NCBI RefSeq assembly: GCF_021653975.1
Contig: NZ_JAJKFK010000002.1
Location: 558,001 to 622,000, forward strand
DNA from: Amycolatopsis sp. GM8
GTDB taxonomy: Bacteria > Actinomycetota > Actinomycetes > Mycobacteriales > Pseudonocardiaceae
Length of the DNA stretch: 64,000 nt
Reading direction: 5' to 3'
The notes under the pieces were generated by a model. The model was not told the origin of the DNA. It did no database searches and saw nothing but the letters and a program-made list of their open reading frames with translations. Numbering within the stretch: position 1 is the first letter of the stretch; each line of letters begins with the position of its first letter. A program made the position numbers and the translations under genes. This document shows, piece by piece, positions 1 to 64,000 of this stretch.

Positions 1-1
1 C

Positions 2-538
2 ACCGTGGTGGCCGAGGTCGAAAAGGCGCTGCCGGGCTGCGGGTTCGCCGCCGAGCGGATCGGCAAGCGGGCGCTCGACCCGGAGCTCCACAACCTGGTG
101 ATCGAGGACGGCTACCAGAACCCGTGGGGCGACGGCGAAGGCGTGCGGGTGGCGCGGGGCGAGATCATCGGCCGTCCGGCGATGAAACTGCTGGTCAGCA
201 GGCCGGGGATGACGTCGGACGAGATGGCGGAGGCGGCCGGCGCGGTGCTGGACTCGGCGGTGGACATCACGTTCTCGGCGGGCTCGGGGCTGATCGAGAT
301 CTCCGCGCACGGGATCACCAAGGCGTCCGGGCTGGCGGAGGTCGCCGAGCGGCTCGACGTGCCGGCCGAGCGGGTCATCGCGTTCGGGGACATGCCCAAC
401 GACGTGGCGATGCTGCGGTGGGCCGGGCACGGGGTGGCGATGGCCAACGCGCACCCGGCCGTCCGCGCGGCGGCCGACGAGATCACCGGGCCGAACACCG
501 AAGACGGCGTGGCCCAGGTGCTCGAACGCTGGTTCTGA
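2..538 (+). CDS. HAD-superfamily (Cof-like) phosphatase, 5' end outside window
   Basis: This is the C-terminal 178 residues of a HAD hydrolase; the reading frame is open to the window edge, so the N-terminal nucleophile motif (DxDGT) lies outside. The visible part has the C-terminal half of the core domain, with motif IV as GDMPNDVAML followed by AGHGVAMANAHPAV, the usual signature of Cof-type sugar-phosphate or flavin phosphatases. A KASGL segment upstream supplies the motif III lysine region. The substrate cannot be predicted. It ends 7 bases before the convergent membrane protein. Family assignment is firm; the true start is unseen. Confidence 0.85.
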   Translation, partial: TVVAEVEKALPGCGFAAERIGKRALDPELHNLVIEDGYQNPWGDGEGVRVARGEIIGRPAMKLLVSRPGMTSDEMAEAAGAVLDSAVDITFSAGSGLIEISAHGITKASGLAEVAERLDVPAERVIAFGDMPNDVAMLRWAGHGVAMANAHPAVRAAADEITGPNTEDGVAQVLERWF

Positions 539-545
539 CCCGGGG

Positions 546-1832
546 TCAGGGGCAGGGGACGTAGGACAGCCGCGGGTCCTGGTCGAGGCGCTTGATCAGA
601 GCCGTCGCCTGGTCCTCTCGCGGGTACACGGTGACCCACTCGTGCGCGCCCTGGCGCAGGAACGTCGCGACGGCGTAGAGGCCGGCGTAGGCGGGATCGA
701 GGTCGCACTGCTGCCGGGCCGAATAGCCGAGGCCGGTGATCGTGAGCGCGGGTTCCTGCAGGCTCACGACGAACTCGTAGTCCTCGTCGTCGCGGTGCGG
801 GGTGACGACGGTCAGCCGCGTCCCCACGCCGTACGCGAGCGCGCCGCCGCCGCCGGTGCTGATGATCGAGCCGGGCGGCAGGCGGGTGGCGAGCCAGTCG
901 CTGATCTCCGCCGTCTCGGCCAGCCGCGACCGCCAGTCGAGCACGCCCGGCCGCTGGTAGGCGGCGAACGGAAAGCTCACCGCGCACAGCAGCAACGCCA
1001 CGACCGGCGCCCAGCGGCGAGTCGCCCGCGGGGTCGGCGACGGCTTGCGGTGCTGTTCGAGCAGGCGCCCTACGACGACCGCGGCGAGCGTCGCCCCGAG
1101 GAACGCGTACGCCGGGAACGACGCGTGCAGGGCGGGCCAGCCCGACAGCTTCTCGTAGTAGGTGGTGCGCCAGACCAGCCAGGGCACCACGAGCACCAAC
1201 GCGCCGAGCAGGTACCCGACCGGCGCCCACCAGGTCGACCGCCGCCGCGCGGCGCCGAGCACCAGCCACAGCACGGCCGCACCCGCGAGGATCAGACCAT
1301 CGGGCCGGGTCATCACGGCCAGCGCGGTGAGCACCCCGGCCGCGAGCGGATGCCGCGTCGTCAGCGCGTACCCGACCGCGAGCACCAGCAGCACGAACAG
1401 CGGCGTCTCGGTGCCCGCGCATTCGTACGCCGCCAGACCGCTGACCGCCGCGGTGAGCACCGCCGCGAGCCTGCTGAACCGGCCGGCCAGCAGCACGCAG
1501 CCCAGCGCGCACGCGGAGCTGAGTACGACGGCACCGGTGACGATGTCGGCCCCGAACAGCGCCTTCGGCAGCGTGACCAGGACCAGCCAGGCGAAGTTGG
1601 TGTAGCCCTCGACGTACTCGCCGATGTTGAACACCGCGCCGTGCCCGGCCGCGATGTTCGCCGCGTAGCGGAAGGTCAGGAACGCGCTGTCCGGGACGGT
1701 GCTGAAGATGAGCTGCTGCAGCAGGGCGAACGCGAGCGCCAGCAGGGGCACCCCGGTCCGCCCGAACCGTGGCCACGCACAGAGAACGACCGCCGCCAGC
1801 GCGAACCAGACGGCGACCGCGACGATCACCAT
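546..1832 (-). CDS. polytopic GT-C-type membrane protein, AftB-like (arabinofuranosyltransferase-like)
   Basis: A 428-residue integral membrane protein with about ten hydrophobic segments. Near the first extracytoplasmic loop it carries DSAFLTFRYAANIAAGHG (residues about 48-65) and EYVEGYTNF (about 72-80). This resembles the DDAFISFRY...ERVEGYTNF block of AftB and related GT-C enzymes, which use decaprenyl-phosphate-linked sugars outside the membrane. The usual second acidic residue of the DD pair is Ser here, so donor binding may differ. The ATG at 1830-1832 was chosen because upstream codons are low in hydrophobicity and overlap the divergent promoter. It is transcribed divergently from the next membrane protein. 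An arabinosyl- or mannosyltransferase role is inference. Confidence 0.75.
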   Translation of the reverse strand: MVIVAVAVWFALAAVVLCAWPRFGRTGVPLLALAFALLQQLIFSTVPDSAFLTFRYAANIAAGHGAVFNIGEYVEGYTNFAWLVLVTLPKALFGADIVTGAVVLSSACALGCVLLAGRFSRLAAVLTAAVSGLAAYECAGTETPLFVLLVLAVGYALTTRHPLAAGVLTALAVMTRPDGLILAGAAVLWLVLGAARRRSTWWAPVGYLLGALVLVVPWLVWRTTYYEKLSGWPALHASFPAYAFLGATLAAVVVGRLLEQHRKPSPTPRATRRWAPVVALLLCAVSFPFAAYQRPGVLDWRSRLAETAEISDWLATRLPPGSIISTGGGGALAYGVGTRLTVVTPHRDDEDYEFVVSLQEPALTITGLGYSARQQCDLDPAYAGLYAVATFLRQGAHEWVTVYPREDQATALIKRLDQDPRLSYVPCP

Positions 1833-1917
1833 TCTTTTCCCGGGCCCCCTCCGCCGCCTCCCTTGCAGAAAGTATCGTGCGTGCGCGGAAATCGTTTCTG
1901 GAATTCGGGGCGGGATT

Positions 1918-3768
1918 TTGCTGACCATCGCGGGGTACCTGCTGGTGATCTTCGGGCCGGGCGCCGTGATCGGCGCGCTCGCCGGTGCCCGTGGCTGGCT
2001 GCTGCCCGGGCTCGCGCCGTTGCTCACCTATTGCGTCGCGGGCCTCGCCGGGCCCTGGTACGCGACGATCGGGGTGCCGTTCAACTGGCCGAGTTTCCTG
2101 GTCGCGGTGGTCGTCTTCGCCGGTATCGCGTTCGTCGTGCGGCGCCCGGCCGAGCGCGAGCACCACTGGGACTGGCGCGGGCAGGTCGCGGTCGGCGCGT
2201 GCGTGGTGTTCGCGGCCGCCGTGGGCGCGCGCACGGTTCTGCGCGGAATGGGCGGGATCACCGCTATTCCCCAGGGATTCGATGCCGTTTACCACGCCAA
2301 CGGAATTCGGTACATCGCCGAAACGGGTGACGGCAGCCTCACCGGAATGGGCAAGCTGAATTGGTATCCGGAAGGCCTTTTCTACCCGAACAGCTATCAC
2401 CTCGTCGGCTCGCTTGCCGAACGGCTGACGGGCGCGCCGATTCCGGTCGTGCTCAACGCGAACACCTTGCTGCTGCCGGGTTTGCTGGCGTTGTCGCTGG
2501 TCGTGCTGGTGCGCCGGTGCCACGGGCGCGCGGTGCTCGCGGGCGCGGTCGCGCTGGTGTGCGTCGCGGCCGCCACCCTGCTGTACGACTCGCTCGGCGG
2601 GCCGCTGTTGCCGTTCCTGCTCGGCCTCGCGCTCACCCCGCTGGGCACCGTCGCGTTGCGCGAATACCTGCGGCGGCCCGCGCGTGACACCGGTTTCCTG
2701 CTGGCCGCGGCCGCGGTCGGCCTGCTGACGATCCACTCGTCGACGCTGTTCGGCGGGCTGCTGTTCTCCTTGCCGCTGCTGCTGAACCGGCAACTCGGCC
2801 GGAACCTGCTGCGCCTGCTGCCGATCGCGGCGGTGAGCCTCGTCGCGGCCTGGCTGCAGCTGTCCGGCGCGCTCGGCCTCGCCTCGGGCAGCCTGCCCTA
2901 CAACGGCTGGCCGACCGAGGCGACGACGAACAAGGCCGTCGGCATCCTGCTCACGTTCCAGCGCGACGAACCACATGCGCAACTGTGGCTTTCGGCCGCG
3001 CTCCTGATCGGGCTGATCACCTGGCGCAGGCTCGGCGAGCTGCGCTGGGTCGCCGAGTCGGCCCTGCTGCTCGGCTTGTTCGCGGTCGCCGTGCTGTCGT
3101 CCGGAAACCCGCTGGTGAAAGCGCTTTCGCGGCCGTGGTGGGATGACCCGACCCGGCTGGTCGCGATGGCCACGATCCCCCTGTGCGTGCTCGCCGGGCA
3201 CGGGCTCGCCGAGGTGCAGCGCGTCATCCGGGACCGGTTCGAAACGCGCTGGTTCGCGCTCGCGACGGCGGTGCTCGTGCTGGCCGGGTTCTTCGTGGTC
3301 AGCAACCAGCTCTACACGTCGGCGAACGCCGCCGTGGTCCAGCCCGGATACGGTCCGCACGGCGGCATCGCGGAGGACGACCTGCCGGTGAGCCACGACG
3401 AGGAGCAGGCGATGCTGGCTCTCGGCCGGCTCGCGAAACCCGGTGACTGGGCGATGAACGACCGCGCCGACGGGTCGGTCTGGACCTACGCCCTCACCGG
3501 TGTCCGCACGGTGGCCGCGCATTTCGACCGCGCGCTGCCGACGCCGGAGTACACGCTGCTGGCCGCGCATTTCCGCGAGTACGACACGAACCCGCTGGTC
3601 CGCGAAACGGTGGCACGGCTGAACATCCGCTGGGTCGTACTCGGCCACGGCGGCTTCCCGACCGGGCCGCATCCGCCGGGCCTGCTCAACCTGGGCGGGC
3701 TGCCGTTTCTGCGAGTGGCTTATCAGAACGCCAACGCCACCGTGTACCAGCTGCTGCCAGCGCGGTGA
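1918..3768 (+). CDS. large polytopic membrane protein (DUF6541-like)
   Basis: About 616 residues with more than ten transmembrane segments and a soluble C-terminal part. It resembles the actinobacterial DUF6541 membrane proteins, thought to have a GT-C-like fold; no enzyme activity is established. The C-terminal region holds conserved-looking MNDRADGSVWTYALTG and WVVLGHGG segments. No ATG is well placed: the open frame runs back to 1699, but the hydrophobic N-terminus begins at TTG 1918, preceded by a GGGGCGGG stretch, so this start is a best guess. Its last 83 bases overlap the convergent flippase-like gene. Its partner across the divergent promoter is the AftB-like protein, which suggests joint envelope glycan assembly. 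Confidence 0.7.
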   Translation: MLTIAGYLLVIFGPGAVIGALAGARGWLLPGLAPLLTYCVAGLAGPWYATIGVPFNWPSFLVAVVVFAGIAFVVRRPAEREHHWDWRGQVAVGACVVFAAAVGARTVLRGMGGITAIPQGFDAVYHANGIRYIAETGDGSLTGMGKLNWYPEGLFYPNSYHLVGSLAERLTGAPIPVVLNANTLLLPGLLALSLVVLVRRCHGRAVLAGAVALVCVAAATLLYDSLGGPLLPFLLGLALTPLGTVALREYLRRPARDTGFLLAAAAVGLLTIHSSTLFGGLLFSLPLLLNRQLGRNLLRLLPIAAVSLVAAWLQLSGALGLASGSLPYNGWPTEATTNKAVGILLTFQRDEPHAQLWLSAALLIGLITWRRLGELRWVAESALLLGLFAVAVLSSGNPLVKALSRPWWDDPTRLVAMATIPLCVLAGHGLAEVQRVIRDRFETRWFALATAVLVLAGFFVVSNQLYTSANAAVVQPGYGPHGGIAEDDLPVSHDEEQAMLALGRLAKPGDWAMNDRADGSVWTYALTGVRTVAAHFDRALPTPEYTLLAAHFREYDTNPLVRETVARLNIRWVVLGHGGFPTGPHPPGLLNLGGLPFLRVAYQNANATVYQLLPAR

Positions 3769-4585
3769 GCAGATCGGCGACGGTGAACATCACCCGGGAC
3801 GCCAGCGCGAACGCCAGCGCCTTACCGGCCGAGATCCCGCTTGTGGTGAGCACGGCGACCAGCACGGCCTCGCGTACGCCGGCGCCGCTGGGCAGCAGGA
3901 ACGCAACCGATCCCGCTGTCATCGCGAGCGCCATCGCGCCGATGCAGGTCAGCAGGTCCGCCCGGCCGCCGGTGAGCAGCCACAGGTGCACGCCCTGCAG
4001 GGACCACGCCAGCAGCGAGGCCCCGAACGCCGCCCCGACGCGGAAAGCGGTGAAGTTCCGTTCCAGGGGCGGGCGCCGCGACAGTTTCAGCGCGCGCGAC
4101 GTGATCCAGGTCAGCACCCTCGGATGCAGCACCGCGATGACCGGCACCGTGGCCAGCAGCCACCAGCGCGGCCCGGCGAGCACCGCCAGCTGCAGTGCCG
4201 CGATGAGCCCGATGCCGAACTGCACGAAGGATCCGGTGAACACCCGCGCCCGGGACAGCCCGGCCTTGCGGCCCAGCTCCGCCTGCAGCAGGTAGGCCCA
4301 CACCGAGCCGGGCACGTACTTGCCGAGCGCGCCGACGAGGTTGATCCGCGCGCTGTGCCGGAAACTGACCGGCGGGCCGAGGCCGTCGACCAGGGCGTGC
4401 CAGCCGTAGGTGGACATCGCGATGCTCGCGATCAGCGCGACCAGGCTCAGCCCGGAGGACTCCCACGGGATGCCGGCGAGGGTGCGCCAGAACTCCGACC
4501 AGTTGGCCGTGAGCGCGCGCACCGCGAAGCCGACGACCAGTACGACTGCGACCCAGCGCGCGATGTCGAGAATCCTGGCTTTCAT
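3686..4585 (-). CDS. UPF0104 / lysylphosphatidylglycerol-synthase-TM family (AglD-like flippase domain) protein
   Basis: A 299-residue integral membrane protein with about eight helices. It has the family hallmarks of the UPF0104/AglD transmembrane domain: an N-terminal KARILDIARW leader, a WHALVDGLG segment, LGKYVPGSVWAYLLQAELG (about residues 85-103) and a C-terminal LLPSGAGVREAVLV. The LGKYxPGxxW plus PxGxGxRE pair is typical of proteins linked to lipid-linked glycan translocation. The ATG at 4583-4585 starts 5 bases after the luxC-like stop, so it is the last gene of the acyl-transfer operon. Its 3' end overlaps the convergent DUF6541 gene by 83 bases. Export of the locus product is inferred. 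Confidence 0.82.
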   Translation of the reverse strand: MKARILDIARWVAVVLVVGFAVRALTANWSEFWRTLAGIPWESSGLSLVALIASIAMSTYGWHALVDGLGPPVSFRHSARINLVGALGKYVPGSVWAYLLQAELGRKAGLSRARVFTGSFVQFGIGLIAALQLAVLAGPRWWLLATVPVIAVLHPRVLTWITSRALKLSRRPPLERNFTAFRVGAAFGASLLAWSLQGVHLWLLTGGRADLLTCIGAMALAMTAGSVAFLLPSGAGVREAVLVAVLTTSGISAGKALAFALASRVMFTVADLLTALAAAGTRWRWRSDKPLAETAARPG

Positions 4586-4590
4586 GGGCC

Positions 4591-5700
4591 TCAGACTGTG
4601 ACGGTGATCAGTTTCGTGAACTCGGTAAGCAGATGGTAGCCGTCCCAAACTGGGAAGAACCTGAGCGCCGATCCAAACGGGACGACCCGGTCCACCCCGG
4701 ACCGCTTCGCGAAATCGATCAGTTCCGCCTGCTCGAAGCCGAAATGTGTGACTGTCTGGTCCTTTCGCCGCACCTTCGGCACGAGTTCGGCGAGCGACGA
4801 GACCCGGGAATGTGTGAAAACCCCCACACCAAGCCATTCCCGCAGCACATCCGTCGATTCGAGACTGGTCACCGCGTCGCTGTCGAACGAGATCCGGGCG
4901 ACCCGGCCGTCCGCCGCGGCGCCGTAGGTCGAGACGCGGTTCTGCACGGCCATCGCGGGTTCGGTGACATGCCCTTTCTCTTGCGTGACGGCGACCAGCA
5001 ATGCCCGGAACTCCGCGGAAACATCCTGGTCACCGACCCAGAACACGCCTCGCGGCGAGGAACACGCGGCCTGGTCGAACCAGTACGCGTCAGTGAAGAA
5101 CGCTTCGACCGCCGACCGCCGTTCCCGCGCGGAAGCGCGCTGCCAAGCGGTAACGGAAATGATCGCGAACGAAGAACGGTCGGGAAACGTCAGGTCACGA
5201 GCATGTGGCTGGAGAGGGAATTTTCGTAGTGCTCGCACGGAATCATCGCCACCCCACAGCACGCGCAGATCGGCGGCGGCCGAAAGCTCGGCGGTCAACT
5301 CGTCGTCGCGGTCGTAGGTGATCATTCGCTGCGTCCGCGTGATCACGGGTTCGTCCAGCTCTTGCCAGACGTCCAGGATCGCCCGCGCGGCCGCGCCCGC
5401 GCGCGGGGAAATGCGCACGACATTGATGTTCCCGGCCAGCGCGGACAGCGCCCACGAATACACGAACACGGTGTCCACATTGGCCGGCGGCACATGGAAC
5501 ACCACGCCGCGCGGCTGCCGCAGGCCGTCCAAACGCGACAGTTCCCGCTCGATTTCCGCGCGTCGCAAGAAGAATCCCAGCGACGCCAGCTCCGGAAATC
5601 GGCGCCCGAGTGTGAGCAGCCGCCGCCCGAAACGGTCCAGGAACGCCACGACCCGCTCGTCACCCACGTCCAGCCGCGGGGCGCCGAGGTCGAGGTTCAT
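4591..5700 (-). CDS. LuxC-family acyl-CoA/acyl-protein reductase
   Basis: A 369-residue protein of the LuxC family, the NADPH-dependent reductase that converts an acyl thioester to a fatty aldehyde. The acyl-accepting cysteine lies in FDQAACSSPRGVFWVG (Cys about 213), matching the CSSP motif of bioluminescence LuxC. The nucleotide-binding part is around GVVFHVPPANVDTVFVYSW (66-84), as in the aldehyde-dehydrogenase fold. The ATG overlaps the stop of the luxE-like gene by 4 bases (ATGA), so the two are translationally coupled as in lux operons. No luciferase genes occur in the window, so a role in light emission is unlikely. Aldehyde formation for a glycolipid or amine is inferred. Confidence 0.9.
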   Translation of the reverse strand: MNLDLGAPRLDVGDERVVAFLDRFGRRLLTLGRRFPELASLGFFLRRAEIERELSRLDGLRQPRGVVFHVPPANVDTVFVYSWALSALAGNINVVRISPRAGAAARAILDVWQELDEPVITRTQRMITYDRDDELTAELSAAADLRVLWGGDDSVRALRKFPLQPHARDLTFPDRSSFAIISVTAWQRASARERRSAVEAFFTDAYWFDQAACSSPRGVFWVGDQDVSAEFRALLVAVTQEKGHVTEPAMAVQNRVSTYGAAADGRVARISFDSDAVTSLESTDVLREWLGVGVFTHSRVSSLAELVPKVRRKDQTVTHFGFEQAELIDFAKRSGVDRVVPFGSALRFFPVWDGYHLLTEFTKLITVTV

Positions 5701-6686
5701 GCCGCGACGGTATCCGAACAGCCGCGGACCTCGGCTTTCGGCAGCCGGCCCAATACGGTGAACCGCTTCCCGGGCCAGTCGCCGTCGTCGATGCCGTGGC
5801 ACACACCGAGATCCTCGGTCAGCAGGACATGCCCGGGATACGACCGCGGCAGCGTGCTGACCACCTCGATCACCCCCGGGACGCCGACGGGCTGTTCGGC
5901 CCAGGTGCGCGGATCCCGGATCACCACGTCCGCGAAGTCCGGGCAGTACAGGCCGTCGCCGGACGGACCTTCGACGAACACGGTGCCGATCTGCTCGACC
6001 ATCCCGTAGTAGTTGTGGATCCGCCGCAGCCCGGTGTCCTCGGCGAAGCGCCGCCGGAACTCCGCGTTGTCGACGGCCCGGTCGGCGAGCTTCTTCCAGC
6101 CGCCGGAGTGGATCAGGATACCGTTCGACAGGTCCAGCCCGTGCTCGCGCGCGAGCACGTACAGGTACTGCCAGACCAGGAAGGTGAACCCGAAGACCAG
6201 GAACGGTTCGCCACCGTGCGTGTCCAGAAACCGTTGCAGCGCGGCAAGATCGGGCTGCTCGGACTCGTCGAGCAGATACACGTGCTTGCGTCCGAAGTTC
6301 GCCATCCCCAGCACGCCGGCACCGCGCGCGGACGACGAGCGCACGATGCTCTTCCGGTCCACCACGAGCATCGGCAGCCGCGACGGCCCGAGCACCCGCT
6401 GCAACGTCGCCGAGAGCTGCCTCGTCTGCGCCGCCGCGGCCGCCTTGTCGAGAAAGATCCTCGACGGCGCGCCGGTGGTGCCCGAAGACGTCAGCACCCG
6501 GAACACCTCGCTGTCCGGGATACTCTTCAACTCGTGCGTCTTGAACAGCCGCACAGGCAGCCAGGGCAGGTCCGCCACCTCGGCGAACGTGTCGCCCGCG
6601 CCGAGCGCGGCCAGGATCCGGTCGTACTCGGCGCACCGCTCGCGGTGATACGCGGTCAGCTCGGCGAGTTCCGGCACCAGGCTCAT
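5697..6686 (-). CDS. LuxE-family acyl-protein synthetase
   Basis: A 329-residue member of the LuxE/PaaK adenylate-forming family. LuxE activates a fatty acid as acyl-AMP, takes it onto its own cysteine and passes it to LuxC. Visible features are the ATP-binding loop TSSGTTGAPS (66-75), HSGGWKKL and the near-C-terminal GRLPKAEVRGCSDTVAA. Cys 323 in RGCSDT corresponds to the acyl-carrying cysteine of LuxE. The gene is coupled to both neighbours by 4-base overlaps (with the AMP ligase upstream and luxC-like downstream). Conservation of both cysteines suggests an active LuxE-LuxC pair. Confidence 0.9.
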   Translation of the reverse strand: MSLVPELAELTAYHRERCAEYDRILAALGAGDTFAEVADLPWLPVRLFKTHELKSIPDSEVFRVLTSSGTTGAPSRIFLDKAAAAAQTRQLSATLQRVLGPSRLPMLVVDRKSIVRSSSARGAGVLGMANFGRKHVYLLDESEQPDLAALQRFLDTHGGEPFLVFGFTFLVWQYLYVLAREHGLDLSNGILIHSGGWKKLADRAVDNAEFRRRFAEDTGLRRIHNYYGMVEQIGTVFVEGPSGDGLYCPDFADVVIRDPRTWAEQPVGVPGVIEVVSTLPRSYPGHVLLTEDLGVCHGIDDGDWPGKRFTVLGRLPKAEVRGCSDTVAA

Positions 6687-8083
6687 ATCAGCTCCGTCAG
6701 CGCCTGATAGTCGATCTTCCCGCTGGCCAGCAGCGGCACCACGTCGATCGACCGGACGTCGAAACCCGAGGCGTGCAGGTGCAGCCGTTCACCGAGCGCT
6801 CGCGAGGCCTGCTTGCAGACGTCCGCGGCGACGCCCTCGGCGAACAGCACGACCTTGTCGTCGGCAGGGACCGCGGCGACGATCTCGATGCCCAGTTCGG
6901 TCGTGCGGGCCGCCTGCTCCAGGTCGTCGAGGTTGAGCCGGTTGCCGAACACCTTGCCGATGCGCTTGAGCCGGCCGGTGACGAACAGGAACCCGTCCTC
7001 GTCGAGATAGCCGAGGTCCCCGGTCGGCAGCACCCCGCCGAGTTCGTCGTCGAGCGCGAGCCCGGCCGCGTCCTCGGCGTAGCCCATCATCACGTTGGGG
7101 CCGCGGTAGACGACCTCGCCGGTGATCTTCGGATGCGTGGTCTCGGTGCCGTCGCCCAGCTGGATGCCGAACTGCCCGCCGGGGATCGCGGGTCCGACGG
7201 AATCCGGTTTGTGCGCCAGCATTTCCGCCGGCATCGTCGCCATCCGCGGCGACGCCTCGGTCTGCCCGTACATCACGTACAACCCGCCGCCCGCGGCCCG
7301 CATCCGCGCGTCGAACTCCGTGACCAGCTCGGGCCGCAGCCGCCCGCCCGCCTGCGTGAGCGTGCGCAGCCGCGGGTAGCGCGACGGGTCGAAATCCAGG
7401 CGCCGCAACATCTCGTAGTGGTACGGCACCGCGGCGATGGACGTGCAGCCCGTGTCGGACACCGCGTCCCAGAACGGGCGGCCGAGGATGCCGGACGGTT
7501 CGATCGCGATCGCCGCGCCGCGCGCGAGATGCGAGTTCAGCACCGACATCCCGTAGCTGTAGTGCGGCGGCAGGCTCGTCGGCGCCACGTCGTCCGGTCC
7601 GAGGCCGAGGACCTCCGCGATCGCGTGCGCGTTGGCCAGGATCGCGTGCCGGGACAGCCGGGCGAAGTGCGGGGCGCCGGTCGAACCACTCGTGGCCAGC
7701 AGGACCGCGAGGTCGGGATGCGGCGCCACCCCGTCCGGCGACGTACGCACCCAGTTCCCGTCGTCGTCGGCGCGGTAGCCGGGCGGCGGCAAGGCGTCCG
7801 GCGCGGCGAGCACCGCGCCGGGCCGGAACCGGGCGATCAGCTTGCCCAGCGACTCGGCGCTCAGCGCGGGGTCGATGAGCGCGACCGCGCGGGCCGCTTC
7901 GAACGCGCCGAGATACCGCAGCACGCCGGGCAGATCGATCGGCACGCGCGCGAACAGCACGCCTTCCGGCAACGCGGAAAACGCCTCGGCGGCCCGGGCC
8001 ACCTCGCCCACCAGCTCGTCGTGCCCGAGCGTGCGGCCGGAGGCCACGTCGACGAGCCGGGCGCCGTCACCGATGAGCGTCAC
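6683..8083 (-). CDS. AMP-forming acyl-CoA/acyl-ACP ligase
   Basis: A 466-residue ANL-superfamily enzyme that would activate a carboxylic acid with ATP and load it on CoA or a carrier protein. The P-loop is LLATSGSTGAPHFARLS (129-145), where the usual Lys after Pro is His. Later motifs are VMYGQTEASPR, PTGDLGYLDEDG, FVTGRLKRIGKVFGNRLNLDD and the C-terminal catalytic Lys in SGKIDY (Lys 456). At 466 residues it is short for the family. It lies 13 bases after the acyl carrier protein gene and overlaps luxE-like by 4 bases, which suggests it loads that carrier protein (inference). The native acid is unknown. Confidence 0.88.
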   Translation of the reverse strand: MTLIGDGARLVDVASGRTLGHDELVGEVARAAEAFSALPEGVLFARVPIDLPGVLRYLGAFEAARAVALIDPALSAESLGKLIARFRPGAVLAAPDALPPPGYRADDDGNWVRTSPDGVAPHPDLAVLLATSGSTGAPHFARLSRHAILANAHAIAEVLGLGPDDVAPTSLPPHYSYGMSVLNSHLARGAAIAIEPSGILGRPFWDAVSDTGCTSIAAVPYHYEMLRRLDFDPSRYPRLRTLTQAGGRLRPELVTEFDARMRAAGGGLYVMYGQTEASPRMATMPAEMLAHKPDSVGPAIPGGQFGIQLGDGTETTHPKITGEVVYRGPNVMMGYAEDAAGLALDDELGGVLPTGDLGYLDEDGFLFVTGRLKRIGKVFGNRLNLDDLEQAARTTELGIEIVAAVPADDKVVLFAEGVAADVCKQASRALGERLHLHASGFDVRSIDVVPLLASGKIDYQALTELI

Positions 8084-8096
8084 TCCGATCGCCTCC

Positions 8097-8330
8097 TCAA
8101 CCGCGCAGCTGCCGCACCAGGTCCAGCGCCACCTTGAAGCTCGAGAGATCGAGCACCTGGTCGGTGTCCAGCTGGACGTCGAACTCGTCCTCGATGGCGG
8201 CGACGAGCGTCATGTGCCCGACCGAGTCCCACTCCTCGATGCCGCGGTACTCGAGCGTCTCGACGTCCGCGTCCTCGCCGAGGTCCAGCGCCGCCACGAA
8301 CACGGCCCGCAGGCGCTGTTCGATCTCCAC
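8097..8330 (-). CDS. acyl carrier protein
   Basis: A 77-residue acidic four-helix carrier protein. The phosphopantetheine attachment serine is Ser 36 in EEWDSVGHM, followed by AAIEDEFDVQLDTDQ, the usual helix II/III sequence of free-standing ACPs. It differs from the housekeeping DSLD-type ACP and is embedded between an LpxA-like acyltransferase (3 bases upstream) and an AMP-forming ligase (13 bases downstream). It is most likely a dedicated carrier delivering an acyl group to the acyltransferase or to the LuxE/LuxC pair. Confidence 0.9.
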   Translation of the reverse strand: MEIEQRLRAVFVAALDLGEDADVETLEYRGIEEWDSVGHMTLVAAIEDEFDVQLDTDQVLDLSSFKVALDLVRQLRG

Positions 8331-8333
8331 GTT

Positions 8334-9032
8334 TCAGTCCTTCCGGTCTTCCCAGGCTCGCACCAAAGTAGAGAGCCCGGCAGGCAGCGTGCACATCAGC
8401 CCATCGGGTGGAAGTCGCGTTTTGCCCTTGAGCCACGGTTCCAGCTGATCAATCGTGTCCTGGTCGAGGCCCAGCCGGGTCAGCCCGACCACGTTCAGGC
8501 CGGCGACCCGGGCGGGGTTGCCGACCGCGATCGTGAACGCGCCGACCTCACGGCGGACGGCCGCGCCCATGCCCACCATGGCGCCCGGTCCGACCCGCAC
8601 ATGTTGATGGACGGTTACGCCCATCCCGAGGTTGGCTCGCGACCAGATCCGGACATGCCCGCCCAGCACGACATTGGAGGCCAAGGTCACCGCGTCCCCG
8701 ATGAGGCAGTCGTGCGCGACATGACTTCCTCGCAGGTAGTAGCCGTCATCGCCGAGTACCGTCGGCCGCCGCGTGCCCTGGTGCACGCTCGCGTACTCCC
8801 GGATCCGGTTCCGGTTCCCGATGCGCACCCCCGCGCCCGCGGGCTCGTCGTCCCACGCCGGATGCGGGCCGTCGCGGTCCTCCGCCGGGGTGCCGATGGT
8901 CACGTGCGGGCCGATCCAGTTGCCGTCGCCGATGGCCGCCGGCCCGGTGATGACCGTGTACGGCCCGATCACGTTGCCGGTCCCGAGCTCGACACCCGGC
9001 CCCAGCACCGCGGTCGGGTGGATGCGATTCAT
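8334..9032 (-). CDS. LpxA-like left-handed beta-helix acyltransferase
   Basis: A 232-residue hexapeptide-repeat acyltransferase. Beyond generic repeats it carries features of LpxA, the acyl-ACP:UDP-GlcNAc acyltransferase: HPTAVLGPG at the N-terminus, RIGNRNRIREYASVHQGT, the catalytic-type histidine in GSHVAHDCLIG (His 107, aligning with His 125 of E. coli LpxA), GVTVHQHVRVG, and GNPARVAGLNVVGLTRLG (171-188). LpxA proper is about 260 residues. It is the first gene of a minus-strand operon and lies 3 bases before an ACP gene, which fits an ACP-dependent enzyme. It is divergent from aminotransferase and dehydrogenase genes whose homologues make UDP-GlcNAc3N. An actinomycete has no classical lipid A, so the acceptor is probably a different amino sugar. 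Confidence 0.85.
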   Translation of the reverse strand: MNRIHPTAVLGPGVELGTGNVIGPYTVITGPAAIGDGNWIGPHVTIGTPAEDRDGPHPAWDDEPAGAGVRIGNRNRIREYASVHQGTRRPTVLGDDGYYLRGSHVAHDCLIGDAVTLASNVVLGGHVRIWSRANLGMGVTVHQHVRVGPGAMVGMGAAVRREVGAFTIAVGNPARVAGLNVVGLTRLGLDQDTIDQLEPWLKGKTRLPPDGLMCTLPAGLSTLVRAWEDRKD

Positions 9033-9073
9033 GGGCAGCCACCCTACCCACAGGCCGAAAGAGGATGACCCGC

Positions 9074-10180
9074 ATGATTCCCCTCACCGTGGTCGACGTC
9101 CGCGACGCCGAGTCGCTCGTGATCGACGTGCTGCGCTCGGGTGGTCTCGCCCAGGGGCCGATGGTCAAGCGGTTCGAGGACGCGTTCGCCCGCGTCGCCG
9201 GCACCGCGCACGCGATCGCGGTGAACAGCGGGACGACCGCGCTGGTGGCGTCGCTGCAGGCGCTGGGTCTGCGGCCGGGGGACGAGGTGATCACGTCGCC
9301 GTTCACGTTCGTGGCCACGCTGAACGCGATCCTCCAGTCGGGCGCGACGGTCCGGTTCGCCGATGTGGCGCGGGCGGACTTCGCGCTCGACCCCGACTCG
9401 GTGGCGGAGCTGCTCGGCCCGCGGACCAAGGTGCTGCTGCCGGTGCACCTGTACGGGCAGATGGCGGACATGGGCAAGCTCGCGCCGCTGGCGGCCGAGC
9501 ACGGGCTGCACGTGGTCGAGGACGCCGCCCAGTCGGTCGGCGCGACTTTCCAGGGACAATCGGCCGGATCGTACGGTTTGGGCTGTTTTTCCTTGTACGC
9601 CACCAAGAACGTCACCACCGCCGAAGGCGGGGTGATCACCACCGACGACGACGAGCTGGCGGACCGGCTGCGCTTGTTGCGCAACCAGGGCATGCGCGCG
9701 CGGTACGCGTACGAGGCGGCCGGCTACAACTACCGGATGTCGGAGCTGCACGCGGCGGTCGGCATCCCGCAGCTGACGAAGCTCGACGAGCTGGTCGCCG
9801 CCCGGCAGCGCAACGCGCGGCAGCTGTCCACCGGGCTCGCCGGCACGCCCGGGCTCGCGGTGCCGGTCGTGCTGCCGGGGCGTTCGCATGTCTGGCACCA
9901 GTACACCGTGCTGATCGGGCCGCACGCGATGCTCTCGCGCGAGGAGCTGGCCGCGGAGCTGACGGAACGCGGGATCGGCACCGGCGTGTACTACCCGAAG
10001 CTCGTGTTCGACCACGACTGTTTCCGCGGCCATCCACAGATCCCGGCGGTGCGCCCGGAGGACTTCCCGGTGGCGCACACCCTGTGCCGGCAAGCGCTTT
10101 CCCTGCCCGTGCACCCGGCGCTGACCGAGTCCGATGTGGACACCATCGTCCGCGAGGTCCGAGAGGCGCTCGGCGCATGA
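9074..10180 (+). CDS. DegT/DnrJ/EryC1/StrS-family sugar aminotransferase
   Basis: A PLP-dependent sugar aminotransferase of about 368 residues. It has the NSGTTAL substrate/cofactor loop, PFTFVATLNAIL, VVEDAAQS and the Schiff-base lysine in LYATKNVTTAEGG (Lys 178 from this start). These enzymes transfer an amino group from glutamate to a keto-sugar nucleotide. Two in-frame ATGs exist, at 9065 and 9074; GAAAGAGG at 9057-9064 sits 9 bases before the second but touches the first, so 9074 is favoured. It overlaps the Gfo/Idh gene by 4 bases, a pairing seen in GnnB-GnnA and WbpE-WbpB, which act on carbon 3 of UDP-GlcNAc. The exact sugar is inferred. Confidence 0.9.
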   Translation: MIPLTVVDVRDAESLVIDVLRSGGLAQGPMVKRFEDAFARVAGTAHAIAVNSGTTALVASLQALGLRPGDEVITSPFTFVATLNAILQSGATVRFADVARADFALDPDSVAELLGPRTKVLLPVHLYGQMADMGKLAPLAAEHGLHVVEDAAQSVGATFQGQSAGSYGLGCFSLYATKNVTTAEGGVITTDDDELADRLRLLRNQGMRARYAYEAAGYNYRMSELHAAVGIPQLTKLDELVAARQRNARQLSTGLAGTPGLAVPVVLPGRSHVWHQYTVLIGPHAMLSREELAAELTERGIGTGVYYPKLVFDHDCFRGHPQIPAVRPEDFPVAHTLCRQALSLPVHPALTESDVDTIVREVREALGA

Positions 10181-11058
10181 GACTGGCTTTGGTGGGCACC
10201 GGCGTGATGGGCCGGTTGCACGCGCGGACGATCGCCGGGAACGAGTGGGCTTCGCTGGCGCGGGTGATCGAGCCGCGGGCCACGGCCGGGCTCGCGTGCG
10301 CGGCCGAATTCGGCGCGGACTGGGCACCTTCGCTCGATTCACTGTCCGATGTGGACGCCGTGGTGCTCGCGTCGGCGACCGAGTCGCATCACGAGCTGGC
10401 ACTCGAAGTTCTCAAGCAGGGCAAGCCTTTGCTCGTCGAGAAGCCGGTCGCGGACGAACTCGGCGCGGCCGAGGAGATCGTCCAGCTGGCGGAAAATCTG
10501 GACGTTCCGGTGATGTGCGGGTTCATCGAGCGGTTCAACCCGGCGGTGCTGGCCGCGGCGCGCCTCGTCGACGAGCCCGTGCACCTGATCGCGCAACGGC
10601 ACGGGCCGTACGCGCCGCGGATCCGGACGGGCGTCGCATGGGATCTGCTGGTGCACGACGTCGATCTCGCCATCCGGTTCCTCGGTGAGCCGGCGCGGGT
10701 CGCGTCGACGGCCGGGTACTTCCATCCGCGCTCGGCCGCGGGCGCGGAAGACGCCGTGGACGCGACCCTGTCGTGCCGCACCGGGATGGCCATGGTCTCG
10801 GCTTCCCGTCTGGCGCAACGGAAAGTGCGCACGGTGACGATCACCGAGCTGGACCGGGTGATCGAGCTGGACCTGCTGCGCCGCGAGGTCGTGGTGGTCC
10901 GGGAGTCAGGGCCGGAGGCGTATCCGGTCGTGGACAGGGAACCGCTCGCGGCTCAGCTCGACCATTTCCTCGACCTGGCCGCGGGCAGGATCGACGCGGC
11001 CGCCGAGCGCGCGTCGATCCTGCCCGCGCACCGCGTCATCGCGCGGGTGCTCAGCTGA
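10177..11058 (+). CDS. Gfo/Idh/MocA-family NAD(P)-dependent sugar oxidoreductase
   Basis: A 293-residue dehydrogenase with an N-terminal Rossmann motif VGTGVMG (6-12), the family EKP motif (LLVEKPV, about 86-92) and WDLLVHDVDLAIRFLG, containing the DxxxHDxD catalytic stretch (VHDVD). Its start ATGA overlaps the aminotransferase stop, so the pair is translationally coupled. In the GnnA/WbpB/WlbA families this enzyme oxidises the 3-hydroxyl of a UDP-GlcNAc derivative to give the ketone that the aminotransferase then uses. The last 8 bases overlap the convergent O-acyltransferase gene. Confidence 0.9.
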   Translation: MRLALVGTGVMGRLHARTIAGNEWASLARVIEPRATAGLACAAEFGADWAPSLDSLSDVDAVVLASATESHHELALEVLKQGKPLLVEKPVADELGAAEEIVQLAENLDVPVMCGFIERFNPAVLAAARLVDEPVHLIAQRHGPYAPRIRTGVAWDLLVHDVDLAIRFLGEPARVASTAGYFHPRSAAGAEDAVDATLSCRTGMAMVSASRLAQRKVRTVTITELDRVIELDLLRREVVVVRESGPEAYPVVDREPLAAQLDHFLDLAAGRIDAAAERASILPAHRVIARVLS

Positions 11059-11656
11059 AGTCGCCCGCCGGGGAGCCCCACGGGGTGATCGTGGCCTCCC
11101 GGCGGCGCTTGTTCTCCGCGCGCACCCGCTCGGCCTCGGTCTTGATGTACTCCTCGTCGTAGCGCTGGAACACCCGCGCCGGGTTGCCCGCGACGAGACA
11201 GCGCTCGGGAACATCCTTGGCCACCACGGAATTCGGCTGCACGGTCACGAAATCGCCGATCGTGACCCCCGGCATGACCACCACGTGCCCGCCGATGAAA
11301 CAGCCCTTGCCGATCGAGACCGGCGTGCGCTCGATGAGATCGCTGCCGGAATGGTTCTCCAGCATCATGTTCGCCAGCCAGCTGGAATGGGTGAACACGA
11401 GCGCGCCGACGCCGATGCTGGTGTGCTCGCCGATCATCAGCCCGCCGCTCGCGTCGAGCACGGCGTCCTCGCCGATCCAGCAGTGCTCGCCGAGCCGCAG
11501 ATGCTCCGGGCTGATGATCTTCGCCCGGTCGCGGATCCTGGTGCTGGCGGGCAAACCGAGGAAGCGGGCGCGTTCGGCGTCGTTGAGGTACTGGCCGACC
11601 AGATCGGTCAGGATCTGCGGCCGTAGCCGGTTGCTGCGCTCGTCGTCGAAGAACAC
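11051..11656 (-). CDS. hexapeptide-repeat O-acyltransferase (WbbJ/CysE-like)
   Basis: A 201-residue left-handed beta-helix acyltransferase of the sugar O-acetyltransferase type. Hexapeptide repeats run from LRLGEHCWIGEDAVLDASGG to SIGKGCFIGGHVVVMPGVTIG, and the C-terminal VAGNPARVF motif is typical. A THSSW segment supplies the likely catalytic histidine. The GTG at 11656 was chosen for the GGAGG ribosome site just upstream; the first 49 bases overlap the glycosyltransferase gene in another frame. It probably acetylates a sugar made or transferred by the neighbouring enzymes. The donor is most likely acetyl-CoA (family knowledge), the acceptor unknown. Confidence 0.85.
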   Translation of the reverse strand: MFFDDERSNRLRPQILTDLVGQYLNDAERARFLGLPASTRIRDRAKIISPEHLRLGEHCWIGEDAVLDASGGLMIGEHTSIGVGALVFTHSSWLANMMLENHSGSDLIERTPVSIGKGCFIGGHVVVMPGVTIGDFVTVQPNSVVAKDVPERCLVAGNPARVFQRYDEEYIKTEAERVRAENKRRREATITPWGSPAGDFS

Positions 11657-12810
11657 GCTGCCTCCAGTAATCGCAGATGATGCTTGGCCACGACGTCGAG
11701 TGCGAAGTGCTCGCGCACCAGCGCACTCTGCCGCCGGGCGAGGTCCGCCCGCCACGCCGGATCGTCCAGCAGCCCGATGACGGCCTCCGCGACGGCGGCC
11801 GGATCATCCGGCGGGACAAGGAGAATGTTGTCGCCGTTGCGCAGGTCCACACCCGGGTAGTTGTCGGCGGCGGCCGACGCGATGGTCGCCGTGCCGGACA
11901 GCATCGCCTCCAGCGACGCCGTTCCGCAGCCGCCGTTGAGGTCGTGCGTGACGATGTCGGCCGCGGCGAAGTACGACGGGACTTCGGCGCGGGGCACCGC
12001 GCCCCGGACGACGATCGCGTCCCGAACGCCGAGTTCCTCGGCCCGGTGCAGGAATTCGTCGTGGTACACGCGCCCGACGACGGTCACCTTCGTCTCGGGA
12101 TGCTTCGCGAGGATCGACGGCAACGCCTCGACGAGCGGCAACCGGTTCCGCAGCGGGATCACATGCCCGAGCGACACGATCGACGGGTTTTCCCTTGCCC
12201 CGGCATGGATTTCCGCGCGGTCGAAGAACTCCGTGTCGATCGGGATCGGCAGATGCGTCGAGTTCGCCGCGGTCGTGCCGTAGCGGCGGGCGCAGTAGTC
12301 GGCGCCGAGCTTGTCCAGCAGGATGTAGTGCGGGTCGATACGGCGCAGCATCGGCTTCACCAGCGCGGCGTCGAGCAGCCGGAAAACCGAGCGGTACCAA
12401 GGGTTTTCGCTGATGAGCAGGGTGTGGACGGTCAGCAGGCACGGCACCCCGAGCCGCCGCGCGTACCGGCCCGCGAGCCACGACAGGTCGAAGAACTGGC
12501 CGTGCAGGTGCAGCGCGTCAGGCTGGAACTCGTGCAGCAGCCGGCAGATCCGCCGCCGGTTTCCCGGCACGAGCGCCGTGAAGCTGAGATCGAAGTCGAT
12601 CGACAGGCCCAGCTTCGGCATCTTCGCCGCGGGCAGCCGGATGATCCGGTACCCGTCGCGCTCCTCCTCCGCCGGCGCCTGCCCGTATTCCGCGGTCAGC
12701 ACCAGCACGTCGTGCCCGGCCTGGGCGTACTTCGCCGCGAGCGCCGCGGCCATGTGCGCGCTCCCGCCCACGCGCGGCGGAAAGAAGTTGTTGACGACGG
12801 CGATGCGCAT
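11608..12810 (-). CDS. GT4-family glycosyltransferase
   Basis: A 400-residue retaining GT-B glycosyltransferase. The N-terminal acceptor domain starts with MRIAVVNNFFPPRVGGSAH, whose GGS loop is typical of GT4. The donor domain includes SLGHVIPLRNRLPLVEALP and the nucleotide-binding TASLEAMLSGTATIAS region (E-x7-E-type site; the first Glu is replaced by Gly in NGGCGTASLE). It would transfer a sugar from a nucleotide donor to a membrane or cytosolic acceptor. Translation overlaps the O-acyltransferase start by 49 bases, and the epimerase stop lies 5 bases upstream of this start, so the three are probably one operon. It is the only cytosolic-type glycosyltransferase in the locus. Confidence 0.88.
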   Translation of the reverse strand: MRIAVVNNFFPPRVGGSAHMAAALAAKYAQAGHDVLVLTAEYGQAPAEEERDGYRIIRLPAAKMPKLGLSIDFDLSFTALVPGNRRRICRLLHEFQPDALHLHGQFFDLSWLAGRYARRLGVPCLLTVHTLLISENPWYRSVFRLLDAALVKPMLRRIDPHYILLDKLGADYCARRYGTTAANSTHLPIPIDTEFFDRAEIHAGARENPSIVSLGHVIPLRNRLPLVEALPSILAKHPETKVTVVGRVYHDEFLHRAEELGVRDAIVVRGAVPRAEVPSYFAAADIVTHDLNGGCGTASLEAMLSGTATIASAAADNYPGVDLRNGDNILLVPPDDPAAVAEAVIGLLDDPAWRADLARRQSALVREHFALDVVAKHHLRLLEAACSSTTSAATGYGRRS

Positions 12811-12815
12811 GCCGC

Positions 12816-13748
12816 TCAGCCGTAGGACTCGACTAGTTCGCGCATGCCTTGTTCGACCGGGATGGTCGGCGCCCAGCCGAGGATTTCCCGGGCCCGGTCG
12901 ATGTTGGCGGCTCGCCGCGAGACCAGCACCTCGCGCGGGTTGAACTCGGGCTCGACGTCGGCGCCGACCGCGTCGGTGAGGATCTTCGCCAGGGTGGCGA
13001 TCGACGTGTCGATGCCGGTGCCGATGTTGACCGGCAGGTTCGCCCGCGGCGATTCCAGTGCCCGCACAACGGCTTTCGCGAGATCCGTGACGTGCACGAA
13101 GTCCATCGACTGCTCGCCGCGGCCGTCGATCACCGGCGGTTTGCCCGCGCGCAGCCGCTGGATGAAGTGGTTGATCACCGACGTGTAGTAGGCCTCGATC
13201 TTCTGCCCCGGCCCGTACACGTTGAAGAACCGCAGCGCCAGCCAGGACAGCCCGTGCCGGCGTTCGTAGAAGCCGAGCAGATCCTCGCCCGCGCGCTTGC
13301 TGATGCAGTACGGGGTCAGCGGGCGCAACGGGTCGTCCTCGTGCATCGGCAACCGGTCCGGCTCGCCGTACACCGACGCCGAGGACGCGAACACCAGCCG
13401 CTGCACGCCTTCCGCGGCCGCGGCGGCGAACACGTTGTGGTTGCCGGTCATGTTGATGTCGATCGACTCGTGCGGGTCCGCGACGGACTTGTTGATCGAC
13501 ACCGTGGCGAAGTGGATCACATGCGTGCAACCGCGGATCGCCTCGCGCACCGCGCCGCCGTAGCGCACATCGGCCTCGATCAGCTCGACCCGGCCGGTCG
13601 CGACGAACTCGTCGACGCGGGCCCGGTCCCCGCGGGTCATGTTGTCGAAGATCCGCACCGAGTAGCCGCTCTCGAGCAGCAGCGGAATCGTGTGCGCGGC
13701 GATGAACCCCGCGCCCCCGGTGAAGAAAACCTTGCGGTCAGGCATCAA
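12816..13748 (-). CDS. NAD-dependent NDP-sugar epimerase/dehydratase (extended SDR)
   Basis: A 310-residue extended short-chain dehydrogenase/reductase. The cofactor site is FFTGGAGFIAAH (8-19), the catalytic set is ASSASVYGEP (Ser about 124) with Tyr 147 and Lys 151 in PYCISK, followed by RFFNVYGPGQ and the substrate-region motif NIGTG. This is the GalE / NDP-glucose epimerase pattern. An ATG pair at 13748 and 13745 offers two starts. It overlaps the aminotransferase stop by 11 bases and precedes the glycosyltransferase by 5, so it probably prepares the donor sugar for that enzyme. 4-Epimerase versus 4,6-dehydratase cannot be decided by eye. Confidence 0.88.
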   Translation of the reverse strand: MMPDRKVFFTGGAGFIAAHTIPLLLESGYSVRIFDNMTRGDRARVDEFVATGRVELIEADVRYGGAVREAIRGCTHVIHFATVSINKSVADPHESIDINMTGNHNVFAAAAAEGVQRLVFASSASVYGEPDRLPMHEDDPLRPLTPYCISKRAGEDLLGFYERRHGLSWLALRFFNVYGPGQKIEAYYTSVINHFIQRLRAGKPPVIDGRGEQSMDFVHVTDLAKAVVRALESPRANLPVNIGTGIDTSIATLAKILTDAVGADVEPEFNPREVLVSRRAANIDRAREILGWAPTIPVEQGMRELVESYG

Positions 13749-14856
13749 CAGCTCCTCGAACGGCGTCGATCACTCGGTCTGCCTGCTCCTCGGTGAGCTC
13801 GGCGTGCATGGGGATGGCAAGGTGCCGGCGGAACGCGTCCGCGGACACGGGCAGCGGGCGCTGCCGGCCGTAGACGGGCTGCAGGTGCGAGGCGTAGGTG
13901 CCGAACGTGCAGCCGATCCCCCGCGCACGCAGCCCCGCCAGCACGCGGCCGCGGTCCAGTTCGGGCGCGAGCAGCAGAAGGTAGCTCTGCCAGGGATGTT
14001 CGCGATCCGGCAGCTCGGCCGGCACCTCGACCGCGTCGAGCTCCCGGAACGCCTCGGTGTACCGCTTGGCGACCGACCGCCGGGCGGCGAGCAGGCTCGG
14101 CAACCGGTCGAGCTGGGCGCCCAGGATCGCGGCCTGCACGTCGGAGAGCCGGAAGTTGTAGCCCAGCTCGTCGAACACCGGCACGTCCTCGCCGCGCCCG
14201 AACGCCGGCGCGACGCCGTACGAATGCGTCTTGCGGGCGCGCTCGATCAGCACCGCGTTGTCCGAGACGAGCGCGCCACCCTCGCCGGCGGTGATGCCTT
14301 TGCGGCCGTGGAAGGAAAAGGCCGCCAGGTCGGCGAGGCTGCCGGCGGGCCGGGTGCGGTAGGTCGCGCCGGCCGCGCACGCCGCGTCCTCGAACAGCCA
14401 GAGCCCGTGCCGGTCGGCGATCGCGCGGTACGCGTCGAAATCGCCCGGCTGCCCGGCGAGGTCCACGACGAGGATGCCGACCGTGCGGGGGCCGATCGCG
14501 GCCTCGATCGCCGCCGGGTCCGCGCAGAACGAGTCGGGCCGCACGTCGGCGAACACCGGCGTGGCACCGGACTGCAGCACGGCGTGCCCGGTGGCCGGAA
14601 AGGTGTAGTCCGCGACGACGACCTCGTCGCCGGGGCCCACGCCGAGTGCCCGCAGCCCCAGGAAGAGCGCGGAACCGCAGTTGCTCGTCGCGAGTGCGTG
14701 CGCGGTGCCGGTGAGGTTCGCGAACCGCGCCTCGAACCGCCGGCAGGTGGGACCGGCGCCGGCCAGCCAGCCCGAGGCGAACACCGCGGCGACGGCGGCG
14801 AGTTCGGGTTCGCCGACCGTCGGCCGGCCCAGCGGAATCGTCGGCGGAATTGTCAA
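13738..14856 (-). CDS. second DegT/DnrJ/EryC1/StrS-family sugar aminotransferase
   Basis: A sugar aminotransferase of about 372 residues, distinct from the one at 9.1 kb. It shows the SNCGSALFLGLRAL cofactor loop, ADYTFPATGHAVLQSG, FEDAACAAG and the PLP lysine in FSFHGRKGITAGEGG (Lys 186 from this start). Start choice: a GTG at 14871 extends the frame, but AAGGAG at 14868-14863 lies 6 bases before TTG 14856, so TTG is favoured; GTG remains possible. It heads the minus-strand operon of aminotransferase, epimerase, glycosyltransferase and O-acyltransferase, and is divergent from the LhgO-like gene. A second amino sugar is inferred. Confidence 0.87.
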   Translation of the reverse strand: MTIPPTIPLGRPTVGEPELAAVAAVFASGWLAGAGPTCRRFEARFANLTGTAHALATSNCGSALFLGLRALGVGPGDEVVVADYTFPATGHAVLQSGATPVFADVRPDSFCADPAAIEAAIGPRTVGILVVDLAGQPGDFDAYRAIADRHGLWLFEDAACAAGATYRTRPAGSLADLAAFSFHGRKGITAGEGGALVSDNAVLIERARKTHSYGVAPAFGRGEDVPVFDELGYNFRLSDVQAAILGAQLDRLPSLLAARRSVAKRYTEAFRELDAVEVPAELPDREHPWQSYLLLLAPELDRGRVLAGLRARGIGCTFGTYASHLQPVYGRQRPLPVSADAFRRHLAIPMHAELTEEQADRVIDAVRGAVDA

Positions 14857-14934
14857 GGGGGACTCCTTCACCTCGCGCGGAGTCTAAGCAGCAAACCCCC
14901 TCACTCGATCAGGCGAACCCGTACTCTGGGCCTC

Positions 14935-16122
14935 GTGGCACAGCGAGTGATCGTGATCGGCGGCGGGATCCTGGGTCTGGCGGTGGCCTGGGAACTGACC
15001 CAGCGGGGTGGCAACGTGACCGTGCTGGAGAAGGAAAATACCTGGGCGGCACACCAGACCGGACACAATTCCAATGTCGTGCACGCCGGTCTCTACTACA
15101 AGCCGGGTTCGGCCAAGGCGCGGATGTCCGTCGCGGGCAACAAGTCCATTGTGGACTTCGCGCGGGTGAACGGGGTCGGCGTCGAGGTGTGCGGCAAGCT
15201 GGTCGTCGCCACCACCGAGGCCGAACTGCCGGCGCTCGGCGTGCTCGCCCAGCGGGCCGAGGCGAACGGCGTCCCGGCGAAGCTGATCTCCGGCGAGGAG
15301 GCGCGCGAGTACGAGCCGGAGGTCTCGTGCGTCAAGGCGCTACGGGTCGAGTCCACCGGCATCATCGACTTCCCCGGCGTGTGCGCGGCTCTCGTCCGGC
15401 TGCTCGAAGACAAGGGCGCCGAGCTGCGGCTCGGCACGCCCGCGCTCGGCATCCGGCCCGGCCGCACGGGCGGCGTCGAGGTCGCCACCGGTCGCGAGGT
15501 GCTGCGGGCCGACGCGCTGGTGAACTGCGCGGGCCTGCAGTCCGACCGGGTCGCGGAACTGGCCGGGGTCACCCCGAGCGCCCGGATCGTCCCGTTCCGC
15601 GGTGAGTACTACGAGCTGCGCCCGGACCGGCGGCATCTCGTGCGCGGGCTCATCTACCCCGTGCCGGACCCGACGCTGCCCTTCCTCGGCGTGCACCTGA
15701 CCCGGATGCTCGACGGCAGTGTGCACGCGGGCCCGAACGCCGTGCTCGCCCTGCATCGCGAGGGCTACCGCTGGCGCGACATCTCCCCGGCCGACATCGC
15801 CGACGTCGCCCGCTTCGCCGGCACCTGGCGGCTCGCCCGGAAGTACGCCTTCCCGACCGGGCTCGACGAGGTGCTGCGCTCCCTGTCCAAACGCCGGTTC
15901 GCCGAGAGTCTCGCCCGGCTCGTCCCGGCCGTCGGGCCGGACGACCTCGTGCGCGCGGGTTCAGGCGTGCGCGCGCAGGCGCTGCTGCCTGACGGCTCGC
16001 TCGTCGACGACTTCCTGATCGAGACCGCCCCCAACCAGGTGCACGTGCTCAACGCGCCTTCCCCGGCGGCGACGAGCGCGCTGGAGATCGCGAAGCACGT
16101 GGCTAACTCGGTATCCGCTTAG
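14935..16122 (+). CDS. lhgO: L-2-hydroxyglutarate oxidase (LhgO-like FAD-dependent oxidase)
   Basis: A 395-residue FAD-dependent enzyme of the DAO family. The FAD Rossmann motif is VIGGGILGLAVAWEL, followed by the LhgO-type HQTGHNSNVVHAGLYY segment, FRGEYYEL and a C-terminal RAGSGVRAQAL. LhgO oxidises L-2-hydroxyglutarate, a side product of central metabolism, to 2-oxoglutarate, passing electrons to the respiratory chain or oxygen. GTG 14935 is the start: the Rossmann strand begins four codons later. It is divergent from the sugar aminotransferase and its last 20 bases overlap the convergent DUF3558 lipoprotein gene. Confidence 0.9.
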   Translation: MAQRVIVIGGGILGLAVAWELTQRGGNVTVLEKENTWAAHQTGHNSNVVHAGLYYKPGSAKARMSVAGNKSIVDFARVNGVGVEVCGKLVVATTEAELPALGVLAQRAEANGVPAKLISGEEAREYEPEVSCVKALRVESTGIIDFPGVCAALVRLLEDKGAELRLGTPALGIRPGRTGGVEVATGREVLRADALVNCAGLQSDRVAELAGVTPSARIVPFRGEYYELRPDRRHLVRGLIYPVPDPTLPFLGVHLTRMLDGSVHAGPNAVLALHREGYRWRDISPADIADVARFAGTWRLARKYAFPTGLDEVLRSLSKRRFAESLARLVPAVGPDDLVRAGSGVRAQALLPDGSLVDDFLIETAPNQVHVLNAPSPAATSALEIAKHVANSVSA

Positions 16123-16621
16123 CGACGATCGGCGCGGCCTTGCGCGCGGTGTCGCACGCCTTGGCCTCGTCGGTCATGTTCTGGCTGGCCAGCGCGATGA
16201 ACGAGCGGTCGGACAGGGTGACGGCGAGGTTGCACATCGAGTCGCCGAAGACACCCGGGTAGTTGTCCCAGGTGAGCCCGCCGAGCTGCTCCTGCGCGGT
16301 CGGCGCGTCGGAGAAGTACTCCCGCACGTTCAGGTCGGTCGCGTAGCTGATCTGCAGCTCGTCGTCGAACTCGGAGATGGGGTTCGTCGACCGCCACTCG
16401 CAGCTCGGCGGCACCCGCGCGCTCTTGTCCTCGGGCCGCGGCGTGCCGGGCGCCTGCAACCCCAGCTGCACGGCCTCGTCGCTGGTCAGCAGCGAGCAGG
16501 GATCGGTGGACGCCGTGGGCGCCACGGTCACCCGGCGCGGGTCGGGCTGCGGCATCCCGGTCACCGCGCTGGTACAGCCCGCGACCAGCAAGGCGGCCGC
16601 GACCACCAGCAGTCTGCGCAC
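16103..16621 (-). CDS. DUF3558-family lipoprotein
   Basis: A 172-residue secreted lipoprotein. The N-terminus MRRLLVVAAALLVAGCTS is a lipoprotein signal with lipobox VAGC (Cys 16). The mature part has the DPCSLLTSDEAVQLG start and a later SMCNLAV, giving the conserved cysteine pattern of DUF3558, a family nearly confined to Actinobacteria with no known function. A GTG start at 16621 is preceded by GGGGA. The 110-base gap to the divergent maleate-isomerase-like gene should hold both promoters. Confidence 0.88.
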   Translation of the reverse strand: MRRLLVVAAALLVAGCTSAVTGMPQPDPRRVTVAPTASTDPCSLLTSDEAVQLGLQAPGTPRPEDKSARVPPSCEWRSTNPISEFDDELQISYATDLNVREYFSDAPTAQEQLGGLTWDNYPGVFGDSMCNLAVTLSDRSFIALASQNMTDEAKACDTARKAAPIVAKRIPS

Positions 16622-16731
16622 GCTTCCCCCTCGAAACCTTTAACGGCCTGGTTACACACGCCGCCTTCTGTTTTCGCACGTAGAACCTACCGTCCCGAGT
16701 GGAGTCGCATGGGTGAGAAGGGAAAATTCCG

Positions 16732-17484
16732 ATGACCATCAGTCCCTTCGAGATCACCCTGCCCGCGCAGACCGGCGTCGGCGTGGTCGCGCCGTTCGAC
16801 TTCGCCCTCGACCGCGAGCTGTGGCGCTGGGTGCCGGACCAGGTGTGCCTGCACACGACCCGGTTGCCATACCTGCCCGAGCCGGTCACGGTGCAGCTGG
16901 CCGAAGCGCTGAGCGACCCGCACGGTGTCCGCCGCGCGACCCGCGACGTGCTCGTACCCGAACCGCTTGTCGTCGCCTACGCCTGCACCTCCGGCAGCTT
17001 CGTCGGTGGCGCGGCCGGTGAGGCGGCGCTGGTCGCGGGCATGCTCGACGCGGGCGCGCCCGCCGCGGTCACCACGTCCGGAGCGCTGATCCGCGCGTGC
17101 ACCCGCCTCGGCGTCCGGCGGCTCGCGGTGATCACGCCGTATGTGGACGACGTGACCGACCGGCTGCTGGCTTTCCTGGCGGAGTACGGCATCGGCACCA
17201 CCGCGAGCGTCGGTCTCGGCATGCTCGGCGACATCTGGAAAATGCCGTACTCGGCGGTCCTCGGCGCGGTCGCGGGCCTGGACGTGACGGGCGCCGACGC
17301 GCTGTTCGTCAGCTGCACCAACGTGCCCACCTACGATCTGGTCGCCCCGCTGGAAAGACGGCTCGGCATTCCCGTGCTGACCGCCAATCAGGTCACTCTG
17401 TGGGCCGCGCTGGAGGATGCCGGCGCGGCCCTGTCGCATTCCAGTGCCCTGACGGCACCGCTCGCGGTGTCCGAGGTCGCCTGA
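16732..17484 (+). CDS. maleate isomerase / Asp-Glu racemase superfamily protein
   Basis: A 250-residue protein of the aspartate/glutamate racemase superfamily, closest in pattern to maleate cis-trans isomerase and arylmalonate decarboxylase. The two catalytic cysteines are visible: YACTSGSFVGG in the N-terminal half and FVSCTNVPTYD in the C-terminal half. These enzymes isomerise or decarboxylate small dicarboxylates through a cysteine thiolate. ATG 16732 has GAAGGGAAAA about 8 bases upstream. It lies 61 bases before serS on the same strand. The substrate is not determinable; maleate is one candidate. Confidence 0.82.
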   Translation: MTISPFEITLPAQTGVGVVAPFDFALDRELWRWVPDQVCLHTTRLPYLPEPVTVQLAEALSDPHGVRRATRDVLVPEPLVVAYACTSGSFVGGAAGEAALVAGMLDAGAPAAVTTSGALIRACTRLGVRRLAVITPYVDDVTDRLLAFLAEYGIGTTASVGLGMLGDIWKMPYSAVLGAVAGLDVTGADALFVSCTNVPTYDLVAPLERRLGIPVLTANQVTLWAALEDAGAALSHSSALTAPLAVSEVA

Positions 17485-17545
17485 AACTCGCTGGTCGCCG
17501 CGACTACCCTGGGTGCATCAAACCCGGCTCGTACCTGGAGTACTG

Positions 17546-18835
17546 ATGCACGACCCTCGCCTGCTGCTCGATCCCGGGACGGACGCGGCCGCCAAGCTGC
17601 GCCGCCGCGGGTACGTGCTCGACACCGACCGACTGGCCAAGCTGGTCAGCCGGCGCTCCGAGGTCATCAGCCAGGGCGACCAGGCGCGGGCGCAGTCGAA
17701 GAAGTCGGCGGCGGAGGTGCAAGCCGCCGCGCGCCGGGGCGAGGACATCACCGAGCTGCGGGAGCAGGCGCGCCTGCTGAAGGTCCGCATCGGTGAGCTG
17801 GAGGAGGAGCAGCGTTCGGTCGAGGCGGAGCTGAACGAGTTCCTGCTGGCGATCCCGAACCTCCCGCTCGACGAGCTGCCCGACGGCGCCACCGAGGAGT
17901 TCGCCGAAGAGGTCCGCCGCTGGGGCACGGTCCCGGAGTTCGACTTCGAACCGCTCGACCACGTCGATCTGGGCGAGCGGGCGGGTTTCCTGGACCTGCA
18001 GCGCGCGACGAAGCTGTCCGGCCCGCGGTTCGCGGTGTTCAAGGGCGCGGGCGCGCGGCTGGAGCGGGCGCTGGCCACGTTCTTCCTCGACGTGCACACC
18101 CAGGAGCAGGGCTACACCGAGTTCTCGCTGCCGGCGCTGGTGACCCGGCAGGCGATGACCGGCACCGGCCAGCTGCCGAAGTTCGAGGAGGACCTGTTCC
18201 GCACCGCAGTCGCCGACCGGGAGCTGTTCCTGATCCCGACCGCCGAGGTGCCGCTGGTCAACCTGCACGCGGGCGAGATCCTGAGCCTCGAGGACCTGCC
18301 GCTGCGCTACACCGCGCACACCCAGTGCTTCCGCTCGGAGGCCGGGTCGTACGGCCGCGACACGCGCGGGCTGATCCGGCAGCACCAGTTCTCGAAGGTG
18401 GAACTGGTGCAGCTCGTCGACGCGGAGAAGTCGCGGGAGGCGCTGGAGGAAATCCTCACGCACGCCGAGGAAACCCTGCAGAAGCTCGGCCTCGCGTACC
18501 GCGTGATCAAGCTGCCGGCCGGGGACATCGGGTTCTCGGCGCAGATCACGTTCGACATCGAGGTGTGGCTGCCCAGCCAGCAGACCTACCGCGAGATCTC
18601 CAGCGCGTCGGACACGGGCCAGTTCCAGACCCGTCGCGCGGGCATTCGCGGGAAGGCCAAGGACGGCAAGCGCGGTGCGGTCGCGGCGCTGAACGCCTCG
18701 GGTCTGCCGATCGGGCGGACGCTCGTCGCGCTCGTCGAACAGTGCCAGCAGCCCGACGGCTCGATCCGGATTCCCGAAGCCTTGGTGCCGTACACCGGTT
18801 TCGCCATGATCAACGCGGACGGCAGCACCAGCTAG
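17546..18835 (+). CDS. serS: seryl-tRNA synthetase
   Basis: A 429-residue class II synthetase that charges tRNA-Ser. The N-terminal 110 residues form the long coiled-coil arm, including KSAAEVQAAARRGEDITELRE. Motif 2 is CFRSEAGSYGRDTRGLIRQHQF and motif 3 ends with NASGLPIGRTLVALVEQ; TAEVPL marks the serine/ATP site. ATG 17546 has CTGGAG 5 bases upstream. The N-terminus MHDPRLLLDPG differs from the MIDLxxLRxxP form common in actinobacterial SerRS, so this may be a divergent or second copy. It overlaps the convergent tautomerase gene by 4 bases. Confidence 0.93.
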   Translation: MHDPRLLLDPGTDAAAKLRRRGYVLDTDRLAKLVSRRSEVISQGDQARAQSKKSAAEVQAAARRGEDITELREQARLLKVRIGELEEEQRSVEAELNEFLLAIPNLPLDELPDGATEEFAEEVRRWGTVPEFDFEPLDHVDLGERAGFLDLQRATKLSGPRFAVFKGAGARLERALATFFLDVHTQEQGYTEFSLPALVTRQAMTGTGQLPKFEEDLFRTAVADRELFLIPTAEVPLVNLHAGEILSLEDLPLRYTAHTQCFRSEAGSYGRDTRGLIRQHQFSKVELVQLVDAEKSREALEEILTHAEETLQKLGLAYRVIKLPAGDIGFSAQITFDIEVWLPSQQTYREISSASDTGQFQTRRAGIRGKAKDGKRGAVAALNASGLPIGRTLVALVEQCQQPDGSIRIPEALVPYTGFAMINADGSTS

Positions 18836-19215
18836 CTGGCCACTACGCCGCCGACGCCGGTGTGCTCCATCGGTGTGCCGACCAGCTCGACGGCCACACC
18901 GGCGCGGACGCGTTCGCCGAACACCGCGACCACCGCGTCGGTGACCCCGGAGATCAGCCGGGCCACCATCTCCTGCGCGTTCGGCAGGCTGAAGGCCGCC
19001 TCGTTGATCCCGAACGTGACACTCGGCGACGGTTTCCCGGCGGGCTTGCCGCCGATGCCCCACCGGTTCGCGGGCAGGCCGATCAGGTGCACCACCGCGA
19101 TCTCTCGCGCCCAATCCCCATACACAGCAACGACCGCGTCGGTCAGTGCCGCGATCAGCTCGGTCTCGCGGCCCGCGAGGTCGTCTTCGAGCGCGTGCAC
19201 GGTCAGGTGGGGCAT
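18832..19215 (-). CDS. tandem 4-oxalocrotonate tautomerase-like protein
   Basis: A 127-residue protein with two tautomerase-type beta-alpha-beta halves, the first starting MPHLTVHAL so that Pro 2 becomes the N-terminal catalytic proline after Met removal. The second half begins near NAQEMVARLISGVTDAVVAVFG. The fusion architecture resembles cis-CaaD/MIF-type or two-domain 4-OT proteins; the second half does not start with an exposed proline. ATG 19213-19215 was chosen because of that proline. It is divergent from a MarR regulator across 70 bases holding two TTTG-N4-CAAA repeats, which suggests MarR control. Confidence 0.75.
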   Translation of the reverse strand: MPHLTVHALEDDLAGRETELIAALTDAVVAVYGDWAREIAVVHLIGLPANRWGIGGKPAGKPSPSVTFGINEAAFSLPNAQEMVARLISGVTDAVVAVFGERVRAGVAVELVGTPMEHTGVGGVVAS

Positions 19216-19235
19216 GCCGACTCCTTTATGATGAG

Positions 19236-19264
19236 TTTGATCGCAAATCATCTTTGCTTACAAA
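19236..19264. promoter_or_regulatory. twin TTTG-N4-CAAA inverted repeats (probable MarR operator)
   Basis: Two identical-pattern inverted repeats lie between the divergent tautomerase and marR genes: TTTG-ATCG-CAAA at 19236-19247 and TTTG-CTTA-CAAA at 19253-19264, with centres 17 bases apart. The second extends to CTTTG/CAAAG. Their position in the shared promoter fits binding of the adjacent MarR protein; binding itself is inference. Confidence 0.55.
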
Positions 19265-19285
19265 GCTAATTGAGGAGGCCGGCGA

Positions 19286-19732
19286 GTGTCAACGCCTGAT
19301 CCCACGGACGACGCCGTCCGCGAACTGCTGCTACTGATGCCGCGACTGGTGGGCCGGGGCAAACGCCTGCCACTGCCCGAGCAGCTCCAGTCGTTCGACC
19401 TCGCCCCGAGGCACCTGTCCCTGTTTTCCCTGCTGCTCCTCGACGGCCCGCAGACCGTGTCGGAGCTGGCCGGAAAACTCGGCGTCGCTCCGACCACGGT
19501 CAGCCTGATCGTCAGCGACCTGAGCCGGAAAGGCGTGCTGGTCCGGCGCGAGGACGAGGCGGATCGGCGGCGCCGGATCATCGACATCAGCACCGAAAGC
19601 CGGCCGGCCATCTCCCAGTGGCTATCACCCGGCGCGCAAGCGTGGCAGCAAGTCCTCAGGCCATTGACGGCCGCGCAACGGCGGATGTTCGTCGACACCC
19701 TGCTCGCCTACGAAGCCGTACTTGCGCGCTGA
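19286..19732 (+). CDS. MarR-family transcriptional regulator
   Basis: A 148-residue winged-helix regulator. The DNA-binding part runs through TVSELAGKLGVAPTTVSLIVSDLSRKG and the wing is VRREDEADRRRRIIDIS, the DxRxxxx pattern of MarR wings. Start GTG 19286 has GAGGAGG 7 bases upstream. Being divergent from the tautomerase gene with two matching inverted repeats between them, it most likely represses that gene and itself, relieved by a small aromatic or electrophilic ligand (family knowledge). Confidence 0.9.
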   Translation: MSTPDPTDDAVRELLLLMPRLVGRGKRLPLPEQLQSFDLAPRHLSLFSLLLLDGPQTVSELAGKLGVAPTTVSLIVSDLSRKGVLVRREDEADRRRRIIDISTESRPAISQWLSPGAQAWQQVLRPLTAAQRRMFVDTLLAYEAVLAR

Positions 19733-19749
19733 CCTGCTCGCCACTAACG

Positions 19750-19767
19750 TACAACCATGTGGTTGTA
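19750..19767. promoter_or_regulatory. TACAACC-N4-GGTTGTA operator overlapping the arsR-family start
   Basis: A perfect 7-base inverted repeat, TACAACC at 19750-19756 and GGTTGTA at 19761-19767, with spacer ATGT. It covers the GTG start codon (19759) of the ArsR-type regulator. ArsR dimers bind such repeats, so this is a probable autoregulatory operator placed directly over the start of transcription and translation. Confidence 0.65.
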
Positions 19768-20112
19768 AGTCAGCTCAGTGACGACGAGGTGGACCGGGTC
19801 TTCCACGGTCTCGCGGACGCGACCCGCCGGGACATCGTCGTGCAGGTGTTGCGGCAGGAGCAGTCGATCTCCGCGCTCGCCCGCCGGTACGACATGAGTT
19901 TCGCGGCGGTGCAGAAGCATGTCGCGGTACTCGAACGGGCCTCGCTCGTCGTCAAGGAACGGCGCGGAAGGGAGCAGCTCGTGCACGGCAACCCTGACGT
20001 GCTGCACGAGGCCGGCCGCCTGCTGGAGGCCTACGAGCAGATCTGGCGCCACCGTGTCCGCGCCATCGAGGACATCCTGTCCGAGGATCGCGAGAAGGGG
20101 AAAAAGAAATGA
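19759..20112 (+). CDS. ArsR-family (SRPBCC-associated) transcriptional regulator
   Basis: A 117-residue winged-helix repressor without metal-binding cysteines. The core is VFHGLADATRRDIVVQVLRQEQSISALARRYDMSFAAVQKHVAVLERAGL-like, with recognition helix SFAAVQKHVAVLE. This subgroup is usually paired with an AHSA1/SRPBCC gene, as here (4-base ATGA overlap). The start GTG 19759 lies inside the inverted repeat and has no ribosome-binding sequence, so the mRNA may be leaderless; the nearby ATG 19757 is out of frame. Confidence 0.88.
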   Translation: MVVSQLSDDEVDRVFHGLADATRRDIVVQVLRQEQSISALARRYDMSFAAVQKHVAVLERASLVVKERRGREQLVHGNPDVLHEAGRLLEAYEQIWRHRVRAIEDILSEDREKGKKK

Positions 20113-20603
20113 CCGTGATCAGCAGCCAGAAGAACACCGAAGCACTGACCCTGACATTCGTCGCGGAGTTCGACTCGCCGGTCGAGAGCGTGTGGCAGGT
20201 CTGGGCGAATCCGCGCAAGCTCGAGCGCTGGTGGGGCCCGCCCACCTACCCCGCGACCTTCGACGAGCACGATCTCACCGTCAGCGCCCGGTCGCGGTAC
20301 TACATGACGGGCCCGGACGGCGGGAAGTCGCACGGCTGGTGGCAGATCACCGCCGTCGAACCGCCGCACCGTCTGGAGTTCGACGAGGGCTTCGCCGACG
20401 AACACGGCGAACCGTCGACCAGCATGCCGAACTCGCACTTCGTGGTCACCCTCGAAGCGGCCGGGTCCGGCACCCGGATGACGACCGTCGCCAACTTCGC
20501 CACTGCCGACGACCTCGAGAAACTGGTCGGCATGGGCATGCAGGAAGGCATGCGGCTCGCCATGGGCCAGATCGACGGCGTGCTCAGCAGCACCACCGTC
20601 TAG
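20109..20603 (+). CDS. SRPBCC / AHSA1-family protein
   Basis: A 164-residue START-like hydrophobic-pocket protein of the AHSA1 type. Recognisable are FDSPVESVWQVWANPRKLERWWGPPTYP at the N-terminus (the WWGP block is diagnostic) and a C-terminal long helix LVGMGMQEGMRLAMGQID. Such proteins bind small lipophilic ligands; none is known here. It is translationally coupled to the ArsR regulator, and its 3' end meets the convergent dehalogenase gene with a 4-base overlap. Confidence 0.88.
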   Translation: MTVISSQKNTEALTLTFVAEFDSPVESVWQVWANPRKLERWWGPPTYPATFDEHDLTVSARSRYYMTGPDGGKSHGWWQITAVEPPHRLEFDEGFADEHGEPSTSMPNSHFVVTLEAAGSGTRMTTVANFATADDLEKLVGMGMQEGMRLAMGQIDGVLSSTTV

Positions 20604-21505
20604 CCGCGGACGAAGTCCGCCACGATCCGGCCGAGCTCCTCGCCCGCGTCCTCCTGCAGGAAGTGCCCGGCGCCGGCCACGGTGGGATGGTCCAGACCTG
20701 CGGCGCCCTTGATGGCGCGCCGCAGGATCGGGGCCATCCCACCGGTGATCGGGTCACCGTCGGAGAAGGCGCACAGGAACGGTATGTCCATAGTGGACAG
20801 TGCGCCCCAGGCCGCCCGGTTGGCGTCGCTCGCCGGATCGTCCGGCCGGGTCGGCACCAGGCCCGGCATCGCGCGCGGGCCCGCCTTGTACATCTCGTTC
20901 GGGAACGGCGCGTCGTAAGCGGCACGGACCTCTTCGGACAGGCCGGTCCGGCAGCCGGATCCGACGAGCCGGCCGATGTCGAGCACCGACGCGTTCTGCA
21001 CCACCTCGCGGAACTCGTGCCACACCGCCGGCATGTCCAGATCACCCGTGGGCAGCCCGGTGTTCGCCGCCACGACGCGGTCGAACCGGTCCGGATGCTC
21101 GGCGACCAAGCGCAGGCCGATCAGCCCGCCCCAGTCCTGGCCGACGAGCGTGACCCCGCGCAGATCCAGCGCGTCGAACGCGAACGCGCGCATCCACTCG
21201 ACATGCCGGGCGTACGTGTGGTCGACGATCTCGGCGGGCTTGTCCGACCGGCCGAAGCCGACGAGATCCGGGGCGATCGCGCGCAACCCGGCGCCGGCGA
21301 GCACGGGCAGCATCTTGCGGTAGAGGAACGACCAGCTGGGCTCACCGTGCAGCAGGAGCACCACCGGCCCGTCCGGTGGACCCGCTTCGGTATAGGCGAC
21401 TCTGACGATGCCGTCCGTCGGGTTGTCGATGTCCGCGTACAGGGCTGGGTAGTCGAAGTCGGGCAGATCGCTGAACCGGTCGTCTGGTGTCCTCAGTAGG
21501 CGCAC
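20600..21505 (-). CDS. haloalkane dehalogenase (HLD-I type, DhlA/DhmA-like)
   Basis: A 301-residue alpha/beta hydrolase that would hydrolyse carbon-halogen bonds of haloalkanes to alcohol and halide. The key residues line up with Xanthobacter DhlA: Glu 55 in LLHGEPSWSF, nucleophile Asp 124 followed by Trp 125 in VGQDWGG, acid in FSDGDPITGG and His 281 in GAGHFLQED. Together these form the catalytic set plus halide-binding partners. GTG 21505 is the start. It is 9 bases downstream of the DUF350 gene on the same strand and so may be the last gene of that operon. The physiological substrate is unknown; an epoxide or ester would be an alternative. Confidence 0.85.
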   Translation of the reverse strand: MRLLRTPDDRFSDLPDFDYPALYADIDNPTDGIVRVAYTEAGPPDGPVVLLLHGEPSWSFLYRKMLPVLAGAGLRAIAPDLVGFGRSDKPAEIVDHTYARHVEWMRAFAFDALDLRGVTLVGQDWGGLIGLRLVAEHPDRFDRVVAANTGLPTGDLDMPAVWHEFREVVQNASVLDIGRLVGSGCRTGLSEEVRAAYDAPFPNEMYKAGPRAMPGLVPTRPDDPASDANRAAWGALSTMDIPFLCAFSDGDPITGGMAPILRRAIKGAAGLDHPTVAGAGHFLQEDAGEELGRIVADFVRG

Positions 21506-21514
21506 ACACCAACT

Positions 21515-21967
21515 CTAGGAGATGGCGACCGCCACCACGAGGCCCAGTGCGACGTGCGCGGCCGCGACGACGACGCTGACCGGCTGGAACTTCTCCTGCT
21601 CGATCGTCTTGCCGACGTCGATCCGGGTGGCCCATTCGAGCAGCCGCACCGCGATGACCTGCACGATGATTCCGAGCAGGCCGTAGATCAGCGCGGTGAT
21701 CAGCCCGGCGGTGAGATCACTGGCCGAGTTGAAGATCGCGACGACGATGATGAACGCCATCGACAGCAGCCCCGACGCGGTGACGATCACGGCGTTGGGC
21801 AGGCCGCGGTGCACGAGCGCGGACAGCTTGCCCGGCGTGGTCCAGTCGATCGCGTAGAAACCGGCGAACATCAGCAGCAGGCCGACGATCCCGTAGAGCA
21901 GGATCGCTCCGACCCCGTGCACGAGGTCGGAGCCGAACGTCGCGGGCAGCGCGCGGATGGTGGTCAC
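21515..21967 (-). CDS. DUF350-family membrane protein
   Basis: A 150-residue membrane protein with four predicted helices, for example AILLYGIVGLLLMFAGFYAID and GLITALIYGLLGIIVQVIAV. DUF350 proteins (E. coli YjfL) consist of two related two-helix units and occur beside glutathionylspermidine-synthase-like genes, as here. GTG 21967 is preceded by CTGGAG at a good distance. Function is unknown; a membrane partner for the ligase is inferred from conserved neighbourhood. Confidence 0.85.
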   Translation of the reverse strand: MTTIRALPATFGSDLVHGVGAILLYGIVGLLLMFAGFYAIDWTTPGKLSALVHRGLPNAVIVTASGLLSMAFIIVVAIFNSASDLTAGLITALIYGLLGIIVQVIAVRLLEWATRIDVGKTIEQEKFQPVSVVVAAAHVALGLVVAVAIS

Positions 21968-22007
21968 TGAGTCTCCAGGTTCCGGTTCGGGTGTCGCGGG
22001 GTGTTTA

Positions 22008-23174
22008 TCACGATTCCGGGATGCGATGGGGGACAAAAGCGGCACCGTCGTCGGTGACCAGCCCCGCCGTCTCGCGAATGCCCAGGCCGGCCGCGCTGTC
22101 GCCGACGATCCACGCGCCCAGCGCCGGGCGGAACCCGTCGAACTCCGGCAGCGGGTCGAACGCCTGGTACACATAGCCTTCGTGGCCGTAGACGCCGGGC
22201 GTCTCGGTCTCGTACCCGGGCGCCACGATCGACACGTTCGCGCCCTCACGGCCCAGCTTCGGCTTGCGCACGTACTCGGTCAGCAGGCCGGGGTCGTCGG
22301 CGAACGCGGGCAGCAGGTTGGGGTGCCCCGGGTAGTTCTCCCACAGCACCGCGAGCAGCGTCTTGTTGGACAGCAACATCTTCCACAGCGGCTCGACCCA
22401 CAGGGTGCGCGGCAGCGACTCGACGGCGTGGCGGCCGAACTCCTCGTCCACCACCCATTCCCACGGGTACAGCTTGACCACGGTGTTCATCGGGGCCTCT
22501 TCGAGGTCGACGAACCGCTTGAGCACCGGGTCCCAGCCGATCTCCTCGATCGCGAGACCGACGGTGTCCAGGCCACCCTCGGCGGCGGTCTCCTGGAGGT
22601 AGCTGGTCGTGATGTGGTCCTCGCCCGTCGGGTCGGCACTGGACCAGGTGAAGTACAGCTCGTTGTCCGGCAGCTGGCCGCGGATCTCCTGCCACCGCTC
22701 GACGAGCTTCTCGTGCACCGAGTTCCACTGGTCGTCGTCGGGAAAGACCTCGGTCTTCCAATGCCACTGCAGGACCGACGCCTCCAGCAGCGACGTGGGC
22801 GTGTCCGCGTTGTACTCCAGCAGCTTCGCCGGGCCGCTGCCGTCGTAGCGCAGGTCGAAGCGGCCGTAGACATGCGGATCGCGGCGCTTCCACGACTCGG
22901 CGATATGCGGCCAGACCCACTCCGGGATGCCGAACTGCGCGTACCGCTCGGTCAGCACGACGTTCTCGACGGCCTCCAGGCACATCGAATGCAGCAGCTC
23001 GACGTCGGCTTCGAGGGAGAGCACCTCGTCCATCTCGAACACGTAGTGCACCGACTCGTCCCAGTACGGCCTGTCCTGGCCGCTGCCGTAGCGCGCGGGG
23101 GTACCGAACACCAGGCCCTGTTCTTCGACGATGCGCTGCCAGTCCCGCCGCGGGGCGCTGGTTGCCCTCCGCAC
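22008..23174 (-). CDS. glutathionylspermidine synthase-like ATP-grasp ligase (YgiC/YjfC family)
   Basis: A 388-residue protein with the C-terminal ATP-grasp domain of glutathionylspermidine synthase (GSP_synth) but no amidase domain. Key segments are DLRYDGSGPAKLLEYNADTPTS, where ATP/Mg ligands cluster, and YVRKPKLGREGANVSI near the C-terminus, the usual RKPxxGREG phosphate-binding stretch. YgiC/YjfC homologues do not make glutathionylspermidine; their true substrate is uncertain, and actinomycetes lack glutathione in general. GTG 23174 directly follows the TAG stop of the upstream gene. Confidence 0.88.
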   Translation of the reverse strand: MRRATSAPRRDWQRIVEEQGLVFGTPARYGSGQDRPYWDESVHYVFEMDEVLSLEADVELLHSMCLEAVENVVLTERYAQFGIPEWVWPHIAESWKRRDPHVYGRFDLRYDGSGPAKLLEYNADTPTSLLEASVLQWHWKTEVFPDDDQWNSVHEKLVERWQEIRGQLPDNELYFTWSSADPTGEDHITTSYLQETAAEGGLDTVGLAIEEIGWDPVLKRFVDLEEAPMNTVVKLYPWEWVVDEEFGRHAVESLPRTLWVEPLWKMLLSNKTLLAVLWENYPGHPNLLPAFADDPGLLTEYVRKPKLGREGANVSIVAPGYETETPGVYGHEGYVYQAFDPLPEFDGFRPALGAWIVGDSAAGLGIRETAGLVTDDGAAFVPHRIPES

Positions 23175-23810
23175 CTACGACCCCCCGGACTTTCCGGTGC
23201 CGCCAGTACCACCGGTACCGCCCGTGCTGCTCTTGCCGCTGATGCCGAAGCCGCCGCGCTGCACGGTCTTGCCCGCGTTCGTCTTGACCGTGGTGTTGCC
23301 GGACGGAGCGGTGTACGTGCCACCCGCGACGTGCGTGCCGACCGCGCCGGTGCCGCCGTAGTTGTAGCGATACTGACCGCCGCCGAGGGCCAGCGGGAGG
23401 ATCCACAGGCCGCTACCCGAGTCGTAGTGCCCGCCCTGGCTGGTGATGTAGGAGTCGTCACAGTACTGGTCCGGCTGGACGGTGCCGTTCGCGTCGGTGC
23501 AAACCGCGCTGACCTGGTTCGGGGTGCCGACGATGTACCACGCGGCGACCACGCCGACGAGCCCGACCGTGACGCCGCTGCCGATCATGACCTTGCGCCG
23601 GGTGGCGGCCTTGCGCTCGGCGACCTCGCGCGCCTGCGCTTCCGTCGCCTCGCGTTCCTCTTCCTCGGCCAGCGCCTTTCTCCGCGCGCGCTGCTCAGCC
23701 AGGGTCGGCTCACGCGGCGTCGTCGACTCGGCGTCCTGGTACCGCATCGAGCCGTGCGCGGGGGGCTGCTCGGAAGGCTGGTGATCTTCCGGCGGAATTT
23801 CTTCGGTCAT
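23175..23810 (-). CDS. membrane-anchored DUF1190-like (YgiB/YjfM-like) protein
   Basis: A 211-residue protein: charged cytoplasmic N-terminus with a basic/acidic helix (about 40-75), one transmembrane segment (VMIGSGVTVGLVGVVAAWYI) and an external domain with CTDANG and QYCDDSYI cysteines, YRYNYGGTG and a QRGGFGISG block before a Gly/Thr/Ser-rich tail. The external pattern (C...YGG...RGGFG) resembles E. coli YgiB/YjfM (DUF1190), which also sits beside the ligase and DUF350 genes. Identity is weak enough that the family is a suggestion. ATG 23810 was chosen over GTG 23822. Confidence 0.65.
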   Translation of the reverse strand: MTEEIPPEDHQPSEQPPAHGSMRYQDAESTTPREPTLAEQRARRKALAEEEEREATEAQAREVAERKAATRRKVMIGSGVTVGLVGVVAAWYIVGTPNQVSAVCTDANGTVQPDQYCDDSYITSQGGHYDSGSGLWILPLALGGGQYRYNYGGTGAVGTHVAGGTYTAPSGNTTVKTNAGKTVQRGGFGISGKSSTGGTGGTGGTGKSGGS

Positions 23811-23872
23811 CGAGGCACACACTAGCCACCCGAGGGTCGTCGTGTGGGCGAGACGCGGGCATTATTGACCCG

Positions 23873-24838
23873 ATGCTCGGACACGGCTTGGCAACGAACA
23901 CGGTGCGCACCCGGCTCGTCATGGTGGGTGTGTTCATCGGCGCTATCGCAGCCCTGTCTCTGAGCGTGGCTTTCTCCTGGGGAGACACGGTCACCGGGGG
24001 CGGGAAGGTCGAAGAGTCGCCCGAGGCGAAAGCCGCGTTCCACGCGAATGCCGGAAGCTGCGTGAACTGGGTGAAGCCCGACGTCTCCGACATCCACGTC
24101 GTGCCGTGCGCGCAGCCGCACCTGTACGAGGTGACCGGTGTGGTGAACATCGCCGACAAGTACCCGGCAGGGGTACCGGAACCCGGGATCGACGAATGGC
24201 GCGATCTCGCGATGGCTCGCTGTGCCGACGGCGCGCAGCAGTACCTGGGCAAGCAGCTGGACCCGTACGGCAAGTTCGCGGTGAGCGCGCTCCGGCCCGG
24301 GGCCGACGAGTGGACCGGTGGCGACCGGGACATGAGGTGCGTCCTGCAATGGGCCGCGCCCGGCGGGGCGCTGCAGCCGGTGACCGGCAACGCGGCCAAC
24401 CAGTCGCAGGCACCGGTGTGGGAGCCGGGAACCTGCCTGGCGCTCGCGGGCAAGACGGTCGGCAACCCGATCGACTGCGCCCAGCCGCACGCGTACGAGA
24501 TCGTCGCGACCGTCGATCTGAAGAAGCAGTTCAAGGACGCCTACCCGTCGCAGAAGGACCAGGCGGCATGGCTGGACACCGAATGCAACAACGATGTCCA
24601 GTCGTACGCGGGCGGGGTCGATCTCGACGCGGAGCACCTGATCCTGACCTGGGACCTGCGTGAGCAGGAAAGCTGGGACGCCGGGTCGTCGCTGGTCAAC
24701 TGCAAGGTCGCGGCGAAGCTGCCGGACAACTCCGGGCTGGCGCCGGTGACGGGCAGCGTCAAGCAGCAGGCACAGGACGCGCCGCCCGCGCAGCCGCCGG
24801 GCTCGCCCGGTGCGCCGCCTCCCCCGGGCGGCGGGTGA
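23873..24838 (+). CDS. septum formation family protein (Rv3835-like)
   Basis: A 321-residue single-pass membrane protein: transmembrane helix near residues 14-36 (VMVGVFIGAIAALSLSVAFSW), then two similar extracytoplasmic repeats. Each has a cysteine pair (GSCVNWVKPD...VVPCAQPHLYEVTG and GTCLALAG...IDCAQPHAYEIVA), the CxxPHxxEV pattern of the septum-formation family. The tail is Pro/Gly-rich. It lies 4 bases before the zincin gene, as in Mycobacterium tuberculosis Rv3835-Rv3836. The role in septation is a family label, not shown here. Confidence 0.85.
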   Translation: MLGHGLATNTVRTRLVMVGVFIGAIAALSLSVAFSWGDTVTGGGKVEESPEAKAAFHANAGSCVNWVKPDVSDIHVVPCAQPHLYEVTGVVNIADKYPAGVPEPGIDEWRDLAMARCADGAQQYLGKQLDPYGKFAVSALRPGADEWTGGDRDMRCVLQWAAPGGALQPVTGNAANQSQAPVWEPGTCLALAGKTVGNPIDCAQPHAYEIVATVDLKKQFKDAYPSQKDQAAWLDTECNNDVQSYAGGVDLDAEHLILTWDLREQESWDAGSSLVNCKVAAKLPDNSGLAPVTGSVKQQAQDAPPAQPPGSPGAPPPPGGG

Positions 24839-24842
24839 GCCG

Positions 24843-25193
24843 ATGCCGGTGGAGATGTCCGCCGCCCGGTTCGAAGAGCTCGTCGCCGACGCTCTTGACG
24901 CGGTGCCCGCCCAGTTCGCCGAGGCGATGGACAACGTCGTCGTGCTGGTCGAGGAGCACAACTCCGAAGCGCCCGGGATTCTCGGGCTGTACCACGGGAT
25001 CGCGCTGACCGAGCGGACGTCGAGCTACGGTGGCGTGCTCCCGGACCGGATCTCGATCTACCGCAGGCCGATCCTGGCCATGTGCCAGACCGAGGACCAG
25101 GTGGTCACCGAGGTGCTGATCACGGTGGTGCACGAGATCGCCCACCATTTCGGCATCGACGACGCCCGCCTGCACGAACTCGGCTGGGGCTAG
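24843..25193 (+). CDS. zincin-like metallopeptidase (Rv3836-like)
   Basis: A 116-residue minimal metalloprotease-fold protein. The zinc motif is VVHEIAHHFGIDDARLHELGWG (HExxH with a downstream Glu), and the rest matches the small zincin_1 family of Actinobacteria, including EDQVVTEVLITVV. No substrate is known. ATG 24843 follows the septum gene by 4 bases, so they are almost certainly co-transcribed. Confidence 0.88.
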   Translation: MPVEMSAARFEELVADALDAVPAQFAEAMDNVVVLVEEHNSEAPGILGLYHGIALTERTSSYGGVLPDRISIYRRPILAMCQTEDQVVTEVLITVVHEIAHHFGIDDARLHELGWG

Positions 25194-25236
25194 CGACACC
25201 CGCGGTGGATAACGGACCGGCCGCGAAGCTGGCTCC

Positions 25237-25680
25237 GTGCCGGTCCGGATGCTGGAATATCGCATGCGGACCGACGAGGGCAACGTCGCACCGGACGAGC
25301 CGGTCGCGTCCCGGCGTCCGCTGGTGTTCGCCGGGGCCGTCGGTTTCCTGCTCGGGCTACTCGTGATGGGCCTGCTCTGGGCGGGCGCCAGCAGCGGCAG
25401 CGGCGCGACCGAGGACGCCAGAGCCGCCTGTGGCGCCCTCGATCGCGCGGGTGCGCTGCCCGCCGGGTTCGTCAGCCAGGCGGCGCTCGCGCCCGGGGTG
25501 ATCCAGCACATCACCGCCGCCCGGGATCTGTCCGCCGCGGCGGCCGCGCAGAACTCCGCCTACGAGGACCTCGCCGACCACCTCGACGGCGTCAGCCGCA
25601 TGGTGATCAGCCTCAACTTCGCCGACCCGTCCGGGCGCAGGCACCTGACCCTGGCCCACCAGCTGTGCGGCCGGTTGTGA
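25237..25680 (+). CDS. small membrane protein of unknown function
   Basis: A 147-residue protein with a short cytoplasmic N-terminus, one transmembrane helix (PLVFAGAVGFLLGLLVMGLLWAG) and an external alpha-helical domain with two cysteines (RAACGALD and HQLCGRL) that could pair. No family is recognised. It starts at GTG 25237, 43 bases after the zincin gene on the same strand, and its stop abuts the convergent DUF4232 lipoprotein gene. Confidence 0.7.
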   Translation: MPVRMLEYRMRTDEGNVAPDEPVASRRPLVFAGAVGFLLGLLVMGLLWAGASSGSGATEDARAACGALDRAGALPAGFVSQAALAPGVIQHITAARDLSAAAAAQNSAYEDLADHLDGVSRMVISLNFADPSGRRHLTLAHQLCGRL

Positions 25681-26340
25681 CTATTGCGCGTTGCTGCCCT
25701 TGACGATCGTCTTCACGGTCAGCTGGTCACCCGGGATGTTCGGGTTCGCGCAGCCCGTGCCGGCCAGGTCGATGAACATCGACGCCGTTTCCTGCGGCGG
25801 GTAGATCCGCAGGCCACGCACCGCCTGCGGCTGGCAGGTCACCGTGTCGAAGTTCTGCACGTTGACGAAGCCGAGCGCGGCCGACGCCGTGTCGCCCTTG
25901 TTCAGGCTGATCACCGCGCCCTTGTCCCCGACCCGCACGGCGGGCTGCCCGACCTGATGGCCGTCCGCGCCCGCGACGTACGAAACGCCGGGGAACCCCT
26001 GGATGGTGCACGGGTGGTCACTGGTGTTGGTGAAGATCAGCGACCGGTGGACCGTCCCGGCGCCGGCATCGCTCTGACCGAACGAAAGCTTGAGATCAGC
26101 GGCCTTGCACAGCCCGTTGTCACCGGACGACGCGGGCGGCGGGGCCGTCTGCGAGCCGGGGGTGACCGAGCCGGGGCTGCTGGGCGCCGGGGTGTCCGTC
26201 GACGCGCTGGACGACGGCGCCGGGGCCGAGGTACTGGGCTCGGGCTGGGCACCGTTCGAGCCGCCGCACCCGGCGACGGCGAACGCCACCGCGACCGCAC
26301 TCGCGGCCAGCCCCACCTGTGAAATCCTCGCTCGCGCCAT
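25681..26340 (-). CDS. DUF4232-family lipoprotein
   Basis: A 219-residue secreted lipoprotein with signal and lipobox AVAGC (Cys 25), a Ser/Pro/Thr-rich linker (about 30-72) and a C-terminal DUF4232 beta-sandwich: LCKAADLKLSFGQSDAGAG, FTNTSDHPCTIQGFPGVSYV and VTCQPQAVRGLRIYPP. The paired cysteines are typical of the family, which is widespread in Actinobacteria and of unknown function. It is monocistronic; the 123-base gap to the phosphatase gene should carry its promoter. Confidence 0.9.
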   Translation of the reverse strand: MARARISQVGLAASAVAVAFAVAGCGGSNGAQPEPSTSAPAPSSSASTDTPAPSSPGSVTPGSQTAPPPASSGDNGLCKAADLKLSFGQSDAGAGTVHRSLIFTNTSDHPCTIQGFPGVSYVAGADGHQVGQPAVRVGDKGAVISLNKGDTASAALGFVNVQNFDTVTCQPQAVRGLRIYPPQETASMFIDLAGTGCANPNIPGDQLTVKTIVKGSNAQ

Positions 26341-26463
26341 GATGTTCTTCCCTCCCTATGCCGTTGTGAGCACTACCCGGAGGACGCGTATGCACGCACT
26401 CGGTTGTGTGGTCCATGCCAATCCGTTACCAAGAGACTCCGGACATGGTGAACCTGCCACAAC

Positions 26464-27069
26464 TCACATCTCGGCGCCCGCCCAAGTGAGGCAGTGCCAG
26501 CCCTCGGGCGACGATTCCAGCTCGACGATGCCGGTGTTCGGGATGAGCCCCTGGTCGGCCAGTTCGGGCCGGACGTTGTCGGAAAGCCATTCGGCCGCCA
26601 GCCGGATCACGCCGCCGTGGCTGATCAGCGCGATCGCCGGGTCGTCCAGGTGCTTGGCGCGCAACTCGCCGATCGCGGCCAGGTACCGCTCGCGCACCTG
26701 CTCACCGCTTTCGCCGCCGGGCATCGCGACGCTGAGGTCGCCCCGGGTCCACGGGCGCACCGTCCCGGCGTAGGCCCGCAGCGCCGCCATGTCGCCGCGG
26801 CCTTCGAGATCACCGACGCTGACCTCGTGCACGCCGTCGATCACCTGGACCTCGTGGGTCAGCGCGGCCGCGAGCGGTCCGGCGGTCTGCTGGGCACGGG
26901 TCGCGCGGGAGGCGTAGACGGCCGCGATCGGCTCGCCCGACAGCTTGTCCGCAAGCGCTTGCGCCTGCTGCCGCCCCAGCTCGGTGAGCGCCGGCCCCGG
27001 GAGCGCGGTGTCCAGGATCTTGCGCACGTTCGCGGTGCTCTCCGCGTGCCGGATCAGGTACAGCTTCAC
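26464..27069 (-). CDS. histidine phosphatase (phosphoglycerate mutase-like)
   Basis: A 201-residue branch-1 histidine phosphatase. The phospho-acceptor is His 8 in LYLIRHAEST, the acid-base Glu is in EVSVGDLEGR and the second His in LISHGGVIRLAA. It overlaps pheA by 4 bases and corresponds in position to Rv3837c beside pheA in M. tuberculosis. Substrate is not known; these relatives are often general phosphatases rather than mutases. Confidence 0.9.
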   Translation of the reverse strand: MKLYLIRHAESTANVRKILDTALPGPALTELGRQQAQALADKLSGEPIAAVYASRATRAQQTAGPLAAALTHEVQVIDGVHEVSVGDLEGRGDMAALRAYAGTVRPWTRGDLSVAMPGGESGEQVRERYLAAIGELRAKHLDDPAIALISHGGVIRLAAEWLSDNVRPELADQGLIPNTGIVELESSPEGWHCLTWAGAEM

Positions 27070-27977
27070 GCCTGTTCTCCTCTGCGCACCGCCGCGACCC
27101 AGTCCGCGGCGTCGACGAAATCTTCGTTGCCCGCGGCCGGCTGGATCGTCGCGCGTACCCCGTCCGCCCGCGGGTGCGAGCCGAGGAACCGGACGTTGCG
27201 GCAGCGGCGGCGCAACCCGGCGAGCGCGTCGCCGATCCGAGGCTCCGCGACGTGCCCCTCGAAGTCAATGAAGAACCGGTATTCGCCATAGTTCCGGGCG
27301 GGGCGGGCGTCGAGCCGGGTCAGGTTGATACCGCGATCGGCCAGTTCGGTGAGCAACTCGGCGAGCGCGCCCGTCCGGTTGGCCGCGGCCGCGACGACGG
27401 AGGTGCGGTCGGCGCCGGTCGGTTCGGGCAACGGGTGCTGTGGCTTCCGGACGAGGAGGAATCGGGTGCGCGCGTCCCGCACGTCGGCGACCTCGGTGGC
27501 ACGGACCTCCAGCGGGTAGTGCTGGACCGCGACCGGCGCGGTCACCGCCGCGTCGAACTCGCCGGCCTGCACCGCGACCGCGGCGGCGGCCGTCGAAGAC
27601 GTCGCGATGGGCCGCGCGCCGGGCAGGTTGGTCTCGACCCACAGCCGCACCTGCGCGAGCGCGTGCGGGTGGCTGGCGACCGTGCGGATCTCCTCGGTGC
27701 CGGGCCGGGTCAGCACGCTGAAATGCACTGGTAGCAACGCTTCCGCGCACGCGATCAGCGGTTCGGCGTCGGCGAGCCCGTCGAGGGTGGCCGGTACGAC
27801 CCCTTCGACCGAGTTCTCCACCGGCACGCACGCGCCGTCGGTTTCTCCCTTGCGCACCGCGGCGAGCGCCAAGTGGATCGTCTCGAAGGGAATGAGCTCG
27901 TCGTCGCCGGTGGCGAGCGACCGGGCGGCTTGTTCGGTGAAGGTCCCGACTGGTCCAAAATATGCGATCCTTGCCAC
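27066..27977 (-). CDS. pheA: prephenate dehydratase
   Basis: A 303-residue monofunctional prephenate dehydratase, converting prephenate to phenylpyruvate in phenylalanine synthesis. The N-terminal catalytic domain begins RIAYFGPVGTFTEQAAR and includes VPVENSVEGVV and the active-site TRF (RDARTRFLLV, about residue 172). A C-terminal ACT domain for feedback control starts near VVAAAANRTGALAELL. The Phe-binding ESRP motif is replaced by DARP in LTRLDARPARNYGEY. It is coupled to the downstream phosphatase gene. Confidence 0.95.
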   Translation of the reverse strand: MARIAYFGPVGTFTEQAARSLATGDDELIPFETIHLALAAVRKGETDGACVPVENSVEGVVPATLDGLADAEPLIACAEALLPVHFSVLTRPGTEEIRTVASHPHALAQVRLWVETNLPGARPIATSSTAAAAVAVQAGEFDAAVTAPVAVQHYPLEVRATEVADVRDARTRFLLVRKPQHPLPEPTGADRTSVVAAAANRTGALAELLTELADRGINLTRLDARPARNYGEYRFFIDFEGHVAEPRIGDALAGLRRRCRNVRFLGSHPRADGVRATIQPAAGNEDFVDAADWVAAVRRGEQA

Positions 27978-28073
27978 CCGCCCAGGTTACGCAGCTGGCA
28001 GAACACTGGTCTGTTCAGGCGTTGGCAAGATCGGATGGTTACGCCGGGTGGCTTTTTTTGGCATGGTGTACCC

Positions 28074-28685
28074 GTGACCGCCGATTCGGGCACGCACACC
28101 ACCCATAAGGGCACCGAGGATCAGATCTCACCTTCTACCCCTTCTCTGGTGTTGTGCGCCCTCGACGAGCCCTTGGTCCGCGCGTGGCAGTCCGTCGTGG
28201 ACCGGATCAGAGGTGCCGTGCGCGTGCATCACGGCTCGGTGCTGGACATCGCGGCGCAGGCCGTGGTGAGCCCCGCCAACTCCTACGGCTGGATGCGCGG
28301 CGGCATCGACGCGATCTACGCGCGGGCGTTCCCCGAGGTCGAGCAGAACGTGCGCAGCGCGATCCTCGCCTACCACGGTGGTGAGCTGCCGATCGGCGAG
28401 TCGGTGATCGTGCCCACCGGGGAGCCGTCGCCGGCGTGGCTGATCAGCTCCCCCACGATGCGCGAGCCGGGCGAGCGGTTGCCCGAAGACACCGTGCACC
28501 CGTATCTCGCGGCGCGCGGCGTGTTCCTGCGATGGCGCGACGGCCGGCTCGAACACGGCGCCGACGTGCGCACGGTGGTCGACACCATCGCGATGCCCGG
28601 CCTCGGCACCGGCGTCGGCGGCGTCAGCCCGGAGACCTGCGCCCGCCAGGTCGCGGCCGCCTGGACCGAGGTCTTCGGGCGTTGA
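28074..28685 (+). CDS. macro-domain protein (ADP-ribose binding)
   Basis: A 203-residue macro-domain protein. The domain shows VHHGSVLDIAAQAVVSPANSYGWMRGGIDAIYARAF, where the NxxG-type loop and G-rich turn bind ADP-ribose, and a second loop AMPGLGTGVGGVSPETCARQV. It might remove or read ADP-ribose marks, or bind O-acetyl-ADP-ribose. The GTG at 28074 is favoured; an in-frame ATG at 28035 would add 13 residues. It stands alone between pheA (divergent) and coaA. I see nothing else in the 96-base gap upstream besides a T-rich run. Confidence 0.85.
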   Translation: MTADSGTHTTHKGTEDQISPSTPSLVLCALDEPLVRAWQSVVDRIRGAVRVHHGSVLDIAAQAVVSPANSYGWMRGGIDAIYARAFPEVEQNVRSAILAYHGGELPIGESVIVPTGEPSPAWLISSPTMREPGERLPEDTVHPYLAARGVFLRWRDGRLEHGADVRTVVDTIAMPGLGTGVGGVSPETCARQVAAAWTEVFGR

Positions 28686-28787
28686 CCGTGCACTAACTCA
28701 CAGCCCGTTCGCACGCTGGACGACCTACCGTAAGAGGAGCGTTACGCGGGCAACGGCGCCAGCCCACGGCGGGCAAGGAGTGAGGGA

Positions 28788-29720
28788 ATGTCACGGGTTC
28801 GTGAGCTCAGCCCCTACGTCGAACTACACCGGGACCAGTGGCGCGAGCTGCGGAGAAACACCCCCCTGCCACTGACCGCCGACGAACTGCTGGAGCTGCG
28901 CGGGCTCGGCGAACAAGTGGACCTGAACGAGGTCGCCGAGGTCTACCTCCCCCTGTCGCGCCTGATCAACCTCCAGGTCGCGGCCCGGCAGCGGCTGTAC
29001 GAGGCGACGACCACCTTCCTCGGCGAGGACAGCCGGGGCACCAAGGTCCCGTTCGTGATCGGCATCGCCGGCAGTGTCGCGGTCGGCAAGTCGACCACCG
29101 CGCGGCTGCTGCGCACGCTGCTCGCCCGCTGGCCCGATCACCCGAGCGTCGACCTCGTCACCACCGATGGCTTCCTCTACCCGGCGGCGGAGCTGACCCG
29201 GCGCGGCATCATGCACCGCAAGGGTTTCCCGGAGAGCTACGACCGGCGCGCGCTGCTGCGCTTCGTCGCGGAGGTGAAGTCCGGCGCCGAGGAGATCAGC
29301 GCCCCCGTCTACTCGCACCTGGCCTACGACATCGTGCCGGGCGTGGAGCAGATCGTGAAGCAGCCGGACATCCTGATCATCGAGGGGCTGAACGTGCTGC
29401 AGCCCGGCCCCCGCCTGATGGTCTCGGACCTGTTCGACTTCTCCATCTACGTCGACGCGCACACCGGGGACATCGAGCACTGGTACGTCGAACGGTTCCT
29501 CAAACTGCGCCAGACGGCGTTCGCGGACCCCGCCTCGCACTTCCACCACTACGCGGGCTTGCCCGACGACGAGGCCCGCACGGAAGCCCGGCATCTGTGG
29601 CACAGCATCAACGAGCCGAACCTGATCGAGAACATCCGGCCGACCCGGCCGCGTGCCACGCTTGTGCTCCGTAAGGACGCAGACCATTCCATCAACCGCG
29701 TGCGCCTGCGCAAGCTGTAG
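28788..29720 (+). CDS. coaA: type I pantothenate kinase
   Basis: A 310-residue prokaryotic type I pantothenate kinase, catalysing the first committed step of coenzyme A synthesis. The P-loop is [15 protein letters not shown] (Lys 101); other family blocks are [30 protein letters not shown] and [18 protein letters not shown] lies 7-8 bases before ATG 28788. It is the expected length. The gene is preceded by a 102-base leader that should hold the promoter. Confidence 0.97.
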
Positions 29721-29850
29721 GCACCGGGCTCGGCCGAACGGCTGATGTTGTCACCTGGTCAGTAACCGGTTGGCCGATACCGCCCCCATCGGGCAAACCT
29801 CACTCTGGAGTCAGCAAGAAACGCACGCTGAGCAGGAGGGAGGGCAGGCG

Positions 29851-30006
29851 ATGGTCGCGACCGTCTTCACCTGGATCGGGGCGATGGTGGGCATCGTGGT
29901 GCTGCTCGCGATGGCCGCGGGGGCGTTCGTCGTCGATGTCGACGACGCGCTCGCCGAACGTCGCGAGAAGGCACCGGCACCGGAAGGCACCGTGGTCGGG
30001 TCCTGA
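29851..30006 (+). CDS. small single-pass membrane protein
   Basis: A 51-residue protein: MVATVFTWIGAMVGIVVLLA forms the start of one transmembrane helix (about 4-28), followed by a short charged tail (VDDALAERREKAP). ATG 29851 has the strong AGGAGGGAGG ribosome site upstream, whereas the longer frame from 29770 has no good site and a non-hydrophobic extension. No family is recognised. It ends 4 bases before the convergent 511-residue protein gene. Confidence 0.65.
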   Translation: MVATVFTWIGAMVGIVVLLAMAAGAFVVDVDDALAERREKAPAPEGTVVGS

Positions 30007-30010
30007 GCCG

Positions 30011-31546
30011 TCAGCTCAGCTCGTCGAGAGCGTGGACATAGTCGTCGAGGTCGAACTCGAGCCCGTCGCTCTCACCGGTTTCCAGCCGCGCTTCGAGCAC
30101 CCCGGCCAGCTCTTCGAGCACCTGGGTGCGTTCCACGCCCCGCCCGAGCAGCCGCTGGGCGGCCTGCCACACCTCGGCCGGTTCGTCGTCCCACAACTGG
30201 TCCACGACCGTCGTGTGGGCCGCGACCCGCAGGAACGACTCCTCGTCCAGATCGTCCTCGGCGAGCGACGCCTGGAACTCCGGGTGCTCGCCGATGACGA
30301 GCAGGCGGCGCTGCTCGGGGTCCGCCGGGTCGAGTTCGACCTCTTCGTCCGCGATCTCCGTGTAGACCGAGGGGATCGCGAACTGGCGGCGTTCCAGCAG
30401 CGCCGCCACTTCGGACTCGTCGAGGTCCTCGAACCCGTCGAGGTAGGAGTCCATCGCCGACTCGTCGTCGCCCTCCAGCGCCCGCTCGTACAGCCGGTCC
30501 TCGACCGCCTCCAGCAGCGGCTCGACCGCCGCCTCGGGCAGGCCGTCGCGGAAGGCGCCCCAGCGGGCCCACGCGGGCAGCACCTTTTCCAGCGCCTCGT
30601 CCTGTTCGTCGGTCAGCTCGATCGCACCGTCGTCGACGAGGTCGACGAAGGACGCCAGCTTGTCGGGGCCGACGCGCAGCGGGTTCCGCGGGTCGTGCTC
30701 GACGCCGAACTCGATGAGCCGCAGCGCGCAGACGCGGGCGGCCTCGGTGTCTTCCAGGGCAGGGGACGCGCTGAAGAACGTGTCGATCGCCTCGGCCTCG
30801 TCCTCGGCCGACAGCAGCTTCGGCGGGCCGACCGGCTCGGGCTCGGGCAGGGCGCGGGTGCGCGCCATCGCGAGCGCCCGAAATCGTACGTAGTCGTCGG
30901 TGACCTCGGGCTCGGCCTGCAGCTCCGTGCCGACGAACGCGTCGGTGAGCAGCTGGTGCGCCCGGGCGGGGGTGATCTGCTCGCAGGTGACGAGGTCGCC
31001 ACTCTCGGCGGCCTGGGTCTGCATCTCGGCGATGACCTCGGCGGGCGACTCGACGATGACGGCCTCGTCGGCCCAGCCGCCCAACACCGCGTAGCCGATG
31101 GACACGAGCAGCCCGTGCGCGGACTCGCCCTCGCCGAACACGCACAGCACGGAGCTTTCGTCGCCGTAGACGTCGGCGGTCCGCCAGCACTCGCCGACGG
31201 CCACCCGGTTGAGTGAACCGGCCCAGGCGGGCTCGCCCAGGCCCAGCTTCTCCAGCGCGAGCCCGGCGGCCTCCCGCTGCTCCTCGCTGGTGGCCAGGGA
31301 GCGCAGGGCCGCCAGCGGTGCCACGAGCCGTTCCGGTGCGGGCGCGGCGGCGGCGAACTCGATCAGCTCGGCGGCCAGGTCGTCGCCGGCTTCCCACCAT
31401 TCGCCGAGAATTTCGGACGTGACGAGCTCGACGCGCAGCGGCTCGGCATCCGAATCCAGTTCGGCGAACTCACGCAGGACCTCCTCGAGCAGCTCGCTGG
31501 CGCTCTCGGTGTCATCGCTGGATACCCGCTGGGGCAGCTCGGTCAT
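30011..31546 (-). CDS. large acidic protein of unknown function
   Basis: A 511-residue, strongly acidic, mostly helical cytosolic protein without signal or membrane segment. No catalytic motif is evident. The C-terminal part (HPEFQASLAEDDLDEESFLRVAAHTTVVDQLW and following) resembles the DUF1841-type helical repeat, in which a conserved HPE...H...Q pattern occurs; this is a weak suggestion. The N-terminal half looks like HEAT/TPR-type helices. It is the distal member of a minus-strand set with two helical-repeat paralogues, 49 bases away. Confidence 0.7.
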   Translation of the reverse strand: MTELPQRVSSDDTESASELLEEVLREFAELDSDAEPLRVELVTSEILGEWWEAGDDLAAELIEFAAAAPAPERLVAPLAALRSLATSEEQREAAGLALEKLGLGEPAWAGSLNRVAVGECWRTADVYGDESSVLCVFGEGESAHGLLVSIGYAVLGGWADEAVIVESPAEVIAEMQTQAAESGDLVTCEQITPARAHQLLTDAFVGTELQAEPEVTDDYVRFRALAMARTRALPEPEPVGPPKLLSAEDEAEAIDTFFSASPALEDTEAARVCALRLIEFGVEHDPRNPLRVGPDKLASFVDLVDDGAIELTDEQDEALEKVLPAWARWGAFRDGLPEAAVEPLLEAVEDRLYERALEGDDESAMDSYLDGFEDLDESEVAALLERRQFAIPSVYTEIADEEVELDPADPEQRRLLVIGEHPEFQASLAEDDLDEESFLRVAAHTTVVDQLWDDEPAEVWQAAQRLLGRGVERTQVLEELAGVLEARLETGESDGLEFDLDDYVHALDELS

Positions 31547-31595
31547 GCTTCACATATTCGCACCGAGTCGAACCGGCTGCGCCCTGACCCCGCCT

Positions 31596-32576
31596 TCAGT
31601 CCTTGGGCAACGCGATCCGCGCGGCCCGGATTTCCGTGATGAGCCGGGCCTTCCGCTTGTGCACGGCGACCAGCTCCGCGAGATAGGGGGCGAACTCCGC
31701 GGGAATGCCCGCCCGGCGGTAGAGCTGCCGGATCTTGCGCAACCCTTTCGCCGCGAGTTCGTAATGTGCCGCGTCCTTCTGCCCGATCAGGTACTCGACG
31801 TGTCGCTTGTAGACATCCAGCGCCTCGTCGAAACGCTCCTCGGCGACCAGGGTGCGCACCAGCTCGTCCAGGTCCGGCTCGTCCGGCTCGCTTTCCGGCG
31901 GTTTGTCGTTCCCGTTGCGGGCGCGGGCGGCATACGCGACCGCTTCCGCGGTGCGGCCCGCTTCCCGCAGCACCCGCACGACCTTCAACCGAACATCGAG
32001 TCGTTCTGGTTGACGGGAAAGGATTCCGAGCAACGCGTCGACGTCGCCGGTGAGCTCTGCGAGTTGCTCGGCGAGCTTTTCCGCCGCCCGCCCGGAGTGC
32101 TCGTCCACAAGGGACTGGAGCTTCCCAAGTCCCTTGTCTCCCAAGGATTTCACGAACAGCTCGAGGTCGACCTCCACCTCGTGGTCGAGCGCGGTGCCGG
32201 CGATCCACTCGGCGAGATCCGCCGGCGGCCGCGCGGCGCAGGCCCGGGCGTAGAGCGCGACCGCGCGGCGCAGCACGGCGGGATCGTCCTGCTGTGCCGG
32301 GACGATCCGGTCCACGGTGCGGCGCGCGAGCGGGGCCAGGTCGGCCTGCGTGCCGCCGTCGAGCAGGCGCTGCAGCGTGTCCAGCACGGCGGCGATCTTC
32401 GTGGTCTCGCCCGAACCGGCCTGCCGTTCCAGCAGGTCCGCCGGTTCTCCCCCGTCCGCGTGCAGCCGCAACCGGGTGTGCAGATCGGGATCACGCTGGG
32501 CCTGTTCGTGCAGCAACTCGGCGAGCGTCTCGGCATCCAGCGAACGGAGGTAGTCCCGGAGATCGGTCACGCGCAC
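31596..32576 (-). CDS. helical-repeat protein, paralogue A (SWIM-finger-C-terminus / DUF6880-like)
   Basis: A 326-residue helical-repeat protein. It starts with DLRDYLRSLDAETLAELL, a segment like that following SWIM zinc fingers in actinobacterial proteins (a YLRSLD...L..LL..A..DP.L pattern), and ends with a tetratricopeptide-like region and HKRKARLITEIRAARIALPKD. No zinc-finger cysteines are present. GTG 32576 and GTG 32570 are both possible starts. It is a tandem paralogue of the next gene, 8 bases away. Function unknown; a protein-protein interaction scaffold is a reasonable guess. Confidence 0.7.
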   Translation of the reverse strand: MRVTDLRDYLRSLDAETLAELLHEQAQRDPDLHTRLRLHADGGEPADLLERQAGSGETTKIAAVLDTLQRLLDGGTQADLAPLARRTVDRIVPAQQDDPAVLRRAVALYARACAARPPADLAEWIAGTALDHEVEVDLELFVKSLGDKGLGKLQSLVDEHSGRAAEKLAEQLAELTGDVDALLGILSRQPERLDVRLKVVRVLREAGRTAEAVAYAARARNGNDKPPESEPDEPDLDELVRTLVAEERFDEALDVYKRHVEYLIGQKDAAHYELAAKGLRKIRQLYRRAGIPAEFAPYLAELVAVHKRKARLITEIRAARIALPKD

Positions 32577-32584
32577 ATCTTGGC

Positions 32585-33643
32585 CTATGCGCTCAGACTG
32601 GCGGCCTTCGTCTTCGGGATCGCGATCCGGGCGTTGCGGACCTCGATCAGCAGCCGGGTCTTGCGTTTGTGCGTTTCCAGCAGGTCCGCGAGGTACCGCG
32701 TGAACTCGTCCGCCGTTTCGGCACGCCGGTGCAGGCCGCGAAGATCCTTCAGCACGCGGGCGGCGTCCCGGTAACCCAGCGGATCTTTCTGTTCGATCAG
32801 TTCGTCCACGCACAGGCGATACGCCGCGATGGCGCCGGCGGGCTCGCCCTCGGCGATCGCGTCCAGTGCCGCCGCGCGCTCCTCGGGCCAGCACTCGCCC
32901 GCGGCCTCGCGGAACGCGGAATAGCTGATGGCACAGGGATTGCGCCGGAACTCAGCGCGCCGCAGGGCGAGCGCCCCGCCGCGCCGGGGCTGGCGGTGCA
33001 CCATCGTCCTGGCCGCGTACGCGATCGCTTCGCCGTGGCGGCCGGCCGAGCGCAGCACCCGGATGATCCGGAGGTCGACCTCGCGGGTCGGCGGTTTCGC
33101 GGCGAGGATCGTGAGCAGGGTGTCGACGTCGCCGGTCACCTCGGCGAGCTGTTCGGCAAGCCGGCGCGCGATGTCCCGGCGCGGCCCTGGCCGCCCGGCC
33201 AGCACACCGTCCACAATGGACTTCATCCGGGCGAGGCCCCCGTCGCCGAGCGCCCCGGCGAAGTCGGCGAGCTCGATGCGCGGCCAGTCCGGCCGGTGGA
33301 AGGCGGTGCCGAGGATCCAGTCCGCGAGCGGCTCGGGCTCGGGCGGGTGCGCCGCGCAGGCCTGCGCGTACAGGGCGACGGCGCGGCGGCGCTCGGCCGT
33401 GGTCGCGCCGTCGAGGCCCGCCAGCATGCGGCGGGCGAGCGGGGTCAGGTCGGCCCGGGTGCCGCCGGCGAGCAGGCGCTGCAGCATGTCGAGCGCGGGA
33501 CCGGCCTTGCTCGCGGCACCGGCGCGCTGCTCCAGCTCCTCGCGTAACCGGGAGTCACGTTCGGCCTCGGCGTAGAGGAGTTCGGCCAGCGTCTCGGCGT
33601 CCAGCGAGCGCAGGTAGCCGCGCAGATCGGGGACCGAGTTCAC
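32585..33643 (-). CDS. helical-repeat protein, paralogue B
   Basis: A 352-residue protein clearly related to paralogue A: both share DLRxYLRSLDAETLAELL at the N-terminus, LAEQLAE(V/L)TGDVD near the middle and THKRKTRLLIEVRNARIAIPK-like ends. Between them the central region has diverged, with an extra Arg-rich loop and a FREAAGECWPEERAAALDAIAEGE repeat. GTG 33643 aligns with the paralogue's start; a GTG at 33682 would add 13 residues. Probably a recent-to-moderate tandem duplication in one operon. Confidence 0.7.
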   Translation of the reverse strand: MNSVPDLRGYLRSLDAETLAELLYAEAERDSRLREELEQRAGAASKAGPALDMLQRLLAGGTRADLTPLARRMLAGLDGATTAERRRAVALYAQACAAHPPEPEPLADWILGTAFHRPDWPRIELADFAGALGDGGLARMKSIVDGVLAGRPGPRRDIARRLAEQLAEVTGDVDTLLTILAAKPPTREVDLRIIRVLRSAGRHGEAIAYAARTMVHRQPRRGGALALRRAEFRRNPCAISYSAFREAAGECWPEERAAALDAIAEGEPAGAIAAYRLCVDELIEQKDPLGYRDAARVLKDLRGLHRRAETADEFTRYLADLLETHKRKTRLLIEVRNARIAIPKTKAASLSA

Positions 33644-33721
33644 GCGACCATCCTGCCGGACCCAAAGGCGTGACACCGTCACCCACCAGCGTCTATTTCA
33701 GCTGGTAATCGACACGCTCCG

Positions 33722-34054
33722 TCAAGTTTGCAGGGTGAAGAAGTACCCGTCGGACGCGCTGCGGTCGATATCGGCGAGCAGCGGGACCGGCGAGTTCTCC
33801 CGGACACTCTGCGGATACTTACGCCACCGGCCCTGCTCCTCGGACCAGTAGTAGAGGGTCCACATGCTGTCGACGCCGTAGCGGAGCTGAGCGAACGCCC
33901 GCTCGCCCAGTGCGTCGCCGGACCAGTCCGGGCGCCGCTCGACGAGCGTCACCGTGCTTCCGCGCCAGCGGGACCTGATCCGCTTGTCCGCCGGAACGCG
34001 CCGTTCACACCAACGATCGATCTGCCGCTGCTGGAGCTCGGGGATCGCCGACAT
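33722..34054 (-). CDS. DUF3024-family protein
   Basis: A 110-residue small protein with the DUF3024 pattern: QQRQIDRWCERRVP at the N-terminus, then WRGSTVTLVERRPDW, ARxRY-like QLRYG, and MWTLYYWSEEQGRWRKYPQ. The family is of unknown function and common in Actinobacteria. ATG 34054 is chosen because the longer frame to 34123 has no support. The 72 bases between this and the next gene show no clear feature. Confidence 0.8.
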   Translation of the reverse strand: MSAIPELQQRQIDRWCERRVPADKRIRSRWRGSTVTLVERRPDWSGDALGERAFAQLRYGVDSMWTLYYWSEEQGRWRKYPQSVRENSPVPLLADIDRSASDGYFFTLQT

Positions 34055-34126
34055 ACACACAGTGATACCGCATGCGTGCCCCGCGCTCGATCGGAGGATG
34101 CGCACCTCACACGGGTCATACAATCC

Positions 34127-35308
34127 CTAGCTCACGGGAGGCTCGCTGAGGTACCAGCCGCCACAGAGGGCGGCCACCCCCGATATCGCCAGCAACAGCG
34201 CGCCCACGAACGAACCACCCGCCAGCAGGATCACCAGCGACAGCACCATCACCAGCAGGCCCGCCGCCATGAGCGCCCGCGCCGCCCAGACATGCCGTCC
34301 CGTGGCGACGACCGGTACTCGTGCGAACAGGACGTCCGTGTCCCGCAGGTCGGCACGTGGCCGCAGCGCGGGGGCGGCTTCGGGCACGCCGAGCGCGGTC
34401 GCGAGGCCGGTGAGGTCGCGGGCCTCGGCCTCGGTGAGGGCACCCCGCTCCTCGGCGGCATCACGCATCGCCGCCACGAACCCGAAGTTCTCCTCGCGCA
34501 CCGCGATGCCCGCACCCGCGGCCAGTTTCGCCAGGTCACGCGACTCGTCCGGGGACACGTAGTGATCAGTGACCGCCGCCGCAAGCAGCTCGCCGTACGC
34601 CTCGCGCACCGGGTCCTCAGCAGCGCTCCGGGCCCGTCCGGCCAGATCCGCGAGCCAGGTCCGCCCGAGCACTTCTTCGAACTGCCGGGACAGCCCGTGC
34701 TCGCCGCCGGCGAACGGGGGCAGCTCCGGGAACCGCGGCGCGTCGGTGAGCGCGAGGCCGTGCCGGCTGATCAACCCGGACACCACCGCCGCCACGGTCC
34801 TCGCGTTCGCCAGCGCCAGGTGTCCCGGAAAGTCCGGGATGCCGAGCGCGGCCGCGACGGTGGCGAGCCGCGAGTTCGGCAGGCGCAGCGCCTCGCGCGC
34901 GGTCTCCAGCGTGCCGATCGCCGGCAGCGGCGGCAGGCGCACGTCGATCGGCGCCAGCTCCGCGGCCAGGAACTCGAGCGTGACCGGCAGGTTGTGGGCG
35001 ACGAGCACGGCGTTCTGGCACAGCTCGAGCAGATCCCCCAGCACCTCGGCGAACGTGGGCGCGCTGTCCAGCTCGCGGCGGCTGATGTGGTGCAACGTCT
35101 CGGGCCCCGTCTCGACATGCCAGCCGGGGTTGACCATCGTCGTGTACTCCGTCAGCACGGTGCCGTCCGCACGGACGCGCACGGCGGCTGCCTCGACGAC
35201 ATGCCCGGGTCTCAGCCCGGTGGTCCGGAAATCGATTGCCGTGAATTCCGTCTCTGTCGCCGGAAACCGCCCATCCCGGGCCAACCGCAGCGTGTCCAAA
35301 GGTGCCAT
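34127..35308 (-). CDS. membrane-anchored DnaQ-fold protein lacking exonuclease residues
   Basis: A 393-residue three-part protein. Residues about 15-180 have the DEDD exonuclease fold seen in DNA polymerase III epsilon relatives, but key residues are gone: motif I is AIDFRTTGL (Glu of DxE is Arg), motif II AHNLPVTLEFL (Asp is Thr), motif III HLALANARTV (Asp is Asn). The middle (about 230-310) resembles the TerB-like helical segment found after such exonucleases in Actinobacteria. The last 60 residues form two transmembrane helices. It is probably a catalytically dead nucleic-acid- or protein-binding membrane protein. The divergent SNase-like gene starts 64 bases away. Confidence 0.75.
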   Translation of the reverse strand: MAPLDTLRLARDGRFPATETEFTAIDFRTTGLRPGHVVEAAAVRVRADGTVLTEYTTMVNPGWHVETGPETLHHISRRELDSAPTFAEVLGDLLELCQNAVLVAHNLPVTLEFLAAELAPIDVRLPPLPAIGTLETAREALRLPNSRLATVAAALGIPDFPGHLALANARTVAAVVSGLISRHGLALTDAPRFPELPPFAGGEHGLSRQFEEVLGRTWLADLAGRARSAAEDPVREAYGELLAAAVTDHYVSPDESRDLAKLAAGAGIAVREENFGFVAAMRDAAEERGALTEAEARDLTGLATALGVPEAAPALRPRADLRDTDVLFARVPVVATGRHVWAARALMAAGLLVMVLSLVILLAGGSFVGALLLAISGVAALCGGWYLSEPPVS

Positions 35309-35372
35309 CGCCCGCTAATCGCCGGAGGGCACGGAAACGTAACGGATTCCGCCTGAGAAACGAGAAACTCAC

Positions 35373-36089
35373 GTGCCGAAAAGACACGTGCCCATTTGGC
35401 TCAAGATCACCGTGGGCGGCTTCGCCGTGCTGTTCGTGCTGTCCGCGCTGCTCGGCGGGTCGCCGGCACCGGCCAATGTCGCACACGACACGACCATGTC
35501 GCCGACCGCCACTTCGGCACCACCGGTGCGCTACACCGCGACCGGTATCGCGGGCACCACCGTGAAACTCACCGATACGGGTGGAAAACAACTGACCGTT
35601 CGGGCAGCGGGCATCGAACTGCCCCTCGAAGACAACTGCTACGGCACCGAATCGGCACAGTGGGCGAGTAACTTCCTGACCGGAAAAGAAGTCACCGCGA
35701 AAATGCTCGACACTCCCGATGGCACGCTCGCGGTGATCGCGTTTCCCGATGGGACGAACTTCTCGATGGCCGCATTGCGGTACGGGAACGCGAAATACGT
35801 CGCCGACGCGTTCGCCGCCACCTACGGCCCGGCCCTGCAGGCGGCCGAATCATCGGCCAAGACGGAAAAGGCGGGGCTCTGGGGTCCGCCGTGCGACGGG
35901 CAGATCGACGCGCCCGCACAGGCGTCTTCCACACTGCCGCCCGCCAGCGGCGCCCCGCCGACCGGCGTCGCTCCGCCGAACACCACCGTCGCGCCGCCGC
36001 CCGCCCCGCCGGCCGCACCCCCTACCACCAGGACGACCTGCCGGCCACCGCAGGACCACCACCGGGGCAAGCCCTGCGAAAACCAGTGA
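35373..36089 (+). CDS. secreted SNase-like protein, degenerate active site
   Basis: A 238-residue protein with an N-terminal membrane anchor (IWLKITVGGFAVLFVLSALL), a staphylococcal-nuclease-like (OB-fold) domain and a Pro/Thr-rich tail ending CENQ. Domain landmarks are VRAAGIELPLEDNCYGTESAQWASNFLTGKEV, LRYGNAKYVADAF and EKAGLWGPPC. Of the nuclease triad, the Arg in VR is present, but the GIDAPE acidic pair and the second Arg (RDRYGR) are lost, so hydrolysis is doubtful. The two cysteines may form a disulphide. GTG 35373 starts. Confidence 0.72.
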   Translation: MPKRHVPIWLKITVGGFAVLFVLSALLGGSPAPANVAHDTTMSPTATSAPPVRYTATGIAGTTVKLTDTGGKQLTVRAAGIELPLEDNCYGTESAQWASNFLTGKEVTAKMLDTPDGTLAVIAFPDGTNFSMAALRYGNAKYVADAFAATYGPALQAAESSAKTEKAGLWGPPCDGQIDAPAQASSTLPPASGAPPTGVAPPNTTVAPPPAPPAAPPTTRTTCRPPQDHHRGKPCENQ

Positions 36090-36128
36090 TCTTGTCCGGA
36101 CCAGCCGCGTTCTGGTATTCCATGACTC

Positions 36129-37505
36129 GTGGATCCACTCGTCAAGACCACGTCCGGCGCGGTGCGCGGCAGGACGGCCGGCGGCGTCAGCTCCTTCAAG
36201 GGCATCCCGTACGCGGCGCCGCTCGACGGCATCCGCCGGTTCCAGCCGCCGCAGCCGCCCAAGCCGTGGGACGGTGAGCGCGACGCGGCCCGCTACAGCG
36301 CCGACCCGCCGCAGGGCACGCGCCAGGCGAATCGCCCGTCGCCATGGAGTCCCGGCGACGACACGGAATCGCTGACCGTCAACGTCTGGACGCCGGATCC
36401 CGGCGCGCGCGGGCTGCCGGTGATGGTGTGGATCTACGGCGGCGCGTTCCTCGCCGGCACGGCGAGCCAGGCCGACTACGACGGCGCGACGCTGGCCGGC
36501 GGCGGGCTCGTGATCGTGACGCTGAACTACCGCGTGGGCTACGAGGGTTTCGGCTGGCTGCCGGACCAGCCGCACAACCGCGCGTTCCTCGACCAGCTCG
36601 CGGCGCTGCGGTGGGTGCGGGACAACATCGCGAACTTCGGCGGCGACCCCGCGAACGTGACGCTGTTCGGCGAGTCCGCCGGCGCCACCGCGGTCGTCGC
36701 GCTGACCGCCGCCGACGCCGCGCGTGACCTGTTCCGCCGTGGCATCGGGCAGAGCGTGGCCGACGGGTTCCAGTCGGAGGAGACGGCGCGCGGCACGGCC
36801 GAGCGCATCGCCGGCGCGCTCGGCGTCCCGCTGACCGCCGAGGCGTTCGGCGAGGTGGGCTCCGAGGCGATCCACGCCGTCCAGTCCTCGCCGGAGTCGT
36901 TCACGCCGTTCGGCCCGATCCTCGACGGCGACCTGGTGCCCGACCTGCCGTGGCGCCGCCTGCGCAAAGAAGTGGACCTGATCACCGGGTTCAACCATGA
37001 CGAGTTCCGGCTGTTCACCGCCGGCGAGGACCTCGGCGCGATCGATCCCGCCACCGTGGCCGGTCCCAGGATCGGCGGTTACCGGGCCGCGTATCCGGAC
37101 CTGTCCGACGCCGACCTGTACGTGCTGATCATGTCCGACACCGCCTTCCGGATGCCCGGGACGTGGTGCGCGCAGGAACATCCGGGCCGCAGCTGGCTCT
37201 ACGAGCTGACCTGGCCGAGCCCCGCGTTCGGCGGGATCCTGCGCGCCTGCCACGGGCTCGACGTGCCGCTGGTGTTCGGCAACTTCGACGGCCCGCTCGG
37301 CTCGAACGTGCTCGGCACACCGGTACCGCCGGAGGCGCTGACGCTCGCCGAGCAGATGCGTGAATCGTGGACGGCGTTCGCCACGACCGGCGACCCGGGC
37401 TGGGCCGAGTACGAGCCGGGCGAGCGGCTGGCGCGGCGATGGGACGCGCCGGTCTCGCTGGAAGCCGATCCCGCGGGAACGTCACGGCGGATCTGGGCCG
37501 ACTAG
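36129..37505 (+). CDS. type-B carboxylesterase
   Basis: A 458-residue cytosolic alpha/beta hydrolase of the type-B carboxylesterase/lipase family. The nucleophile is Ser 183 in LFGESAGA, the oxyanion hole WIYGGAF (101-107), and the usual N-terminal TTSGAVRGR and YLGIPYA-like FKGIPYAAPLDGIRRFQPPQP are visible. No signal peptide. It hydrolyses carboxylic esters; the natural substrate is unknown. Slightly short for the family (usual 480-550). It ends 9 bases before the DosR-like regulator. Confidence 0.9.
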   Translation: MDPLVKTTSGAVRGRTAGGVSSFKGIPYAAPLDGIRRFQPPQPPKPWDGERDAARYSADPPQGTRQANRPSPWSPGDDTESLTVNVWTPDPGARGLPVMVWIYGGAFLAGTASQADYDGATLAGGGLVIVTLNYRVGYEGFGWLPDQPHNRAFLDQLAALRWVRDNIANFGGDPANVTLFGESAGATAVVALTAADAARDLFRRGIGQSVADGFQSEETARGTAERIAGALGVPLTAEAFGEVGSEAIHAVQSSPESFTPFGPILDGDLVPDLPWRRLRKEVDLITGFNHDEFRLFTAGEDLGAIDPATVAGPRIGGYRAAYPDLSDADLYVLIMSDTAFRMPGTWCAQEHPGRSWLYELTWPSPAFGGILRACHGLDVPLVFGNFDGPLGSNVLGTPVPPEALTLAEQMRESWTAFATTGDPGWAEYEPGERLARRWDAPVSLEADPAGTSRRIWAD

Positions 37506-37514
37506 CCTGGGCGT

Positions 37515-38141
37515 ATGGCCATCGAGGTGCTGCTCGTCGATGATCACGAGGTGGTCCGGCGCGGGCTGCGCGAACTGCTGAGTGACGAGCCGGATATCGA
37601 GGTCGTCGCGGAGGCCGGCAGCGCCGACGAGGCACTGGCCGTGGCGATGCACGTCGAACCCGATGTCGCGGTCGTCGACGTCCGGCTCGGCGACGGCGAC
37701 GGGGTGGCGCTCTGCCGCGAGCTGCGTTCGAAGCCGAACCCGCCGCACTGCCTCGTGCTGACCGCGTTCGATGACGACGACGCGATGGTCGGCGCGATCA
37801 TGGCCGGTGCCGCGGGCTATCTGCTGAAGCAGGTCCGCGGGCAGGACGTGGTGAACGCGGTCCGCGAGATCGCGGCCGGGCGCTCGCTGCTCGACCCGGT
37901 GACCACCGCGCGGGTGCTCGAAAAACTACGCCATCCGCAGGCGGACGAGTACGAGCAGCTGACCGACCGGGAACGCAGTGTGCTGCACCTGATCGGCGAC
38001 GGACTGTCCAACCGCGAGATCGCGGAACGCCTGTTCCTGGCGGAGAAAACGGTCAAGAACTACGTGACCTCGGTGCTCGCCAAGCTCGGCATGCAGCGCC
38101 GTACGCAGGCCGCCGCGTGGGTCGCGCGGCGAGCGAAATAA
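37515..38141 (+). CDS. NarL/LuxR-type response regulator (DosR/DevR-like)
   Basis: A 208-residue response regulator. The receiver domain carries the acidic pair VDDHE, phospho-acceptor Asp 55 in VAVVDVRLGDGDGV and the Lys of LLKQVRG. The C-terminal LuxR helix-turn-helix reads LTDRERSVLHLIGDGLSNREIAERLFLAEKTVKNYVTSVLAKLG. The linker and overall length match DosR. A DosS-like kinase lies at 43.8-45.0 kb at the end of the cytochrome bd operon and is the likely partner, though not adjacent. Confidence 0.9.
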   Translation: MAIEVLLVDDHEVVRRGLRELLSDEPDIEVVAEAGSADEALAVAMHVEPDVAVVDVRLGDGDGVALCRELRSKPNPPHCLVLTAFDDDDAMVGAIMAGAAGYLLKQVRGQDVVNAVREIAAGRSLLDPVTTARVLEKLRHPQADEYEQLTDRERSVLHLIGDGLSNREIAERLFLAEKTVKNYVTSVLAKLGMQRRTQAAAWVARRAK

Positions 38142-38264
38142 CTGAATCTCCTTACTCTCCGTGACAAAAGGGCACGCCCTGCGGTCACGAAAACGAACCG
38201 GACTATGTTCGCCGCCATCGATTCCGCATCAATAAAAAATTCTTTGGGGCGAAGGAGCATTGCG

Positions 38265-38753
38265 GTGAGTGATCTCATCGACAGAGCGCAGCGGCAGTGG
38301 GGGGAGGTGCGCCCCGAGCTGGACACTTCCGGAATGGTGGTGATCGGGCGCGTGCTGCGGCTCGCCTCCCTGATCCGCCGCGAAACCGACGATCTGCTGG
38401 CCGGGCACGAACTGACGAAGGCCGAGTTCGACGTGCTGTGTGCGTTGCGCCGCAACGCGGTGCTCAATCCGGGTCAGCTCAGCCGCGAGATGCTGTCCTC
38501 CGGGGCGGCCATCACCAAGCGGCTCGACCGGCTCGCGCGGATGGACCTGGTGTCGCGCACGGCGAGCGAGCGCGACCGCCGCGTGGTGCACGTCCGGCTC
38601 ACCGACAAGGGCACCGTGCTGATCGACGAGCTGCTGCCGCGCCAGTTCGAATCGGAGCGCGCCGCGCTGGACAACCTGTCGGACCCCGAACGGTCCGAGC
38701 TCGCGGGTCTACTCGGGACGGTCCTCCAGACCATCGAGGGCGTCAGCGCTTAG
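38265..38753 (+). CDS. MarR-family transcriptional regulator
   Basis: A 162-residue winged-helix regulator: LTKAEFDVLCALRRNAVLNPGQLSREMLSSGAAITKRLDRLARMDLVSR, then the wing with SERDRRVVHVRLTDKG, a classical MarR DxRxxxLxLTxxG block. GTG 38265 has GAAGGAG 7 bases upstream and follows an AT-rich stretch (38225-38245) unusual for this genome, likely its promoter. It converges with the ABC transporter operon (4-base overlap). Confidence 0.9.
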   Translation: MSDLIDRAQRQWGEVRPELDTSGMVVIGRVLRLASLIRRETDDLLAGHELTKAEFDVLCALRRNAVLNPGQLSREMLSSGAAITKRLDRLARMDLVSRTASERDRRVVHVRLTDKGTVLIDELLPRQFESERAALDNLSDPERSELAGLLGTVLQTIEGVSA

Positions 38754-39757
38754 CTCACATTTTGGCCGTACAGAAAGTTTTCGTAGCTCGGTGCCTTGCG
38801 GACCAGCCCACTGTCCAAATGGAACTTCCGCGCCGTTTCGTACGAAGCCCGCCGCACCTCCGGGGTCGGCGGCACCTCGGGCGGCAGGATCGGCACCAGC
38901 GCGTCGAGTGCCTTCGCGTCGGTGCCCTTGAGGTACTGGCCCAGCAGCGACCGGACCTGCGCCGGATTCCCGTGGATGTCCGCGAGCGCCCTGGTCATCG
39001 CACGCTGGAACGCGGCGAGTTCGTGCTGCTTGCGGTCGAGGAGTTTCTCGGTGCTGAACACGACACCGTGCAGCGCCCCGCGCAGGCTCGGCACGTCGCC
39101 TCGCGCCGGGGAGATGTAGGTCCGGCCGACCTTCGCGGCGGCGGCCTGCTGGGCGATCGGCTGGAAGAACGCGAGGGCGTCCACCCGATTCGCTTTGAGC
39201 GCACCGATCGCGGAGGTCGTGGCGCTGCCGAGGTTCACCAGCGTCGAGTCGACCGCGGCGTTGCGGCCGATGCTGCTGAACAGGTAGTCCACCAGCGCCT
39301 CGGTGCCGCTGCCCGGACCGGTGATGCCGATCTTCTTGCCCACCAGCGCCTGGACCTTTTCGTTCAACGTCGGTGGTTCCGGGAACGAGGCCGGCACGAC
39401 GATGTCCACGTAGTACTCGGTGACCAGGCTCGTCACGATCCGCGTGCCGTCATCGATCTTGGCGAGGTTGAACGCGTCGGTGATCACGCCGGCGCCCAGG
39501 TCGACGCTGCCCGATTTGAGCGCGGCGGCGACCTTCGCGCCGGTGCCCAGCCGTGGCCGGTCACCGAGGGTCAGGCCTTCCGCTGTGAAATAGCCCTGTT
39601 TCTCGGCGATGAACAGCGGCAGGAACGCGACCGAGTCGCTGATCTGGCCGATGTTGAGCACGCCGGGCGGGGTGGTCGACTCGCGGGTCGCACAGCCCGC
39701 GGCGACCAGCAGCGGCGCGGCGGAAAGCGCTTTCAGAAACGTCCGGCGGTCAGTCAT
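38750..39757 (-). CDS. ABC transporter substrate-binding lipoprotein (NMT1/SsuA-TauA type)
   Basis: A 335-residue periplasmic-type binding protein tethered as a lipoprotein, signal RRTFLKALSAAPLLVAAGC with lipobox VAAGC (Cys 22) and a twin-arginine-like RR. The body matches the NMT1/SsuA family: LNIGQISDSVAFLPLFIAEKQGYF, GVITDAFNLAKIDDG and KIGITGPGSGTEALVDYLF. It would capture an organic acid, sulfonate or pyrimidine-like solute. It is last in the operon hydrolase, ATPase, permease, binding protein, overlapping the permease by 8 bases. Confidence 0.9.
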   Translation of the reverse strand: MTDRRTFLKALSAAPLLVAAGCATRESTTPPGVLNIGQISDSVAFLPLFIAEKQGYFTAEGLTLGDRPRLGTGAKVAAALKSGSVDLGAGVITDAFNLAKIDDGTRIVTSLVTEYYVDIVVPASFPEPPTLNEKVQALVGKKIGITGPGSGTEALVDYLFSSIGRNAAVDSTLVNLGSATTSAIGALKANRVDALAFFQPIAQQAAAAKVGRTYISPARGDVPSLRGALHGVVFSTEKLLDRKQHELAAFQRAMTRALADIHGNPAQVRSLLGQYLKGTDAKALDALVPILPPEVPPTPEVRRASYETARKFHLDSGLVRKAPSYENFLYGQNVS

Positions 39758-40577
39758 CGATCGGCTTCCACCGGTTGACCCGCCGCCCGATCAGGCTGAC
39801 GAACACGTTCAGCACGCCCGCGACGACGCTCAGCACGACCAGCGTCGCGAACACGCCCGCGGTGTCGAACTGCGAGGCGGAGTCGTTGATCAGGTAGCCG
39901 AGCCCGCGGTTCGACGCGACCAGTTCCCCGATCACCGCGCCGATCAGCGCGTACGGGATGGAGACCTTGAGCCCGGTCAGCAGGCCGGTCATCGACGCGG
40001 GCAGCACCACCCGGACGGCGATGTCGCGGCGGTTGCCGCCCATCAGCCGGACCGCGTCGATCAGCCCGCGGTCCACCTCGCGCACCCCGGCGGCCGTATT
40101 CAGGAACACCAGGAAGAACACCGTCGCGGCCGCGAGCAGCACCTTCATGTGCATGCCGATGCCGAACCACACGATGAACAGCGGTGCCAGCGCGACCTTC
40201 GGGATCGCGTACAGCGCCATCACGAACGGGTCGAGCACGCGGTAGATCAGGTTCAGCGACGCCAGCACGAACCCGGCGATCGCGCCCGCCGCGGCGCCGA
40301 GCAGGAAGCCGTAGACGATCTCCTGCACGGTGATCCAGGTGTTCGTCCACAATGTACCGTCGGCGCCCCATTCGCCAAGGCGTTGCACGATATCCGTCGG
40401 CTTGCTGGTGAACGTGCTGTCGATCCAGCGGTCCGCGGCGAGCTGCCACAGCACGATGAGCACCGCCAGCAGGCCGATCCGCAGCGACCACACGATGGTC
40501 GCGCTGCCGTGCCGCTGCCACCAGGTCCGGTCGAGGCCGACCCGGACGGGCCCGGCCTCGGTCGCGGTGAGCGTCAT
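39750..40577 (-). CDS. ABC transporter permease (SsuC/TauC family)
   Basis: A 275-residue six-helix inner membrane permease. The EAA loop is GLIDAVRLMGGNRRDIAVRVVLPASM, and the SsuC-type GRGLGY-like NRGLGYLINDSASQFDTAGV follows. It pairs with the ATPase (4-base overlap) and binding protein (8-base overlap). ATG 40577. Substrate unknown; see the binding protein. Confidence 0.9.
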   Translation of the reverse strand: MTLTATEAGPVRVGLDRTWWQRHGSATIVWSLRIGLLAVLIVLWQLAADRWIDSTFTSKPTDIVQRLGEWGADGTLWTNTWITVQEIVYGFLLGAAAGAIAGFVLASLNLIYRVLDPFVMALYAIPKVALAPLFIVWFGIGMHMKVLLAAATVFFLVFLNTAAGVREVDRGLIDAVRLMGGNRRDIAVRVVLPASMTGLLTGLKVSIPYALIGAVIGELVASNRGLGYLINDSASQFDTAGVFATLVVLSVVAGVLNVFVSLIGRRVNRWKPIDD

Positions 40578-41335
40578 CGCCCCTCCTTGAGTGCCGCCGA
40601 AAGTTCCTTGTGCAGCGCGACGAACTCCGAGTCCACGCGCAGGTCGTCGGCCGAGCGCGGCCGGGCGAGGCCGATCTCGCGGTCGAGCAGGACGCGGCCC
40701 AGCCGGCCGAGCACCACGACCCGGTCGCCCAGCAGCAGCGCCTCTTCGATGTCGTGCGTCACGAACACCACCGTCTGCCCGCTGCCCTGCCACAGCCGCA
40801 ACAACTCTTCCTGCAGTTCCATCCGCAGCTGGGCGTCGAGGGCACCGAACGGCTCGTCCATCAGCAGCGTTTCCGGGGCACCCGCGAGCATCCGGGCGAG
40901 ACTCGCACGCCGGCGCATGCCACCGGAAAGCTCGCGCGGGTAATGCTTTTCGAACCCGTCGAGGCCGACCCGCCGGATCAGGTCCTCGGCGACCGGTTTG
41001 CGCTGTTTCGCCGGCACACCACGGATTTCCAGCGGCATCTCGACATTGCGCCGCACGTCGCGCCACGGCATCAGGGTGTCGTGCTGGGTCAGGTAGCCGA
41101 TGTTCGTGTCCGGCCCGCCGAGCCGCCGGTCGCGGTAGCGGATCTCGCCGGTGGTCGGCACGGTCAGCCCGGCGAGCATGTTGAGCAGGGTCGATTTGCC
41201 GCAACCACTGCGGCCGAGCAGGGTGACGAAGCTGCCTTCCTCGATCGTCACGGAGAACTCGCGCAACGCGACGGTCGCGGTGTCCCCCTTGGCGAACTGT
41301 TTGGTGACCGCGTCCGCGGCCAGCACGGCGGTCAC
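40574..41335 (-). CDS. ABC transporter ATP-binding protein (SsuB/TauB type)
   Basis: A 253-residue importer ATPase. Walker A is LLGRSGCGKSTLL, Q-loop YLTQHDTLMPWRD, signature LSGGMRRRASLARML, Walker B ETLLMDEPFGALD and the H-loop FVTHDIEEAL, all intact. The GTG at 41335 overlaps the hydrolase stop by 4 bases, coupling the genes. It powers the adjacent permease. Confidence 0.93.
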   Translation of the reverse strand: MTAVLAADAVTKQFAKGDTATVALREFSVTIEEGSFVTLLGRSGCGKSTLLNMLAGLTVPTTGEIRYRDRRLGGPDTNIGYLTQHDTLMPWRDVRRNVEMPLEIRGVPAKQRKPVAEDLIRRVGLDGFEKHYPRELSGGMRRRASLARMLAGAPETLLMDEPFGALDAQLRMELQEELLRLWQGSGQTVVFVTHDIEEALLLGDRVVVLGRLGRVLLDREIGLARPRSADDLRVDSEFVALHKELSAALKEGR

Positions 41336-42282
41336 CGGAGCCGGTCCGGCGCGTCCGCGAGCGGTTCCGCACCCACCAGCCGGCGGCTGTTGTGCACGAT
41401 CATCAACCGGACCTCCTCGTCCGTGAAACCGTTGTCCAGCAAGCGATCCGCGCAGAGCGGGAGGCCGTCCTCGACCGGCGGGTTGAACGGCTGGCCGAGA
41501 TCGCTGGAAATCACCGAATGTTCCGGCCCGGCGGCGCGGATGTTGCCGAGCCAGACCTCCCAGTCGACCTTGCCGGTGTACGGCGTCGTGAAGCACCGCT
41601 CCAGCAACGCGCCCTTCTCGGCAAGCGCTTTCTGCCGTTCGATGCCGATCCGCTGCGACGTGAATTCCGGGTGGGTGACGACGATCCGCCGCACGCCCTC
41701 GTCGAGCGCGGCGTCGATCACCGCGAACGACTCGTCCTGGTGCAGATGGCCGGTCGCGAGCGTCATGTCGTGCTTCGCGATCAGCCGCAGCACCTGGCGG
41801 GTCCGTTCGAGCACCTTGCCGTCGGCGTCGAGGACGTCGACCGGGTCGGCCGCCATGCCTGCCTCGGCGAGGTCGGCTTGGAGTCGCGCCCACATCGGCG
41901 GTTTGGCGCCTTCGGGTTCCTCGGCCTGGCACTGCCGCTGGTTCGCACTGTCCACTGTGGGCAGCCAGACGAACCGGGCACCGCCGCGGCCGGCGATCTC
42001 GACGGCGATCGGGTTGAGCCCGCCGACGGACGCGTTGAGCGTGATCGCGCCGAGGGCATCGATCCCGGGACGCGCCCGCCGGACCACCTCCGCCCGCTCG
42101 GCGGTCGGCACGTAATGCGACTTGAGCACGAACCCCGCCATGCCGGCGGCTTCGAACCGCTCGGCGAGCGTGACGTCGTCGATCCGCCGTTTCATCACAT
42201 CCGGCGCGACGTGAATGTGCACGTCATAAGCACCTCGGACGAGCTCTCGCGCATGCTCGGAGGGCTGAGGATGGTCGGTCAT
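41332..42282 (-). CDS. DUF6282-family amidohydrolase-like metalloprotein
   Basis: A 316-residue TIM-barrel-like metal-dependent hydrolase. Metal ligands are visible as DVHIHVAPD (HxH near residue 21), KSHYV, ATGHLH, VTHPEF and SSDLGQP. The pattern matches the DUF6282 family of amidohydrolase-type proteins of unknown substrate, usually found in small catabolic operons with ABC transporters. It is the first gene of the operon, its start just downstream of an ATTGTTAACAAT operator that overlaps the predicted -10. Confidence 0.85.
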   Translation of the reverse strand: MTDHPQPSEHARELVRGAYDVHIHVAPDVMKRRIDDVTLAERFEAAGMAGFVLKSHYVPTAERAEVVRRARPGIDALGAITLNASVGGLNPIAVEIAGRGGARFVWLPTVDSANQRQCQAEEPEGAKPPMWARLQADLAEAGMAADPVDVLDADGKVLERTRQVLRLIAKHDMTLATGHLHQDESFAVIDAALDEGVRRIVVTHPEFTSQRIGIERQKALAEKGALLERCFTTPYTGKVDWEVWLGNIRAAGPEHSVISSDLGQPFNPPVEDGLPLCADRLLDNGFTDEEVRLMIVHNSRRLVGAEPLADAPDRLR

Positions 42283-42311
42283 CTGACTCCCTTGACAGCA
42301 TTTCCGACCAA

Positions 42312-42323
42312 ATTGTTAACAAT
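42312..42323. promoter_or_regulatory. GntR operator ATTGTTAACAAT within the hydrolase/ABC promoter
   Basis: A perfect 12-base palindrome. On the minus strand it overlaps a -10 (TAACAA, 42318-42313) spaced 17 bases from a -35 TTGACG (42341-42336). A near-identical site precedes gntR, so the adjacent FadR-type regulator very likely binds both. Confidence 0.7.
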
Positions 42324-42337
42324 CTTGGCGACAGCCG

Positions 42338-42997
42338 TCAAGGGGTAGCTAGGCCATCTGTCTCACGCAAGGCCTTGATCACGCTCTCCAGGTGGGCTCG
42401 CGCCGCCCGCTGGGCTCGCTCAGAATCGTGCGCGCAAATGCTCTCGATGATCTCCAGGTGCTCGGGCAGCGAGACCGACGGCCGGCCCGGCCGCATCGCG
42501 AGCCGGAACTGGTGCCGCACACTCTGCCCGCGCAGCCGTTCCAGCACCTGCGAGGCGGTGTGCTGCGCGCTGATCTCGCGCACGCGCAGGTGCAGCCGCT
42601 GGTTGAGGCCGGAATAGCCGACCACGTCACCGGCGGCGACGGCCGCGCGCATGTCCTCGCCCAGCTTCGCCAGCTCCGCGATCTCCTCGTCGGTGATCCG
42701 CTCGGCCGCCTTGGCCGCGCACAGCGCTTCGAGCATCATCCGCACCTCGGAGATCTCGACGGCCTCTTCGACCGAGACCGCGCGCACCCGGGCGCCGCGG
42801 TTCTGCACGCGTTCGACGAGCCCCTCGTTGGCGAGCTCGATCAGCGCGGCGCGCACGTTCGCCCGGCTCGCCGAGAACTGCGCGGACAGGTCGGCCTCGA
42901 CCAGCCGCTGGTTGGGCACGAACTCGCCGCGGACGATCGCCTCGCGGATCGCGATCACCACCGGCTGCTCGACCTGCGCCTCCGTCACCGCTGCCAC
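42338..42997 (-). CDS. GntR-family (FadR/FCD subfamily) transcriptional regulator
   Basis: A 219-residue regulator: N-terminal winged helix (IREAIVRGEFVPNQRLVEADLSAQFSASRANVRAALIELANEGLVER) and a C-terminal FCD helical effector domain with NQRLHLRVREISAQHTA and RxH-type ligands (VxLPEHLEIIESICAHD), which usually bind a metal and a carboxylate. Divergent from the dehydrogenase gene. ATTGTTAACAAT and ATTGTTGACAAT flank it, suggesting autoregulation and control of both operons. Confidence 0.92.
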   Translation of the reverse strand: MAAVTEAQVEQPVVIAIREAIVRGEFVPNQRLVEADLSAQFSASRANVRAALIELANEGLVERVQNRGARVRAVSVEEAVEISEVRMMLEALCAAKAAERITDEEIAELAKLGEDMRAAVAAGDVVGYSGLNQRLHLRVREISAQHTASQVLERLRGQSVRHQFRLAMRPGRPSVSLPEHLEIIESICAHDSERAQRAARAHLESVIKALRETDGLATP

Positions 42998-43010
42998 TCC
43001 TCAGCCTCAG

Positions 43011-43022
43011 ATTGTTGACAAT
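43011..43022. promoter_or_regulatory. GntR operator ATTGTTGACAAT in the gntR/dehydrogenase promoter
   Basis: The site differs at one central base from the perfect palindrome at 42312. It contains TTGACA (43015-43020), a candidate -35 for the plus-strand dehydrogenase gene, and lies 13 bases upstream of the gntR start on the other strand, so binding could repress both. Confidence 0.68.
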
Positions 43023-43077
43023 TTTGTCTTGGACATCGTCTACTCGATGCTAACCCGCGTACCAGAAGGAGTCTGCT

Positions 43078-43893
43078 ATGTCCGGAACGACAGTCACGAT
43101 CGCGGTCCTCGGTCTCGGGGAGGCGGGCGGCGCGATCGCCCGCGATCTCGTCGCCGCGGGGGCCGTCGTCCGTGGCTACGACCCGGCCGTGCGGGCTACC
43201 GACGGGATCGTCGACACGTCGTCCGAAGCCGAGGCCGCTGAGGGCGCGGACCTGGTGCTGAGCGTGAACAGCGCGACCGCCGCGGTCGGCGCGCTGCGCG
43301 CCGGGCTGCCGAAGACCACCGGGATCTGGGCGGACCTCAACACCGCATCGCCCGGCCTCAAGCGGGAACTGGCCTCGATCGCGGCCGGGGTGCCGTTCAC
43401 CGATATCGCGATCATGGCGCCGGTGCCGGGCAAGGGCCTGCGCGTGCCGATGCTGGCCAGCGGTCCGGCGGCCGAGCCCACCGCCGCGTTGCTGCGCTCG
43501 CTCGGGGCGTCGGTCGAGGTGATGGCGGGCGAAGCGGGGCTGGCCGCGGAACGGAAGTTGTTGCGCAGCGTGTTCTTCAAGGGCATGTCGGCCGCGGTCG
43601 TCGAGGCTTTGGCGGCGGCGCGCGCGGCGGGCTGCGAGGACTGGTTGCGGGAGATCATCGTGCACGAGCTGACCACCGCCGACAAGTCCACAGTGGACAG
43701 GCTGGTGACCGGTTCGTACAAGCATGCCAAGCGCCGCACCACGGAAATGGCCGCGGCTGCGGACATGCTCGGCGAACTCGGCGTGCCCGCGAACGTCGCC
43801 GCGGCCGCCCGGGATCAGCTGGCGAGCTTGTCCGGATCCAACGGCAGGTCGAACGCGACGAGCGTGCCCAGACTCGGCGAAGAGTTGAGGTAG
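43078..43893 (+). CDS. 6-phosphogluconate/3-hydroxyisobutyrate dehydrogenase-like protein (DUF1932 type)
   Basis: A 271-residue beta-hydroxyacid dehydrogenase relative. The NAD site is VLGLGEAGGAIARDL (GxGxxG), followed by ADLNTASPG, FTDIAIMAPVPG and the catalytic-type Lys in ERKLLRSVFFKGM. The C-terminal helices fit the DUF1932 (PF09130) domain. It is probably oxidising a hydroxyacid generated from the compound imported by the ABC system. Its last 79 bases overlap the convergent kinase gene. Confidence 0.85.
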   Translation: MSGTTVTIAVLGLGEAGGAIARDLVAAGAVVRGYDPAVRATDGIVDTSSEAEAAEGADLVLSVNSATAAVGALRAGLPKTTGIWADLNTASPGLKRELASIAAGVPFTDIAIMAPVPGKGLRVPMLASGPAAEPTAALLRSLGASVEVMAGEAGLAAERKLLRSVFFKGMSAAVVEALAAARAAGCEDWLREIIVHELTTADKSTVDRLVTGSYKHAKRRTTEMAAAADMLGELGVPANVAAAARDQLASLSGSNGRSNATSVPRLGEELR

Positions 43894-44990
43894 AACCTCC
43901 CGCCGGCGGCCTTCGCCCGCTCGGCGAGATGCCGCAGCCCGCGGGTCTCGACCCCCTGCGGCACGCCGGAACCGTTGTCCCGCACGCGAAGCCGTACCTC
44001 GCGGGCGTCCCGGTGCAGGGTCACCCTGGTTTCGCTGGCACCCGAGTGACGGACCACATTGGACAGTGCTTCGCGCAGCGCGGCCCGGATGTGGTCGGCA
44101 CGCTCGGCCGGGATGTCGGCGAACTCGCCGGACAGCTCCAGCGTCGGCGGAAAGCCCAGCAGTTCCTCGGCGATGCGCACCTCGCCGCGAGCGGACTCGG
44201 CGAGATCCGTCTTCGGTAGCGCGTTCGACGCAGCCTCCAGCTCCGGCGCGGGCGAACGCAGGCTGTGCACCGTCCCGCGAATCTCCGCAATGGTCTGGTC
44301 CAGTTGGTCGATCGCCTCACCGAGCCGGGTCGCGTCGGTGCCGGCGAACCGCTTGCGCATCCGCCGCCGGACGCGGTCGAGCTGCATGCCGGCCGCGTAC
44401 AACCGCTGCACGATCACGTCGTGCAACTCGCGCGCGATGCGCTCGCGCTCCTCGTACAGCGTCACGCGGTGCCGCGCGTTGGCGCCTTCGGCCAGTGCCA
44501 GCACCACGCCGACCTGCGCGGCGAACGCGCTCAGTACCTCGACCGTGCCCGCGGAGAAACCCTCGGCGCCGTGCTTGCGATACACGGCCAGCGCCCCCAG
44601 CACCCGGCCGCCGGTGCCGAACGGGACGGCCGCGAAGGGGCCGTAACCGCGCAGCTCGTCGGGCACGTGCGGCGCTGTCCGCGGGTCGATCGTGAAGTCG
44701 TCGGTCACCACGGTCTCGCCGCCGTGCGCGACCTGGCCCGCGGCGGAGTCGGGGGGCAGCAGCAGGCCGTGCACGTCCGTGGTCTGCGGTCCGGCTCCGG
44801 CTTCGATGGACACGCTGCCGTCGTCGGTGCGCACCATGATCAGGCCGAGGTCGGCATGCGCGAACTCGACCGCCTTGTGCACGACCGAGGCCAGCACGGC
44901 GTCGGGCTCGTCGCCGGAGAGCGCGGCCGTGGTGATGTCGGTGGCCGCGGACAGCGCCTGGGCGGCAAACATGGGTTCCATCAGCGACAT
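43815..44990 (-). CDS. DosS-like sensor histidine kinase (single GAF)
   Basis: A 391-residue soluble histidine kinase: one GAF domain (about 15-165), dimerisation domain with the phospho-acceptor His 190 in ERERIARELHDVIVQRLYA, and an HATPase ending with VRDNGSGVPQGVETRGLRHLAERA and GTLVAFDLP. This is the NarX/DosS type that phosphorylates NarL/DosR regulators. DosS and DosT have two GAF domains with heme in the first; here only one, resembling the non-heme GAF-B, is present. The ATG shares one base with the cydDC stop (TGATG), so it is part of the cyd operon. The regulator at 37.5 kb is the probable partner. Confidence 0.88.
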   Translation of the reverse strand: MSLMEPMFAAQALSAATDITTAALSGDEPDAVLASVVHKAVEFAHADLGLIMVRTDDGSVSIEAGAGPQTTDVHGLLLPPDSAAGQVAHGGETVVTDDFTIDPRTAPHVPDELRGYGPFAAVPFGTGGRVLGALAVYRKHGAEGFSAGTVEVLSAFAAQVGVVLALAEGANARHRVTLYEERERIARELHDVIVQRLYAAGMQLDRVRRRMRKRFAGTDATRLGEAIDQLDQTIAEIRGTVHSLRSPAPELEAASNALPKTDLAESARGEVRIAEELLGFPPTLELSGEFADIPAERADHIRAALREALSNVVRHSGASETRVTLHRDAREVRLRVRDNGSGVPQGVETRGLRHLAERAKAAGGRFYLNSSPSLGTLVAFDLPLDPDKLAS

Positions 44991-47900
44991 CAAGAGTAGA
45001 CGCCTTCCGGAACCCGGGTGTGCACGTGACCGTCGCGGACTTCCCAGACGACATCGGCCCCGGCCGCTTCGTCCGGATGGTGCGTCACCTGTACCACGGT
45101 GTGCCCGGCGAGTGCGGTGCGCAGGTTCGCGCGCAGCTCCCGCGCGGTCGGTTCGTCGAGGTGCGCGGTCGGCTCGTCGAGCAGCACCAGCTTCGACTTC
45201 GGCACCGCGACGAGGGCGCGGGCGAGCGCGAGCCGCTGGGCCTGGCCGCCGGACAGGCCGCTGCCCGCGCTGCCGAGCAGGGTGTCGAGCGGCAGGTCGA
45301 GGCACGCCAGGCGGAGGGCTTCGGTGAGCTGCGCGTCGGTCGCGTGCGGGTCGGCGAGCCGGAGGTTCTCCGCGACGGTCGTCGACACGAGTTGCGGATC
45401 CTGCGGTGCCCAGGCGATCTCGGCCGGGACGCGCGCTGTGGCGGGCGTCAGGAACCCGAGCAGCGCGGCGAGCAGGGTCGACTTCCCGGCTCCCGATTCA
45501 CCGACCACCGCGACGTGGGTGCCCGGCGGGATCTCCAGATCGACCTCGCGCAGCACCGGTTCTCCTTGCGGCCACGCGATATCGCCGCGCAGCAGGACGT
45601 GATCGCCGTGCTCGGGCTGTTGGGCCGACGGCGTCTCGATGTCGAGCCGCGCGCGGGCGTCGCGCAGCGCGTCCCAGTGCTGCGCGACGGGCGGCACCAT
45701 GGTGATGACCTCGGCCAGCGCGAGTGGGATGAGGGCGACCACCGGCACCAGCGCCGCGTCGAGGCGCCCGGCCGCGAGCCAGGTACTCACCACTGCGGCG
45801 AGCCCGGTGACCAGCACGATCAGCCCGTCGGCCGCGCCGGCGCCGAACGCCTGCCGCCGTGCCTGGGCGACGAGTTCCGCGTCGGTGGCGGCGAGGTCTT
45901 CGCGCCTGCCGCGGTACCGGTCGAAGGCCAGCAACTCGGCGGCCCTCTCGAACAGGTCGAATACTTTCGCGTTCACGGCGCGGCGTCCTCGCGCGAGCGC
46001 GGCGGTGGCGCGGCGCTCCAGCCTGAGGGCGAGCAGCGGTGCGGCGACCGCGCCGAGCAGGACGGCGACCGCGAGCGCGAGTCCGGCGGGCGGCAGCAGC
46101 ACGGTCTGTACGACGATCGCGCAGGCGAGCACGATTCCCGCGACGAGCGGCGGGGTGAGCACGCGGGGCAGCAGATCGCGCACGGTGTCGACGTCGGCGA
46201 CCAGCCGGCGCTGGCTCTCGCCGTGCCGCAGGCTGTGCGCGGGGCCCAGTCGTACCAACGTTTTCCACAGATCGACGCGAAGCCGTCCGGCGATCCGGAA
46301 GGCCGCGTCGTGGGTGGTGAGGCGCTCGGCGTAGCGCAGTCCGGCGCGGCCGAGCCCGAACGCGCGCACGCCCACGACGGCGACCGTCAGTGTCAGGATC
46401 GGCGGCTGTTGCGCGGCTTTCGCGATCAGCCAGCCGGAGGTCGCGGTGAGCGCGAGCCCCGCGACGAGTGCGAGCGCGCCGAGGACGGCGCCGCCGAGAA
46501 AGCGCTTACTGGGCAGGCGGCGCATCCGCGTCGCGGCACGTGCTGCTGATTGTGCGATCGGGAGGACGGACTTCCCGGGCCGAGCCGTCGTCGCCTCCGG
46601 CCGCTCGTGTGCGGCGATGATCACCGCCGCACCCCGGCGGCGCGCGTCGTCGATCGCGGTCATGACCCGGGCGGCGTTGCCGGCGTCGAGATGCGCGGTC
46701 GGTTCGTCGAACAGCAGCAGCCACGCGTCACGCGCCAACGCCCGCGCGACGGCCACCCGTTGCCGTTGGCCGAGCGACAACTGATCGAGCCGCGCGGACT
46801 CGAACCCCGCGAGGTTCAGCTGGTCGAGCAGCTCGGTGGAGGCACCTCGCAGCTCCTCGGCCACCGTCTCGCTCGTGAACACCGGCGACTGCGGCACCCA
46901 CGCGACCCCACGCCGGAACGCCGACATCCGGATCTCCGGAAGATCGACATCCGAAATGGTGACATGACCGCCGTCGGGCCGGACGAAGCCCAGCAGCACG
47001 GCGAGCGTCGTCGATTTCCCGGCGCCGCTGGGCGACCGCAGCCAGGTGATCTCACCGGGCCGCGCGACGAACGACTCCCCGTCCGGCGCGAACCCGTTGC
47101 GGCGCAACACCTGCAGGCCCTCGACGCGGATCTCCCCCGGTTCGGGAACCCGCGTGCCGTCGGGCGCGACGGGTAGCGCGAGGACGTCGGCGACCCGGCG
47201 GACCGCCTCGACCCCATCCTCACTGGCGTGGAACGCGGCGCCGACCGACCGCAGCGGCTGGTAACACTCGGGCGCGAGGATCAGCACGCCGAGGCCGATC
47301 ACGAGCGGCAGATCGCCCGCGACGAGCCGGACGCCGATGAGCACGGCGACCAGCGCGACCGACAGGGTCGCGGCCAGCTCCAGCACAAAGGCCGAGGAGA
47401 ACGCGACTTTCAGCGTTTTCAGCGTGGCGCGGCGGTGCCGCTCGGACACCAGACGGACCGTCTCGGCCTGTGCCTCCGCGCGCCGGAATGCCGCGAGCAC
47501 CGGCAGTGCGCGGACGAGTTCCAGCAGCTGTCCGGAAAGCCGGTGCAGCGCGTCGGTCGCGGCGGCCGAGCGGGCGGCGGTGTACTTGCCGACGAGGATC
47601 GCGAACAGTGGCAGCAGGGGCACGGTCAGCGCGATGATCACCGCGGACGGCCAGTCGGCGAACAGGATCGCGGCGCCCGCGCCGAGCGGCACGACGGCAG
47701 CCGTGACGAGCGCGGGCAGGTAGTCGGTGAAGTAGGCGTCGAGCGCGTCGAGTCCCTTGGTGGCCAGGGAAGTCAGCTCGGCGGGGCCACGTCCGGCGAT
47801 CCATTCCGGGCCGAGCCGCAGCGTGTGGTCGACGGTCTTCGCGCGCAACTCCTCCTTGGCACCGGCGGCGGCGCGGGCGGCGACGACGCGCATCGCCCAG

Positions 47901-48178
47901 GTGATCAGCGCGCGAGCGAGCACGACGGCCGCCAGCACGGCCAGCTCGGTCGCCGGGAAGGCATGACCCTCGACGACCGCCGTCGCGGCGGAGGCGAGCA
48001 GGAACGCCTGCGCCACCAGCGCGGCGGCGCCAGCCAGGGCCAGGAGAGCGGCAAGGGCAAGCGCCCGGCGCGCGGCCGCGGAGAGGGCCGGCAACGCGCC
48101 GAGCGGTCCCTTTCCCGGGCGCCCTGTGTCCGTTGTGGACACGTTGGCGGGAAGGGTGGTGCGTCCGGGAAAGATCAT
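44990..48178 (-). CDS. cydDC: fused CydDC cysteine/glutathione ABC exporter for cytochrome bd assembly
   Basis: A 1062-residue fusion of the two half-transporters CydD and CydC, each a six-helix domain plus ATPase. The first ATPase has Walker A SPSGAGKST, signature LSLGQRQRVAVARAL and Walker B LLLFDEPTAHLD; the second has GESGAGKST, LSGGQAQRLALARAL and LVLLDEPTAHLD. CydDC exports cysteine/glutathione (or in actinomycetes presumably other thiols), needed to insert heme into cytochrome bd. Fused cydDC is usual in streptomycetes. The 5' end overlaps cydB by 4 bases and the 3' end the kinase by 1. Confidence 0.95.
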   Translation of the reverse strand: MIFPGRTTLPANVSTTDTGRPGKGPLGALPALSAAARRALALAALLALAGAAALVAQAFLLASAATAVVEGHAFPATELAVLAAVVLARALITWAMRVVAARAAAGAKEELRAKTVDHTLRLGPEWIAGRGPAELTSLATKGLDALDAYFTDYLPALVTAAVVPLGAGAAILFADWPSAVIIALTVPLLPLFAILVGKYTAARSAAATDALHRLSGQLLELVRALPVLAAFRRAEAQAETVRLVSERHRRATLKTLKVAFSSAFVLELAATLSVALVAVLIGVRLVAGDLPLVIGLGVLILAPECYQPLRSVGAAFHASEDGVEAVRRVADVLALPVAPDGTRVPEPGEIRVEGLQVLRRNGFAPDGESFVARPGEITWLRSPSGAGKSTTLAVLLGFVRPDGGHVTISDVDLPEIRMSAFRRGVAWVPQSPVFTSETVAEELRGASTELLDQLNLAGFESARLDQLSLGQRQRVAVARALARDAWLLLFDEPTAHLDAGNAARVMTAIDDARRRGAAVIIAAHERPEATTARPGKSVLPIAQSAARAATRMRRLPSKRFLGGAVLGALALVAGLALTATSGWLIAKAAQQPPILTLTVAVVGVRAFGLGRAGLRYAERLTTHDAAFRIAGRLRVDLWKTLVRLGPAHSLRHGESQRRLVADVDTVRDLLPRVLTPPLVAGIVLACAIVVQTVLLPPAGLALAVAVLLGAVAAPLLALRLERRATAALARGRRAVNAKVFDLFERAAELLAFDRYRGRREDLAATDAELVAQARRQAFGAGAADGLIVLVTGLAAVVSTWLAAGRLDAALVPVVALIPLALAEVITMVPPVAQHWDALRDARARLDIETPSAQQPEHGDHVLLRGDIAWPQGEPVLREVDLEIPPGTHVAVVGESGAGKSTLLAALLGFLTPATARVPAEIAWAPQDPQLVSTTVAENLRLADPHATDAQLTEALRLACLDLPLDTLLGSAGSGLSGGQAQRLALARALVAVPKSKLVLLDEPTAHLDEPTARELRANLRTALAGHTVVQVTHHPDEAAGADVVWEVRDGHVHTRVPEGVYS

Positions 48179-49182
48179 GGGGTGTGCACCGGCGGGATCT
48201 GGGCGGTGCTGATCCGCTTGCGGAACACCCAGTAGGTCCAGCCCTGGTAGATGAGCACGGCGGGCGCGCCGAACGCGCCGACCCAGGACATGACTTCCAG
48301 CGTGTAGTGGCTCGACGCCGCGTTGGCGATGGTCAGCGAGTTCGCCGGGTCCACAGTGGACGGAAGGACATCCGGGTAGAGCACGCCGAACAACGTCACG
48401 ACCGCGGCCGCGATGGTGACGCCGAACGCCGCGAACGCCTGCCCGTCGCGGTCGGTGACCAGCCTGAGCCACGCGAAAACCGCTGCGGCGACGGAGATCG
48501 CGAGCGTGACGAGTGTCCACAGTGAACCCCCACGCAGCTGCACGACCACGAGCAGCGCGACGAGCGGGAGCACTGCGATCGGGAGCGCGCGGATGGCCAG
48601 CCGCCGCGCGCGTTCCCGCAGTTCACTGCGGGTCTTGAGGGTGAGGAACACCGCGCCGTGCACGAACGAGAACCCGACGATCGCGAGCGCGCCGAGCAGC
48701 GTGTCCCAGCGGACCGCCGCGAACGCGGACCCGATCCGGTTGCCGTGCGCGTCCAGCGGCAGGCCGAGCACGCTGGTCGTGAGCAGTAGTCCGACGCCCA
48801 GCGGCGGGATCCACGAGCCGATCATGATCACGCGATCCCAGTTGCGGCGCCAGCGCAGCGAGTCGACCTTGCCGCGATACTCGAACGCCACCCCGCGCCC
48901 GATCAGCGCGAGCAGCACGAGGAGGAGCGGCAGGTACGCGCCGGAGAAGAGCGAGGCGTACCAGCCGGGGAAGGCCGCGAACATCGCGCCGGCCGCGACG
49001 ATGATCCACACCTCGTTGCCGTCCCATACCGGGCCGATCGTGTTGATCATGACGCGGCGCTCGGTGTCGTCGCGGCCGAGCACGGGCAGCAGCATGCCGA
49101 CGCCGAAGTCGAACCCTTCGAGGAACAGGTAGCCGAGCCAGAAGAACACGATGATGCAGAACCACACGGTTTCGAGGGTCAT
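48175..49182 (-). CDS. cydB: cytochrome bd oxidase subunit II
   Basis: A 335-residue subunit of cytochrome bd ubiquinol/menaquinol oxidase, with eight to nine transmembrane segments. Recognisable are WFCIIVFFWLGYLFLEGFDFGVGML at the N-terminus, TIGPVWDGNEVWII and the family FSFVHGAVFLTLKT. It works with CydA to reduce oxygen to water at high affinity without pumping protons. It lies between cydA (70 bases upstream) and cydDC (4-base overlap). Confidence 0.96.
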   Translation of the reverse strand: MTLETVWFCIIVFFWLGYLFLEGFDFGVGMLLPVLGRDDTERRVMINTIGPVWDGNEVWIIVAAGAMFAAFPGWYASLFSGAYLPLLLVLLALIGRGVAFEYRGKVDSLRWRRNWDRVIMIGSWIPPLGVGLLLTTSVLGLPLDAHGNRIGSAFAAVRWDTLLGALAIVGFSFVHGAVFLTLKTRSELRERARRLAIRALPIAVLPLVALLVVVQLRGGSLWTLVTLAISVAAAVFAWLRLVTDRDGQAFAAFGVTIAAAVVTLFGVLYPDVLPSTVDPANSLTIANAASSHYTLEVMSWVGAFGAPAVLIYQGWTYWVFRKRISTAQIPPVHTP

Positions 49183-49197
49183 CGTCCCTCCCCAGGG

Positions 49198-49237
49198 TTA
49201 TCCACAAGGTTGTGCACAAATCGCGTAGTTATCCACA
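49198..49237. promoter_or_regulatory. DnaA-box-like cluster between cydA and cydB
   Basis: Within 40 bases are two exact copies of TTATCCACA (49198-49206, 49229-49237) and the palindrome TTGTGCACAA (49210-49219). Both the 9-mers match the classical DnaA box; read on the operon strand they are TGTGGATAA. This is the only AT-richer gap in the cyd operon. Whether DnaA or a redox regulator binds is not decided from sequence. Confidence 0.5.
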
Positions 49238-49252
49238 TGCTGTACACACTCC

Positions 49253-50737
49253 TCAGTAGGCGAAGGCGAGCGCATCGCCGGAGCCCTTGTCCTGCCCAGG
49301 TTTGTCGGGCGGCAGCACACCCTCGACGCCACCCAGGACGTACTTGCGCATCAGGAACACCTCGACCACCCCGAGCGCCAGGTACAGCAACGTCAGCGTC
49401 ACCAGCGACGTCCACACCTCACCCGTGGCCAGGTTCGAAACGGCCTGCGCGGTGAACATCCACACCCCGTCCACCCCCGACGGGTTCGGCGCCACGACGA
49501 ACGGCTGGCGGCCCATCTCGGTGAAGATCCAGCCGGCGCTGTTGCCGATGTACGGGGTCGCGATGCCCAGCAGGGCGAGCCGCGGGAACCACTTCGAGTC
49601 CGGGATCCGGCCGCGCCGCGTCAACCACAGCGCCAGGACGCCGATCCCGGCGCCGGCCGCACCGAACCCGATCATGGCGCGGAAACCCCAGTAGGTCACC
49701 GGCAGGTTGGGCGTGTAGTCGATCGGCTTGCCGGCCAGTTCGCCCAGCGCCGGGTCGTCCGGGTAGTTCGTGCCGTACTTCGCCTGGTACTGCCCGACCA
49801 GGTCCTCGACACCGCTCACCTGCGTGTGGAAGTCGTTGTGCGCCAAGAAGGACAGCAGCGCCGGCACGTTGAACGTCTTGACGTCTTCGCAGTCCTGCTT
49901 GCCCACGTCGCCGATCGCGATGATCGAGAAGCTCGCCGGCTGCTCGGTGTGGCACAGCGCCTCCGCCGACGCCATCTTCATCGGCTGCTGCTGGAACATC
50001 AGCTTGCCCTGCTGGTCACCGGTGATCGCGAGGACCGCGAACGCGACCACGCCGACCCAGGCGCCGAGCCGCAACGAGGTCCGCCAGGTCGCGCGGTGCT
50101 CGTCGTCGGTCTTGCGCTTGCGCCACAGGTGCCAGGCGGCGACGCCGACGATGAACGCGGCCGAGACGGAGAACGCGCCGGCGATCGTGTGCGGGATCGC
50201 GGCGAGCGCGGTGTTGTTCGTCAGCACCGCCCCGATCGACCGCAGCGTCGGCTTCCCGTTGACGAAGTCCACGCCGACCGGGTGCTGCATCCAGGAGTTC
50301 GCGGCCAGGATGAAGTACGCCGACGCGATGCTCGCGAGCGAGAACGCCCACGCGCACGCCAGGTGCACCTTCTTCGGCAAGCGGTCCCAGCCGAAGATCC
50401 ACAACCCGAGGAAGGTCGACTCGATGAAGAACGCGAGCAGCCCCTCCATCGCGAGCGGCGCGCCGAACACGTCGCCGACGAACCGCGAGTAGGCGTTCCA
50501 GTTCATCCCGAACTGGAATTCCTGCACGATGCCGGTCACCACGCCCATCGCGAAGTTGACCAGCAGGAGCTTGCCCCAGAACTTGGTCATCTCGTAGTAG
50601 CGGCGGTTCCCGGTTCGCACCCACGCCGTCTGCATGCCCGCGACCAGCACGGACAGCCCGATCGTCAACGGCACCATGAGGAAGTGGTAGACGGTCGTGA
50701 TCCCGAACTGCCATCTCGCGAGCTGGAGTACGTCCAC
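49253..50737 (-). CDS. cydA: cytochrome bd oxidase subunit I
   Basis: A 494-residue heme-carrying subunit with nine helices. The N-terminal LARWQFGITTVYHFLMVPLTIGL contains the axial His ligand (His 18), the Q-loop includes GDQQGKLMFQQQPMKMASAEAL, and the later GRQPFVVA region is typical. It is a CydA of the short Q-loop type seen in Actinobacteria. It heads a cyd operon followed by cydB, cydDC and a DosS-like kinase. Palindromes lie just upstream. Confidence 0.96.
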   Translation of the reverse strand: MDVLQLARWQFGITTVYHFLMVPLTIGLSVLVAGMQTAWVRTGNRRYYEMTKFWGKLLLVNFAMGVVTGIVQEFQFGMNWNAYSRFVGDVFGAPLAMEGLLAFFIESTFLGLWIFGWDRLPKKVHLACAWAFSLASIASAYFILAANSWMQHPVGVDFVNGKPTLRSIGAVLTNNTALAAIPHTIAGAFSVSAAFIVGVAAWHLWRKRKTDDEHRATWRTSLRLGAWVGVVAFAVLAITGDQQGKLMFQQQPMKMASAEALCHTEQPASFSIIAIGDVGKQDCEDVKTFNVPALLSFLAHNDFHTQVSGVEDLVGQYQAKYGTNYPDDPALGELAGKPIDYTPNLPVTYWGFRAMIGFGAAGAGIGVLALWLTRRGRIPDSKWFPRLALLGIATPYIGNSAGWIFTEMGRQPFVVAPNPSGVDGVWMFTAQAVSNLATGEVWTSLVTLTLLYLALGVVEVFLMRKYVLGGVEGVLPPDKPGQDKGSGDALAFAY

Positions 50738-50769
50738 GCCATCCAGCCTGCTCGCGCGCGCGGGCGGGC

Positions 50770-50811
50770 ATCAGGTCCTGGGGTCCTGATCTCGGCAGGA
50801 CCTAGGTCCTG
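50770..50811. promoter_or_regulatory. palindromes upstream of cydA (DosR-box-like)
   Basis: ATCAGG-N9-CCTGAT spans 50770-50790 and a perfect 16-base palindrome CAGGACCTAGGTCCTG spans 50796-50811. GGTCCT or AGGACC occurs four times in the stretch. It sits in the divergent region between cydA and the NmrA-like gene. The AGGACC/GGTCCT half-sites resemble the GGGAC/GTCCC half-sites of DosR targets, but the match is partial. Confidence 0.5.
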
Positions 50812-50877
50812 GACAACCGGGGCGTGCGTTCCGTATGGTGCTAACCGGAATCAGCGCCCCGTTTCTGGGAGGATGTC

Positions 50878-51714
50878 ATGACCAAGCTCGCCGTCGTCTA
50901 CGGCGCCACCGGACAGCAAGGCGGCGCCGTCGCCAGACGGTTGCTGGCCGGCGGCTGGCGGGTCCGCGGGGTCACCCGGGATCCGTCGAGCGCGAAGGCC
51001 CGCGCCCTGGCCGGCGCGGAAATGGTGGTGGAGCCGTCGTTCGAGGGCGTCAACGCGGTGTTCAGCGTGCACCCGGGCCCGCTCGCGCCCGGCGAGGACG
51101 AGTTCGCCGCCGGCAAGGCGATCGCCGACGCGGCCCACGAGCACGGCGTCGGACATCTCGTCTACAGCTCCGGGCTGGGCGCGGACATGCTCGCCGCGGT
51201 GAATCTGCAGCAGGACAAATGGCGGGTCGAGCAGTACCTGGCCACGCTCGGCATCTCCGCGACCGTGCTGCGCCCCGGCTCGTTCATGGAGAACTACTTC
51301 AACCCGCTGTTCGGCCTGACCGACGGCGCCCTGCGCACCGCGGCGAACCCGGGAACCAGGCAGCAGTACATCGCGCTGGAGGACATCGCCGCGTTCACCG
51401 CGCTGGCGTTCGACGATCCGGCGGCCTACCGCGGCAGGACGTTCGAGCTGGCCGGGGACGCGCTGACCCCGCCGGAGGTCGCGGCCGCGGTCAGCGAGGC
51501 GACCGGGATCACCGTGCCGTATGTGCACCTGGACATCGAAGAGCTGCGGAAGATCAACCCGCGGTTCGCGGCCGGGTACGAGGCGCTCAACTCCATCAAG
51601 GAGCCGATCGCGGACGTCCCGGCGCTGTGCGCCCTGCACCCGGGGCTACTCACGTTCGAGGCCTGGCTGCGCCGGACCGGCGCCACAAAACTGCGGGAAC
51701 TGCTCGCCGGATAA
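50878..51714 (+). CDS. NmrA-family NAD(P)-binding protein
   Basis: A 278-residue atypical short-chain dehydrogenase. The cofactor motif is YGATGQQGGAVARRLL (GxxGxxG) and later HLVYSSGLGA and VLRPGSFMENYF are NmrA/HSCARG-like. The segment following the first Rossmann unit, usually VxGDLxDxxSLxxA, is shortened (MVVEPSFEGVNAVF), so it may have lost NADP specificity or activity. It is divergent from cydA. Confidence 0.82.
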   Translation: MTKLAVVYGATGQQGGAVARRLLAGGWRVRGVTRDPSSAKARALAGAEMVVEPSFEGVNAVFSVHPGPLAPGEDEFAAGKAIADAAHEHGVGHLVYSSGLGADMLAAVNLQQDKWRVEQYLATLGISATVLRPGSFMENYFNPLFGLTDGALRTAANPGTRQQYIALEDIAAFTALAFDDPAAYRGRTFELAGDALTPPEVAAAVSEATGITVPYVHLDIEELRKINPRFAAGYEALNSIKEPIADVPALCALHPGLLTFEAWLRRTGATKLRELLAG

Positions 51715-51718
51715 ATTG

Positions 51719-51734
51719 TTTCGGCATGCCGAAA
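51719..51734. repeat. 16-base palindrome TTTCGGCATGCCGAAA downstream of the NmrA-like gene
   Basis: A perfect palindrome lies right after the NmrA-like stop; outer ATTGT/ACAAT bases extend the stem. It could be a transcription terminator stem or an operator for the downstream GDT1-family gene; no T-tract follows, which weakens the terminator reading. Confidence 0.4.
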
Positions 51735-51836
51735 AGACAATTCCAGCAGCACCACAACCACCAATTCGCAATTCCCATCTGATGGCTTTCTTGACCGATC
51801 CCCTTTATCGTGGAAGCGAAAGGGGGAAGAACCCGG

Positions 51837-52442
51837 ATGGATGCCGCACTGCTCGCGCTCGTCAGTACGTTCGCGCTGGTCCTGGCCGTGGAACTGCCGG
51901 ACAAGACCCTGGTCGCGACGCTCGTGCTGACGACGCGATTCCGGCCGTGGCCCGTCTTCACGGGGGTCGCCGTCGCATTCGCGGCACAATGTGCGGTCGC
52001 GGTTCTGTTCGGTCGCGCGCTCACCTTGTTACCGGACAACGTGGTGGCCGCGGTGGTGGCCGCCATGTTCGGGCTCGGCGCTTTCATGTTGCTTCGCGAG
52101 GGTTTCGCGAAGGGCCGCGACGGCGATGAGGACGCGGCCCGCTCGGGCCCGGGCCCGGTGACGTTCTTCCGGTCGGCGCTCACCTCGTTCGGCGTGCTGT
52201 TCGCCGCCGAGTGGGGTGACGCGTCGCAGCTCGCGACGGCCGGGCTCGCCGCTCGCTACGGTGCGCCGGTCGCCGTGGCCGTCGGCGCGTTCACCGCGCT
52301 GGTCGTCGTCGCGGGGATCGCGGTGTTCGTGGGGCACAAGATCCGCGGCCGGATCCGCCCGAAGCTGATCCAGCGCATCGCGGGGTTCGTCTTCGCCGGG
52401 CTCGCGCTTTTCGCGCTCTGGGAGGCGGTCAGCGCTATCTGA
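51837..52442 (+). CDS. TMEM165/GDT1-family (UPF0016) membrane transporter
   Basis: A 201-residue membrane protein with two related halves and six helices. The cation-binding motifs are VELPDKTLVATLV (E-x-x-D-K-T) in the first half and AAEWGDASQLAT (E-x-G-D) in the second, as in GDT1 and MneA manganese exporters. It probably exports Mn or Ca. ATG 51837 has AGGGGGA about 9 bases upstream. The last 8 bases overlap the convergent IclR gene. Confidence 0.88.
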   Translation: MDAALLALVSTFALVLAVELPDKTLVATLVLTTRFRPWPVFTGVAVAFAAQCAVAVLFGRALTLLPDNVVAAVVAAMFGLGAFMLLREGFAKGRDGDEDAARSGPGPVTFFRSALTSFGVLFAAEWGDASQLATAGLAARYGAPVAVAVGAFTALVVVAGIAVFVGHKIRGRIRPKLIQRIAGFVFAGLALFALWEAVSAI

Positions 52443-53064
52443 GCGCGGTCGCGAGCTCGGCGGCGGCCTCGACCACCTGTGGCCCCACGGTCTCCGCCTT
52501 GATCGCGCCCAGCGTCAGCACGCCGACGCTCGCCCGCAGCCCCGGCACACCCCGCACCGGCGCGGCCAGCCCGGCGACTCCGCGCTGGACGTCTCCCGCC
52601 GAAACCACCCATGCCCGGCCGCCTTGCCGCAGCAGCATCGCCTTGCCCGCCGCGCCGACCCCGATCGGCTGCCGGGCGCCGACCCGGTAGGCCACGTGCA
52701 GGTTCGTCCACGACGGCTCGACCACCACCACGGACTCGACCTCGTCGCCCTCCGCGATCGACAGATGCGCTGTCGCGCCGGAACTCTCCGCGAGCGCCCG
52801 CAGGACCGGCCGCGCCACCTCACGCAGCTGCGGCACGACCTGGCCGGCCAGCCGGAGCACACCCACCCCCAGCCGGACCTTGTTGCCGTCCCGCCGGACC
52901 AGACCACGCGCGGACAGCGGCACGAGTAGCCGGTAGACCGCCGCGCGGCTGGCCCCGATACTCGTCGCCAGCTCGGAGATGGTGGCCGCCTCGGCGCCCG
53001 CGTCGGCGACCGCCTGCAGCAGCGCCAGCCCGCGGTCCAGGGTCAGCGACCCCTCGGCGGTCAC
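52435..53064 (-). CDS. IclR-family transcriptional regulator
   Basis: A 209-residue IclR-type regulator: N-terminal winged helix (LALLQAVADAGAEAATISELATSIGASRAAVYRLLVPLSARGLVRRDG) followed by a shortened effector domain with VGAAGKAML. GTG 53064 overlaps the stop of the upstream hypothetical gene by 4 bases, so the two are coupled; the regulator probably controls that operon or a nearby promoter. The ligand is unknown. Confidence 0.88.
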   Translation of the reverse strand: MTAEGSLTLDRGLALLQAVADAGAEAATISELATSIGASRAAVYRLLVPLSARGLVRRDGNKVRLGVGVLRLAGQVVPQLREVARPVLRALAESSGATAHLSIAEGDEVESVVVVEPSWTNLHVAYRVGARQPIGVGAAGKAMLLRQGGRAWVVSAGDVQRGVAGLAAPVRGVPGLRASVGVLTLGAIKAETVGPQVVEAAAELATALR

Positions 53065-53936
53065 AGCAGCCCGAGCGCCTCGAGATCGGCGAGCGGCTCG
53101 GCGAAGCTCGCGGACGCGTAGGAGGCGAACGACGCGCGCACCGCCTTGGCGGCCTGCTCGGACAACCCGCGCGCCTCGTCGGCGAGCTGCTGCCCGTCGG
53201 TCGAGGACAGCGCGTCCCGCACGTCGCCGCCGGACAGGCTCCGCGCGACCGCGACCAGCAGGTTCAGGAAGCCGTGGTGCTCGATGCCCGTCTCCGGGTC
53301 GTCGTGCCGGACCGCGCGGTGCAGGCTGTTGGTCGCCTTGAACGAGGCGGCGTCCGCGCCGCTCAGCACGGCCAGGAAGTCGGCGACCTCGTCGATGCTC
53401 GGGAAGTTCTCGCTGGACACGCCACCGCAGCGGATCTTCGGCCAGCTGCCGTGCTCGATCACCTTGCGCACCCCGTCGAGCCAGCCCACGCCCCGGCGCG
53501 GCTCGACGACCCGGATCACGTCCTCCGGCACGAACTCCGACACCCGCTCCAGCCACACTTCGTCCACATCGGACGGTGCGGGCATCTCCACCATGCGCAG
53601 GGAGAGCAGCTCGCTGCGGGACTCGACGATCGAGATCGCCTTCGGCACCCCGCCAAGCCCGGTGTCGATGATCAGCGACAACGGCAGCGGCTGCTTCGGC
53701 TTCACCTTGATCAGTTCGGTGATCAGCTCCGGCAGCCGCGAGGCCTGGCAGAGGAAGACGCCGAGCAACCCGGCGCGATCACCGGCCCGCGCTTCGAAAT
53801 GTGCCCTCAGCGCTTCGGGCATGGTCGCGGTCCCCGGCGGGAACAGCGCCGAGTCGTCGACGAGCCGCGCGAAGAGGGGAGGAATTCCACGGGGGCCGGG
53901 GGGCGTGAGTTCCACAGCGCTTGACACAAGGGACAC
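53061..53936 (-). CDS. conserved hypothetical protein, coupled to the IclR gene
   Basis: A protein of about 291 residues with no recognised domain. The N-terminus PPLFARLVDDSALFPPGTATMPEALRAHFEAR is a signature I associate with an uncharacterised actinobacterial family, and the rest could be a TIM-barrel-like alpha/beta protein (PLSLIIDTGLGG, RCGGVSSENFPS, SFKATNSLHRAV). Start is uncertain: GTG 53936, 53927 and 53915 are all in frame. No signal peptide. Function not assignable. Confidence 0.65.
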   Translation of the reverse strand: MSLVSSAVELTPPGPRGIPPLFARLVDDSALFPPGTATMPEALRAHFEARAGDRAGLLGVFLCQASRLPELITELIKVKPKQPLPLSLIIDTGLGGVPKAISIVESRSELLSLRMVEMPAPSDVDEVWLERVSEFVPEDVIRVVEPRRGVGWLDGVRKVIEHGSWPKIRCGGVSSENFPSIDEVADFLAVLSGADAASFKATNSLHRAVRHDDPETGIEHHGFLNLLVAVARSLSGGDVRDALSSTDGQQLADEARGLSEQAAKAVRASFASYASASFAEPLADLEALGLL

Positions 53937-54017
53937 GCTAGTAGCGTACGGCAGCCGGACAAACGGGTGCGCAGGCCGGACACCAGGGCGATCACTTCCC
54001 CTTTTCCGAAACACAGG

Positions 54018-54031
54018 TTAGGCTCACCTAA
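54018..54031. promoter_or_regulatory. IdeR/DtxR iron box TTAGG-N4-CCTAA
   Basis: TTAGGCTCACCTAA is an exact inverted repeat, and with flanking bases GGTTAGG (54016-54022) and CCTAACC (54027-54033) it becomes a 7-base-arm palindrome, matching the DtxR/IdeR consensus. It lies about 207 bases upstream of the DUF2470 gene in the 302-base gap 53937-54238, which otherwise holds no gene except a possible 23-codon leader frame. Confidence 0.8.
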
Positions 54032-54145
54032 CCAAGCAGGTTTCAAAGCGGCGGAGCCGATTGCTGTGTGGGACTCAGCTTGCACCGCCGCGGGTTCTGA
54101 GGTGGTTCCTGGCGAGGACAGCTCCGACGTGGTGACTTGGCAGTC

Positions 54146-54217
54146 ATGAGGAGGAGATCCCGGAGTCAGGGGCCACGTCAGGTTCCGCCACCCGCACCGC
54201 ATATCAAACCGCGTTGA
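54146..54217 (+). CDS. possible leader peptide frame (23 codons)
   Basis: ATG 54146 to TGA 54217 encodes an Arg/Pro-rich 23-residue peptide, MRRRSRSQGPRQV followed by PPPAPHIKPR. The start AUG is followed immediately by AGGAGGAG, so ribosomes may be directed to it, though no good ribosome site lies before it. It is in the leader of the iron-box-controlled gene. It may be spurious; it is listed because it could act as a leader peptide. Confidence 0.25.
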   Translation: MRRRSRSQGPRQVPPPAPHIKPR

Positions 54218-54238
54218 AACAGTCTCCTGGAGGTGCCC

Positions 54239-55012
54239 GTGACTCAGACTTCTACCCGTCGCCCGCCCGCACCGGCGCCGGCCGAACGGGCCAAGACCAT
54301 CGCGACCCGCGAGTGTCCCGGTTCGCTCGTGCCGACCGGCCCGGGCAGCGGCGAGCGCGTCGTGCCCGACCTGCACCACGTGCACCCGAGCGGCAGCGTG
54401 AGCATCCTGCTCCGCGACGGGCACCCGCTGCTCACCCGCTCCGCCGATGCCGAGGTCGCGGTCATGTTCGAGCTGGCCGACCACGCACCGGTCGACCTGC
54501 GCGAACCCGTGCGCGGGCTGCTGTGGATCACCGGCTGGCTCCGGCCGCTCGGCGCGGCTGCCGCGCGGGCCCGCGCGGTCGCGATCGCCGAGCACCGGCC
54601 CGACCCGCGGCTGCTCGACCTCGGGCACGGGGTGAGCCTGCTGCGGCTGACCCCGGCATCGCTCGTGCTCGCCGACGCCGAGGGCACGCACTCCCTGCGG
54701 CCGCACATGTTCAGCGCGGCCACCGCGGACCCGTTCGCCGGCTACGAGACCGGCTGGCTCCGGCATCTCGAACAGGAGCACGCCGACGTGTTCGCGGATC
54801 TGGCCCGGCACGTGCCGGAGGAGCTGCGCGGCGGCCGGATCCGCCCGCTCGGGCTCGACCGGTTCGGGCTGCGGCTACGGGTCGAGACCGACGCCGACGA
54901 CCACGACGTTCGGCTGGCGTTCTCGCGGCCGGTGTCGAACCCGACGGAACTCGGCAGCGAGATGCGCCGCCTCGTCGGCTGTCCTTTCCTTGCCAGGCAA
55001 CGGAAAGGCTAG
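54239..55012 (+). CDS. DUF2470-family protein (HugZ / PPOX-like, iron-controlled)
   Basis: A 257-residue protein with a split-barrel flavin/heme-binding N-terminal domain and a C-terminal DUF2470 domain (EQEHADVFADLARHVPEEL, VRLAFSRPVSNPTELGSEMRRLV). Similar proteins such as HugZ bind or degrade heme. GTG 54239 has CCTGGAGG ending 7 bases upstream. An exact IdeR box lies upstream, so iron limitation probably derepresses it, which fits heme-iron use. It overlaps the convergent PPOX gene stop by 4 bases (CTAG). Confidence 0.82.
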   Translation: MTQTSTRRPPAPAPAERAKTIATRECPGSLVPTGPGSGERVVPDLHHVHPSGSVSILLRDGHPLLTRSADAEVAVMFELADHAPVDLREPVRGLLWITGWLRPLGAAAARARAVAIAEHRPDPRLLDLGHGVSLLRLTPASLVLADAEGTHSLRPHMFSAATADPFAGYETGWLRHLEQEHADVFADLARHVPEELRGGRIRPLGLDRFGLRLRVETDADDHDVRLAFSRPVSNPTELGSEMRRLVGCPFLARQRKG

Positions 55013-55470
55013 CCGAGCTCGGGCGGGAAACCACCGGTCGCGATCGGGCCCCAGCGCTCGATCGTGACCCGGATCAGGCTCTTGTTCTGCTTGCGCATCG
55101 CGTCGCGGTACTCGTCCCAGTCCGGGTGCTCGCCGGAGATGCAGCGGAAGTACTCGACGAGCGGCTCCAGCGCGTCCGGCATGTCGAGCACCTCGGCCTG
55201 CCCGTCGATCTGCACGTACGCGCCGTTCCACTCGTCGGAGACCACGCACGCGGACACCGCCGGATTCCGGCGCGCGTTGGTGGCTTTGGCACGCTTCGGA
55301 TAAGTCGAGACGACGAACCGGCCGTCGGTGTCGATGCCGGCGGTGACCGGCGAGAGCTGCGGGGTGCCGTCGGCACGGGTGGTCATCAGGATCGCGCGGT
55401 GCCGGGGCCGGAGGAACTCCAGCAGCTCTTCACGTCCAACGCGGTCCGCCGTCGCTATTTTCGGTGCCAT
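55009..55470 (-). CDS. PPOX-class (F420-dependent) oxidoreductase
   Basis: A 153-residue split-barrel flavin/F420 protein: AILMTTRADGTPQLSPVTAGID, FVVSTYPKRAKATNARRNPAVSACV and RVTIERW near the C-terminus. The small TIGR03618-like family uses F420 or FMN to reduce varied substrates. ATG 55470 is 24 bases from the divergent CPBP protease start. Confidence 0.88.
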   Translation of the reverse strand: MAPKIATADRVGREELLEFLRPRHRAILMTTRADGTPQLSPVTAGIDTDGRFVVSTYPKRAKATNARRNPAVSACVVSDEWNGAYVQIDGQAEVLDMPDALEPLVEYFRCISGEHPDWDEYRDAMRKQNKSLIRVTIERWGPIATGGFPPELG

Positions 55471-55494
55471 GAGCACAGAAGGTAGCGTGCCGGC

Positions 55495-56301
55495 GTGACG
55501 TCCCTCGCCCGCGACTGGTTCCGTCCGGAACGCCCGGACCTGCCCGAACTCGTCGAAGACGAGGCCGAGCGCCGCCGCATCAAGCTCGAGATCCTGATCG
55601 TCTTCGGCATCACGCTCGGGCTGTCCGGCGCGCGCAGCCTGCTGTCGCTGATCGACTCGCTGCTCCAGCCGACGCCGCTGAGCCAGCAGCACGTGGCGCT
55701 CAACGCGCCGCAGGCCGCGCTGAGCCTGATCGACCTGCTCGCGCAACTGCTCAGCGTCGTCCAGCTCGTCGGCTGGGGCGCGCTCGGCGCGTACCTGCTG
55801 GTGCGCGCCGGGATCCGGCTGAGGTCGGTCGGGCTGGGCTGGCGCCGCCGGGACCTGTTGTGGGGTGCCGGGCTCGCCGCGCTGATCGGGATCCCGGGCC
55901 TCGCGCTGTACTTCGTCGGCTGGAAGCTCGGCTTCAACCTGGCCGTCTCCCCCTCCACGCTGGGCGACACCTGGTGGCGGCCGATCGTGCTCGTGCTGTC
56001 CGCGTTCGGCAACGCGTTCGCCGAGGAGATGCTCGTCATCGGGTACCTGCTGACCCGGCTGCGGCAGCTGGCGTTCCGGGAGAACACCGCCGTGCTCGCG
56101 GCGGCGGTGCTTCGCGGGTCGTACCACCTCTACCAGGGCTTCGGCGGGTTCGTCGGGAACGTGATCCTGGGCCTGGTGTTCGGCCGGGTGTGGCAGCGGA
56201 CGAACCGGCTGTGGCCGCTCATCGTGGCGCACACGATCCTCGACGTGGTGTCCTTCGTGGGGTATTCGCTGCTGAAGGGAAAGGTGTCGTTCCTGCCGTA
56301 A
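55495..56301 (+). CDS. CPBP-family intramembrane glutamic protease
   Basis: A 268-residue membrane protein. The catalytic motifs of the CPBP/Rce1 family are present: EE in [28 protein letters not shown] and IVAHTILD. Such proteases cleave membrane or prenylated/bacteriocin-like peptides; the substrate here is unknown. GTG 55495 starts. It is followed 10 bases later by the arginine deiminase gene and may be co-transcribed with it. Confidence 0.88.
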
Positions 56302-56311
56302 TCTGCGGGGC

Positions 56312-57517
56312 ATGACGACCGAACCGAGGGTGGACAGCGAAGTCGGGCCCCTGCGCTCGGTGCTGCTGCACCGGCCGGGCGACGAGCTCAAAAGGCTCAC
56401 CCCGCGCAACAACGACCAGCTGCTGTTCGACTCGATCCCGTGGGTGGACCGGGCCCAGCAGGAGCACGACGCGTTCGCCGAGGTGCTGCGCGGCCGCGGC
56501 GTCGAGGTGCTGCTGCTGGCCGACCTGCTGCGCGTCGCGCTGGAGGACGATCGGGCGCACGCCGCGGGGGTGCACGCCGCGGTCGACGAGCGGCGGCTCG
56601 GCCAGACGCTGGCCGACTCGCTGCGCTCGTACCTGTCCGGGGTCCGCGCCGCCACCCTCGCCGAGGTGCTGACCTGCGGCGTCACCTACGAAGAGCTGCC
56701 CGCCGCGGAAGGCGCGTCGCTCGTGCGGAAGATGCACCACCCGTCCGACTTCGCGGTGGACCCGCTGCCGAACCTGCTGTTCACGCGCGATTCCTCGGTG
56801 TGGATCGCGGACCGGGTGGCGATCTCGTCGCTCGCGATGCCGGCCCGCCGGCGCGAGACCGCCCTGCTCGACCTGATCTACGCCTATCACCCGCGGTTCC
56901 GGCGCGCGGCCCGTGCCTATGGCGCGCATTCGGCGCCGGTCGAGGGCGGTGACGTCATGCTGCTGGCGCCCGGTGTGCTGGCGGTCGGCGTCGGTGAGCG
57001 GACGACCGCGGCGGGCGCGGAGTCGCTCGCGCGGTCGGTGTTCGCCGACGACCTGGTGCACACCGTGCTCGCGGTGCCGATCGAGCAGGACCGCGCCACG
57101 ATGCACCTGGACACGGTGTGCACGATGGTCGACCGCGACGCCGTGGTGATGTACCCGCTGGCGCGCGACTCCCTCGTCGCGTTCACGATGCGCCCCGGCA
57201 GAGACGGTTCGCTCGACGTCAGCGGCCCCGAGCCGTTCCTGCACGCGGCCGCCGAGGCGATGGGCATCGAGAAGCTGCGGGTGATCGACACCGGGCTCGA
57301 CCCGGTCACCGCCGAACGCGAGCAGTGGGATGACGGCAACAACACGCTGGCCCTGGCGCCGGGCGTGGTCGTCGGCTATGAACGCAACATGGAAACCAAC
57401 GCGCGGCTGGAAGAGGCCGGGATCGAGGTGCTGCCGATCGCGGGCTCGGAACTGGGGTCCGGCCGCGGCGGCCCGCGCTGCATGTCGTGCCCGATCGTGC
57501 GGGAGCCGATCGCATGA
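56312..57517 (+). CDS. arcA: arginine deiminase
   Basis: A 401-residue arginine deiminase, hydrolysing arginine to citrulline and ammonia. The beta-propeller fold shows [22 protein letters not shown], the catalytic Asp/His in HLDTVCTMV and the nucleophile Cys 393 in [10 protein letters not shown] near the C-terminus. No arcB or arcC accompanies it; it is coupled instead with a PPOX protein (ATGA overlap). Confidence 0.96.
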
Positions 57518-57966
57518 CGACGTGGCGGGAGTTCGAAGAGGCGTCCCCGGAGTTCGCGCAGCGCGTAAAGACGCTGTTCGACGCGCACAAGCACAAGACC
57601 ATCGCCACCCTGCGCGCCGACGGCTCGCCGCGGATTTCCGGGATCGAGACGGAATTCGAGGACGGCGATCTGGTGTTCGGCTCGATGCCGGACGCGCGCA
57701 AGGGCGCGGACCTGCGCCGGAATCCGCGGTTCGCGCTGCACAGCGGGACGGTCGACCCGGTCGAGGGCGCCGAGGCCCAGTGGCCGGGCGAGGCGAAGAT
57801 CGCCGGCCGCGCGCTCACCGGACCGCCCACCGGGGGACCGGAGGGCGACCGTTTCGTGGTCGACATCGCCGAGGTCGTGCACACCCACCTCGACGAAAAG
57901 GCCACGGTGCTCGTCGTCGAATGGTGGACCCCCGAGCACGGCCTGCGCAGCATCGAACGCGCGTAA
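57514..57966 (+). CDS. PPOX-class pyridoxamine-phosphate-oxidase-like protein
   Basis: A 150-residue split-barrel protein: [37 protein letters not shown] and [19 protein letters not shown]. It belongs to the F420/FMN-binding PPOX family; cofactor cannot be told. It overlaps arcA by 4 bases and is followed by a 166-base region with iron boxes. Confidence 0.88.
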
Positions 57967-57992
57967 ATCGCGAACGAGATTCGGCACGGTTC

Positions 57993-58066
57993 TTAGGCGA
58001 GCCTTACCGAATAAGAATAAGGAAAGCCTTACCGAATGAGGCGGACCTATTATTGGGTAAGCCTAA
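57993..58066. promoter_or_regulatory. three tandem IdeR-type iron boxes upstream of ferritin
   Basis: Three TTAGG-N4-CCTAA-like repeats: TTAGG-CGAG-CCTTA (57993-58006), TAAGG-AAAG-CCTTA (58018-58031) and TTGGG-TAAG-CCTAA (58053-58066). Centres are 25 and 35 bases apart, on the upstream side of the promoter, the arrangement known from iron-loaded IdeR activating M. tuberculosis bfrB. Each box continues into ACCGAAT(A/G). Confidence 0.72.
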
Positions 58067-58120
58067 CCGAATAGGGTGGCAATCACCAGGCCCAACTGGG
58101 CAAAAGCAATTCCGATCCCC

Positions 58121-58126
58121 TATTCT
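58121..58126 (+). promoter_or_regulatory. candidate -10 TATTCT for a leaderless ferritin transcript
   Basis: TATTCT ends 6 bases before ATG 58133, so transcription would start at or within a base or two of the AUG. No ribosome-binding sequence precedes the start codon, which agrees with a leaderless mRNA, common in actinomycetes. Confidence 0.5.
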
Positions 58127-58132
58127 CGACAC

Positions 58133-58681
58133 ATGCCCACCAAGCGGAAAGAACCTCGGTCCAAGTTCTATGAGCTGCTGCAACAGCAGATCCAGAACGA
58201 GTTCAACGCCTCCCAGCAATACCTCGCGACCGCGGTCTGGTTCGACAACTCCGACCTGCCCCGGTTGGCGAAGTTGTTCTACCGCCAGGCGGTCGAGGAG
58301 CGTAATCACGCGCTCGCCATCACCAAGTACCTGATGGACACCGATCACCACGTGGAAATCCCGGGCACCGGTGAGGTCCGCAACGATTTCGCCGAAGCCG
58401 TCGAGCTGATCGAGCTCGCGCTCGAGCAGGAAAAGGGCATCACCGCGGACTTCCGCACGCTCGTGAAGACCGCCCGCGAAGAGGACGACTACCAGGGCGA
58501 GCAGTTCCTGCAGTGGTTCCTCAAGGAGCAGGTCGAAGAGGTCGCGACGATGACCACGCTGCTCAACATCGTCAAGCGCGCGAACGGCAACCTGTTCGAG
58601 GTGGAGACGTGGCTGGCCCGCGAGTCCGCCGGCGGCAAGGGCGACTCGGGCCTGCCGTCCGTGGCCGGCGGCGCGCTGTAG
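58133..58681 (+). CDS. ferritin (BfrB-like)
   Basis: A 182-residue ferritin four-helix protein: FYELLQQQIQNEFNASQQYLATAVWFD in helix A with ferroxidase Glu (about 23), QAVEERNHALAITKYL with ExxH in helix B, LALEQEKGITADFRTL and WFLKEQVEEVATM for the remaining ligands. It stores iron as ferric mineral and lacks the heme-binding Met of bacterioferritin. Preceded by three iron boxes and a putative leaderless promoter; it is therefore probably induced in iron sufficiency. Confidence 0.93.
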   Translation: MPTKRKEPRSKFYELLQQQIQNEFNASQQYLATAVWFDNSDLPRLAKLFYRQAVEERNHALAITKYLMDTDHHVEIPGTGEVRNDFAEAVELIELALEQEKGITADFRTLVKTAREEDDYQGEQFLQWFLKEQVEEVATMTTLLNIVKRANGNLFEVETWLARESAGGKGDSGLPSVAGGAL

Positions 58682-58682
58682 T

Positions 58683-59519
58683 TCAGCAGCTCGCCGAAGC
58701 GACGAGCGAGAGACCGCTGACGCGGTTGCCGTCGATCGCGAACAGGTAGCTGCCGCCGGAACCGGCGTCGGCCGCGTACCCGCTACCGCTCTTGTTCAGG
58801 TTCGGGTACGCGGTCTCCAGCTCGTCCTTCGTGGAGCCGACCCGGATCCGTTCGGGCGTGTGCGCGCCGGTCGCGTCGAAGCCGACGATGCCATTGGTGT
58901 CCGAGATCGTCACGGTGCTGACCCCGGACGAACCCTCGGTGAGCTTGTAGGTCGCGCAACCGGAAGGCGCGGTGTCGGCGTTCGCGAGCAGTCCGCTGTC
59001 CTTGGCGTCGGCGAACGACATCCCCAGCGTGAGCTTGCTGTAGCCGCTGGGCCCGAGGACCGGTCCGGGCACGATGGGGAGCGTCTGGCTGCGCGCGGCC
59101 GTGCTGGTCGGCGGCTTGCTCGACGAGGGGGTTCGCGTGGCGGTCTGCGAGCTCGACGGCGGCGTTTCCGTGCTGCTGCTGGGTTCGCTCGACGACGGGA
59201 CACCGGGCGCCGGCGGGTTGATCGGGATCTGGCTGACCGATGCCGAGGACTCGACGGTGCCCGCCGCGGACCGCTCCAGCGGCGAGGCCTCGTTGGTGGT
59301 GTGCCCCGACAACCGCAGCGGGCCCAGGAGCAGGCCGGCGGTGACCAGTGCGACGACGGTGACCGCGCCACTCGCCGCGGTCACCGCGGCGCGGCGGCGC
59401 CGGATCCGGCGCGCACCGGCCACGATCCGCGCGGGGGCGTCCTCGCCGGCGTGTACGTCCAGCCGCTCGTCCGCGAACAGCCGGCGTAGCTCGTCGTCGA
59501 ACTCGTCCTGGTCGGTCAA
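58683..59519 (-). CDS. single-pass membrane protein coupled to the sigma factor (putative anti-sigma-like)
   Basis: A 278-residue protein with an acidic cytoplasmic N-terminus (DEFDDELRRLFADERLDVHAGED), one helix (about 50-70), a long Ser/Thr/Pro linker and a C-terminal extracytoplasmic beta domain containing KLTLGMSFADAKDSG and a C-terminal Cys. TTG 59519 overlaps the sigma factor stop as TTGA, indicating translational coupling. Its position suggests an anti-sigma or sensory partner, but no zinc-binding HxxxCxxC motif is visible, so it is a candidate only. Confidence 0.75.
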   Translation of the reverse strand: MTDQDEFDDELRRLFADERLDVHAGEDAPARIVAGARRIRRRRAAVTAASGAVTVVALVTAGLLLGPLRLSGHTTNEASPLERSAAGTVESSASVSQIPINPPAPGVPSSSEPSSSTETPPSSSQTATRTPSSSKPPTSTAARSQTLPIVPGPVLGPSGYSKLTLGMSFADAKDSGLLANADTAPSGCATYKLTEGSSGVSTVTISDTNGIVGFDATGAHTPERIRVGSTKDELETAYPNLNKSGSGYAADAGSGGSYLFAIDGNRVSGLSLVASASC

Positions 59520-60010
59520 CCCACTTCCCTCCCTCCGGTAATCTTGGTCCGCAGGTTCGCGATGGCCTTGCTGGCCTGACTTTTCACCGTGCCCTGACTG
59601 ATGCCGAGCGTTTGGGCGATCTCGATCTCGGTCAGTTCTTCGTAGTAACGCAGCACGATGACAGCACGTTGCCTCGGTGGCAATTCCCGTAGCGCCTGCC
59701 ACAGGGGTTCGTGCTCGAAGGGGTCGGGCGCGGACGTCGCCTGGCCGTCGGGGACATCGGCGACCAGGTTCTCGCGGCGGGTCCGGCGCCAGCGGCTGAC
59801 GTGCGCGTTCGCCATGGACCGGCGGATGTAGGCGAGCGGGTCACCCGTCTTGTGCTGCACATGCGTCCACCGGGAGCCGATCTTCTCCAGCACCGTCTGC
59901 ACCAGATCGGCCGCGTCGTGCGGATTACCGGTCAGCGCGTGCCCGTATCGGAGCAGCCCGGGCAGGCTCGCGTGCACGAACTCTTCGAAGTCCGTGAACT
60001 CACCTGCCAT
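59516..60010 (-). CDS. SigE-family RNA polymerase sigma factor
   Basis: A 164-residue ECF-like sigma factor of the SigE family: region 2 with FEEFVHASLPGLLRYGHALTGNPHDAADLVQTVLEKI, region 4 with LPPRQRAVIVLRYYEELTEIEIAQTLGISQGTVKSQASKAIANLR. ATG 60010 fits the family start; the frame upstream to 60064 is probably leader. It is followed by the coupled membrane protein, a common layout for sigma/anti-sigma pairs. Confidence 0.92.
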   Translation of the reverse strand: MAGEFTDFEEFVHASLPGLLRYGHALTGNPHDAADLVQTVLEKIGSRWTHVQHKTGDPLAYIRRSMANAHVSRWRRTRRENLVADVPDGQATSAPDPFEHEPLWQALRELPPRQRAVIVLRYYEELTEIEIAQTLGISQGTVKSQASKAIANLRTKITGGREVG

Positions 60011-60092
60011 CACCGATTCTCTCCCCACGGCCGGGACGGTCGTGGCAACGGTAGCTCCTCGCATGACAGTCCCCTCGCGTTTTGTGCCTCAT

Positions 60093-60455
60093 TCAGGGGA
60101 CGCGCGGCAGGGGTTCCCGGTTGGCGAGCACCTCGGGAAGCCGGAAAGTGCCGTCGGATTCCGGGGGAAACGGGTGTACGGCGACTACCGCCTGTGCCCG
60201 GATCGCGCCGTAGACGTGGGGAAACCAGATACCCGCAGGATGCGGAGGGTCGCCCTCTTCCCAGCGCACCGGCACGTCGAGCCTCGCCGGGTCGATCTCC
60301 AGCAGCAGCAGGTCGGTGCGCCCGGCGTAGAGCGCGTTGGCCGGCAAGTGGGTGGTGCCGGGGTCGGAGCAGTGAATGAAGCCGACGACGTCCAGCGACG
60401 CGGCCCGGTAGTTCTCGCCGGTCCAGTCCGCGCGGGGGCAGAGGTGCAGGATCAC
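60093..60455 (-). CDS. DUF952-family protein
   Basis: A 120-residue protein: ILHLCPRADWTGE, DVVGFIHCSDPGTTHLPAN, WEEGDPPHPAGIWFPHVYGAI. This is the DUF952 pattern (HCS and FPHxYG blocks), related to the ADP-ribosyltransferase-like fold, function unknown. GTG 60455 overlaps the DUF5926 stop by 4 bases. Confidence 0.88.
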   Translation of the reverse strand: MILHLCPRADWTGENYRAASLDVVGFIHCSDPGTTHLPANALYAGRTDLLLLEIDPARLDVPVRWEEGDPPHPAGIWFPHVYGAIRAQAVVAVHPFPPESDGTFRLPEVLANREPLPRVP

Positions 60456-61312
60456 CGCAGGGTCAGCTGGCGGCCGATCAGGCCGTCGCGGGCGCGGCGC
60501 TCGACAGCGTTGAGCGGCTCCTTGTCGAGCGAGGCCAGGGCCTCGTCGAGGCGGCTGCCGAGCTGCTCGGCGGGCTCGGCCCACTCACGGGCGTGCGCCT
60601 CCGGGTCGAGGTCCCACACCGGCACGAGGAGCCCGTGGGCACGGAAGGAACCGGCGTAGCGCGAGCCCTCGCCCAGCCCCAGCTCCCCGGCGGCCGACAG
60701 CCGCGCAAGCGCTTGCAGCAGGGCGTTCTCCGGCTCCGGGCGGACCCAGCGAAGGTGCGCCTTCTCGCCCGCGAGCACCCAGTACGACCCGGCGCCGAGC
60801 CGCTCGGTCGGCATGATCGCCTCGTTCGCGCGGTCCAGCGAGAGCTTCACTTCGCCTTCGGGGTCGGTGTCCTCGGGCAGCCACCAGTCGAAGTTCTCGT
60901 ACAGCGTGACGTCCAGCTCCGCGTCGGCGACCAGGAAGTCCTGCAGCCGCTCGCCCTCGCTGCCGGGAGTCGTGGTGTCGGGCACGGACAGCACGTCGCC
61001 GGGCTTCGCTTCGAGCGCCCACGCCAGCGAACGGCCCAGGTCGCGGCTGATGTCGGAGGAGCGGGTCTGGACCTGCAGGCCGACGAACACCCGCTCGTCG
61101 GTCCGCACGAACGCGGCCGCGGCGCCCGGCAGCACGGTGGCCACGGTGACCTCGCGGCCGGAGTCCTTGAGCGGCAACGGCGCGGTGGCGGACGGCACGA
61201 ACTCGCGCAGCGCGATCAGCTCGGGTTCGGCGGCCAGGCCTTCGAAGGGCTGCGCCACGAACACCTCGCGCACCTTCGGTGCCTTGTTCTTCTTTCGCGC
61301 GGCCTTGCCCAT
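60452..61312 (-). CDS. DUF5926-family protein
   Basis: A 286-residue cytosolic protein: basic N-terminus MGKAARKKNKAPKVREVFV, then FEGLAAEPELIALREFVPSATAPL and conserved-looking DWWLPEDTDPEG, LVPVWDLDPEAHAREWAEP. DUF5926 proteins are confined to Actinobacteria and have no known function; the N-terminal LysArg stretch may contact ribosome or nucleic acid (inference). It is divergent from the P450 gene. Confidence 0.85.
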   Translation of the reverse strand: MGKAARKKNKAPKVREVFVAQPFEGLAAEPELIALREFVPSATAPLPLKDSGREVTVATVLPGAAAAFVRTDERVFVGLQVQTRSSDISRDLGRSLAWALEAKPGDVLSVPDTTTPGSEGERLQDFLVADAELDVTLYENFDWWLPEDTDPEGEVKLSLDRANEAIMPTERLGAGSYWVLAGEKAHLRWVRPEPENALLQALARLSAAGELGLGEGSRYAGSFRAHGLLVPVWDLDPEAHAREWAEPAEQLGSRLDEALASLDKEPLNAVERRARDGLIGRQLTLR

Positions 61313-61378
61313 TTTGTGCCTCCTCGAACGGCTCGGCCGCAGACGCTACCGAACACACGACCGAGCTAGGGTCGGTGG

Positions 61379-62533
61379 GTGTTCGATCCCCGCGACCCCG
61401 TGTTCCTCGCCGATCCCTATCCGGAGTTCGCCCGGTTGCGGGCGGACGGCGAGGTGCACGCGCACGAGGGGCTCGGGCTGGCGATCGCGGTGTCGCACGC
61501 GGCCGCGTCGGCGGTGTTGCGGGATCGCGCGCTCGGCCGGATCTGGTCCGACGCGCAGCCGGCGGAGCAGTTCGTCTCGTTCAACCTCCTGCACCGGAAT
61601 TCCTTGCTGGAGAACGAACCTCCGGCGCACACCCGGCTCCGGCGGTCGATCGCGGGCGCGTTCGGGCGCGGGCATGTCGAGCGCCTGCGGCCGACCGTGG
61701 CCAGGCTCGCCGACCGCATGGTCGCCGAGCTGGCCGAGCGCGGCGAAGGGGATCTGCTCGACCAGCTCGCGCAGCCGTTGCCGGTCGCGGTGATCGCCGA
61801 GCTGCTGGACATTCCCGAGGCCGACCGGCCGCGGCTCGTCCCGTGGTCGAACGCGATCGTGAAGATGTACGAGTACGGCCTGCCGCCCGAAGGACAGCAG
61901 GCCGCCGAGCGGGCCGCGAAGGAGTTCACCGACTACCTGCGCGCGATCACCGAGGAGCGCCGCCGCGAGCCCGGCGAGGATCTGGTGAGCGACCTGGCGC
62001 GGAGCGACCTCACCGGCGACGAGGTCGTGGCCACCGCGGTACTGCTGCTGATGGCCGGGCACGAGGCGACGGTGAACGTCATCGGCAACGGCGTCTGGGC
62101 CCTGCTGCGGCACCCCGATCAATGGCGGCGGCTGTGCGAAGACCCGGCACTGCTGGACACCTGCGTCGAGGAGCTCATCCGCTACGACTCGCCGCTGCAG
62201 TTGTTCGAGCGCACCGCGACCGAGGACGTCGAGATCGCCGGTTTCCGCGTGGGGAAGGGCGAAAAGATCGCCGCGCTACTGGGCGCGGCCGGCCGCGATC
62301 CGAAGGTGTTCGACGAGCCCGGCAAGCTGGACATCGGCCGGAAACCCAACGCGCACTTGGGTTTCGGTGCCGGGATCCACTACTGCGTCGGCGCCCCGCT
62401 GGCCCGGATCGAGATCGCCGCCGCCCTCCGCGCGCTCACCACCCGGCTGCCCGGACTCCACCTCACCGGCGAACCGCGACGGCGACCGGAGTTCGTGATC
62501 CGCGGTCTGCGGACGCTGCCCGTGTCAGCGTGA
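61379..62533 (+). CDS. cytochrome P450 monooxygenase
   Basis: A 384-residue bacterial class I P450. The oxygen-binding I-helix is LLLMAGHEATVNVIGNG (AGxEAT), the ExxR motif lies in VEELIRYDSP and the heme-ligand Cys 336 in FGAGIHYCVGAPLAR. No ferredoxin or reductase lies next to it. Substrate unknown; the family hydroxylates lipids, terpenes or antibiotics. GTG 61379 starts. The 3' end overlaps the DUF4328 gene by 9 bases. Confidence 0.95.
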   Translation: MFDPRDPVFLADPYPEFARLRADGEVHAHEGLGLAIAVSHAAASAVLRDRALGRIWSDAQPAEQFVSFNLLHRNSLLENEPPAHTRLRRSIAGAFGRGHVERLRPTVARLADRMVAELAERGEGDLLDQLAQPLPVAVIAELLDIPEADRPRLVPWSNAIVKMYEYGLPPEGQQAAERAAKEFTDYLRAITEERRREPGEDLVSDLARSDLTGDEVVATAVLLLMAGHEATVNVIGNGVWALLRHPDQWRRLCEDPALLDTCVEELIRYDSPLQLFERTATEDVEIAGFRVGKGEKIAALLGAAGRDPKVFDEPGKLDIGRKPNAHLGFGAGIHYCVGAPLARIEIAAALRALTTRLPGLHLTGEPRRRPEFVIRGLRTLPVSA

Positions 62534-63436
62534 GGTGGTCGGCCGGACCGGGCGCAGCGCCGGCGCCGGAGCGTTCTTGACCGCGATCACCCGCCGCACC
62601 CGCAGCCGGTCCAGCGAGATCGGCGCGAGCAGGCTCGTCAACCGCTGGATCAGCAGCGCCGTCAGCACCGCCAGCAGCGCGGCCGAGGCGTCGAGCAGCC
62701 CACTGAGGAACACCCCGTCGGCCTGCGCCTGGACACCGTCCCGGAACCGCCAGACGATCACCAGGATCATCAGCACGGCGTTGAGCACCCAGGCGGCCCA
62801 CCACGCGAGCACGAACCGCGAGGGACGTGGTCGCCGCGACGGCGAGCGCCGCAGGACGGCGTGCTCCAGCTCGGCCAGGATCGAACCGGCCATCACCAGG
62901 TTGAACCCCGGCACCAGCACGCCGACCAGCACCTGCCGGGTCGAGCGCGGCGGCTCGTGCCCGCTCACGTCGGCCGCGGCCTGGCGTGCGATCACCAGCC
63001 ACCACAGCGCCGACGCGACGCCCAGCACCCCGAACACGACCGTCAGCAGCGAGGCGATGATCTCCAGTGTGTCCGACATCGCGACGACACCCGTGTGCAA
63101 AGCCGCGTTCCGGCTGATCACCAACAGCGCGTACCGCCAGAACTCGGCGACCGCGCCGGTGAGCGCGAGCCCGGCCAGGAACCACAGGATCATGACCGCG
63201 TTGCGCGACAACAACCGCACGCGCTCCACCGGACGCGGGTAGCTCGACGGCATGCCCGGCACCAGCGTCGGCGCGCGCCACGTCAGGTTCGGGAACCCCC
63301 AGCGCGGCGGGACGGGATAGGCGGGCGGGCCGGTGTAGCGCGCGGGCGGCCTGGACCGGCGCGGCGGCATCGCGCCGGGCGGCGGTGTCGCCACCCAGCG
63401 GACGCGCGGGCGGTAGTGGTATCGGCCGGGCTGCAT
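62525..63436 (-). CDS. DUF4328-domain membrane protein
   Basis: A 303-residue membrane protein. A Pro/Arg-rich N-terminus (about 1-65) precedes six helices with VPGFNLVMAGSILAELEHAVL and RFVLAWWAAWVLNAVLMILVIVW, the DUF4328 pattern common in Actinobacteria. Function unknown. It starts 7 bases after the rhodanese stop on the same strand. Confidence 0.85.
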   Translation of the reverse strand: MQPGRYHYRPRVRWVATPPPGAMPPRRSRPPARYTGPPAYPVPPRWGFPNLTWRAPTLVPGMPSSYPRPVERVRLLSRNAVMILWFLAGLALTGAVAEFWRYALLVISRNAALHTGVVAMSDTLEIIASLLTVVFGVLGVASALWWLVIARQAAADVSGHEPPRSTRQVLVGVLVPGFNLVMAGSILAELEHAVLRRSPSRRPRPSRFVLAWWAAWVLNAVLMILVIVWRFRDGVQAQADGVFLSGLLDASAALLAVLTALLIQRLTSLLAPISLDRLRVRRVIAVKNAPAPALRPVRPTTSR

Positions 63437-63443
63437 GGGGGAC

Positions 63444-63782
63444 CTAGAGGATCTCCGGCGCGGCGTCCGGCTGCTCGCTCACGACGGGACGGCCCTCGGC
63501 GTGCCAGGACTTCATGCCGCCGCCGACGTTCACCGCTTCCCAGCCGCTGGCGTTCAGCCAGGCCGTCGCCCGGGCGGACCGGCCACCGGACCGGCACACG
63601 ATGTACAGCGGCTGGCCCTCGGGAAGGTCGTCGACGCGGGAGGGCAGCTCGCCCAGTGGGATGTGGACCGCACCGGGGGCGTGCCCGGCGGCCCACTCGT
63701 CGTCCTCCCGCACGTCGACCAGGGTGATGTCGCTGGCGGGGAGTTCGGAGACGGAGGCGGTGGGAAGCTGAGCCGGATTCAC
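63444..63782 (-). CDS. rhodanese-domain protein
   Basis: A 112-residue single-domain sulfurtransferase. The active-site loop is YIVCRSGGRSARATAWL with Cys 63, and the preceding VDVREDDEWAAGHAPGAVHIPLG block is typical. Likely a general thiosulfate or sulfide handling protein. ATG 63782 is 41 bases from the symporter stop. Confidence 0.92.
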   Translation of the reverse strand: MNPAQLPTASVSELPASDITLVDVREDDEWAAGHAPGAVHIPLGELPSRVDDLPEGQPLYIVCRSGGRSARATAWLNASGWEAVNVGGGMKSWHAEGRPVVSEQPDAAPEIL

Positions 63783-63823
63783 CCGGTCAGTTTCCCACGC
63801 GCCTCCGTCGAGTGCACGTGAGC

Positions 63824-64000
63824 TTAGTGAACGACGGCCTTCTCGGCGTGTGCACCGGTCAGCGCCCGGACTTCCATCTCCGCGTACTTCTCCTCGTTCC
63901 GTTCCTTCGACAGGACCGTGCCCAGCCAGCCGAGGAAGAACGAGAGCGGGATGGACACCAGGCCCGGGTTGGACAGCGGGAACCAGTCGAAGTTCGCGCC
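63824..64000 (-). CDS. actP: cation/acetate symporter (ActP-like), C-terminal part
   Basis: The last 58 residues of a solute:sodium symporter. Translation of the minus strand reads GANFDWFPLSNPGLVSIPLSFF, then LGWLGTVLSKERNEEKY and a short tail. This is the final transmembrane helix and C-terminus of ActP-type acetate permeases. The start lies beyond the window. Confidence 0.85.
   Translation of the reverse strand, partial: GANFDWFPLSNPGLVSIPLSFFLGWLGTVLSKERNEEKYAEMEVRALTGAHAEKAVVH

Follow-up and report, generated by a model that had tools for sequence, protein, structure and literature searches.

The window analysed here is a 64,000-nucleotide stretch of the Amycolatopsis sp. GM8 genome. 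All eight genes that an earlier note had named near its start were confirmed (Table 1), with YbhN, LuxC, LuxE, ligase, ACP and LpxA-like genes following one another on the reverse strand, divergent from DegT and Gfo/Idh genes on the forward strand. The 41-base gap between the two groups is correct if DegT starts at its second ATG (9074), and shrinks to 32 bases with the first. With overlaps of 4 bases or gaps of 3-13 bases between same-strand neighbours, the genes of each strand appear to form a single operon; the dedicated ACP and ligase share that of the LpxA-like gene, as had been proposed. The top NCBIfam match of the ligase, ligase_PEP_1, reached 141 bits against a cut-off of 592. Four more genes extend the cluster, coding for a second hexapeptide transferase, a glycosyltransferase of family GT4, a member of the epimerase family and another DegT; the earlier note had missed them. 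It had also overlooked that no FabG-like gene lies between ACP and ligase in the window.

Table 1. Genes of the locus, with window positions and family scores
Feature	Position	Strand	Family match
YbhN / LPG_synthase_TM (UPF0104-like) membrane protein, candidate flippase	3686..4585	-	PF03706 57.4 bits
LuxC-family acyl reductase	4591..5700	-	PF05893 105 bits
LuxE-family acyl-protein synthetase	5697..6686	-	PF04443 156.5 bits
AMP-forming acyl ligase, presumed ACP loader	6683..8083	-	PF00501 119.7 bits
Acyl carrier protein, DSV motif (phosphopantetheine serine)	8097..8330	-	PF00550 21.2 bits, cut-off 20.8
LpxA-like left-handed beta-helix acyltransferase, 232 aa	8334..9032	-	TIGR01852 168 bits, cut-off 231
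DegT/DnrJ/EryC1 sugar aminotransferase (GnnB-like position)	9065 or 9074..10180	+	PF01041 387 bits
Gfo/Idh/MocA sugar-nucleotide dehydrogenase (GnnA-like position)	10177..11058	+	PF01408 74.7 bits
Second hexapeptide acetyltransferase, frequent neighbour	11051..11656	-	PF00132 45.9 bits; WcaF-like 72 bits, cut-off 192
GT4 glycosyltransferase, frequent neighbour	11608..12810	-	PF13579/PF13692
NAD-dependent sugar epimerase/dehydratase family, frequent neighbour	12816..13745	-	PF01370 182 bits; galE 150.8 bits, cut-off 262
Second DegT aminotransferase, frequent neighbour	13738..14871	-	PF01041 347 bits

Conservation was evaluated across 21 named Amycolatopsis/Tamaricihabitans loci and 39 further fetched loci. 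Given that all eight genes are kept in 21/21 named loci, and that DegT and Gfo lie no more than 100 bases apart in all 38 loci where both exceed the score thresholds, the association is more than chance. The LpxA-like and ACP genes are separated by fewer than 100 bases in 32 of the 34 loci with both. A ninth gene, a FabG-like reductase, sits between ACP and ligase in 19/21 named loci; this window and two close relatives have none, and the GM8 genome holds no close copy (best match 42%). FabG is dispensable in this lineage, which counts against the explanation we favour below. YbhN and the frequent neighbours are common in the named loci and rarer in the fetched ones: YbhN (21/21 and 18/39), GT4 (21/21 and 9/39), the second hexapeptide acetyltransferase (18/21 and 1/39), the epimerase/dehydratase-family gene (17/21 and 5/39) and the second DegT (17/21 and 4/39). 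Among genomes listed for the same genus, 7 of 19 carry the LpxA-like gene, which is therefore not essential, a point against the explanation we favour. Matching genomes of one genus, g11, number 71.

The Gfo/DegT/LpxA-like trio is kept together across genera, DegT and Gfo being adjacent and linked to the LpxA-family gene, as had been anticipated. Of the 39 further loci, 17 carry Gfo and DegT on the same stretch as the LpxA-like gene; 9 more have a Gfo orthologue 10-18 kb from it, DegT being presumed there from a search with Gfo only, and one ends at a sequence edge. Gfo is unlinked to the LpxA-like gene in 3 genomes and merely distant in 2, which counts against our preferred explanation. The gene set is composed of two separable modules: a sugar module (Gfo, DegT and LpxA-like), which occurs by itself in other Pseudonocardiaceae, and an acyl module (ACP-FabG-ligase-LuxE-LuxC). 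LuxE was missing in 18 of the 23 genomes searched whose fetched stretch had none.

The genomic surroundings differ between hosts. Some 1.3 kb separate the end of the arabinogalactan gene glf from the start of the window, and in this genome the set adjoins Glf, DPPR synthase, AftA, DprE1/2 and GlfT2. Arabinogalactan genes fall within the stretch in only 2/21 named and 15/39 fetched loci, a further point against our preferred explanation. In another actinobacterium, G578, the set lies between flagellin and FliP/Q/R-FlhB/FlhA, with no YbhN in the 17 kb searched. No assembly-line genes were found among the genes identified around the set, annotation covering up to 19 kb of the window.

The acyltransferase had been likened to LpxA. 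In our tree it falls with LpxA and apart from two NeuD-type acetyltransferases, which upholds the likeness; its clade is sister to true LpxA, the 52-row clade with true LpxA having support 100/94, and scores fall under the curated LpxA cut-offs (TIGR01852, 168 bits versus 231; NF003657, 179 versus 226). Because the protein is sister to true LpxA and not inside it, we dropped the family label LpxA proper, and "LpxA" here is a sequence likeness, not membership. Against the window protein, LpxA 4eqy scores 123.9 bits versus 32.8 for 3mqg, which we take to be the solved WbpD-type enzyme. Nearly all of the cassette-linked LpxA-like rows (26/27) fall in one clade (96/97), and a second LpxA-like clade is mostly without the cassette. 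As this second clade is mostly cassette-free, ACP may not be the sole acyl donor for these enzymes. In 7/33 cassette-clade rows the stretch examined contains no ACP, which counts against our preferred explanation. PDB 8e62, a 189-aa protein labelled UDP-N-acetylglucosamine acyltransferase, also lies within the LpxA-like clade, which, like the position of the window protein outside true LpxA, speaks against the explanation we favour; searching the literature for 8E62 and 8E75 gave only unrelated titles among the best 8 of 36 matches.

The active-site and nucleotide-binding residues are kept. R78, E79, H107, D108, H126, H142, Q143, N180 and R186 are conserved in 31-33 of 33 cassette-clade and 12-14 of 14 second-clade rows, whereas the two NeuD-type controls have few of them. 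H107 and D108, H142 and Q143 of the HQ motif, and N180 and R186 of the nucleotide site are present in 33/33 cassette-clade rows. With numbering transferred from E. coli by ungapped alignments, H107/D108 are the counterparts of the catalytic dyad H125/D126 of E. coli LpxA (PMC6286764). In the E. coli enzyme, H122 is among the residues that may select the 3-hydroxyacyl chain, and a 10-carbon chain is favoured when a larger residue occupies position G173 (PMC6286764). The H122 counterpart, H104, is His in 31/33 cassette-clade rows but in just 1/14 of the second clade, where Tyr prevails (12/14). The counterpart of G173, M155, is Met in 30/33 cassette-clade and 14/14 second-clade rows, versus Gly in 32/44 and Met in 10/44 true LpxA rows at this ruler position. 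The earlier suggestion of a lipid-modified sugar is therefore unlikely, given this Met and a nearest tested analogue with a four-carbon N-acyl group.

Membership of the Gfo/DegT pair in GnnA/GnnB is tentative. Gfo reached 137.5 bits on NF040723, the model for UDP-GlcNAc 3-dehydrogenase (cut-off 450), and both Gfo and DegT fall far under the curated cut-offs of their nearest named models, which counts against our preferred explanation. The best solved relatives of DegT are perosamine synthases; others include 2oga (233 bits), presumably a macrolide-sugar transaminase. We also searched for a UDP-sugar 6-dehydrogenase, using as queries two of the three copies in the GM8 genome, which recover all three. 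None was detected in 64 sequences at E 1e-8. On these searches a GnnA/GnnB-like route fits better than the Wbp uronic-acid route, which we set aside.

The acyl module, whose LuxC and LuxE are relatives of bioluminescence enzymes, retains its functional motifs. Cys213 of LuxC (DQAACSSP) matches the cysteine of DQQACFS in 7xc6_A, the LuxC structure, and has an equivalent in all 41 aligned rows, window included. The C-terminal cysteine of LuxE (RGCSDT) is aligned with that of KGCS in the LuxE structure 7xc6_E, and the last 25 residues contain GCS or GCA in 40/41 relatives and GCG in the remaining one. The ACP motif [DN]S[VLMI] is present in 60/60 relatives. The order ACP-FabG-ligase-LuxE-LuxC is complete in 19/21 named loci, L155 and L163, and incomplete in the window, which has no FabG.

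We found the same module in an exopolysaccharide cluster of Deinococcus and in two clusters for pseudaminic acid; an acyltransferase usually adjoins it. The flanking acyltransferase is LpxA-like in Pseudonocardiaceae and G578, of the NeuD family in Deinococcus (185.5 bits, cut-off 160.8), NeuD-like on one Rhizobium plasmid (144.2 bits), PseH-like in G1004 (68.9 bits, cut-off 93.1) and a hexapeptide protein in G727. In Ponticoccus a GNAT match fell slightly under its cut-off, and no recognised acyltransferase adjoins the Nonomuraea cassette; both cases count against our preferred explanation. The Rhizobium protein, annotated "acyl-ACP-UDP-GlcNAc acyltransferase", is not another example of LpxA beside LuxCE: it matches TIGR03570 at 144.2 bits versus 49 for TIGR01852. 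LuxE was detected in 1 of 274 genomes searched in the class of a Methylovulum genome, which gives too little material for mapping the cassette in that class.

The acyl module is not new: two reports place its genes in flagellar glycosylation islands of Aeromonas group II and Enterobacteriaceae, beside amino-sugar genes, and give the five Aeromonas genes in the same order, downstream of pseH (PMC7874193, PMC4875605). The partners described there belong to pseudaminic acid, whereas here they are an LpxA-like gene and a presumed 3-amino-sugar pair, and the window has no FabG. The viosamine island of Pseudomonas syringae similarly uses DegT, a hexapeptide transferase, ACP and a ketoacyl-ACP reductase to produce an N-(3-hydroxybutanoyl) amino-sugar nucleotide, mutants of some genes having been checked by mass spectrometry (PMC3927599). 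It differs in its dTDP 4-amino sugar, VioB acyltransferase and ketoacyl synthase, and the seven genes listed there include no ligase or LuxC/LuxE. The WbpB/WbpE/WbpD route to UDP-GlcNAc3NAcA shares the succession of 3-dehydrogenase, 3-aminotransferase and N-acetyltransferase; it needs the 6-dehydrogenase WbpA (PMC10622841). LpxA with GnnA/GnnB resembles our locus in its beta-helix family, catalytic His/Asp, HQ motif, nucleotide-site Asn and Arg, companion Gfo/Idh and DegT genes, and an ACP at hand. The window protein, unlike true LpxA, belongs to a sister clade, which is shorter (median about 28 residues) and lacks a coil of true LpxA, and its host is Gram-positive, with no LpxC detected in the genome at E 0.01, a search that did detect E. 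coli among the controls. Among the titles of the literature matches listed, nothing suggested that this gene set had already been described; conserved in a group of Gram-positive soil bacteria, it is apparently new to the literature.

These data allow us to propose a pathway. From the observed gene content, order, conservation, family assignment and conserved residues we infer, with slightly better than even confidence, that the locus directs the synthesis of an amino sugar bound to a nucleotide, with a short acyl group on its amine, most likely at C3; the reactions, amine position, chain length and final glycan are predictions. Gfo/Idh would oxidise C3 of a UDP-hexosamine (UDP-GlcNAc or its C4 epimer), and the resulting ketone would be aminated by DegT. 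The ligase would charge the dedicated ACP with a carboxylic acid, whose beta-carbon oxidation state would be set in most relatives by the FabG-like reductase lost from the window's lineage. Because both acyl-carrying cysteines are kept, LuxE and LuxC probably activate and reduce a carboxylate during the making of the acyl group. The LpxA-like enzyme would then transfer this group from ACP to the 3-amine, and local glycosyltransferases would attach the sugar to a glycan of the cell surface, YbhN being a candidate flippase.

A Wbp/FdtC-like route could instead yield a 3-amino sugar with a plain N-acetyl group. In that case the LpxA-like enzyme would use acetyl-CoA, and the ACP/Lux cassette would serve another purpose in the same glycan. 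The position of 8e62 inside the clade, the many trio loci without the cassette, the frequent absence of LuxE and a ruler-position Met compatible with a very short acyl group all favour this account. We nevertheless think it unlikely, given the tight LpxA-like/ACP spacing, the lack of a 6-dehydrogenase match in the 64 sequences, the occurrence of the cassette beside acyltransferase genes in other phyla, and retention of H104 in the cassette clade at a position that is mostly Tyr in the second clade and 8e62. More doubtful still is a purely positional association of the two modules, each supplying a different sugar or substituent within a variable polysaccharide locus. In its favour, the modules are separable, the LpxA-like gene and the cassette are kilobases apart in L134, L135 and L146, and the locus has extra DegT, acetyltransferase and epimerase-family genes; the same close spacing and the single clade with 26/27 cassette-linked rows argue otherwise.

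A lipid A-like glycolipid, with a long acyl chain on a membrane-anchored amino sugar flipped by YbhN, would account for the LpxA-like active site, the ACP and the YbhN of every named locus. It is very improbable in view of the ruler Met and of LpxC, the one lipid A gene searched for, going undetected in the genome, and the flagellin-adjacent set of G578, with no YbhN found nearby, points to a glycan. Least plausible of all is a secondary-metabolite cluster with a deoxyaminosugar, suggested by the actinomycete host and by DegT relatives such as 2oga. Context made a plain cluster of this kind unlikely: assembly-line genes were not found in the annotated part of the window, the set neighbours arabinogalactan genes in this genome and flagellar ones in G578, and the 71 matching genomes fall in one genus. 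If our preferred reading of a 3-amino sugar with a short acyl group is true, an LpxA-like sugar acyltransferase that depends on ACP would be at home in a Gram-positive, and the surface glycans of Amycolatopsis and relatives are predicted to contain an acylated amino sugar not yet described. This reading would also provide a testable role for the LuxC/LuxE pair, for which two genome surveys of flagellar glycosylation islands offer just a "liposugar" suggestion, and the eight-gene set is small enough for in vitro testing.

More tentatively, and in our view with the balance against it, the ACP-FabG-ligase-LuxE-LuxC module may be portable, assembling on its own ACP a single short acyl group, unusual and partly reduced, and handing it to a paired sugar N-acyltransferase of LpxA-like, NeuD-type or PseH-type. 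The Pseudonocardiaceae LpxA-like branch would then have recruited lipid A chemistry for a 3-N-acyl amino sugar in a wall glycan tied to arabinogalactan. The 102-Da group on the flagellin of a cassette-bearing Aeromonas strain could be the acyl group of this module; the computed mass of a dihydroxybutanoyl residue is 102.03.

The gene set is real and conserved. Querying the genome collection (84,980 species) with the LpxA-like protein, in a single pattern-based scan, gave 297 relatives. Among the best 80 of these 297, 21 loci at 65-91% identity are labelled Amycolatopsis (20) or Tamaricihabitans (1), and the other 59, at ≤41% identity, are labelled as Gram-negative or other didermic groups. At fixed score thresholds the eight genes were complete in all 21 of these named loci. 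A FabG-like short-chain reductase gene lies between ACP and ligase in 19/21 and is missing in L009, in L010 and in the window; the closest FabG match in the window's own genome is 42% identical, whereas identity is 59-86% in the actinobacterial cassette loci, Nonomuraea (48%) excepted. LpxA-like matches at E 1e-20 were present in 152 of 390 genomes of the same family, 71 of the 152 coming from genus g11 (counted from the listing, which does not give the size of that genus). Seven of the 19 genomes listed for the window's own genus have a match, indicating patchy presence there. Among 396 genomes sampled across the phylum, an LpxA-like match at E 1e-15 was found in 6 and LuxE in 3, the window's own genome included in both counts, indicating that the system is mainly one of the Pseudonocardiaceae.

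Within the window, every gene named in the earlier note was found where it had been placed and in the family assigned to it, as shown in the table. Neighbouring genes of the set overlap by 4 bases or are separated by 3-13 bases, so each strand resembles a single operon. Between the two divergent operons lie 32 or 41 bases, depending on the DegT start codon, and, as judged by eye, the ribosome site is better placed for a start at 9074 than for one at 9065.

Features of the eight-gene set in the window and of the genes flanking or adjoining it
Feature	Coordinates	Strand	Basis or remark
YbhN	3686-4585	minus	family match
LuxC	4591-5700	minus	family match
LuxE	5697-6686	minus	family match
AMP ligase	6683-8083	minus	family match
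ACP	8097-8330	minus	family match
LpxA-like	8334-9032	minus	family match
DegT	9065 or 9074-10180	plus	family match
Gfo/Idh	10177-11058	plus	family match
DUF6541 protein	1897-3768	plus	PF20176, 357 bits; flanks set; present in 12/21 named loci
Second large ORF	546-2027	minus	flanks set; without Pfam match; membrane-protein look by eye
Arylmalonate-decarboxylase-family gene	16732-17484	plus	PF17645, 86.5 bits; adjoins locus

Another 40 stretches were retrieved, mostly about 20 kb long (two of 11-12 kb), and 39 were kept after L142 was dropped as a duplicate of L028. DegT and Gfo share the stretch with the LpxA-like gene in 17 of the 39, and when 14 genomes were searched with the Gfo protein, nine more proved to have an orthologue (51-62%) at a distance of 10-18 kb from the LpxA-like gene (G058, G062, G067, G247, G250, G249, G230, G246, G018). 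DegT is presumably present in these nine as well, given that it adjoins Gfo in 38/38 cases. With L146, where Gfo is cut at the stretch edge, sugar-gene linkage reaches 27/39, DegT being taken as present in the nine. In the remaining 12, Gfo lies >270 kb or one contig away in three (G081-G083), only distant homologues occur in two (G206, G209), Gfo is at 33-37% in two (L139, L140), the LpxA-like protein groups with true LpxA in four (L128-L130, L147), and L143 is an additional copy, the whole set being present elsewhere in its genome. LuxE was searched for in 23 genomes whose stretch was without the acyl module, made up of ACP, FabG, ligase, LuxE and LuxC: 18 had no LuxE, 3 had a distant one (27-28%) and 2 had it. 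The acyl module is thus frequently absent, and the trio of Gfo, DegT and LpxA-like genes is able to exist without it. ACP and LpxA-like genes are ≤100 bases apart in 32 of the 34 loci having both.

The LpxA-like protein (ACYLTRANSFERASE) was placed in a maximum-likelihood tree of 104 rows. It falls in a 49-row clade, whose support (94/89) is just short of the program's bar for a firm branch (95/80), sister to a 52-row clade with true LpxA (100/94) that includes Leptospira LpxA (3hsq). The tree was rooted at its midpoint, and two NeuD-type proteins thus fall outside both clades. Apart from one Saprospiraceae row, the 49-row clade divides (88/63) into a 33-row cassette clade (96/97), with ACP in 26 rows within the stretch seen, and a second clade of 15 rows (96/72), mostly without ACP and with PDB 8e62 among its members. 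LuxE shares the locus of four second-clade members or near copies (L113/G018, L134, L135, L146), so this division by cassette is not absolute. The long branches (8e62, the NeuD rows, L152, L037) are themselves unsurely placed. Judged by sequence, the acyltransferase is a sister family to LpxA. The GnnA/GnnB/LpxA pathway of the earlier note remains a good working model, though with a sister family in the place of LpxA itself; the proposed reaction steps are predictions from the gene families. A few Pseudonocardiaceae proteins (L128, L129, L130, L147) do group with the true LpxA clade, in Gram-positives.

Numbered on the 232-residue window protein, His107, Asp108, His142, Gln143, Asn180 and Arg186 are present in 33/33 rows of the cassette clade, with Glu79 in 33/33, His126 in 32/33 and Arg78 in 31/33 (Lys in 2). 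In the second clade, each of them is conserved in 12 to 14 of 14 rows. PDB 8e62 is without Arg78, Glu79 and Arg186. Of these residues, both NeuD controls have His107 and Asp108, together with Asn180 in one and His126 in the other. For E. coli LpxA, a review (PMC6286764) gives H125/D126 as the catalytic dyad, suggests that H122 with Q73 may govern the choice of 3-hydroxyacyl chain, and reports more activity on a 10-carbon analogue with a larger residue at G173. Mapped by our own constant offset of 18, the H122 counterpart (His104) is His in 31/33 cassette-clade rows (Trp in 2), whereas Tyr occupies the position in 8e62 and in 12/14 rows of the second clade; enzymes linked to the cassette therefore look better suited to a 3-hydroxyacyl group than the others do. 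The G173 counterpart, Met155 of the window protein, is Met in 30/33 cassette-clade rows (Leu in 3) and in 14/14 of the second clade, whereas 32 of 44 true LpxA rows have Gly there and 10 have Met. An aligned Met is carried by 7oj6, which we take to be P. aeruginosa LpxA, an enzyme that presumably has Met at this position and takes C10.

The closest tested analogue makes a 3-hydroxybutanoyl amino sugar (PMC3927599). This analogue, Met at the chain-length ruler position and the conserved His104 together argue for a short 3-hydroxyacyl group. The lipid-modified product envisaged in the earlier note is accordingly disfavoured, the acyl group being probably short. Attachment would be at C3, since Gfo best matches the UDP-GlcNAc 3-dehydrogenase model and LpxA acts at C3, although the position is less secure than the gene set itself. 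Given an adjoining epimerase-family gene, the sugar may have the galacto configuration.

The similarity of LuxC and LuxE to the solved LuxC-LuxE complex 7xc6 is weak (27.9 and 52.1 bits, respectively), and their cysteines align with those of 7xc6, which we take to be the acyl carriers. The LuxC cysteine is present in 41/41 aligned rows, window included. The C-terminal cysteine of LuxE is also found in 41/41, within GCS or GCA in 40. We examined seven places outside the family where the cassette occurs. A Deinococcus sp. NW-56 plasmid has ACP-SDR-AMP ligase-LuxE-LuxC followed by a NeuD-family acetyltransferase within an exopolysaccharide cluster. A Ponticoccus plasmid has ACP-SDR-ligase-LuxE, with a GNAT gene just under the cut-off and LuxC on the opposite strand. 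One of ten Rhizobium plasmids carries a NeuD-like gene, ACP, a ligase that the annotation splits in two, LuxE-LuxC and two transketolase genes. G1004, a genome from the class of a Methylovulum genome, has PseF-PseI-PseG, a PseH-like gene immediately before ACP-FabG-ligase-LuxE-LuxC, and likewise two transketolase genes. Nonomuraea has PseI/PseB, a sub-threshold PseG and all five cassette genes, with no recognised acyltransferase adjoining them. G727, of the same phylum, has the five genes with a hexapeptide transferase, and in G578 an LpxA-like gene stands beside the cassette. An acyltransferase gene thus accompanies the cassette in 6/7 places, one of them marginal. Acetyltransferases are common in glycan clusters, and so this adjacency is suggestive, short of proof. 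The two-part transketolase genes near LuxE/LuxC lie at L158:3362-5186 (the Rhizobium plasmid) and L163:17958-19501 (G1004); an aldehyde made by LuxC could be a transketolase substrate. PMC4875605 describes the same gene kinds in islands of Enterobacteriaceae, and PMC7874193 an unidentified 102-Da group on the flagellin of Aeromonas AH-3, whose island contains a LuxE/LuxC cassette. The gene set is undescribed so far by the literature listings searched; the Lux cassette is a known companion of glycan islands.

The strongest hint to the product comes from one genome, G578 (94% complete, 3% contaminated), which belongs to another actinobacterial family. It has LpxA-like-ACP-FabG-ligase-LuxE-LuxC and DegT-Gfo (57% and 37% identical) together on a single contig of 17 kb, on which YbhN was not found. 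The set is flanked by a flagellin gene (PF00669, 90.6 bits), present as its N-terminal 86 residues where the contig ends, on one side and by the flagellar export genes FlhA, FlhB, FliR, FliQ and FliP on the other (L165, L166; G578:C210), and a GT2 protein is encoded in between. This position makes the locus a candidate flagellin glycosylation island and hints at a sugar donor for a surface glycan as the product, not a membrane lipid.

Arabinogalactan genes lie within the 40 kb before the window, comprising the galactan ABC exporter ATPase (466 bits, cut-off 400), DprE1 (781, cut-off 500), DprE2 (418, cut-off 250), DPPR synthase (452, cut-off 207), Glf (345, cut-off 304), AftA and two GlfT2-like proteins. 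Of the other loci, 2/21 named and 15/39 fetched have a strict arabinogalactan marker within their stretch, or 4/21 and 25/39 when adjacent HAD, F420 and PAP2 genes are counted too, so for most Amycolatopsis loci the link is at most putative. Adjoining the second GlfT2-like gene, about 28-30 kb before the window (L154:9988-12173; G000:C12), are a NeuB-family synthase (PF03102, 283 bits) and a CTP-transferase-like gene, which look as if they make a nonulosonic acid there.
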